From NCBI GenBank assembly GCA_025450915.1, contig JANWLH010000106.1, forward strand, positions 1 through 34,910: DNA of 34,910 bases, given 5' to 3'. The translations under genes were made by a program, and so were the position numbers. Below, one piece after another: positions 1-34,910 of the stretch. Every line of letters begins with the position of its first letter. The stretch's first letter is position 1. The DNA comes from Candidatus Limnocylindrales bacterium. GTDB taxonomy: Bacteria > Chloroflexota > Limnocylindria > Limnocylindrales > CSP1-4. The notes under the pieces were generated by a model. That model saw nothing but the letters and a program-made list of their open reading frames with translations, did not search any database and was not told the origin of the DNA.

Positions 1-2
1 GC

Positions 3-1091
3 TCGCAGGTCGAGGTCACGGTCTTCGTCCTGCTCTTCGTCTATGCCATCTTCGTGGGCAGCTTCGCCCGGGTCGGCCGGCGCGTCCGGGGCGACCTGGC
101 GACGCTCATCGAGTTCACCGGTGTCCTCTCCAGGCAGGAGTCACCGACCCGGATCGTGCAGGCGCTCGATGCCCGCCTCCGGGAGCTGCTCGGGGCGCGC
201 GTCCGCTCGGTCGCCCTGCGCCGGCCGGACGGGGGCTACGACATCCTCCGCTGGCGGAGCTCCGAGACCCGCTCGATCGAGCCCGGGGCCGTTTCCGGCG
301 TCAGCCGCTTCACCGGCCGGGACATCGAGGCCGACTTCCAGAACCGCCGGGCGGTCACGTTCAAGATCACCCCCGGCCGGGATGACGGGATCATCGTCGG
401 CCTGGGCCTGCCGGCGTGGGTCCGCTCGATCACGATGATGCCGATCCATTCCGACGGTGGCCTGTCGGGCTTCCTGCCCGTCCTGTGGGAATCGCCGCGG
501 GTCCCGAACACCGACGAGCTCGAGCTCCTCCACGGCCTCGCCGACCAGACCGGCCTGGCGTTCGCCCAGGAGCAGCTCCACCGGGCGCGCGAGCTGGCCG
601 CCACCGACAACCTGACCGGCCTCGTCAACCACCGCTCGTTCCAGGACCTCCTCCGTCGCCAGATCCGTGACGCGGAGGCCCACGAGAAGCGGTTCGCGGT
701 CCTGTTCTGCGATCTCGACAACTTCCAGCAGCTCAACGACCGCCTCGGTCATGCTGTCGGCGACCTCGTCCTGCACGCCGTGGCCCTGATGCTCAAGGCC
801 GGCGCGCGCAGCAGGGACGTCGTGGCCCGCTATGGCGGCGACGAGATGGCCCTGATCCTGCCCGACCTCGACCGGACCCAGGCGGCCGAGGTCGCCGGGC
901 GGCTCCGCGCCGCGGTGCGCACGGCCGAGGGCGGGATGGGCGTCGACCTGACGATCGGGATCGCCACCTACCCGGACGACGCGACCGACCAGACCGAGCT
1001 GATGGCGCGGGTCCACGCCGCGACCTACGCCGGCAAGCGCCGGGGACGCGGGGCGATCGTCCAGGCCATCGAGGTCGCCGCCGAGCCGTAG
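3..1091 (+). CDS. Membrane-anchored GAF-GGDEF diguanylate cyclase (5'-partial)
   Basis: Predicted to make cyclic di-GMP from two GTP. The frame is open to the left edge: the residues before the GTG at 54 read as a hydrophobic segment (VTVFVLLFVYAIFVG), so the true start lies outside the window and the protein probably has N-terminal membrane helices. Numbering from the GTG at 54, a GAF-like sensory region covers about 20-180 and the GGDEF domain about 185-340. The active-site motif is GGDEM (261-265), with a conservative last-residue change, preceded at the canonical five-residue spacing by an RxxD product-inhibition site (RSRD, 252-255). The DNLTGLVNHRSF entry motif and FCDLDNF metal-binding segment are intact, so activity with feedback inhibition is expected. 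It converges on the FAD oxidoreductase, with only 16 bp between the stops. Family call is sure; the sensed signal is unknown. Confidence 0.9.
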   Translation, partial: SQVEVTVFVLLFVYAIFVGSFARVGRRVRGDLATLIEFTGVLSRQESPTRIVQALDARLRELLGARVRSVALRRPDGGYDILRWRSSETRSIEPGAVSGVSRFTGRDIEADFQNRRAVTFKITPGRDDGIIVGLGLPAWVRSITMMPIHSDGGLSGFLPVLWESPRVPNTDELELLHGLADQTGLAFAQEQLHRARELAATDNLTGLVNHRSFQDLLRRQIRDAEAHEKRFAVLFCDLDNFQQLNDRLGHAVGDLVLHAVALMLKAGARSRDVVARYGGDEMALILPDLDRTQAAEVAGRLRAAVRTAEGGMGVDLTIGIATYPDDATDQTELMARVHAATYAGKRRGRGAIVQAIEVAAEP

Positions 1092-1107
1092 GCCCGAACA
1101 CCGGGTC

Positions 1108-2523
1108 CTAGTGGTCGGCGATCCGCTCGGCGAGCGACCGGCCCGTCGGCGGCCGGCCCGTCCGGGCGGTCCGGGCGTCGAGCCGGAGGAGCGACTCCTG
1201 GGTGAACCGGACGCCGATCCAGCGGAACGGCTCGGGCTCCCAGTTCGGCGACCGATGATTCACCAGGGGCAGGGCCGTCAGCTCGTTCTCGTCGCCCAGG
1301 ATCAGGCCGGCCAGCACTCGTCCAGCCAGGTTGGCCGTCGAGACGCCATGGCCGGTGTAGCCCCGCCCCGAGCCGATCCCCGAGCGCCGGTCGAACGAGA
1401 ACGTCGGGATCCAGTCGCGGGGCATGCCCAGCGGCCCGCCCCAGGTGTGCCCGAAGCCGATCCCGCGCAGGCTCGGGAACCAGGCTTCGACGAACTCGCG
1501 CAGCAAGCCGTGGGTCCGGGCATCGCGGTCGAAGGCCGGCTCGATCCGCGACCCGAAGCGGTAGGGCGCCCCGCGACCGCCGAAGAGGATCCGGCCGTCG
1601 GCAGTCCGTGACAGGTAGTCCACCGACAGCCGGTACGAGGCGAGCACCTCGCGGGCCTGCCAGCCGATCGTCGCCCAATCGCCGTCGGAGACGGGCTCGG
1701 TGAGCACGATCAGCGAGTACAGCGGCAGGAGGCTGCGGTGGAGCGGCCGGAGCTGGGTGAGGTAGGCCTCTCCGGCGAGGACCACCGCCCCGGCCCGGAC
1801 GCGCCCGCCCTCGGTTCGGAGCGCCGGCCGAAGGTGGGGCAGCGCGCCGGCCTCGACGTCGGTGACCGCGGTCTGCTCGTAGATCAGCCCGCCGTGACGC
1901 TCCACCGCCCGGGCCAGCCCGCGGACCAGCTTGCCCGGATGGACCACCGCGTACTGGCTGCCGTAGACCGAGCCGAGGGCGCCCTCGATCCTGATCCGCT
2001 CGGCGGTTCCCGCCGCGTCGAGGCGCTGGTAGTGGGCCGCCCGGCCGCTGCGCTCGAGGCTCTGCCAATGCTCCTCGAGCGCCGGCAGCTGCTCGGGGCC
2101 GCGGGCCACCGTCAGCGAGCCGCCCTTCGCGTAGTCCGCGTCGATCCCCTCGCGGGCGATCGCCACTCCCACGGCGTCCACGGCGCCCGCGACGGCATCC
2201 TCGATCGCGGTCATGCCCGCCTGGCCGAATCGCCGGGCGAGCCGGCCCGAGCTCGCGTTCAGGCCCGAGGCCACCCAGCCGCCGTTGCGCCCCGAGGCAC
2301 CGAAGCCGGCGATCTCCCGCTCGAGAAACACCACCTTGAGCGAGGGGTCGCGCCGGAGCAGCTCGTACGCGGTCCACAGGCCCGTGTAGCCGGCACCCAG
2401 GATCGCAACATCCGCGTCGATCTCGCCGCGCAGCGCGGGCCGCGGCGTCAGGTCGTCGCCGGCGGTCTCGAGCCAGTAGCTCGTGGCGGCGTAGCCCGCG
2501 GGATCGGGAAGCTGGTCCGCCAT
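1108..2523 (-). CDS. DAO-fold FAD-dependent amine/amino-acid oxidoreductase
   Basis: A 471-residue member of the D-amino-acid-oxidase/glycine-oxidase fold family, closest in style to gamma-glutamylputrescine oxidases (PuuB). These enzymes oxidise an amine or amino group using FAD and release H2O2 or pass electrons on. The N-terminal dinucleotide-binding motif is GAGYTG (43-48), followed by the family segment GFGASGRNGGW near 73-83, where PuuB-like proteins hold the flavin. The C-terminal RGYTGHGVSTANLAG segment is the second FAD contact typical of the family. It is the last gene of the minus-strand run, starting only 3 bp after the stop of the KamD-like gene, so the two are almost certainly co-transcribed. 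The exact substrate cannot be read; the neighbours (two D-aminopeptidase families and an aminomutase relative) make an amino acid or polyamine plausible. Confidence 0.85.
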   Translation of the reverse strand: MADQLPDPAGYAATSYWLETAGDDLTPRPALRGEIDADVAILGAGYTGLWTAYELLRRDPSLKVVFLEREIAGFGASGRNGGWVASGLNASSGRLARRFGQAGMTAIEDAVAGAVDAVGVAIAREGIDADYAKGGSLTVARGPEQLPALEEHWQSLERSGRAAHYQRLDAAGTAERIRIEGALGSVYGSQYAVVHPGKLVRGLARAVERHGGLIYEQTAVTDVEAGALPHLRPALRTEGGRVRAGAVVLAGEAYLTQLRPLHRSLLPLYSLIVLTEPVSDGDWATIGWQAREVLASYRLSVDYLSRTADGRILFGGRGAPYRFGSRIEPAFDRDARTHGLLREFVEAWFPSLRGIGFGHTWGGPLGMPRDWIPTFSFDRRSGIGSGRGYTGHGVSTANLAGRVLAGLILGDENELTALPLVNHRSPNWEPEPFRWIGVRFTQESLLRLDARTARTGRPPTGRSLAERIADH

Positions 2524-2526
2524 GCC

Positions 2527-4143
2527 TCAGGGGAGGTCCGCGGGCGCCCGGCCGGTCGCGCCCGGCAGCGCCGCCGGTCCGGCGACCATGAACGGGTCGA
2601 ACGATTCCGAGCGCTCGACGACCGCGTCGGCGCCCAGCCGGCTGATCCCCGGCCGGTCGAGGGGCGAGCCGAGCACCGAGCTCCAGCCGTCGGTCGCAAG
2701 CCGCTCGAGGGTCGTGATCGCGGCGGCGACCGTCGCCCGGGCATGGTCGAGGGAGACGCCGCGCAGGTCGAGCGGCCCGTAGGTGTCGGCGACGTCCGCG
2801 GCGACCTCGATGAGCGCTCGTGTCTCGGACACCACCCGGCCGGCACCCGCCGAGCTCGTCCGGCGCACGATCAGGCCATTCCGGTCGGCCAGCGGCAGGG
2901 CCGCCCCGAGGACCGCTCGCCAGCGGACGGCCGAGCTCTCGCTGTCGGGCTCCTCGAAGACGAGCGGCTGGCCGGGCAGGGCGGCCCGGCGCAGGACCAC
3001 CTGGCCGACCGCCAGGGCTGCCGAATTGCGCTCCTCGATCAGCCATGGCGGGATCGCCCCGACGAAGACCCGGTCGGCCGGGATCCCGTCCCGCCGGGCG
3101 AGGGCCGCCCCGAGCAGCTGGAGGGCCAGCGCCCGCCCGGCCAGGGTACCGGGCCCCGAGGGTGCGCCGCGGGCGAGGTCCGGGGCGACGACGAGCGGAC
3201 CGGCGCCGAGCACGACGGCCGATCCCGAGCGGGCAATCAGCCGGTGGGCGAAGGCATGGTCGGCGAGGGCCCGATCCGGGTCGACGTTGCCGTCGACGAC
3301 CTCGGCGATCGGGTCGCCGTCGACGATATCCACTCGCTCGAAGGCGGCGACGACCGCCTGTTCCGGTCCGGCCAGGGGCTGCGCGGCGGTCGCCAGGCGG
3401 GCATAGGCTCGCCGCTCGGCGGCCGCCTCGTCGATCGCCAGGCGGACCTCGGCAAGACCGCGCTGGCTGCCCGACGGGGCGGGATCCGGTTCGCCCGGGC
3501 CCGGCCCGCTCCGGGCCCGCCAGGGCGGCAGGTCGAAGCCGGCGTCGTGGAGGCGATCGGAGAGCTCGCGGCCGGCCGGCACGCCGACCCGGATCACGTC
3601 GATGCCGGTCGCGACGAACAGCCCGGACTCGCGCGCTCCGTCGGCCGACTCCGGTTCCTCGGTCGACGACCCGACCCATGGCCGGGGGGCATCGCCGATC
3701 ACGGCCAGCAGCTCGAGCCGGGCGGTCCGGTTGGCGTCGATCCGCTCGAATGCCGAGGAGGCGAGGGCGCTCGCCTGGAGCTCGATCGCCGTCCTCCGGG
3801 CAGGGTCGTGGAGGAGCTCCGACTCGAGGCTGAGGTCGACGGCGCCGGACGCCACGTCGAGGGCCAGCGCCTGGGCACCGAGGTCGTACTCGGCCATCGC
3901 GGCGACGAACGGCAGGAGGATCCCGGCCGCCAGCCGGTCCGCCCGGCCGGCGACGTAGCGGTCGACCGCGGCGCCGGCCAGCGGTCGGCCGGCCCGGTCG
4001 ACGCCGGTGACCCCGAGGAGGCGCAGGATCGCACGCTCCTGGCCGACGGTGGTGCAGATGCTCGCCCGCGCACCCCAGGCGGCCGCGAGGGTATCGGCCA
4101 GGTCGACGAGGCGGTCGACCCGGGCGAGCGGGTGGTTGCTCAT
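2527..4143 (-). CDS. Divergent lysine 5,6-aminomutase alpha-subunit (KamD)-like protein
   Basis: A 538-residue protein resembling KamD, the PLP/adenosylcobalamin TIM-barrel subunit of D-lysine 5,6-aminomutase (about 516 residues). From memory of the Clostridium KamD sequence, the N-terminal motif TTVGQERAILRLLGVTGVD (31-49) matches nearly residue for residue. So do an AFERVD segment with a following GNVDPDRALADHAF region, and the C-terminal end with a SESFDPF motif. The central barrel is much more divergent: the Cys-rich NYCSGLC segment and the Arg-containing IRTTGQS motif of KamD are not visible (IRVGVPAG stands in the latter's place). No beta (B12-binding, KamE) subunit gene is in the window. 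It lies 7 bp after the P1 peptidase stop and 3 bp before the FAD oxidoreductase start. It may be an aminomutase with altered substrate, a partner of a distant KamE, or a non-catalytic descendant. Confidence 0.6.
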   Translation of the reverse strand: MSNHPLARVDRLVDLADTLAAAWGARASICTTVGQERAILRLLGVTGVDRAGRPLAGAAVDRYVAGRADRLAAGILLPFVAAMAEYDLGAQALALDVASGAVDLSLESELLHDPARRTAIELQASALASSAFERIDANRTARLELLAVIGDAPRPWVGSSTEEPESADGARESGLFVATGIDVIRVGVPAGRELSDRLHDAGFDLPPWRARSGPGPGEPDPAPSGSQRGLAEVRLAIDEAAAERRAYARLATAAQPLAGPEQAVVAAFERVDIVDGDPIAEVVDGNVDPDRALADHAFAHRLIARSGSAVVLGAGPLVVAPDLARGAPSGPGTLAGRALALQLLGAALARRDGIPADRVFVGAIPPWLIEERNSAALAVGQVVLRRAALPGQPLVFEEPDSESSAVRWRAVLGAALPLADRNGLIVRRTSSAGAGRVVSETRALIEVAADVADTYGPLDLRGVSLDHARATVAAAITTLERLATDGWSSVLGSPLDRPGISRLGADAVVERSESFDPFMVAGPAALPGATGRAPADLP

Positions 4144-4150
4144 GCCCCGC

Positions 4151-5353
4151 TCACGCGCTCAGCCGGCCCGCGGCGGCGAGCATCGCCAGGGTGCGCTCGA
4201 CCGGCAGCCCCGCCAGCCGGTGGCCATCCCGGCCGATGACCGAATCGGCCACGAACAGGGAGTCGATGACCGCCTCCTCGGTCGCCTCGACCACCGCGGC
4301 GAGGAAGGGATCGATGGAGCCGTCGTGGAGGTGGGTCGTCGAGACGAGCGGGCCGTCGCCGCGGCGGGACCGGACGGCGGTCGAGATCGCGAGGAAGATC
4401 TCGCCCGACCCGTGGCCGCCGGTCGAGCCTGCCCTGGCGAGCCCCAGCCCGGCCCGCCGTGCCAGGCGGACGAGCTGGCCGGGCAGGAGCGGCGCATCGG
4501 TCGCCACGACGACGATGCAGCTGCCCTGCTCGTCGTCGGCCATCGACCTCCAGCCGTCCGCGACCAGGGCCGATCCGACCGCGACGCCATCGATCGTCAG
4601 GCGCTCCATCCGGCCGAAGTTGGTCAGGGTGAGCACGCCCACCGTGAACGCCGGGGCATCGCCCGCTCCGGGCTGGCCGGCGGCATGCCCGAAGCGCGGC
4701 CGGACGACGGCCGGGACGATCCGCGACGCGTTGCCGATTCCGGCCTTCAGCTCGAAGCCGTGCATCCCGACCCCGGCTCCGACGACACCGCTCGCGACCG
4801 GACCGGCCTCCGCGCCGCGGGCACCTTCGAGGGCTGCCCGAACGTCCGCCCCGGAGACCTGCACCGTTCGCGAGGTGTTCAGGTAGCCGTCGTCGCACTC
4901 GGCGACGACCGGCATCAGGGCGTCGTCGAGGCCCGCCCCGGGGATCCGTTCCACGAGCAGCTCGACGGCCGCGTCGTAGACCCGGCCGATCGCCATCGAC
5001 GAGGTCAGGAAGATCGGCGTCTCGATCAGGCCCCACTCGCCGATCGAGGTGATCCCGATCATCTCGCCCGCCCCGTTGAGCACCGCGGCGCCTGCCGCGA
5101 CGCGGTTGGTGAACAGCTCGCCTGGGCTGAACGGGACGATCGCCGTCACGCCCGTCCGGGCAACGCCCCGGCCGGCCGGCGGCGGCGGCTCGTCGCGCCA
5201 CACCGAGGCATGACCAACCGTGATCCCGGTCACGTCCACGATCGAGTTCGTCGGGCCGGGCGGCAGCAGGCCGATGCGCACGCCGAGGTCGCGAGGGCGC
5301 GGCCGCGCTGGTGGACCGCCGAACGTGGGTGGTACAGGAGCCGGCAACGTCAC
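4151..5353 (-). CDS. P1-family (DmpA-type) aminopeptidase
   Basis: A 400-residue homologue of DmpA, the self-cleaving L-aminopeptidase/D-Ala-esterase/amidase. The family matures by cutting itself before a Ser that becomes the N-terminal nucleophile. Here the Gly-Ser pair is at 277-278 in DEQGSC, followed by VVVATDAPLLPGQL as in the family, so Ser278 is the predicted nucleophile. The N-terminal RDLGVRIG..PPGPTNSIVDV region and the GEWGLIETPIFLT segment also fit. I chose the GTG at 5353: it keeps the family's N-terminus, avoids the M55 gene (ends 5400), and sits exactly 6 nt after a -10-like CATACT. The frame continues open to 5554 but that part overlaps the M55 gene and reads as low-complexity noise. 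Probably cytoplasmic; substrate likely short peptides with small or D-residues. Confidence 0.88.
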   Translation of the reverse strand: MTLPAPVPPTFGGPPARPRPRDLGVRIGLLPPGPTNSIVDVTGITVGHASVWRDEPPPPAGRGVARTGVTAIVPFSPGELFTNRVAAGAAVLNGAGEMIGITSIGEWGLIETPIFLTSSMAIGRVYDAAVELLVERIPGAGLDDALMPVVAECDDGYLNTSRTVQVSGADVRAALEGARGAEAGPVASGVVGAGVGMHGFELKAGIGNASRIVPAVVRPRFGHAAGQPGAGDAPAFTVGVLTLTNFGRMERLTIDGVAVGSALVADGWRSMADDEQGSCIVVVATDAPLLPGQLVRLARRAGLGLARAGSTGGHGSGEIFLAISTAVRSRRGDGPLVSTTHLHDGSIDPFLAAVVEATEEAVIDSLFVADSVIGRDGHRLAGLPVERTLAMLAAAGRLSA

Positions 5354-5365
5354 CTGCTCAGTATG
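5354..5365 (-). promoter_or_regulatory. Candidate internal promoter ahead of the P1 peptidase gene
   Basis: CATACT (minus strand, 5365-5360) ends exactly 6 nt before the GTG at 5353, in the 46-bp gap after the M55 gene. It would allow the P1 peptidase, KamD-like and FAD oxidoreductase genes to be expressed as a separate unit from a leaderless transcript. Confidence 0.4.
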
Positions 5366-5399
5366 CCGCCGGGCAGCCCCGTCGCGCCGTCCCTGCCGG

Positions 5400-6227
5400 T
5401 CAGTCGACGATGCCGGCCAGCCGCAGTCCGGCGAGGAAGCCGCGATAGGCGACGAGCGGGTCGTCGGCGGCGAAGCGGACCGAGGTGTCGCCAACGCGCT
5501 CGGCGCCGGGCACGATCGCGGCGAAGTCCGCCTGGGCGGCGTGATGATAGGCAACCTCGATCACGTACGGCGGTGCGAGCACCAGCGGCTGCATCTCGCC
5601 GGCGATCGCCCGCCGGACCGCGCGCTCGGCTCCAGCCCGGACCGCTTCCCGGGCGGCGGTGGGATGGACCGCCACCGCAGCGTTGCGACCGAGGCCTTCC
5701 TTGACGACGACCCGCTCGGCCCACGGGAACCAGGCCGCGGTCTCGCCCGCGACGCGATCGTCTCCGCAGACCAGGCCGACCGGCACGCCCCAGGCCCCGA
5801 GGGCGATCGCGTTCAGCCCACTCTCGCCGACCGGCCGCCCGTTCAGGCTGGTGGCCACCGGCCGGCCCGAGTACGTGTGGGCGATCGTGCCGAGTGGGTC
5901 GCCGGCGCGAGCGTGATAGCCGACGAACAGGGCCACCCCGAAGCCCCGGTCGGGGCCGGCGCCGGCAACCATCGACCACGCCTTCTGGCCCTGGACGACG
6001 CGCGCCCGCGGGTCGACATCGATCGCGGTCAGGTTGTGCATCCCGCCATGGCTGTCGTTGACGACCACCTCGGTGGCCCCGCCCCGGAAGGCGCCGTCGA
6101 TCGCTGCGTTCGCCTCGCCCACCATCAGGGCGACCGCGGCCGGGTACTCGACATCGCCGCGGTTCGTCGGGGCTGGATGGCTGATCCCGGCGATGCCTTC
6201 CATGTCGACGCTGATGTAGGCCTTCAC
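5400..6227 (-). CDS. M55-family zinc D-aminopeptidase (DppA-like)
   Basis: A 275-residue protein, the same length as Bacillus DppA (274), a decameric zinc D-aminopeptidase acting on D-Ala-D-Ala and similar peptides. All family metal ligands are visible: Asp8 and Glu10 in SVDMEG, His60 in NDSHGG, His105 in GYHARAG and Glu135 in GESGLNA. His117 (IAHTYSG) corresponds to the proposed catalytic His115 of DppA. The start is GTG at 6227, preceded by a strong GGAGGAGG ribosome-binding site. It overlaps the MoaD-MoaE stop by 4 bp (GTGA), so it is translationally coupled to a gene with which it has no evident functional link. Expected to recycle cell-wall or environmental D-amino-acid peptides together with the P1 peptidase that follows. 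Confidence 0.92.
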   Translation of the reverse strand: MKAYISVDMEGIAGISHPAPTNRGDVEYPAAVALMVGEANAAIDGAFRGGATEVVVNDSHGGMHNLTAIDVDPRARVVQGQKAWSMVAGAGPDRGFGVALFVGYHARAGDPLGTIAHTYSGRPVATSLNGRPVGESGLNAIALGAWGVPVGLVCGDDRVAGETAAWFPWAERVVVKEGLGRNAAVAVHPTAAREAVRAGAERAVRRAIAGEMQPLVLAPPYVIEVAYHHAAQADFAAIVPGAERVGDTSVRFAADDPLVAYRGFLAGLRLAGIVD

Positions 6228-6985
6228 GATTCCTCCTCCACTGGACCGGACCGCGCCGGGCTGCCGATCCAGACATGGCCGTCGGCGAACCGCTCGGCCT
6301 TCCAGATCGGGGCCCGTGCCTTGAGCTCGTCGATGGCGTAGCGGGCCGCCTCGAATGCGGCATCACGATGTGGGCCGGCCGCCACCACGGCCACGCTGAC
6401 GGCGCCGAGGGGCACGAGCCCGAGCCGATGGACGATGGCCAGCCGATCGACCGAGAATCGGACGCGGACCTCGTCGGCGATCGTCCGCAGGATCTGCTCG
6501 GCCATCGCCTCATGCGCCTCGTAGTCGAGGCCCTCGACCGACCGGCCGGCATGCCGGGCCGCCTCGGCCTCCTGGCCCGGGGCGGGCGTGCCGGCGGTGG
6601 CCCGCGTCCGGCCGATGAAGCTGCAGATCGCGCCGTCGGCGTCGGTGGCCAGGCGCTCAGCGAGCTCGGCCAGGACCTCGAGGCCGAACGGCTCCGCCCG
6701 CAGCTCGATGATCGGCAGCCCGCCGGCCACCGGATCCGCCCCGCCGCTGACCGGCGGGATGCAGGCCAGCTCGTCGCCGTCGGCGAGCGTCTCGGCGGCA
6801 TCGGCGTAGACCCCGTTGCGGGCGAAGCGTACGGCGGTCCGGCCGGAGGCCAGGGCCGGGTGCTCGACGACGAGCGCCAGCCAGGCCGTCTCGATCGACG
6901 CGCCATCGGGCAGCTCGAGGTCCACGAGGCGGCGGCCGGCCAGCTCACGCTGGACGGCAAAAAGGCGGACGCGGACGTGGGTCAC
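6224..6985 (-). CDS. Fused molybdopterin synthase MoaD-MoaE
   Basis: Molybdopterin synthase inserts two sulfurs into cyclic pyranopterin monophosphate to make the molybdenum cofactor dithiolene. Normally MoaD (sulfur carrier ending in Gly-Gly) and MoaE (catalytic) are separate; here they form one 253-residue chain. Residues 1-82 are MoaD, ending PPVSGG with the diglycine at 81-82. Residues about 88-245 are MoaE, with HRDAAF at 206-211 and the catalytic lysines in LKARAPIWKAE (Lys222, Lys229). Because the diglycine is internal, it must be released by cleavage before thiocarboxylation, as reported for mycobacterial MoaX. The start is GTG (GTGACCCACG), lying inside the first of three 14-bp tandem repeats, so neighbouring copies offer out-of-frame alternative GTGs. 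No other moa, moe or mob gene is in the window. Confidence 0.93.
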   Translation of the reverse strand: MTHVRVRLFAVQRELAGRRLVDLELPDGASIETAWLALVVEHPALASGRTAVRFARNGVYADAAETLADGDELACIPPVSGGADPVAGGLPIIELRAEPFGLEVLAELAERLATDADGAICSFIGRTRATAGTPAPGQEAEAARHAGRSVEGLDYEAHEAMAEQILRTIADEVRVRFSVDRLAIVHRLGLVPLGAVSVAVVAAGPHRDAAFEAARYAIDELKARAPIWKAERFADGHVWIGSPARSGPVEEES

Positions 6986-7013
6986 AGGACGTGGGTCACA
7001 GGACGTGGGTCAC
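6973..7013. repeat. Three tandem 14-bp repeats at the MoaD-MoaE start
   Basis: GGACGTGGGTCACA occurs at 6973-6986 and 6987-7000, and 13 further matching bases at 7001-7013. On the minus strand each copy contains GTGACCCACG, so copies present GTG codons at 6985, 6999 and 7013 in three different frames; only 6985 is in frame with MoaD. The array fills most of the gap to the methyltransferase stop at 7030. Confidence 0.9.
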
Positions 7014-7029
7014 GCCAGTGTCGGGCCGC

Positions 7030-7704
7030 TCAGCCGCGAACCGTCGCGACGAGCATGCCGTCGCCGACGGGCAGGACCGTGGCGACGAAGCCCGGATCGG
7101 CGAGGACCGCGGCATTGAATGCCCGGAGCTCGGCCGCCCCGTTCCGGGTCGAGACAGGATCCGCGGTGGCCCCGCTCCACAGGACGTTGTCGGCAACGAT
7201 CAGGGCGCCGGGGGCGAGACGAGGCCGGAGCGCCTCGAGATAGGCCTGGTACTCGTCCTTGAGGGCGTCGATGAAGACGAGATCGAACGGCCCCTGGAGC
7301 AGCGCGCCGGCCGCCGGGTCGCCGGGCCCGGCGGCGAATGCCTCGAGCGCCGGCCGATTGATCACCGTGACCTGCTCGTCGGGGATGCCTGCCTGGCGCC
7401 ACCAGGCCCGCGCCCGGCTGGTCCGCGACTCGTCCGGATCGAGGGTCACGATCGTGCCCCCGGCGGGTTGCGCGAGCGCCATCCACAGCGTCGAGTAGCC
7501 GAACGCGGTGCCCACCTCGACGATCCGCCGCCGGTTCGCGGCCAGCGCCGCGAGCACCCGCCCACCGGCCCGGTCGAGGATCGGCACGTTCTCGGGTTCG
7601 GCGGCCTGCTCGATCGCGAGGAGTGCCGCGTGCGGCACGCGGCCGATCGACTCGATGTAGTCGCGTTCGACGCGTCCGGGAACGTAGCCGTCGGTAGTGC
7701 TCAT
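7030..7704 (-). CDS. Class I SAM-dependent O-methyltransferase (caffeoyl-CoA OMT type)
   Basis: A 224-residue cation-dependent O-methyltransferase of the family that includes plant CCoAOMT and bacterial catechol-type OMTs. The SAM-binding motif is VEVGTAFGYSTLW (62-74), a following acidic loop contains TLDPDE (87-92), and the divalent metal ligands are predicted as Asp146 (FIDALKD), Asp172 and Asn173 (VADNVLW). Length and motif spacing match the family with nothing missing. It begins with ATG 10 bp after the stop of the membrane-protein gene, behind a GAGGA ribosome-binding site. Substrate unknown; usual substrates are vicinal diols on small aromatic molecules. Confidence 0.88.
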   Translation of the reverse strand: MSTTDGYVPGRVERDYIESIGRVPHAALLAIEQAAEPENVPILDRAGGRVLAALAANRRRIVEVGTAFGYSTLWMALAQPAGGTIVTLDPDESRTSRARAWWRQAGIPDEQVTVINRPALEAFAAGPGDPAAGALLQGPFDLVFIDALKDEYQAYLEALRPRLAPGALIVADNVLWSGATADPVSTRNGAAELRAFNAAVLADPGFVATVLPVGDGMLVATVRG

Positions 7705-7714
7705 CAGCTGGTCC

Positions 7715-8551
7715 TCATGCGATCAATCGTGCTCCGAAATAGAGGCCGGCGGCGAGGATCGTGCCCGCCGCGATCGAGCCGACGTTGATATAGAGCAGGC
7801 CGGTGGCGGACTCCATCGATCGCGATCTGGCCGTCTGGATGGCTGCCCACGAGACGACGAGGGGGAAGACGAGGCCGACCAGCAGGCGCAGCCAGATGAA
7901 CTGGGCCCAGGGCCCGGTCAGCGGCGAGAACGGGCCGCCGCCGCTGCCGGCTCCGAGGAGCATCGAGCCGGCGAACAGGACGATCTGGGCCGCCACGAGC
8001 CCGAACAGGATCCGGCTGAGGAGGATCAGCGGCGCCTCGGGCAGCTTCGGCGTGACGAGATACCAGTGGCCCAGGATCATCGCCACGAAGACGCCGCCGG
8101 TCACGGCCGCCAGCAGGAGGTCCTGGCCGAGGGCCACGGCAGTGCCGAGCGGGTCGCCGCCCCACGCCAGGGCACCGAACGCGATCGCCGCCACGCCGGC
8201 GAGCAGGCCGCCGGCGGCGACGAATCGGCCGGCCGGCCGGCCGAGGACGAACGCGTATGCCAGGGCGAGGACCGCGAAGGCGATCAGTGCATCGTCGCGC
8301 GGCGTCGTCCAGGCGGGATCGATCACGACGGTCGAACCGGGGGCCGCCGCGGCCTGGACCAGGGCGCCGTCGCTGAGGTGGGCGAGGAGACCGAAGGCCG
8401 CGGCGCAGGCCGCGCTGAAGCCGAGAAAACCGCGGGTCGCCGACGTTCGTACGCGCATCAGGACAACGGACCCGAACGCCCCGACGGCGAGGGCGGTGAG
8501 CAGCGTCCAGTTGATGAACGCGAGGTTCTCCGCGATCCGCTGGGCTGGCAT
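7715..8551 (-). CDS. Multi-pass membrane protein of unknown function
   Basis: I do not recognise this family. The 278-residue product has about eight hydrophobic helices (roughly 12-33, 42-61, 87-106, 109-131, 135-160, 172-196, 211-233, 247-270) and short polar loops. A GHWYLVTPKLPE segment after the fifth helix holds a conserved-looking His-Trp-Tyr cluster, and a longer loop with GAGSGGGPFSPLTGPW lies between helices six and seven. Two ATGs stand in tandem (8554 and 8551). I prefer 8551 because a -10-like TACACT lies exactly 6 nt before it and no Shine-Dalgarno is present, consistent with a leaderless mRNA; starting at 8554 adds one Met. It is the first gene of the long minus-strand run. Function cannot be deduced. 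Confidence 0.8.
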   Translation of the reverse strand: MPAQRIAENLAFINWTLLTALAVGAFGSVVLMRVRTSATRGFLGFSAACAAAFGLLAHLSDGALVQAAAAPGSTVVIDPAWTTPRDDALIAFAVLALAYAFVLGRPAGRFVAAGGLLAGVAAIAFGALAWGGDPLGTAVALGQDLLLAAVTGGVFVAMILGHWYLVTPKLPEAPLILLSRILFGLVAAQIVLFAGSMLLGAGSGGGPFSPLTGPWAQFIWLRLLVGLVFPLVVSWAAIQTARSRSMESATGLLYINVGSIAAGTILAAGLYFGARLIA

Positions 8552-8557
8552 CATCCG

Positions 8558-8567
8558 AGTGTACGAT
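8558..8567. promoter_or_regulatory. Overlapping divergent -10 elements
   Basis: AGTGTACGAT reads TACGAT on the plus strand (8562-8567) and TACACT on the minus strand (8563-8558). The minus hexamer is 6 nt from the ATG at 8551; the plus hexamer is 20 nt from the UPF0173 ATG with a GGAGG in between. The two promoters would share their -10 core. No -35 consensus on either side. Confidence 0.5.
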
Positions 8568-8586
8568 GGACCGACGGAGGTACCCG

Positions 8587-9330
8587 ATGGCTTCAGACGC
8601 GGCCTTGAACCGAGACACCCAGATCACGTGGCATGGCCATGCGTGCGTCGAAGTGGCGACGCCGGGCGGGAAGACGATCCTCTTCGACCCGTGGTTCGGC
8701 AACCCGCTCAGCGACAAGCCGTCGACCGCGGTCGAGCGCTGTGACCTCCTGCTCGTCACCCACGGCCACGGTGACCACCTGGGCGATGCCGTCTCACTGG
8801 GCAGCCGGCTGCGGCCGGCCTGGCCGGCGATTCACGAGCTGAGCCTGTGGCTCTCCCGGCAGCTCCCGGGCGGCGCCGAACAGGTCATCGGGATGAACAA
8901 GGGCGGCACCGTCGAGGCAGCCGGCCTCAAGGTGACGATGACCCGGGCCGAGCATTCGGCCGGCGACTGGAACGCCGACGGCGGCGTGCCCCTCTACCTG
9001 GGCGAGCCGGCGGGCTTCATCGTCGAGCTCGAGAACGGCTTCCGGATCTATCACGCCGGCGATACCGACGTCTTCGGTGACATGGCCCTGATCCGCGACC
9101 TGCACAAGCCGGACCTGGCGATCCTGCCGATCGGCGGCCTTTACACGATGGGCCCGAGCCAGGCGGCGGTGGCCGTGGGACTGCTGGGCGTCCAGCACGT
9201 CATGCCGATCCACTACGGCACGTTCCCGGCGCTCGCCGGGACGCCGGCCGAGCTGCGGTCCGCGCTGAGCGAGCGCGGGCTCGGATCGGTCACCGTCTAC
9301 GATCCCGCGCCGGGCGCCAGCTTCTCCTAG
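8587..9330 (+). CDS. UPF0173 metal-dependent hydrolase (metallo-beta-lactamase fold)
   Basis: A 247-residue member of the UPF0173/YtkL-like metallo-beta-lactamase-fold hydrolases. The zinc motif is THGHGDHLGD (HxHxDH at 59-64), with further ligand regions around TRAEHSAGDW, YHAGDTDVFGDM and the C-terminal PIHYGTF, all in family order. The start is the ATG at 8587, preceded by a clear GGAGG at 8576-8580 with 6-nt spacing; an in-frame ATG at 8566 is rejected because it would place that ribosome-binding site inside the gene. It diverges from the membrane-protein gene with only 35 bp between starts. Physiological substrate is unknown; some family members cleave lactone or ester substrates. Confidence 0.9.
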   Translation: MASDAALNRDTQITWHGHACVEVATPGGKTILFDPWFGNPLSDKPSTAVERCDLLLVTHGHGDHLGDAVSLGSRLRPAWPAIHELSLWLSRQLPGGAEQVIGMNKGGTVEAAGLKVTMTRAEHSAGDWNADGGVPLYLGEPAGFIVELENGFRIYHAGDTDVFGDMALIRDLHKPDLAILPIGGLYTMGPSQAAVAVGLLGVQHVMPIHYGTFPALAGTPAELRSALSERGLGSVTVYDPAPGASFS

Positions 9331-9348
9331 CCCTCGATCAGTCCCCGA

Positions 9349-9368
9349 CCGGGCCGCTCGGGGCCCGG
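9349..9368 (+). terminator. Hairpin just after the UPF0173 gene
   Basis: CCGGGCC (9349-9355) and GGCCCGG (9362-9368) form a perfect 7-bp stem around a 6-nt loop, beginning 19 nt after the stop. No T-run. Confidence 0.5.
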
Positions 9369-9389
9369 CTCGCCAACGCACTGAATCAA

Positions 9390-9424
9390 GAAGCGGGACC
9401 GGCCCTGAGGGCCAGCCCCGCTTC
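9390..9424. terminator. Bidirectional double hairpin between convergent genes
   Basis: An outer 8-bp stem GAAGCGGG (9390-9397) with CCCGCTTC (9417-9424) encloses an inner perfect stem GGCCC-TGA-GGGCC (9401-9413). It lies between the stops of the UPF0173 and surface-protein genes, is symmetric, and so can serve both. No T-run on either side, as with other hairpins in this genome. Confidence 0.65.
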
Positions 9425-9453
9425 ATTCGGTCTCGGGGACCGCGAACGGTTGC

Positions 9454-10101
9454 CTAGCGGCGGCGCGTTTCCGTGGTGGCATCGACCTTGCGCCGGTTGC
9501 CGACCGGGGAGAACCCGACGACGAGGGCGACGACAGCGAACAGGATCATCAGGAAGCCGAAGCCGGACGAGGTGCCCGTGGGTGCGCTCGGATCAACCGT
9601 GGCGGTTGCCGGCGGGGTTGCGGTGGCAGCTTCGACGCCACCCGACGGCTTGCTCGACGGCGGGGTCGAGGGCGGGGTTGACGCACGGGTCTGGCAGGGA
9701 TCGACGCTGAGGTCGAACTCCTTGGTAAAGCCCTGCGTGCCCTCGTTGTCTTCGTTCGTGTGGATCTTGACCACGGCGGTGTGGGCAACGAATGGGTCAC
9801 CGCCCGGGAAGGTCCCGGAGTAGGCGGTCGAGAAGGTCGTGATCGGGAGGACCTCACTGCCGTCGATGGTCGCCTCGACCGTGTTGGTGAAGGTTGGCTC
9901 GTAGTCGGAGGTCGTGATCGTCAGCACGGGGACCGACGGATCGGCGTCATTGCACGTGAGGGTCGCGTCGAGGGTATGGGCCTGGACGACTCCGGCAGTC
10001 AACGGCAGAAGCCCGGCTACAGCGAAGAGGACAGCCGCGGCCGAACCCGCCACGCGGCGGGGGCGAGTGGCTTCCCGAAATGTCCTGCTAGAGATGGCCA
10101 A
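9454..10101 (-). CDS. Secreted, C-terminally membrane-anchored surface protein
   Basis: No family recognised. The 215-residue product has a signal peptide (basic residues to 16, hydrophobic core 19-38, likely cut after VVQA near 41). A predicted extracellular beta-rich domain (42-137) carries two Cys (50 and 136) placed to form one disulfide. A Thr/Pro/Ser-rich stalk spans 138-180, a single helix 181-199, and a basic tail (NRRK...RRR) follows. The stalk-helix-basic tail looks like a surface-anchored protein without an LPXTG sorting signal. The start is TTG at 10101, decided by an AGGAGG ribosome-binding site at 10107-10112 with 5-nt spacing. A TTGACG/TAAAGT promoter lies about 75 bp upstream. 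Likely a cell-envelope or adhesion role, but this is inference only. Confidence 0.8.
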   Translation of the reverse strand: MAISSRTFREATRPRRVAGSAAAVLFAVAGLLPLTAGVVQAHTLDATLTCNDADPSVPVLTITTSDYEPTFTNTVEATIDGSEVLPITTFSTAYSGTFPGGDPFVAHTAVVKIHTNEDNEGTQGFTKEFDLSVDPCQTRASTPPSTPPSSKPSGGVEAATATPPATATVDPSAPTGTSSGFGFLMILFAVVALVVGFSPVGNRRKVDATTETRRR

Positions 10102-10110
10102 CTGAACCTC

Positions 10111-10133
10111 CTGGATGAACCGGCTGGATGAAC
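10111..10133. repeat. Short tandem duplication in the surface-protein 5' leader
   Basis: CTGGATGAAC occurs at 10111-10120 and 10124-10133 (13-bp period), directly upstream of the AGGAGG ribosome-binding site. Copy number could affect the leader structure; significance unknown. Confidence 0.6.
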
Positions 10134-10176
10134 AGAGATGACTGGGTCGAGCCGGTTGGCGACCGTTCGTACCAGT

Positions 10177-10204
10177 ACTTTAGCGTCAGGGGTGGTGTCG
10201 TCAA
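10177..10204 (-). promoter_or_regulatory. Sigma-70-type promoter of the surface-protein gene
   Basis: Minus-strand TTGACG (10204-10199) and TAAAGT (10182-10177) with a 16-bp spacer: five of six and four of six consensus bases. The start point near 10170 gives a leader of about 70 nt before the TTG start. This is the best -35/-10 pair in the window. The rest of the gap to 10345 shows nothing else clear. Confidence 0.6.
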
Positions 10205-10345
10205 CGAAACAAACTCCACCGAACCGCTCACGCTGGTGCCGTCGTTGCGGCACTGCACCGGGACCATCGCTGACTATCGTACTCGGCCGCTGGCCCGGCC
10301 TCGGAGCGTTGATCGGACGAGCTGCGGGCCATTCGTGGCCGTCGG

Positions 10346-12592
10346 TCAGCTTCGGGCGCCGCGATCTCCGGCGATGACGACGAGGGCGTCGACGGCGATC
10401 GCCCTGTGCTCCCCGGCGATCACCGGGTTGAGGTCGACCTCGAGCAGGTCCGGCCGCCGCCAGCCGAGGTCGGCGAGGGCAACGATCAGCTCGACGACGG
10501 CCGCCCGATTCACGGCCGGCCGGCCCCGGACGCCGGCGAGGATCGCGGCGCCGCGAAGGCGGTCGAGCATCGCGGCGGCCATTGCGGCGCTCAGCGGCGC
10601 GAGCTCGATCGCGACATCGTCGAGGGCTTCGGCCAGAACGCCGCCCAGCCCGACGAGAACGAGCGGGCCGAACTGCGGATCGCGGCGGAGTCCCACGATC
10701 AGCTCGACACCCGCGCCGACTTGGGGCTCGACGAGCACGCCGCGCAGGCCGATCGGCTGGCCATCGCCGATTGCCAGGAGCTCCAGCGCCGCCGCCCGAA
10801 CCCGGTCGGGCCCGGTCAGTCCGAGCCGGACGCCGCCAAGCTCCGTCTTGTGGGCAAGGGCGGTTCCATCGAGCTTGAGGACCACCGGATAGCCGAGGGA
10901 CTCGGCCGCGGCGACCGCCTGCTCCGCGTCGGCAGCGGCGATCGGGCCCACGACCGCCAGGCCCTCCGCTCCCAGCATTGCCAGGCTTTCGCGCTCAGGC
11001 AGGGTTCGCGGCGAGGTCGCCGTCGCCGTCTCGGCTCCCGAATCGGGCGGCGCGAACGAGTCGTCGTGCCCGAGCGGCGTGCGGTCGGCGGCCAAAGCCG
11101 GCCACGTCGACCGGCGTGGGCCGGCGACCAGGCGCTCGGCGCGCCGCGACTCCCAGCGCGCCCGGCCGGCGATCGCCACCAGGGCCTCGGTCGTGCCCCG
11201 CAGGCAGGGCACCCCGCCGGCACGCTCGAGGATCGCCAGGACTTCAGGGGTCGGTTCCCCGGAGGTCAGCGAGAGGTAGACCGGCAGGACGCCCGGCCGG
11301 CTTGCGGTGGCCGCGACCAGCGCCTCGGTGACCCCCTCGGCCACGGCAACCTCGCTGGGCAGGGAGCGGTACGGGAAGTCGTGGACGATGGCCAGGACGT
11401 CGTAGCCGCCCGAGGCCGCGAACGCCTCGAGCACGGCCGGGTAGGCAACGTGCTCGTCTGTGGCGCCCCACGGGTCGATCGGGTTGCCGACGTAGCCGAG
11501 CGTCGGCAGGTCGCGCAGGATCGCGCTCCTGGCCGCGTCGGGGACGGCCGGCAGGTCCGCTCCGACACGCTGGGCGATGTCCGCGATCAGCGAGGCCTCG
11601 CCGGTCGAGACCGTCACGATCCCGGTCCGCCCGCGACCCACGCCGCGGCCCAGCCGGCGGCAGCCGGCGTGGAGCTCGGCCGCTTCGAACAGCGCATCGA
11701 GGTCGTCGCAGCGGACCACGCCGGCGGCCGCGAGCGCGGCGTCCGTGGCCCGAGCCTCGCCGGCCAGTGATCCGGAATGGGCGACCGCCGCCGCCTGGGC
11801 CTGCTCGCTGCGACCCACCTTGAGGGCCAGGATCGGCTTGCCGAGCTCGAGCGCGCGATCGGCGAGTGCGAGGAACCGCTCCGGCCGCTTGAAGCCCTCG
11901 ACGAACAGGATGATCGCATCGGTCTCGGGATCGTCGAGGCAGTACGCCACGTAGTCGCAGACGTCGAGGACGGCCTCGCTGCCCGCCCCGATGATCCGGC
12001 TGAAGCCGATCCGCGTGCCGAAGTGGATGAACGCGTCGGTCACCGAGCCGCTCTGGGCGATCCCCGCCACGTGGCCCCGCGGTGCCCACGGGTTGATGTC
12101 GCCGATATAGACCGCGCTGTTCGAGGTCCGGTCGATCATCCCCATGCAGTTCGGGCCGAGGACCGCGAGGCCGTGCCGGAGGGCAATCTCGCGGACCTCG
12201 CGCTGCATTCGGGCCGCCGCCTCGCCGCCCTCGACAACGCCGCCGCCGGGGATCAGGACACTCCGGGCGCCGGCCCGGGCCGCCGCTTCGGTGACGCTTG
12301 CTGCCCGCAGCGGGTTGAGGGCGACGAGGACGCTGTCGGGCACTTCGGGCAGCGCCGCCAGGTCCGGGTAGCACGCCGAACCCCAGGCTTCCGCGTACTT
12401 CGGGTTCACGAAGTAGCAGGTGGTCGCGCTGCCCATCGACAGCAGGTTGTCGCGGACGGTCTGGGCGATATCCGAGCGCGGCGAAGCGCCGACAACGGCG
12501 ACGGACCGGGGCGCGAAGAGGGCGTGGAGGTCGATCGGCGGCCGCTCGCCGGCCGGTGCGCTGCCGGTGGCAGCCGCGCGCTCGGCGGTCAT
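10346..12592 (-). CDS. NDP-forming acyl-CoA synthetase (acetate-CoA ligase type, fused alpha-beta)
   Basis: A 748-residue fused ADP-forming acyl-CoA synthetase, which interconverts acyl-CoA + ADP + Pi with acid + CoA + ATP through a phosphohistidine. Domains in order: CoA-binding Rossmann domain (about 24-150, with VAVVGASPRS), two succinyl-CoA-ligase-like flavodoxin domains (about 170-480), and a C-terminal ATP-grasp domain (about 525-748, with YPVVLKLDG, HKTELGG and EVDLNPV). The phosphorylated His is predicted as His272 in AHSGSLAG, matching the SHTGSLAG site of archaeal enzymes. The ATG overlaps the acyl-CoA dehydrogenase stop by 4 bp (ATGA). Coupling to a dehydrogenase suggests recovery of ATP from an acyl-CoA made during acid or amino-acid catabolism. 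The frame continues open upstream to 13057, but that part is antisense noise within the dehydrogenase gene. Confidence 0.92.
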   Translation of the reverse strand: MTAERAAATGSAPAGERPPIDLHALFAPRSVAVVGASPRSDIAQTVRDNLLSMGSATTCYFVNPKYAEAWGSACYPDLAALPEVPDSVLVALNPLRAASVTEAAARAGARSVLIPGGGVVEGGEAAARMQREVREIALRHGLAVLGPNCMGMIDRTSNSAVYIGDINPWAPRGHVAGIAQSGSVTDAFIHFGTRIGFSRIIGAGSEAVLDVCDYVAYCLDDPETDAIILFVEGFKRPERFLALADRALELGKPILALKVGRSEQAQAAAVAHSGSLAGEARATDAALAAAGVVRCDDLDALFEAAELHAGCRRLGRGVGRGRTGIVTVSTGEASLIADIAQRVGADLPAVPDAARSAILRDLPTLGYVGNPIDPWGATDEHVAYPAVLEAFAASGGYDVLAIVHDFPYRSLPSEVAVAEGVTEALVAATASRPGVLPVYLSLTSGEPTPEVLAILERAGGVPCLRGTTEALVAIAGRARWESRRAERLVAGPRRSTWPALAADRTPLGHDDSFAPPDSGAETATATSPRTLPERESLAMLGAEGLAVVGPIAAADAEQAVAAAESLGYPVVLKLDGTALAHKTELGGVRLGLTGPDRVRAAALELLAIGDGQPIGLRGVLVEPQVGAGVELIVGLRRDPQFGPLVLVGLGGVLAEALDDVAIELAPLSAAMAAAMLDRLRGAAILAGVRGRPAVNRAAVVELIVALADLGWRRPDLLEVDLNPVIAGEHRAIAVDALVVIAGDRGARS

Positions 12593-13770
12593 GCCTCCCC
12601 GACCACCCGGCCCACACCCCGCTTCTCGAGGGCCCGGGCGACGATCAGGCGCTGGATCTCGGAGGTCCCCTCCCAGATCCGGTCGACGCGCAGTTCGCGG
12701 AAGAAGCGCTCGGCGGGATTGTCGCGCATGTAGCCGCGCCCGCCGAAGACCTGCACGACCCGGTCGGCGCAACGGAAGGCCGCCTCGGAGGCAAACAGCT
12801 TGGCGATCGAGGCCCGGGCGTGGACGACCTTGGGATCCGCGCCCGAGTCCGCCAGCCACGCACACTCCCGGGTCAGCAGCCGGGCGGCGGCCGCGTCGGC
12901 GGCCGAATCGGCCAGCGGGAAGCTGACGCCCTCGAAGTCGTAGATCCGCTCGCCGAACTGGACCCGGCTCGTCGCCCAGTCCACGGCGAGCCCGAGGAGG
13001 CGCTCCATCGCCCCGCTGCAGCGCGCGCCGATGTGGATCCGCTCCTCGACGAACCACTCGTTCGTCAGCTGGTCCGCCGCGCCGATGCCGCCGAGGATCG
13101 CCGCCGCCGGCACGCGGACGTCCTCGAGGATGAACTGGGGATGGCGATCGGCGAACGTGTGCATGTAGTCCGGGTCATGACTGAGGCGCACGCCGGGCAG
13201 GTCGTAGTCGACGAGGAAGAGCGTCGGCAGGCGGCGCTGGCCGTCCTCGACGATCGCGTGGAAGATCATGAAGTCGGTGTCGTCAGGACCCGTGACGAAC
13301 CATTTCTCGCCGTTGAGCAGGTAGTCGCCGGTGGCGGGATCCCTGGTCGCGCTGGCCGAGATCGTCCGGGCATCCGAGCCGGCGTCCTTCTCGGTGATCG
13401 CGTAGCTGCCGTTGCGCTCGCCGCGGATCGACGGGTCGAGGTAGCGCCTGCGCTGGTCGGGATCGCAGTGGAGCAGGACGTTGTACGCGCCGGGAATGAA
13501 CGACCAGAGGCCACCGGTGACCTGGCCGAGCTGCTCGTGGACGATCACCTGCTCCATCGCCGACCAGCCCTGGCCGCCGACGCTTCTCGGCAGCGAGCCG
13601 GCATGGAGGTTCGCCTCGATCGCGGCGCGTCGGAACGAATCGGCGACGGCCTTCGGCAGCACCCCGTGATCGCGCTCGAACTGCGCCTCGTGGGGCTGGA
13701 GGACATCGACGGCGTAGCGGCGGGCACGTTCCCGAAGCTCGACGAGCCCGGGCGTCAGGCTGAAGTCCAT
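12589..13770 (-). CDS. Acyl-CoA dehydrogenase
   Basis: A 393-residue FAD enzyme that introduces a trans-2,3 double bond into an acyl-CoA and passes electrons to ETF. The family signature YAITEKDAGSDA lies near 125-135, GEKWFVTGP near 155-163, the FGGRGYMRDNPAERFFRE motif follows, and the catalytic base is Glu367 in WEGTSEIQ, equivalent to Glu376 of medium-chain acyl-CoA dehydrogenase. Length is typical. Chain-length specificity cannot be read. It starts with ATG at 13770 without an obvious Shine-Dalgarno; a weak -10-like CACCAT lies 6 nt upstream, like the leaderless candidates elsewhere. It is first in a two-gene operon with the acyl-CoA synthetase and is insulated from the beta-helix gene upstream by a strong terminator at 13831-13865. 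Confidence 0.94.
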   Translation of the reverse strand: MDFSLTPGLVELRERARRYAVDVLQPHEAQFERDHGVLPKAVADSFRRAAIEANLHAGSLPRSVGGQGWSAMEQVIVHEQLGQVTGGLWSFIPGAYNVLLHCDPDQRRRYLDPSIRGERNGSYAITEKDAGSDARTISASATRDPATGDYLLNGEKWFVTGPDDTDFMIFHAIVEDGQRRLPTLFLVDYDLPGVRLSHDPDYMHTFADRHPQFILEDVRVPAAAILGGIGAADQLTNEWFVEERIHIGARCSGAMERLLGLAVDWATSRVQFGERIYDFEGVSFPLADSAADAAAARLLTRECAWLADSGADPKVVHARASIAKLFASEAAFRCADRVVQVFGGRGYMRDNPAERFFRELRVDRIWEGTSEIQRLIVARALEKRGVGRVVGEA

Positions 13771-13830
13771 CGATCCATGGTGGCCCGGCCGATGGAACGT
13801 CGCGCATCGCGTCGCGGGCGATGGGACGGC

Positions 13831-13865
13831 GATCCGGGCCAGCCTGCTGGAGGCCGGCCCGGATC
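13831..13865 (-). terminator. Strong hairpin after the beta-helix gene
   Basis: A perfect 10-bp inverted repeat, GATCCGGGCC (13831-13840) and GGCCCGGATC (13856-13865), extended inward across one mismatch by GCCT/AGGC with a GCTGG loop. It begins 12 nt beyond the beta-helix stop and precedes the acyl-CoA dehydrogenase start by 60 bp. There is no T-run on either side, which is common for terminators in very GC-rich genomes. Confidence 0.7.
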
Positions 13866-13877
13866 GGGGGTCAGTGG

Positions 13878-15476
13878 CTACTGATGGGTGACGGAGGTCG
13901 AGTCGGTGATGCTCAGGAGTGTGCCGCCAGAAAGCGGCTGGACGTTGCCGGTGACCGTGAGGCCATCGACATGGGCGAAGCGGAGGATAGGTCCGTAGCC
14001 CTTGACGGTCGAGGCGTTGTTGGTGAAGACGACAGCCTGCCGGCGGGCAACGCTGAACACGGTGAGCAGCGTGCCGCCGGTGATCGTGTTGCCGCTGACG
14101 GTGATCCCGCTGACATGGGAGCCGATGGCACCATCAGCGGACAGGAACGAGTTGCTCCAGGTCCCCGCCGTGTTGTCGAGGAAGCTGATGTTCGAGGCAC
14201 TCTCGGACGTGTTGTTCGGCTCGATGTCGAACGTGCAGTAGCCGCTCCTCGGGAAGGCATCGCGCTCGACGACCACGTTGCGGCCATTGATGATCGTGAC
14301 GCCCTGCCGACCGGCAGAGGCGCAGTTCGAGTCACGGTACGTGACCCCGCTGGCTCCGCCGTTGACCTCGACACAATCGCCCCAGACGGCGCTGATCGTG
14401 TCGTTCGCGATGGTCGTGTTGCTGGCGCCATCCACGAGGACACCGTGGGCGCCCTCGCTGCCCGGGTGATAGACCCCCGGTGACGGGTCGTTGCCGACCA
14501 TGCCGAAGTTCTCGATCGTGACGCCGTTGTTCCCGGTCAGGAGCCAGAAGATCGAGCTCGGTTCGGTCACGCCGCCATGACCGCGGATCGTCGAGCCGTT
14601 GCCGTTGAGGGTCAGGTTCGTCCGGCCGCCGAACTTGATCGCCTTGTCGACGCGGTACGTCGCGCCGGCCCGGAAGTTGATCGTCGAGCCGCTCGGGACG
14701 CTGTCGATGAATGTGATCAGGGCCGAGCTGACGTCGGTCGAGCCGGTGGCGTCGATCGAGCTCGGAACCGCGATCCCCGGGCCCGGAGCGCTGGTCGGTG
14801 GCGGAGCGGGCGGCGGCGTGGGCGCGACCGTCGGGGTCGCCGTCGGCCGTGGCGTCGAGGTCGGGCGCGGCGTCGGCGTGGCGGCCGGCCAGACCGTGGG
14901 GACCGGCGTCGGTGCCGGGGGCGGAACGACGGCCAGGGCCGGGGCGACGACCGTCGCAAGCACCTCGTCGAGGGCGAAGTAGCGGTGCGTGCCACTGCTC
15001 GCAAATCGGATCGTCAGGACGTGGCGCCCGGCAGCCGGCGTTGCCGAGTACAGGACCTGGCGGCCATGGAACGCGCTCGAGTGGGTCGACACGGAGCGGG
15101 TCCTGCCATCGAGGGTGACTTCGATGGTCCCGCCGGCCGGACGCGTCGGGCCGATGACCTCCACCTTCGTGCCGTTGTAGATGAGGGTGACCGTGGCGCC
15201 AATTCGGCCGGTGGCGTGCTCGGTGCCGCCTGAGGCGGTCGAGGTTCGGACGGTTCGCCAGCCGGAGCTCCAGTGGAACACGGAGCCGGTGTCCTGGTAG
15301 ACGGTCATGGACGGCGAGGCGACCAGAGTGCTGGCCAGGCCGCCGAATTGGGTCGCAGCGCCGAGGGCGACGATGATCGCGATCAGGGTCGCGATGAGCC
15401 CGACGGAAGGTCGGTGACGGGGGTGGCTGTCGGTGGATTCTGGGCGCGGGGCTCCAAGGCGGCGGGTCTTCGGCAA
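13878..15476 (-). CDS. Secreted parallel beta-helix protein with carbohydrate-binding-like domain
   Basis: A 532-residue exported protein. Layout: short basic cytoplasmic N-terminus, a membrane helix/signal anchor (about 24-44), and a beta-sandwich domain (about 57-172, with VEVIGPTRPAGG and VTLDGRTRSV) of the kind found with carbohydrate-binding modules. A Pro/Thr-rich linker (about 180-240) is followed by a right-handed beta-helix (about 245-532) with repeated short Asn/Gly-rich turns such as NLTLNGNGSTI, VTIENFGMVG and ISFLDNTAG. The helix resembles pectate-lyase-like or NosD-type repeats, but no catalytic set can be named. I chose the TTG at 15476 because a GAGGAG ribosome-binding site stands 6 nt upstream; the longer frame from a GTG at 15503 has no such site and would contain it. 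Likely a surface polysaccharide-binding or -modifying protein. Confidence 0.82.
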   Translation of the reverse strand: MPKTRRLGAPRPESTDSHPRHRPSVGLIATLIAIIVALGAATQFGGLASTLVASPSMTVYQDTGSVFHWSSGWRTVRTSTASGGTEHATGRIGATVTLIYNGTKVEVIGPTRPAGGTIEVTLDGRTRSVSTHSSAFHGRQVLYSATPAAGRHVLTIRFASSGTHRYFALDEVLATVVAPALAVVPPPAPTPVPTVWPAATPTPRPTSTPRPTATPTVAPTPPPAPPPTSAPGPGIAVPSSIDATGSTDVSSALITFIDSVPSGSTINFRAGATYRVDKAIKFGGRTNLTLNGNGSTIRGHGGVTEPSSIFWLLTGNNGVTIENFGMVGNDPSPGVYHPGSEGAHGVLVDGASNTTIANDTISAVWGDCVEVNGGASGVTYRDSNCASAGRQGVTIINGRNVVVERDAFPRSGYCTFDIEPNNTSESASNISFLDNTAGTWSNSFLSADGAIGSHVSGITVSGNTITGGTLLTVFSVARRQAVVFTNNASTVKGYGPILRFAHVDGLTVTGNVQPLSGGTLLSITDSTSVTHQ

Positions 15477-16094
15477 TGTTCGCTCCTCTGTCTCGGGGGG
15501 CACGTGTCCCGGAACAAAAAGCGCTGCCAGCTTCCAACGCCGACCGGCATTGGCTGACCAATCGAGGCCGAAACTAGAGACGGATGGTCATGGCAGAGCC
15601 AGGGGTCTCGCGAATCTCCCGGGGGCACGATCTGGGGCCGGCATCTGGGGGTATGTCAGTCCTCAGCCGTCTTCTGAGAAAGCCACCCACCACGGCCCGA
15701 CTCCCGGATCGATGTCGCGGTGATGGGCGGAGTGTACCTAACTGCACCGGACCGTGCCGGAGGGCACAAGCAGCGTGGTACCGGGCACGCCTGCACGCCG
15801 CCTTCTGCCGCCGCGGGTCGCGGCTGGCGTCACCGATATAAGGGCCATTGCTACGGAGCCGGCGGGATGGGCCTGGCCTGCGGCTCCGAGGCGGCGGATA
15901 CGCCTGCTGGGCGCCCCTGTACTCATGCCCCGATATTTCGAGCCGTATCCCCGCGGAATCGGCACCAACCAGTCGACCGGCGCAGTTCTTAGCAATGGGG
16001 CTTATATCCAGGCGCGGAGGGCCGGTGAAGAGCCACGGCCTCACCCAGCCCTGGGCGCCGCAGCCGGCAGCGCCGCGACCCACCCCGCGCAAGA
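15477..16094. other. 0.6-kb noncoding block between beta-helix gene and aldehyde dehydrogenase
   Basis: No gene is convincing here in any frame, and composition is visibly less GC-biased than the genes. Going from left: an 8-bp hairpin with a GACC loop (15534-15553), read on the minus strand just ahead of a T5 run 44 nt before the beta-helix start; a possible minus-strand -10 (TACACT, 15731-15736) implying a leader of about 250 nt for the beta-helix mRNA; the 174-bp inverted-repeat element (15835-16008); and a GC-rich hairpin GGCGC/GCGCC (16054-16074) that may terminate the aldehyde dehydrogenase transcript. I looked for a known riboswitch core and found none. Confidence 0.5.
15835..16008. 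repeat. Inverted-repeat element, MITE-like or paired regulatory sites
   Basis: The left end (15835-15856) and the reverse complement of the right end (15987-16008) agree at 18 of 22 positions, including GATATAAG and CCATTGCTA separated by two differing bases. Further in, GGATACG recurs at nearly equal depth in each arm (15896-15902, and CGTATCC at 15944-15950), so the similarity extends about 65 bases into each arm with decay. No ORF lies inside and no target-site duplication is evident. It may be a small non-autonomous mobile element or two inverted copies of one control sequence. Read outward, each end has a T/A-rich TTATAT hexamer. Confidence 0.6.
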
Positions 16095-17540
16095 TCAGCC
16101 GGGCTGGGCGATCACCATGATCCGGATCTCGGTCATGTCCTCGATGGCCCAGCGCAGGCCCTCGCGGCCGAGGCCCGAGTCCTTGACGCCGCCGTAGGGC
16201 ATGTGGTCGATCCGGTAGGTCGGCACGTCGTTGACGATGACCCCGCCGACCTCGAGGCTGTTGAAGGCCGCCCAGCTGTTCGCCAGGTCGTTCGTGAAGA
16301 CGCCGGTCTGGAGGCCGAAGGACGAATCGTTGACCTGGCGGATCGCGTCACCGAAGTCGCGGAACGGGAAGGCGACGACGAGCGGCGCGAACGCCTCGTT
16401 CGAGCAGACCGCGGCCGTGACCGGCGTGTCGGTCAGGATCGTCGGCGGGACCGCCGTGCCCTGGGCGTGACCCCCGAGGAGGAGCACGCCACCGAGCTCG
16501 ACCGCCTCGTCGACCCAGCGCTGGGTCCGGGCGGCGGCCGCCGGATCGACCATCGGCCCGAGGTCGGTCTGGGGATCGAGCGGGTCGCCCAGCTTGAGGC
16601 TCGCGGCGCCGGCCACGAAGCGCTTCATGAACTCGTCCCAGATGTCGGCGTGGATGAACATCCGCTGGACGCTGATGCACACCTGGCCGGCATAGCTGAA
16701 TGCGCCGACGAGGCAGCGCTTGATCGCCCAGTCGAGGTCGGCCGACTTGTCGACGATCACCCCGGCATTGCCACCGAGCTCGAGGACGACCTTCTTCTTG
16801 CCCGCCCGCTCCTTCATCCGCCAGCCGACCGACGGGCTGCCGGTGAACGTGAGCAGCTTGAAGCGCTCGTCGGCGACCATCCGGTCGCCCAGCTCGCGGC
16901 TCATCGGCAGGATGCTGACGGCACCCTCGGGCAGGCCCGCCTCGGCGATGATCTCGCCGACGGTGAGCATCGTCAGCGGGTCCTTGCTGGGCGGCTTGAG
17001 CACGATCGAGCAGCCCGCGGCGATCGCCGGGGCCAGCTTGTGGGCGGCCAGGTTGAGCGGGAAGTTGAACGGGCTGATCGCGGCGACGGGACCGATCGGG
17101 AAGCGCCGGGTGATCCCCAGCCGGCCCCGCGAGGAGGCCATGAGGTCGAGGGGGATGACCTCGCCGACGAGGCGCTCGGCTTCCTCGGCACCGAGGCGGA
17201 AGGTGAGCGACGCCCGGTCGACCTCGACGAGGGCGTCACGGATCGGCTTGCCGGCCTCGAGGGCGATCAACCGCCCGAGCTCCTCGCGGCGGGCCTTGAT
17301 CCCGGCACTGATCGAGCGCAGGATCGCGCCGCGCTCGTAGGCCGGCAAGTGGCGGGTCTGCTCGAACGCCGCGACGGCTGCGTTGACGGCCGTTTCGTAC
17401 TGCTCGGGCGTCGCGTGATAGGTCGAGCCAGCGGGATTGCTCGCATCGGCGGGATTGCTGACGGTCAGCACGTCCGGAGAGTCGACCCACCGGCCGGCGA
17501 GGAGGATCGGATGGGGCTGGGCGCCGATCGAGGTTGTCAT
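16095..17540 (-). CDS. NAD(P)-dependent aldehyde dehydrogenase
   Basis: A 481-residue aldehyde dehydrogenase superfamily enzyme oxidising an aldehyde to the acid. Visible motifs in order: ISPFNFPLNLAAHKLAPA (cofactor and oxyanion Asn), KPPSKDP, FTGSPSVGW (Rossmann glycine turn), VLELGGNAG (general-base Glu), SYAGQVCISVQR (nucleophilic Cys) and MPYGGVKDSGLGREG near the C-terminus. The overall style is that of lactaldehyde, succinate-semialdehyde or non-phosphorylating GAPDH-type members; substrate cannot be fixed by eye. The ATG at 17540 has a GGAG site 7 nt upstream and a -10-like TAGAAT about 27 bp upstream. The frame continues open to 18056 but the extra part is antisense to PPK2 and is rejected. 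Confidence 0.93.
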   Translation of the reverse strand: MTTSIGAQPHPILLAGRWVDSPDVLTVSNPADASNPAGSTYHATPEQYETAVNAAVAAFEQTRHLPAYERGAILRSISAGIKARREELGRLIALEAGKPIRDALVEVDRASLTFRLGAEEAERLVGEVIPLDLMASSRGRLGITRRFPIGPVAAISPFNFPLNLAAHKLAPAIAAGCSIVLKPPSKDPLTMLTVGEIIAEAGLPEGAVSILPMSRELGDRMVADERFKLLTFTGSPSVGWRMKERAGKKKVVLELGGNAGVIVDKSADLDWAIKRCLVGAFSYAGQVCISVQRMFIHADIWDEFMKRFVAGAASLKLGDPLDPQTDLGPMVDPAAAARTQRWVDEAVELGGVLLLGGHAQGTAVPPTILTDTPVTAAVCSNEAFAPLVVAFPFRDFGDAIRQVNDSSFGLQTGVFTNDLANSWAAFNSLEVGGVIVNDVPTYRIDHMPYGGVKDSGLGREGLRWAIEDMTEIRIMVIAQPG

Positions 17541-17566
17541 GCGGGGCTCCTGTTCAGTGAGACGCC

Positions 17567-17572
17567 ATTCTA
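17567..17572 (-). promoter_or_regulatory. Candidate -10 (TAGAAT) of aldehyde dehydrogenase
   Basis: TAGAAT on the minus strand (five of six bases of TATAAT), 26 bp before the ATG, in the 102-bp divergent gap with PPK2. No recognisable -35 lies at 16-18 bp. Confidence 0.4.
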
Positions 17573-17607
17573 GCGGGGCGCCAAGCACGAGCCCGGTGGT
17601 CCTCCCG

Positions 17608-17613
17608 TAAGAT
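17608..17613 (+). promoter_or_regulatory. Candidate -10 (TAAGAT) of PPK2 gene
   Basis: TAAGAT lies 29 bp before the PPK2 ATG and is followed by a GAGGTG ribosome-binding site at 17629-17634. No clear -35. Position fits a short 5' leader of about 20 nt. Confidence 0.4.
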
Positions 17614-17642
17614 CGCCGGACATAGCCCGAGGTGCTTCCACG

Positions 17643-18461
17643 ATGGCCGCTCACCGCCTGCGCGATCTGCTCCGGGTCGAGCCGGGATCCAAGGTCCGCC
17701 TTGCCGCGATCGATCCATCCGACACGCACGGCCACAACAAGTCCGCCGCGGACAAGGAGCTCGCCGACGGGCTCGTCCGGCTGGCCGGCCTCCAGGACCG
17801 CCTGTGGGCCGAGGCCAAGCATCCCGTTCTCGTCGTCCTCCAGGGGATCGACGCCGCCGGCAAGGATGGGACCGTCCACCACGTGATGTCGGCGTTCAGC
17901 CCGCAGGGTTGCCCGGTGACCGATTTCAAGGTCCCGAGCGCCCTCGAGATGAGCCACGACTACCTGTGGCGCGTCCACCAGCACGCCCCCGGCAAGGGCG
18001 AGATCGCGATCTTCAACCGGTCGCACTACGAGGACGTCCTGGTCGTCCGGGTGCACGATCTCGTCCCGAAGATGATCTGGAAGCAGCGCTACGACCAGAT
18101 CAACGACTGGGAGCGGATGCTGGTCGAGGAAGGCACGACGATCGTCAAGTTCTTCCTGTTGATCGACCGGGACGAGCAGCGCAAGCGGTTCCAGGCCCGC
18201 TACGACGACCCGACGAAGCGCTGGAAGTTCAAGATGGGCGACCTGGCCGAGCGCGGGCTGTGGGACAACTACGTCGCGGCCTTCGAGGAGGCCCTGAGCC
18301 GCTGCTCGACGGCCGCCGCGCCGTGGTACGTCATCCCCGCCAACCGGAACTGGTTCCGGAACCTGGCGGTTGCCGAGATCCTCGGCGACGTCCTCGATGA
18401 CCTGAAGCCCGCCTATCCGGTCATCGACCCGTCGGTCCCTGCCGATCTCGTCATCGAATAG
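17643..18461 (+). CDS. Polyphosphate kinase 2 family protein (polyP:nucleotide phosphotransferase)
   Basis: A 272-residue single-domain PPK2, which transfers phosphate between polyphosphate and nucleoside mono- or diphosphates. The Walker A motif is GIDAAGKDG (68-76), and the PPK2 signature FNRSHYEDVLVVRVH spans 124-138. The lid-like segment with basic residues (DEQRKRFQAR, DPTKRWKFK) follows at about 178-198, and the C-terminal PWYVIPANRNWFRN motif is intact. Length and motifs match the class that phosphorylates AMP or ADP/GDP; which nucleotide is used cannot be decided here. It is monocistronic, divergent from the aldehyde dehydrogenase and convergent with pheA (42 bp between stops). Confidence 0.92.
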   Translation: MAAHRLRDLLRVEPGSKVRLAAIDPSDTHGHNKSAADKELADGLVRLAGLQDRLWAEAKHPVLVVLQGIDAAGKDGTVHHVMSAFSPQGCPVTDFKVPSALEMSHDYLWRVHQHAPGKGEIAIFNRSHYEDVLVVRVHDLVPKMIWKQRYDQINDWERMLVEEGTTIVKFFLLIDRDEQRKRFQARYDDPTKRWKFKMGDLAERGLWDNYVAAFEEALSRCSTAAAPWYVIPANRNWFRNLAVAEILGDVLDDLKPAYPVIDPSVPADLVIE

Positions 18462-18482
18462 GCGCGGACCCGGCGTCAGGCC

Positions 18483-18499
18483 CGGCGTCCGGCCCGCCG
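18483..18499. terminator. Weak hairpin between convergent PPK2 and pheA
   Basis: CGGCG (18483-18487) can pair with CGCCG (18495-18499) over a 7-nt loop in the 42-bp gap between the two stops. No T-run. It is the only stem in this gap, so it may serve both transcripts, but support is thin. Confidence 0.3.
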
Positions 18500-18503
18500 T
18501 CGG

Positions 18504-19388
18504 TCAGGCCGTCGCCCCTCGCTGGTAGGCGCCCAGGACCCGGACCATCGTCGTCAGCGGCCGGATGGCGTCGAGCGCGCCGGCGGCCGGGGAGCCGACC
18601 AGGTCGGCGTCGATGTCGGCCCAGAAGGTGTACTCCCAGGCGACCTGCCGGCTGGGCCGCGATTCGAGCGTGCTCAGGTTGAGGTGATGGTCGGCCAGGA
18701 CGCGCAGGATGGCCAGCAGCGTGCCGGGCTCGTTGCGGACCGCGAACGCCAGCGTGGTGCGCGGCGCGGCGGGTCCGCCCAGCGGCCGCCGCCAGTGCGC
18801 CGGAAACGCCTCGTCGGGCCGCCCGACGAGGATGAACCGGGTCCGGTTGGCCGGGTCGTTCTCGATTCCATCGGCCAGGATCGCCAGGTCGAAGAGGCCG
18901 GCGGCCCGTGGCGAGAGGACGGCCGCCGAGCGAGTTTCGGCGCGTTCCCGGATCAGCTTCCCGGCACCGGCCGTGTTGTACGTCGTCAGCAGCGCCCACG
19001 GTCGACGGCGCAGGAACGCATCGGCCTGGCCGAAGGCCTGGACGTGGGAGTAGACGCGGTCGATCTCGTCGAGGCTGGCGCCGGGCAGGGCCGCCAGGCA
19101 AAGCCGCACCGGGACCACCACCTCGCCGCGAATGACGAGGTCGTGCTCGAGGAGCAGGTCGTAGTTCTCGCGGACCGTGCCGTTGACGACGTTCTCGATC
19201 GGCAGGACGCCGACCTCGGCGCGGCGATCGTGGACCGCCTCGAAGACCTCCCGAAAGCCGGCCACCGGCACCGACCGGGGCGCCTCGAGGGCGGCGAGGA
19301 GGGCGTCCTCGGCAAATGCGCCGGGCTCGCCCGAGAAGGCCGCCCGCGGCCCGGCCTCGGCGGCCGTCCGCTCGCTCGCCTCGGCCAA
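18504..19388 (-). CDS. pheA: Prephenate dehydratase with C-terminal ACT domain
   Basis: Converts prephenate to phenylpyruvate for phenylalanine synthesis. With the start chosen here the protein has 294 residues: a Pdt catalytic domain (about 14-190) with VLPIENVVNGTV (61-72), SHVQAFGQ (114-121), NTAGAG (138-143) and the hallmark TRF at 183-185, then an ACT domain (about 211-285) with the phenylalanine-binding motif ESRP at 242-245. The catalytic frame is open back to 19838, but that region encodes the LeuA-type regulatory protein in another frame. The most economical start is the TTG at 19388, 26 bp after that gene's stop, though a CTG further up cannot be excluded. It is the last gene of the ilv-leu operon; feedback inhibition by phenylalanine is expected. 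Confidence 0.88.
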   Translation of the reverse strand: MAEASERTAAEAGPRAAFSGEPGAFAEDALLAALEAPRSVPVAGFREVFEAVHDRRAEVGVLPIENVVNGTVRENYDLLLEHDLVIRGEVVVPVRLCLAALPGASLDEIDRVYSHVQAFGQADAFLRRRPWALLTTYNTAGAGKLIRERAETRSAAVLSPRAAGLFDLAILADGIENDPANRTRFILVGRPDEAFPAHWRRPLGGPAAPRTTLAFAVRNEPGTLLAILRVLADHHLNLSTLESRPSRQVAWEYTFWADIDADLVGSPAAGALDAIRPLTTMVRVLGAYQRGATA

Positions 19389-19414
19389 CGGTCCAGGTTC
19401 GCCTGCGGGCTGGC

Positions 19415-19959
19415 TCAGCGCTCGAACCAGGCGGTCGTGTCGTGGTGGGCGGCGCCCTCGTCGAGCTCGGTCCCGGCGGCTCGGGTGGCCGATTCGGGTC
19501 GGGCCCGCTTGCGATTGCCGGCGGCCTCGGTGGCCCCCGCCCAGTGGGCTTCGTCGAGGAGCAGGTTCAGGGCAGCGATGTAGGCCTCGATCGACGCCGC
19601 GATGATGTTCACGTTGCTGCTCGTGCCGGTGTAGTCGCCGCTGGCCCGACGGCCCTCGGCCGATGACGGCGGGGCGATCCGGATCGTCACGACGCCTTCG
19701 GACTCGGGCCCCTCGGAAACGGCGTGGACGTCGTAGGCGATGAGCCGCGGATGGCCGGCCAGGACGTCGGCCAGTGCCCGGTCGACGGCCCGCAACAGGG
19801 CATCGACGGGACCGTTGCCCTCGGCGGCGGCTTCCCACTGGTGGTCACCCGAGGCAATGACCACGGCGCCCCGGCTCTGGACCTGGCTGCCCGACGAGAC
19901 GGTCCAGCGGGCGAGATGGAGAGCGGGCACCCGGTCGTCCGGCGCCCGGTTTTCGCTGG

Positions 19960-19963
<4 letters not shown>
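19415..19963 (-). CDS. Stand-alone LeuA-type allosteric (dimerisation/regulatory) domain protein
   Basis: A 182-residue protein consisting of the C-terminal regulatory domain of 2-isopropylmalate/citramalate synthases without any catalytic barrel. Key segments are AAEGNGPVDALLRAVDRAL (about 46-64), a YDVHAVSEGPESEG strand, and SSNVNIIAASIEAYIAALN (about 125-143). These parallel the corresponding stretches of LeuA and CimA encoded just upstream ([26 protein letters not shown]; and [25 protein letters not shown]). A basic then acidic 35-residue tail follows. The ATG overlaps the cimA stop by 4 bp. It may sense leucine or isoleucine and regulate a partner synthase in trans, or be a decayed duplicate of the cimA 3' end; intact motifs favour a functional protein. 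Confidence 0.82.
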
Positions 19964-21656
<1,693 letters not shown>

Positions 21657-21657
<1 letters not shown>

Positions 21658-22835
21658 CAGGCGACCACCTCCGGGCGGCGGATCGCGATCCGGTCGACGA
21701 TCGCCTCGGTCATCGCCGCGGTTCCGACCCGGGTCAGGCCGGCGGTCGTGACAGCGTCGGCCGGCCACAGGTCGGCGGTCCGGAACCCGTCGTCGATCGC
21801 CTGGCTCACGGCTGCCTCGATCGCGGCTGCGGCGTTCGCCTGGCCCAGCGACCAGCGCAGGAGCATCGCCCCCGAGAGGATCGTGCCGATCGGGTTGGCC
21901 AGGTCACGGCCAGCGATATCGGGCGCCGAGCCATGGATCGGCTCATACAGGCCGTGCAGGCCGTGGGCGGTCCGGCGGCTGCCGACCGACGCCGAAGGGA
22001 GCATCCCGAGCGAGCCCGCGAGCACGGACGCCTCGTCCGAGAGGATGTCGCCGAACAGGTTCTCGGTGACCAGGACGTCGAACCCGGCCGGCCACTTCAC
22101 GAGCTGCATCGCACACGAGTCGACGAGCTGGTGGTTGAGCTGGACGTCGGGGAAGCCGGCGCCGACCTCGATCGCGACCCTGCGCCACAGCCGGGAGGTG
22201 GCCAGGACGTTGGCCTTGTCGACGCTGGTGACGTTCGAGCGACGACCACGGGCGAGCTCGAAGGCGAGGCGGACGACGCGCTCGATCTCGCCGTCACTGT
22301 ACGGCAACGTGTCGCTGGCGGCGCGCGAGCCGGCAGCCCCGCTGGCCTCGGTCCGCGCGCCGAAGTACAGGCCACCGGTCAGCTCGCGGATGATCAGCAG
22401 ATCGACTCCCTCGAGGAGCTCCGGGCGCAGCGGCGACGCGGCGACGAGGCTCCGATGGATCGTGACCGGGCGCAGGTTGGCGAAGAGGCCGAGGCCGCCG
22501 CGCAGGGCGAAGAGGGCCTGCTCCGGCCGGACGGACGAGGACGGGTCGTCCCACTTCGGGCCACCGACCGCGCCAAGGTAGACCGCGTCGGCAGCCCGGC
22601 ACGCCGCCACGTCCTCCGGCCTGACCGCGACGCCGTAGGCATCGATGCCGGCTCCGCCGACGACGAGCTCCGTCCATTCGAGGCCGAAGCCGGCCGCCGC
22701 GGCGGTCGCCTCGAGCACCGACCGGCCGGCGGCCAGGACATCCGGGCCGACGCCGTCACCGGGGATCGCGGCGAGGCGATACGTCCGCCACGAGGTCAGG
22801 GCATCCCCGGCCGGCTCCTCGCGCAGGTTGGTCAC
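21657..22835 (-). CDS. leuB: 3-isopropylmalate dehydrogenase
   Basis: NAD-dependent oxidative decarboxylation of 3-isopropylmalate in leucine synthesis, and probably of methylmalate in the citramalate pathway. The 392-residue protein carries IPGDGVGPDV near the N-terminus, AVGGPKWDD, the substrate-loop RELTGGLYFG, the metal-binding signature NLFGDILSDEASVLAGSLG, and HGSAPDIAG for NAD binding. The start is GTG at 22835, with a GAGGAG site 5 nt upstream; it overlaps the leuA stop by 4 bp (GTGA). About 18 extra residues precede the first family strand, which may be genuine or point to a slightly later start. Length otherwise is usual. Confidence 0.95.
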
Positions 22836-24460
22836 GGAAGCTCCTCGGCTGAGCGCCGGCTGGCGAAGGCCGGGTCGATGCCGTTGATCTCGGCCCCGTG
22901 GAGCTTGTTCACGGCGACGAGATAGGCCTCGAGCGAGGCCTCGATGATGTTCGTGGACAGGCCGTGGCCGCTCACGACGAGCGCCCCCGGGCCCTCGTCC
23001 GATGAGCGCCGGCAGCGAACCAGCACCTGGCCCTGGGCATCCTCGCCCGCCGAGACCGCCTTGATCTCGTACTCGGTGAGGACCGGGTGCCAGCCGAGGG
23101 TCGGCTGGAGGACCTCGTCAACCGCCGAATAGAGGGCGTTGACCGGGCCGTTGCCGGTCGCCTCGGTCGCGTGGACCTCGCCGCCGACCGAGATCGAGAC
23201 GGTTCCCGTGCCCTTGCCACCGTGGGAGCTCGTGACGCTCCAGCCTTCGAGCTGGATCGATGCCGGGACGTCGCCCGCCCGGCGCTCGACGATCGCGAGC
23301 AGGTCGGCGTCGGTGACTTCCTTCTTGAGGTCGGCCAGCGCGATCGCCTGGCGGTAGACCGCGTCCAGGGCGTCCCCCTCGAGCTCGTAGCCCAGTTCGT
23401 GGAGCTTGCCCTGGAGGCCCTTCCGGCCGGACAGCTTGCCGATCGTCAGCTGGCTGCCGCTCAGCCCGACCGACTGGGGGGTCATGATCTCGTAGGTCAG
23501 CGGGTTCTTGATCACGCCGTCCTGGTGGATCCCCGACTCGTGGGCGAACGCGTTGCCGCCGACGATCGCCTTGTTCGGCTGGACCGTGAACCCGGTCAGG
23601 TAGCTCACGAGCCGGCTGGCGGCCGTGATCTGCTCGGTCTGGATACGCGAGCCGAGCTCGGGGAACTGGGTGGGCCGCGTCCGGAGGGCCATGACGACCT
23701 CTTCGAGCGAGGCATTGCCGGCGCGCTCGCCGAGGCCGTTGATCGTGACCTCGACCTGCCGGGCGCCGGCCTGCACCGCGGCGAGCGTGTTGGCCGTTGC
23801 CAGGCCAAGGTCGTTGTGGCAGTGGACCGAGACCGTGGCAGCGCGGCCGACCCGGGCGACGACCCGCTCGACGAGCCGGCCGAACTCGGCCGGGATCGCG
23901 TAGCCGACGGTGTCGGGGATGTTCACGGTGCTCGCCCCGGCAGCCACAACCGCCTCATAGATGTCGAGCAGGTACTCGACATCGGTCCGCGAGGCGTCCT
24001 CGGCCGAGAACTCGATCTCGGCTCCGGCGCCGAGCTCCTGCCGACCGTAGGTGACCCAGCGGACCGCCTGGCGGAGCGCCTCGTCCCGGCCGATCCGGAG
24101 CTTGTGCTTGAGGTGGATGTCAGACGTGGCAATGAAGACGTGCAGGTGGGGACTCTCCGCGCCACGGATCGCCTCGACGGCGCGCTGGGGATCGCCGTCC
24201 TTGCAGCGAGCCAGGGCCGCGACGGCGACGCCGCGGGTCTCCTCGGCGATCCGCCGGACCGCCTCGAAGTCACCCGGTGAGGCGGCCGGGAAGCCGGCCT
24301 CGATCACGTCGACCTTGAGCCGGACGAGCTGGCGGGCGACCTCGAGCTTCTCGGCGGCGGTCAGCCCGGCACCCGGCGCCTGCTCGCCGTCGCGCAGGGT
24401 GGTGTCGAAGATCCGGACCGAACCCGGCTCGATCGATACGCCAGGCCCGACGGCGGTCAT
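22832..24460 (-). CDS. leuA: 2-isopropylmalate synthase
   Basis: First committed step of leucine synthesis: 2-oxoisovalerate plus acetyl-CoA gives 2-isopropylmalate. The 542-residue protein has the catalytic barrel with [13 protein letters not shown] (18-30), [12 protein letters not shown], the metal ligands in [15 protein letters not shown], and [15 protein letters not shown], then the linker helices. The C-terminal regulatory domain (about 395-530) contains [12 protein letters not shown] and [19 protein letters not shown] and is expected to bind leucine. The ATG overlaps the ilvC stop by 4 bp. Nothing is truncated; the C-terminus ends about 15 residues after the regulatory domain. Confidence 0.96.
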
Positions 24461-25512
24461 CGGGAGCCTCCACCCGGTGCGCCGACGGAGGCCTGGGCCT
24501 GGCCGGCCTTGACCTCGATCGGGTTGAGGAAGGCCATCTGGCTGCGCAGCGAGGCGCCGACGCGCTCGACGAGATGATCGTGGTCCTGCTGCCGGAGGCG
24601 GTCGAAGTTCGGCCGGCCGGCCTCGTTCTCGGTGATCCAGCGGGCGGCAAACGAGCCGTCCTGGATCTCGGTCAGGACCTGCTTCATCGTCTCCCGGACG
24701 TGGCTGTCGATGATCCGCGGGCCGCTGACGTAGTCGCCCCACTCGGCGGTGTCGCTGACGCTGAAGCGCATGAAGTTGAGCCCGCCCCGGTACATCAGGT
24801 CGACGATCAGCTTCAGCTCGTGGAGCGTCTCGAAGTACGCGAGCTCGGGCTGGTAGCCGGCCTCGACGAGGGTCTCGAAGGCCATCTTGACGAGGGCGGC
24901 CGTCCCGCCGCACAGGACCGACTGCTCACCGAACAGGTCGGTCTCGGTCTCCTCCGCGAAGGTCGTCTCGAGGACGCCTGCCCGCGTGGCGCCGATCGCC
25001 CGGGCATAGGCGAGGGTCTTGGCCCGGGCCGTGCCGGTCGCGTCGCGATAGACGGCGAAGAGGGCGGGCACGCCGCCGCCGGCCTGGTAGACGCTGCGCA
25101 GGAGGTGGCCGGGGCCCTTCGGCGCCACCATCCCGACGTCGATCCCGGCGGGCGGGTCGATCCGGTTGAAGTGGATGTTGAAGCCGTGGGCGAACATCAG
25201 CAGCGCACCGGGCCGCAGGTTCGGCCCGATCTCGGTGTCGTAGACCGCCTTCTGGGCGGTGTCCGGGACGAGGATCATGACGACGTCCGCCGAGCGGACC
25301 GCGTCGGCGACGTCGGCCACCCGGATACCGGCGTCCTCGACGAGCGCCCGGCTCTTCGAGCTGGCCGCCAGTCCGACGACCACGTCGACGCCCGACTCGT
25401 GGAGGTTCAGGGCATGAGCATGGCCCTGGCTGCCGTAGCCGATGATCGCCACGGTCTTGCCCGCCAGGGCCGCCGGATCGGCATCGTTGTCGTAGTACAT
25501 CTTCGCGGTCAT
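24457..25512 (-). CDS. ilvC: Ketol-acid reductoisomerase
   Basis: Isomerises and reduces acetolactate or acetohydroxybutyrate with NAD(P)H and Mg2+. It is a 351-residue class I (short) enzyme: Rossmann motif [15 protein letters not shown] near 23-37, a phosphate-binding loop [16 protein letters not shown] with the catalytic His, MVAPKGPGH, then the helical knot domain with the metal ligands in [13 protein letters not shown] and the late ERYFE-like region [14 protein letters not shown]. The ATG overlaps the ilvN stop by 4 bp. The serines in the phosphate loop suggest NADPH, but cofactor choice is inference. A Gly/Ala-rich C-terminal tail of about 15 residues extends past the usual end. Confidence 0.97.
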
Positions 25513-26114
25513 CGCTTGAGCGCCTCCTCGATGGATGCCGAGCCGCGCGCCATGACCACGGTCCCGGTGCGAACGAGCTCCTTGATTCCGTAGCTCCGCA
25601 GGAGCGCGACGATCGCGTCGACCTCCGGCTCCGAGCCGGCAGCCTCGACGATCACCGAGCCCTCCGTGATATCGACGAGGCGGGCCCGGTAAAGCTCCGC
25701 CACCTTGACGATCTCGGCCCGGTTCGCGTCGGTCGCCCGGACCTTGATGAGCGCCAGCTCGTGCTCAACCGTCGGCTCGCCGGCGAAGTCCTGGACCTTG
25801 AGCACGTCGATCAGCCGGTAGAGCTGCTTGCTGACCTGCTCGACGGCGACGTCGTCGCCGCGCAGGGTGATGGTCATCCGGCTGACATCGGCCTGGTCGG
25901 TGTGGCTCACCGACAGCGACTCGATGTTGAAGTTCCGGGCGCGCATCAGGCTGGCGACCCGGTTGAGGACGCCCGGCCGGTTCAGGACGATCGCCACCAG
26001 GACATGGCGGTTGACCTCGCCGGAGCCCGGCAGCGCGCGCGCCGGGGGCGCCGAGTGGGCCGGGCCGGCGCCGTTCGAGCGGTCGCTGTCGAGGTCCTCC
26101 ACGGGCAGGCTCAT
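25509..26114 (-). CDS. ilvN: Acetolactate synthase small (regulatory) subunit
   Basis: The regulatory partner of IlvB, which confers valine feedback inhibition and activates the large subunit. The 201-residue protein has a non-conserved N-terminal 34 residues, an ACT domain (about 36-107) with [20 protein letters not shown] and ESLSVS, and the second conserved domain (about 115-195) with HELALIKV and [14 protein letters not shown]. The valine-binding ACT motif appears complete. The ATG overlaps the ilvB stop by 4 bp and is itself followed by ilvC with another 4-bp overlap, so subunit ratio is likely set by translational coupling. Confidence 0.95.
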
Positions 26115-28045
26115 TCCTCGGGCCCGTCCCACTTCTCGATCAGGTCGGACAGGCCCTTGCCGGCGGGCATCATCGGGAAGATGTTCTGGGTCTCGGCGAT
26201 CTCGAACCAGACGAGGGCCGGGCCGTCCACGGCCTGGGCGGCCTCGATCGCCGGATCGACCTCGTCGGGCGTGCGCGCCCGGAAGGCCGGGATCCCGAAG
26301 GCGTCGGCCAGCTTGGCGAAGTCCGGCCCGAGCAGATGGGCGGAGTGGTAGTTGCCCCCGTAGATGATCTCCTGCCACTGCCGGATCATGCCCAGCTTCT
26401 TGTTGTCGAAGAGGGCGATCTTCACCGGGATCCGGTCCTGGACCAGGGTCATCAGCTCCTGCGACGTCATCTGGAAGCCGCCGTCGCCGATGATCGCCCA
26501 GGTCTCGCGCTCGGGCCGGCCGAGGGCCGCGCCCATCGCCGCGGGCAGGCCGAAGCCCATCGTCCCGAGGCCGCCCGAGCTGACGTGGCTGTTGGGCAGC
26601 CGGAAGCCGGCGTAGCGCGCCAGCCACATCTGGTTCTGGCCGACGTCGGCGACATACGTCGCCCGGTGATCGGTCAGGTCGCCGATTCGCTCGCAGACGA
26701 AGTCCGCGGTCAGGACGCCCTCACGCCAGGCACCCGATCCGTGCCAGCTGCTGGCCTCGGATTCGGCCCGCCAGTCGGCCAGCTCCGCGAGGTACTCGGC
26801 ACGGGCCGCCGGCGGGGTTTCCTCGACCATGGGAGTGAGCGCCCGCAGGACCCGGCCGGCATCGCCCACGATCGGGACCTCGACCGCCACGTTCTTGCCG
26901 ATCTCGGCCGGGTCGATGTCCACGTGGATGATCCGGGCATACGGCGCGTAGGTCCGGACGTTGCCCGTCACCCGGTCGTCGAAGCGCATGCCGATCGCGA
27001 TCAGCAGGTCGGCCGACTGGATCGCCCGGTTGACGTGCTTCCAGCCGTGCATGCCCATGAACCCGTAGGCCAGCGGGTGATCCTCGGAGATCGCGCCGAT
27101 CCCGAGCAGGGTCCAGGCGACGGGGATGCTGGTCTTCTCGGCGAAGGCCAGCAGGTCTGCCCACGCTTCGGCATGGAGGACACCGTGGCCGGCCAGGATC
27201 ACCGGACGCGTTGCCCGGGCGATCTCGGCGGCGGCAACCTTGAGCTGGCGGGGATGGCCGTCGAAGTTCGGCCGGAAGCCCGGCAGGCCGGCGATCACCT
27301 CGGCCTCGGTCGGGTGCTGGGCCGACGTCTCCTGCTGGAGGGCGTCCTTGGTGATGTCGATGTGGACGGGACCCGGCCGGCCCGTCCGGGCGATATGGAA
27401 TGCCTCGGCGAAGACCCGCGGCAGGTCGTCCGCGTCACGGACCAGGTAGTTGTGCTTGGTCATCGGCAGGGTGATGCCGTTGATGTCGATCTCCTGGAAC
27501 GCGTCCTTGCCGATCAGGGCCCCGGGCACGTTGCCGGTGATCGCGACCATCGGGATCGAATCGAGGAGGGCCGTGCCGATCCCGGTGACCAGGTTCGTGG
27601 CGCCCGGACCGGACGTGCCCAGGCAGACGCCCACCCGTCCGGTGACCCGGGCATACCCGTCGGCGGCATGGGCGCCGCCCTGCTCGTGGCGGACGAGGAC
27701 ATGGCGGAGCTCGGGGTAGTCGCCCAGGACGTCGTAGAGCGGCAGGACCACGCCGCCCGGATATCCGAAGAAGACATCGACACCCTGCCGGAGGAGCGCT
27801 TCGCAGACCACGTCCGCGCCGATCCGGCTGCGCTTGAGCGGCTTCGCGTCGCGGAGCATCGCGTTGCGGGCCTGCTCGATGGCGGCCGCGCCGGCGGTCC
27901 CGTCATGGGGCACGTGGCCGTGCCGCTCGCCATGCTGCGCCGGCCGCCGGGGCGGGGCCGCTGTCGTCGGCGCAGCCGGGCGGGCAGCCGCTCCTGCAGC
28001 CGCTGTCGCGGCCGGCCCTGCCGGTTCGCCCTTCGTGATCGTCAT
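26111..28045 (-). CDS. ilvB: Acetolactate synthase large (catalytic) subunit
   Basis: TPP- and FAD-dependent condensation of two pyruvates to acetolactate, or pyruvate plus 2-oxobutyrate to acetohydroxybutyrate. From the ATG at 28045 it has 644 residues. The conserved part starts near 73 (RSRIGADVVCEALLRQG), with GYPGG, the catalytic Glu121 in RHEQGGAHAADG, FAD-binding central segments, and the TPP-Mg motif GDGGFQ (520-525) ending at Asn548. The first 60 residues are an Ala/Pro-rich, low-complexity extension; a start at the internal Met63 would remove it, but the upstream ATG has a GGAG site. Its mRNA carries a long leader with the attenuator described separately. Frame continuation to 28291 runs through the terminator and is rejected. 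Confidence 0.95.
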   Translation of the reverse strand: MTITKGEPAGPAATAAAGAAARPAAPTTAAPPRRPAQHGERHGHVPHDGTAGAAAIEQARNAMLRDAKPLKRSRIGADVVCEALLRQGVDVFFGYPGGVVLPLYDVLGDYPELRHVLVRHEQGGAHAADGYARVTGRVGVCLGTSGPGATNLVTGIGTALLDSIPMVAITGNVPGALIGKDAFQEIDINGITLPMTKHNYLVRDADDLPRVFAEAFHIARTGRPGPVHIDITKDALQQETSAQHPTEAEVIAGLPGFRPNFDGHPRQLKVAAAEIARATRPVILAGHGVLHAEAWADLLAFAEKTSIPVAWTLLGIGAISEDHPLAYGFMGMHGWKHVNRAIQSADLLIAIGMRFDDRVTGNVRTYAPYARIIHVDIDPAEIGKNVAVEVPIVGDAGRVLRALTPMVEETPPAARAEYLAELADWRAESEASSWHGSGAWREGVLTADFVCERIGDLTDHRATYVADVGQNQMWLARYAGFRLPNSHVSSGGLGTMGFGLPAAMGAALGRPERETWAIIGDGGFQMTSQELMTLVQDRIPVKIALFDNKKLGMIRQWQEIIYGGNYHSAHLLGPDFAKLADAFGIPAFRARTPDEVDPAIEAAQAVDGPALVWFEIAETQNIFPMMPAGKGLSDLIEKWDGPEE

Positions 28046-28170
28046 CGGTCTGGTCTCCGTGGTCGGTCCCGTGGTCCCGGGCCGCTGTCCTTGGTCGTTG
28101 TGCTGTCTGCGCTGGTCCGGTGTGGTCCGGTCCCGACTGGACCGGATGAGCGGCCGTCGCGACGGCCATG

Positions 28171-28197
28171 AAAAAACCCCCGCCTCCCGGCGAGGGT
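28171..28197 (-). terminator. Attenuator terminator in the ilvB leader
   Basis: On the minus strand, ACCCTCGCC (28197-28189) pairs with GGCGGGGGT (28184-28176) around a GGGA loop, followed directly by a run of T through 28171. This is a textbook intrinsic terminator, and it lies 126 nt before the ilvB start codon, not after a gene. Thus it can only make sense as a conditional stop. It begins 27 nt after the leader-peptide stop. Confidence 0.88.
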
Positions 28198-28261
28198 CCC
28201 GTTGGTTCTCGGTGGTGCTGTCGCTACCTCCGCGATCCTCCGTTCTCCTGCCGGGAGCCGG
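28180..28261 (-). promoter_or_regulatory. Competing antiterminator pairing of the ilv attenuator
   Basis: Leader segment CCGGCTCCCGGCAGG (minus strand, 28261-28247) can pair with CTCGCCGGGAGGCGG (28194-28180) at 13 of 15 positions (12 Watson-Crick, 1 G-U), with a perfect 8-bp core. The second segment contains the terminator loop and parts of both arms, so the two structures exclude each other. The first segment overlaps the last codons of the leader peptide just after its Val/Leu/Ile run: a ribosome stalled in the run leaves it free, and one reaching the stop codon covers it. Confidence 0.75.
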
Positions 28262-28427
28262 TAATGAGGCCGAGAAGGCCATCCAGCCCAAGGAGAAGCG
28301 AGCGAAGAATGGGGAGTACTACGACGTCGACGAAGCCGGTCTCTGGCAGGGGCACGTTCACGCGGCGGCCGTCGCTGGTGACGACGATCGCGACGTGACG
28401 GCGATTCTGCCGGTTGGCCAAGCCCAC
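28224..28427 (-). CDS. Branched-chain amino acid leader peptide (ilv attenuator)
   Basis: A 67-codon ORF in the ilvB mRNA leader, GTG at 28427 with GGAG at 28434-28437 (6-nt spacing), ending TAG at 28224. Codons between 28331 and 28263 read VDVVVLPILRSLLLG then LDGLLGLI: 4 Val, 9 Leu and 2 Ile in 23 codons. Many are codons uncommon in the surrounding genes (GTA twice, CTT four times, ATT twice), as expected if slow decoding is the signal. It is followed by the antiterminator and terminator. The start is less certain than the end: GTGs at 28361 and 28355 would give a shorter peptide, without a Shine-Dalgarno. A small structured protein is an alternative reading, but does not explain the adjoining terminator. 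Confidence 0.75.
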   Translation of the reverse strand: MGLANRQNRRHVAIVVTSDGRRVNVPLPETGFVDVVVLPILRSLLLGLDGLLGLITGSRQENGGSRR

Positions 28428-28450
28428 GTTCGACTCCGTGGCGGGTCCCG

Positions 28451-28466
28451 GACGGCGTTTGCCGTC
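28451..28466 (-). promoter_or_regulatory. 5' hairpin of the ilv leader
   Basis: GACGGC and GCCGTC form a perfect 6-bp stem around AAAC, a few nucleotides after the predicted transcription start and upstream of the leader-peptide start. It may stabilise the mRNA 5' end or time the first ribosome. Confidence 0.45.
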
Positions 28467-28477
28467 TGGTTCGGGCG

Positions 28478-28506
28478 AGTGTACGAGGCAACGATCGATT
28501 GCGCAA
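28478..28506 (-). promoter_or_regulatory. Candidate promoter of the ilvBNC-leuAB-cimA-pheA operon
   Basis: Minus-strand TTGCGC (28506-28501) and TACACT (28483-28478) separated by 17 bp. TACACT recurs as the -10-like hexamer at other starts in the window. The predicted start point near 28471 leaves about 44 nt before the leader-peptide GTG. Confidence 0.55.
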
Positions 28507-28916
28507 CCGTGGATTGCCCACCGAAGGTACCCCTGCGGCGCCGCCGATCTTCGCACGTGCCGGGAGGCGCGCGGTTCGGGGCGCCACCCCCGGCCGGCCC
28601 CAGGTTGGGACGAAGGTCGTTGAGGGACGGACTACGACGCTGCTTGCCCGTCTCCGCCCGCTGCCGCCCGGTCGACCTGGGACGATTGTCGCTGGGAGAC
28701 GCGTTACACGGTCGCGGCGGCCCGGGAGGGCGCCGAGGGCCTCGCCTCGTGCGTCGCATTGGCCGGCTCGCGGCTTCGCGAGCATGAGATTCCTCGATCC
28801 CCGGCAATACCGCGTCTGGTGGCGACAATCGGCCCAACTTCGGCCCCAGGCCGCGGCACCACGCGCGACCCCGAACCCCGAGGCGCCCGGGGCGGAGCCT
28901 GTGCTAGCCTCAAAAC
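28507..28916. other. Intergenic region between ilv promoter and leuC
   Basis: About 410 bp with no convincing gene on either strand. The only clear structure is a perfect 7-bp hairpin GCTCGCG-GCTT-CGCGAGC at 28766-28783, without a T-run. I see no T-box, leader peptide or other known regulatory RNA on the plus strand ahead of leuC; the leuC start itself appears leaderless. Confidence 0.5.
28905..28916 (+). promoter_or_regulatory. Candidate -10 placing leuC start as leaderless
   Basis: TAGCCT (28905-28910) is preceded by TGTGC and followed after exactly 6 nt by the GTG of leuC. No Shine-Dalgarno lies in between, so transcription would begin at or next to the start codon. Confidence 0.45.
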
Positions 28917-30371
<1,455 letters not shown>

Positions 30372-30378
30372 GCCGACG

Positions 30379-31002
30379 ATGGCTGACGCCTTCACGACGT
30401 TCACGAGCGCGGTGATCCCGCTGCCGGCCGAGAACGTGGACACCGACCAGATCGTGCCGGCCCGCTACCTCAAGATGACCGACAAGGCAGGCCTCGCCGA
30501 TGCCCTGTTCCATGACTGGCGCTACGACGCCGACGGCGGCCAGCACGAGCCGCTGTTCGTGATGGATCGCCTGGCCATGGCCGGTCGGCGGATCCTCCTG
30601 GCCGGCGACAACTTCGGGACGGGCTCGTCCCGCGAGCACGCGCCGTGGGCGCTCGTCGCATGGGGGATCCGGGCGATCCTCTCGACGAGCTTCGCCGACA
30701 TCTTCCGGGGCAACGCCCTCAAGAACGGGCTCCTGCCGATCGTCGTCGAGGAGGAGCGCCATCGCCAGCTCTTCGAGCTGCTGGCGCAGGATCCGGACCT
30801 CGAGCTGACGGTCGATCTCGAGTCGCAGCTGATCCACCTGCCGGGCGACGAGGACCTGCCCTTCGACGTCGATCCGTTCGCCAAGAAGATGCTCCTCGCG
30901 GGCACCGACGAGATCGGCTGGCTGCTCGCCCGGATGCCCGAGATCGAGGCCTACCAGGCCGCCAATCCGGTGCGCATCGACACCCGGGTCGGCGCGGACT
31001 GA
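30379..31002 (+). CDS. leuD: 3-isopropylmalate dehydratase small subunit
   Basis: The swivel-domain partner of LeuC, which completes the active site. The 207-residue protein has the family opening ENVDTDQIVPARYLK near 18-32, GDNFGTGSSREHAPWAL (about 75-91) with the substrate-contacting Ser-Ser-Arg, and ILSTSFADIFRGNALKNGLLP (shared FADIF motif) at about 100-120. Length is typical of bacterial LeuD with its C-terminal extension. The ATG is 7 bp after the leuC stop, so the two subunits are co-translated. A separate promoter for the next gene lies 23 bp after its stop. Confidence 0.97.
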   Translation: MADAFTTFTSAVIPLPAENVDTDQIVPARYLKMTDKAGLADALFHDWRYDADGGQHEPLFVMDRLAMAGRRILLAGDNFGTGSSREHAPWALVAWGIRAILSTSFADIFRGNALKNGLLPIVVEEERHRQLFELLAQDPDLELTVDLESQLIHLPGDEDLPFDVDPFAKKMLLAGTDEIGWLLARMPEIEAYQAANPVRIDTRVGAD

Positions 31003-31024
31003 TACCCATCCCGGCGGTCGCCGC

Positions 31025-31036
31025 GATACTGACCCG
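31025..31036 (+). promoter_or_regulatory. Candidate -10 placing the MarP-like gene start as leaderless
   Basis: GATACT (31025-31030) ends exactly 6 nt before the GTG at 31037, in the 34-bp gap after leuD. No Shine-Dalgarno is present between them. Confidence 0.45.
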
Positions 31037-32221
31037 GTGAACCTGGTCGACGTCGTCATCATCGGGATCCTGATCTTCGCCCTCGTGGCAGGGCTCGCCT
31101 CGGGCGCCTTTCCGCAGCTCGGCGGCCTGGCCGGCGCCATCGTCGGCGGCGCCTTCTCGATCCTCGTCCTGCTGCCCGTCGCCCAGGACTGGCTGCAGAC
31201 CCTCGACCCACCGATCCGGGCCGTCGTCGTGCTCGTCGGGATCGTGGGCATCGTCGGCCTGGGCGAGGCGATCGGCTCCGGGATCGGCTCGCGGATCCGC
31301 GAGCGGCTCGTCGACCACGGCTTCCTGGGCGGACTCGACCGGGCCGCGGGCGGGCTGCTCGGGCTTGCCCAGGGCGTCCTGGTCGTCTGGCTCGTCGGCG
31401 GCGTCCTGGCCGCCGGACCGGTGCCGTCGATCGCCGCGGCCGTCCAGCATTCGGGGATCGTTCGCGGGCTGGCCGGCGTCCTGCCGCCGCCGACCGAGAT
31501 CGTCGGGGAGCTGGGCAAGTGGCTGGATGCCTCGGGCCTGCCCGACGTCTTCATCGGCTTCGAGCCCTTCCCTGCCGCGCCGGTCGACCCGCCGACCGAT
31601 GCGGAGGCCCAGGCGATCGTCGCCAGGGCCGTCGCCTCGACGTTCCTGGTCCGGGCCGATGCCTGCGGGTACGTCCTGAGCGGCACGGGCTTCGTGGTCA
31701 AGCCGGGCTACGTCGTGACCAACGCCCATGTCGTCGCCGGATCCAACGAGATCTCGATCGGCCGCGACAGCGGGCCGCAGTCCAAGGCGTCGGCCGTCCT
31801 CTTCGACCCCGAGCTCGACGTCGCCCTGCTCTACGTGCCGGGCCTGAGCGCTCCTGCCCTGACCCTCTCCGATACCCTCCCGACGCACGGGACCCTTGCC
31901 GCGGCCCTCGGCCACCCGGACGGTGGCAGCCTGGCGACGATCGCCGCCGCGGTCACCAACACCTACCAGGCGCAGGGCCGGGACATCTACGGCACGAGCA
32001 TCGTCAGCCGTCAGATCATCGAGCTCCAGGCGGCGATCCAGCAGGGCGACAGCGGCGGACCACTCGTGCTCAAGGACGGCACCGTCGGCGGGGTGGTGTT
32101 CGCGGAGGCCCAGACCGACCCGAATGTCGGCTACGCGCTGTCACCGATCGCGATCGAGGACCGGATCCAGGACGGCCTGACCCGGAAAGCCCCGATCAGC
32201 ACGGGCGACTGCACTCGCTGA
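31037..32221 (+). CDS. MarP-like membrane-anchored serine protease (CvpA + trypsin-like)
   Basis: A 394-residue protein closely parallel in layout to mycobacterial MarP (Rv3671c, 397 residues), an acid-resistance extracytoplasmic protease. Residues 1-130 form four hydrophobic helices of the CvpA/colicin-V-production family. A linker is followed by a chymotrypsin-fold domain (about 195-385) with catalytic His231 (TNAHVVAG), Asp261 (DPELDVALL) and Ser339 (QQGDSGGP). Cys210 and Cys392 match in position the MarP disulfide (214-395), which in mycobacteria controls activity. The GTG at 31037 is preceded by GATACT at 6 nt. Presence suggests a monoderm-style periplasm or cell-wall zone where envelope substrates are processed. 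Its placement among leucine genes looks coincidental. Confidence 0.9.
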
Positions 32222-32234
32222 TCGGGTGGGGCGT

Positions 32235-32257
32235 GGCCCGGCGGCGTGCCGTTGGCC
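32235..32257 (+). terminator. Possible terminator after the MarP-like gene
   Basis: GGCCCGGC (32235-32242) can pair with GCCG plus GGCC (32248-32251 and 32254-32257) around a GGCGT loop with a TT bulge. It begins 13 nt beyond the stop; no T-run follows. Confidence 0.35.
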
Positions 32258-32378
32258 CTCCGGTGAACCCCCCGAAACCGCGATTTGTTGGTCTGTGCGC
32301 AGCGTCTGGTCCACGGCGCCACGGAACCACGAGCTCGTCACCGGACTCGCCGCGCCACGCCGGACCGGGTTGCCCTTC

Positions 32379-32384
32379 TACACT
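32379..32384 (+). promoter_or_regulatory. Candidate -10 (TACACT) of ilvD
   Basis: TACACT, the same hexamer as at the ilvB leader promoter, lies 39 bp before the ilvD ATG. A start near 32391 would leave about 33 nt of leader including the CGAGGGA ribosome-binding site. No good -35 at 16-18 bp. Confidence 0.45.
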
Positions 32385-32423
32385 TTGGCCTCGAACCAGG
32401 CCAGCACCCACGAGGGACCCGCG

Positions 32424-34157
32424 ATGACCGCCAACCCCTATGACCGGCCGACAGATCCGGCCAAGCGCCATTCCGCGGCCCTGACCGACGGCCCCGACCG
32501 GGCCGCGGCCCGGGCGATGCTCAAGGCGATCGGCTTCACCGACGAGGACCTGGCCAAGCCGCTGATCGGCGTCGGGACGACCTGGATCGAGACGATGCCC
32601 TGCAACATCAACCAGCGCCGGCTGGCCGAGTTCGTCAAGGAAGGGATCCGGGCGAGCGGCGGCACGCCGATGGAGTTCAACACGATCGCCGTCAGCGACG
32701 GCATCTCGATGGGCTCGGAGGGCATGAAGGCGAGCCTCGTGAGCCGGGAGGTGATCTCCGACTCGATCGAGCTGGTCGTCCGCGGGCACCTCCTCGACGG
32801 CCTCGTCCAGCTGGTCGGCTGCGACAAGACGATCCCGGCGGCTGCAATGGCTGTCGGCCGGCTCGACGTGCCCGCCGTGATCCTCTACAACGGCACGATC
32901 TATCCCGGGACCTACAAGGGCCAGCGCAACGCGACGGTCGTGACCGTGTTCGAGGCGATCGGCGCCTACCGGGCCGGCAAGATCAGCCTCGACGACCTCT
33001 ACGAAGTCGAGAACGCGGCCTGCCCGGGCGCCGGCGCATGCGGTGGCCAGTTCACAGCGAACACGATGAGCATGGTCCTCGAGCTCATCGGCCTGTCGCC
33101 CGCGGGGTTGAACGGGATCCCTGCCGAGGATCCGGCCAAGGACGCCGCGGCCCGAACCACCGGCGAGCTCGTGATGGACCTCGTCAAGCGCGACGTGCGG
33201 CCGTCGGCGATCGTCAGCCGGGCCTCGCTCGAGAATGGGATCGCCTCGGTCGCGGCGACCGGCGGGTCCACGAACGGCGTCCTCCACCTCCTGGCCATCG
33301 CCCACGAATTCGGGATTCCCCTCGACATCGACGAATTCGGCGCGATCGCCGACCGGACGCCGGTCGTCGCCGACATGCAGCCGGGCGGTCGTTTCACGGC
33401 GTCCGACCTGTACGACGCTGGTGGCCTCGCCCTGGTCACCCGGGAGCTCCTGAAGGGCGGGCTCCTGCACGGTGATGCGCCGACCGTCGACGGCCGGACG
33501 ATCGCCGAGATCGGGGCGAGCGCCGTTGAGACGCCCGGCCAGACGGTCGTCGTGCCGATCGAGCGCCCGCTCAAACCGACCGGCGGGCTGGCGATCCTGC
33601 ACGGCAGCCTGGCACCCGACGGCTGCGTGGTGAAGCTGGCCGGCCACGAGCGGCTCCTCCATCGGGGGCCTGCCCGGGTCTTCGACTCCGAGACGGCCTG
33701 CTACGAGGCCGTCCGGCGGCGATTGATCGTGCCCGGTGACGTCGTCGTGATCCGCTACGAGGGTCCCGTCGGCGGACCGGGGATGCAGGAGATGCTGAGC
33801 GTCACCGGCGCGCTCGTCGGCGAAGGCCTCGGCGACACCGTCGCGCTCCTGACGGACGGCCGGTTCTCCGGCGGGACCCACGGCCTGATGATCGGCCACG
33901 TCGCCCCGGAAGCGGCCCTCGGCGGGCCGATTGCGCTCGTCCACGAGGGCGACACGATCGTCATCGACGTCCAGCGCAAGGCCCTCGACCTCGAGGTCCC
34001 GGCGGCCGAGCTCGACCGGCGCCGGGCCGCCTGGACGGCGCCCGTGCCGAGCTATCCGGGCGGGGTGATGGCCAAGTACGCCGCGCTCGTCGGCTCGGCG
34101 TCGGAGGGCGCCGTCACCACCGGGGCCCGGATGGCGCGCGCCCTGCGCAACCGATGA
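32424..34157 (+). CDS. ilvD: Dihydroxy-acid dehydratase
   Basis: Dehydrates 2,3-dihydroxyisovalerate and 2,3-dihydroxy-3-methylvalerate to the oxo acids of valine/leucine and isoleucine. The 577-residue protein has Cys60 (MPCNIN), the metal-binding Asp in VSDGISMG (91), Cys133 with the presumed carbamylated Lys135 in GCDKTIPA, and [16 protein letters not shown] with Cys206. These three cysteines are expected to hold a [2Fe-2S] cluster. C-terminal [12 protein letters not shown] and GHVAPEA are also present. The ATG at 32424 has a GAGGGA site 6 nt upstream; the frame is open back to 32226 but the additional part lacks family similarity and crosses the candidate -10. Its stop overlaps the next ATG by ATGA. 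Confidence 0.97.
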
Positions 34158-34910
34158 CGGGGCAGGGACGGCCCGTCTCGATCGGTATCAAGACATCGCC
34201 GCAGGCGGTCGACTGGCCGACGCTGGATGCGGCCTGGGCGCGGATCGGCCGCCACGACGTCTTCGAGTCGGTCTGGATGAACGACCACCTGAGCGACGTG
34301 AACCTGCCCCGGGCCGGTGCCTCGTGGGAGGCCTTCACGGCGATGGCGGCACTCGTCCATCACGTCCCCGGCAAGTGGGTCGGCCACGCCGTCCTGTCGT
34401 TGTCGTTTCGGCACCCGTCGATGGTCGCCAAGGCCGCCGCGGTCATGGACCAGGCGACCGGCGGCCGGTTCATCCTGGGGCTCGGGGCGGGCTGGTACGA
34501 GCCCGAGCACACGCCGTTCGGAATCCCGTTCCCGGCGATGCCCGAGCGTTTCGACCGGTTCGTCTCCGGCGTTCACGTGATCCGGGCGCTCGGCTCACCG
34601 GCGGCGCGGACCGTCGCCGGCGTGACCCGGCCGGATCCGTTCTATCCGCTCGTCGGGGCAACCAATGATCCCCCGCCGCTGACCCCGGGCGGGCCGCCGA
34701 TCTGGCTGGGCGGGCAGAAGCCCCGGGGCATCGCCCTCGCCGCGGAGGTCGCCCAGGGCTGGCTGCTGCCCGCCGTGACACCGGACAAGTCGCCGACCAG
34801 CCTGGCCTACTTCGCCGACCGCCGGGATGCGCTCCTCGCAGCCCTTGCCGCGATCGGCCGCGATCCGGCCACGTTCGCGTTCGGGGCGCAGATCCCGACC
34901 GGCTCGACAC
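34154..34910 (+). CDS. LLM-class flavin-dependent (probably F420) oxidoreductase, 3'-partial
   Basis: The reading frame starts at the ATG overlapping the ilvD stop by 4 bp and stays open to the window edge, giving 252 codons. The product is a luciferase-like TIM barrel: [12 protein letters not shown] at the first strand, SVWMNDHL near 42-49, then [17 protein letters not shown] (about 107-123), the hallmark of LLM-class F420/FMN oxidoreductases, and [22 protein letters not shown] (split across about 176-197). Typical members are about 300-340 residues, so perhaps a quarter is missing. The substrate is unknown. Translational coupling to ilvD suggests co-expression with amino-acid synthesis rather than a proven role in it. 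Confidence 0.88.

Follow-up and report, generated by a model that had tools for sequence, protein, structure and literature searches.

A divergent homologue of the lysine 5,6-aminomutase subunit KamD has probably become a stand-alone, cofactor-free barrel in one family of Chloroflexota

Results

The KamD-like gene and its neighborhood

The stretch of DNA analyzed here (the window) is a contig of 34,910 nucleotides (C106 in our genome set) from a metagenome-assembled genome (MAG) of a soil bacterium, a Candidatus Limnocylindrales bacterium; the MAG is 69.6% complete. KamD is the TIM-barrel alpha subunit of lysine 5,6-aminomutase, an enzyme dependent on vitamins B12 and B6. The KamD-like gene of the window (positions 2527 to 4143, minus strand) runs from an ATG at 4143 to a stop codon ending at 2527, encodes a protein of 538 amino acids, and is part of an apparent operon of seven genes, all on the minus strand. 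The first gene of this apparent operon (7715 to 8554) encodes an unannotated hydrophobic protein of 279 amino acids, probably membrane-spanning, which has no Pfam match and belongs to a protein cluster (c2) found in at least 29 loci of the KamD-like family. It is followed by genes encoding: (i) a class I SAM-dependent O-methyltransferase (Methyltransf_3; 7030 to 7704; PF01596, 98 bits), which is conserved in many loci; (ii) a MoaD-MoaE fusion (molybdopterin synthase; 6224 to 6985; PF02391 and PF02597); (iii) an M55 (DppA-type) D-aminopeptidase (5400 to 6227; PF04951, 281 bits), present in about one quarter of the homologous loci; and (iv) an S58 (DmpA-type) aminopeptidase (4151 to 5284; PF03576, 308 bits; start codon uncertain), present in some of the homologous loci, whose stop codon precedes the KamD-like start by 7 nt. 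The KamD-like gene is followed, after 3 nt, by one for an FAD-dependent amine/amino-acid oxidoreductase of the DAO family (1108 to 2523; PF01266, 186 bits; TIGR03329, 252 bits, below the cut-off); this oxidoreductase gene was seen only in genera g1, the window's own, and g12.

The neighborhood was found to be shared among the homologues in part. The MoaD-MoaE fusion gene was the most common upstream neighbor, lying in the same-strand run in 32 of the 38 loci with enough sequence and in most genera, while the peptidase genes come and go and most relatives have neither the peptidases nor the oxidase. In the three loci of genus g13 that were inspected, the KamD-like gene adjoins leucine/phenylalanine biosynthesis and phosphoribosyltransferase genes. 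The window itself carries, at positions 18507 to 34157, a large leucine/isoleucine biosynthesis region with a prephenate dehydratase gene (2-isopropylmalate/citramalate synthase-type, leuB, ilvC, ilvNB, leuCD, and ilvD), part of which is the new neighbor of the KamD-like gene in g13.

The frequent placement of the fusion gene upstream is what would be predicted if the KamD-like protein helped to make the molybdenum cofactor or to mature the MoaD-MoaE fusion; however, such a role was judged very improbable when co-occurrence was considered. Genus g13 keeps the KamD-like gene at another locus in 20 of its 21 genomes, with a MoaE match in none of the 21, and the reverse was found in 17 other genomes of the window's family (f1), which have MoaE and no KamD-like gene. 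An obligate link to molybdenum cofactor synthesis was thus rejected. The fusion is frequent in the family, and since the MoaD-type Gly-Gly (PPVSGG) is internal to its chain, MoaD would have to be released by cleavage before it could carry sulfur.

Homology to KamD

The original prediction had described the protein as divergent but KamD-like, and this description was borne out by several comparisons. The protein scored 90.9 bits on PF09043 (Lys-AminoMut_A), for which the cut-off is 25, and no other fold was indicated. On the KamD equivalog model NF052384 it reached 81.6 bits, far under the cut-off of 600 and compared with 880 bits for a canonical Chloroflexota KamD. By phmmer, residues 30 to 400 aligned to three solved KamD chains (E 4e-12 to 2e-15). 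A profile built from 35 family members matched 1xrs_A over chain residues 12 to 499 (E 5.4e-40), with the next, unrelated match at E 0.26, and hhalign of the family against the canonical Chloroflexota KamD yielded a probability of 99.9 and E 1.4e-31 over 486 columns at 24% identity. All 35 aligned members matched both PF09043 and NF052384, the latter below cut-off (best E 1.2e-34). The KamD-like gene therefore descends from KamD or has a common ancestor with it, and a KamD-type TIM barrel is implied by the profile homology to 1xrs; AlphaFold2 with a five-sequence input returned a mean pLDDT of 40 and a pTM of 0.26, too low for a usable model. The likeness to KamD (PDB 1xrs, 8t0v, and 9q1a) is full-length and includes the N-terminal TT..ER...RL.GV.GVD...PL segment as well as E252, R253, D255, D260, R274, and D278. 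Of the terminal KamD motifs that had been called clear, the N-terminal segment held up, whereas the C-terminal motif is weak and was seen only by profile-profile comparison.

Distribution and descent

The closest public relatives of the window protein were found in Chloroflexi MAGs from permafrost (palsa, Chersky) at 83 to 84% protein identity. PF09043 was detected in 79 of the 177 genomes of the class, spanning 20 genera and never exceeding 123 bits. All 79 belong to f1, of which 28 of the 107 genomes are without the gene. When 400 genomes of the phylum were sampled, canonical KamD (780 to 860 bits) turned up in just four, which belong to two other families, and in the same sample the KamD-like family profile found only f1 members and these four genomes. 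In the tree, the KamD-like family was monophyletic on a long branch, approximately 3.7 changes per column from KamD. Most of the KamD-like genera with several members formed clades, which suggests that the gene is mainly vertically inherited. Outside Chloroflexota, relatives were sampled without system, by one genome-contig scan, which returned four loci, all in Chloroflexi, and by scans of viral contigs and plasmids, which returned none. The open-access literature yielded no paper dealing with this group or with KamD homologues that lack the cofactors. Weak PF09043 matches in genomes G246 and G423 were short open reading frames unlike KamD and were judged to be chance. Separately, a contig-edge fragment in another Chloroflexota family (G186:C12:16-381, locus L137) resembled the KamD N-terminus at 28 bits and is possibly a further divergent branch.

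Replacement of the cofactor contacts

In KamD, PLP is contacted by Arg184, Arg268, and Ser189 (phosphate), Ser238 (pyridine nitrogen), Tyr263 (stacking), Asn299 (phenolic oxygen), and Tyr236 (PMC3958899). Glu341 is the likely adenosine contact, and Asp298 is an active-site residue of which mutants have been studied (PMC3958899, PMC12429584). The 1xrs chain numbering was found to equal that of the literature by counting along the phmmer alignment. In the window protein, these contacts were replaced: R184 by V188, R268 by G285, S189 by E193, S238 by Q255, Y263 by A280, N299 by P316, Y236 by A253, E341 by P366, and D298 by G315. The replacements extended to the family: among the 35 relatives, R184 was Val in 33, S189 was Glu in 34, D298 was Gly in 33, N299 was Pro in 29, and Y236 was Ala or Val in 27; R268 was mostly Gly or Asp, E341 was Pro, Ala, and others, and Y263 was never Tyr among the residues listed. 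S238 was retained in 5 only, and the other KamD contacts in scattered single cases. As the original prediction had noted, the Cys-rich segment (NYCSGLCMPE in KamD) and the IRTTGQS motif were replaced, and they read ATAAQPLAGPE and VGVPAGRE, respectively. The register of these assignments is considered secure because the blocks that contain the sites have no gaps and are bounded by anchors common to both families (Y230, R232, P243, E244, E252, R253, D255, D260, R274, and D278), and because phmmer, MAFFT, and hhalign gave the same register at the contact sites. The conserved Lys370 of KamD was also replaced, by V395 in the window protein and by Ala or Val in 30 of the 35 relatives. No lysine was conserved among these relatives, the most common Lys column reaching 2 of 35, so the Schiff-base lysine has not moved into the KamD-like protein itself.

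A PLP/AdoCbl TIM barrel is common to KamD and D-ornithine 4,5-aminomutase (OraE; NF040743), as are the contacts R184, S189, R268, Tyr263, Ser238, and Asn299 (PMC3958899). In contrast to OraE, the KamD-like proteins are about 500 to 570 amino acids long, with PF09043 only and no fused C-terminal B12/PLP-lysine domain; the PLP contacts that OraE and KamD share are absent from the family, and only one of 35 members matched the OraE model (E 6.9e-5). A change of substrate would spare these shared contacts, and their loss argues against one of the two readings originally offered, that of a new aminomutase subfamily with a different substrate. The other reading, a KamD fold used without cobalamin, was supported by the full-length homology, the family-wide replacement of PLP and adenosine contacts, and the lack of KamE in the class.

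Search for the KamE partner

KamE supplies both B12 and the PLP-binding lysine (Lys144 beta) (PMC3958899). A genome-wide search for it had been proposed, and with PF16554 (OAM_dimer), a model to which a KamE with a dimer domain diverged past recognition would be invisible, none of the 177 class genomes passed the cut-off, including the 79 with the KamD-like gene; 53 of the 177 have a completeness of 90% or more and a contamination of 5% or less. Matches of 11 to 19 bits fell below the cut-off and were treated as chance. The absence was judged on relatives, given the incompleteness of the source MAG. In the same search, all four genomes with canonical KamD passed; KamE accompanies, as its obligate partner, every true KamD found in the phylum sample. 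In two of these four, kamE was on a different contig from kamD, which indicates that unlinked copies were detectable. In G279 and G321 (loci L134, L135, L129, and L130), KamD is intact with kamE on another contig; such unlinking could be a step toward the loss of kamE. With both KamE and the PLP/adenosine contacts lost, the known mechanism of lysine 5,6-aminomutase is not available to the KamD-like protein.

The neighbors of the KamD-like gene are, unlike the canonical setting, unrelated to lysine fermentation. The lack of KamE, 2,3-aminomutase, and lysine-fermentation genes that had been noted nearby was confirmed for the window, but for 2,3-aminomutase it did not extend to the genus, where a lysine 2,3-aminomutase (AblA/KamA; 550 bits against a cut-off of 525) was found elsewhere. 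The source genome has a contig-edge copy (G000:C115:2-928, locus L147), and others of the genus are at loci L144 to L146; no obvious beta-lysine acetyltransferase gene lies beside the copy at L144. This enzyme could supply beta-lysine to a working AdoCbl/PLP aminomutase of new substrate, in which another B12 protein had replaced KamE. Candidates for such a protein exist, as the B12-binding proteins checked in the source genome included corrinoid methyltransfer proteins (MtgC/MtbC-like) and a methylmalonyl-CoA mutase C-terminal domain. However, a borrowed B12 protein would leave the enzyme without the PLP-binding lysine, which belongs to KamE (Lys144 beta, PMC3958899) and for which no conserved lysine substitutes. 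Throughout the family, other residues stand in place of the adenosine glutamate and of those that contact PLP at its phosphate, ring, and O3′, and no OAM_dimer protein rose above the cut-off in the 177 genomes. We therefore regard this alternative as very unlikely.

New conserved residues and selection

Although the cofactor sites and the partner are lost, the gene does not behave as a decaying, functionless KamD relic. The reading frame is open in nearly all relatives across the 20 genera, 32 columns are invariant in the 35 sequences, and dN/dS is about 0.14 to 0.18 for the window gene versus three close relatives, similar to that of the neighboring genes. This strong purifying selection refutes decay, which we consider hardly credible. 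Six residues absent from KamD were found to be nearly fixed in the KamD-like family (E193, R228, R305, R337, W367, and W487). From sequence comparison, several of the new conserved residues would sit at the predicted C-terminal ends of the barrel strands, where a ligand would be expected. Conserved residues by themselves do not prove catalysis, and conservation is highest in the N-terminal segment and in helices with a probable structural role.

Discussion

Overall, these results suggest that the window gene encodes a divergent homologue of KamD which has probably been repurposed as a stand-alone, cofactor-free barrel that no longer carries out AdoCbl/PLP radical amino shifts. After this chemistry ceased, the mouth of the barrel would have been remodeled, with E193 placed on the loop that formerly bound the PLP phosphate, R337 on a conserved GAGPLVVAPD...GR loop after strand 5, and W367 after strand 6. 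The remodeled mouth may handle a different ligand, probably small and partly anionic. In the window's genus, the KamD-like gene is probably co-transcribed with the two aminopeptidase genes and the FAD amine oxidase gene, and on this basis the likeliest setting in the window's lineage, albeit a doubtful one, would be the degradation of peptides or of amino acids, perhaps of the D form.

Such a barrel may, as we tentatively propose, represent a new, cofactor-independent enzyme family whose active site is formed from E193, R337, and neighboring conserved residues; if true, it would rank among the rare adenosylcobalamin enzyme cores to have dropped both cofactors and their partner subunit and gained a new reaction. 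It could also be a non-catalytic pseudoenzyme, in which the KamD barrel serves as a binding, sensing, or scaffolding subunit, a possibility that deserves some but limited credence. Every known catalytic contact has disappeared without any evident new dyad of the classical catalytic type, the strongest conservation falls on the N-terminal segment and the probably structural helices, and the patchy loss of the gene (28 of 107 f1 genomes) suits an accessory role. Counter to this possibility, E193, R337, and W367 at the predicted mouth are nearly invariant, beyond what maintenance of the fold needs.

KamD is known solely as half of a radical enzyme that depends on two vitamins. The occurrence of a conserved branch in 20 genera of one family indicates that its barrel can be maintained in the absence of B12, PLP, and the partner holding both, which is relevant to the ways in which B12 enzymes are lost or recycled. 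Furthermore, the PF09043 label 'D-lysine 5,6-aminomutase' is wrong as a function for the KamD-like genes, and its use would falsely predict lysine fermentation and a demand for B12 in soil Chloroflexota.
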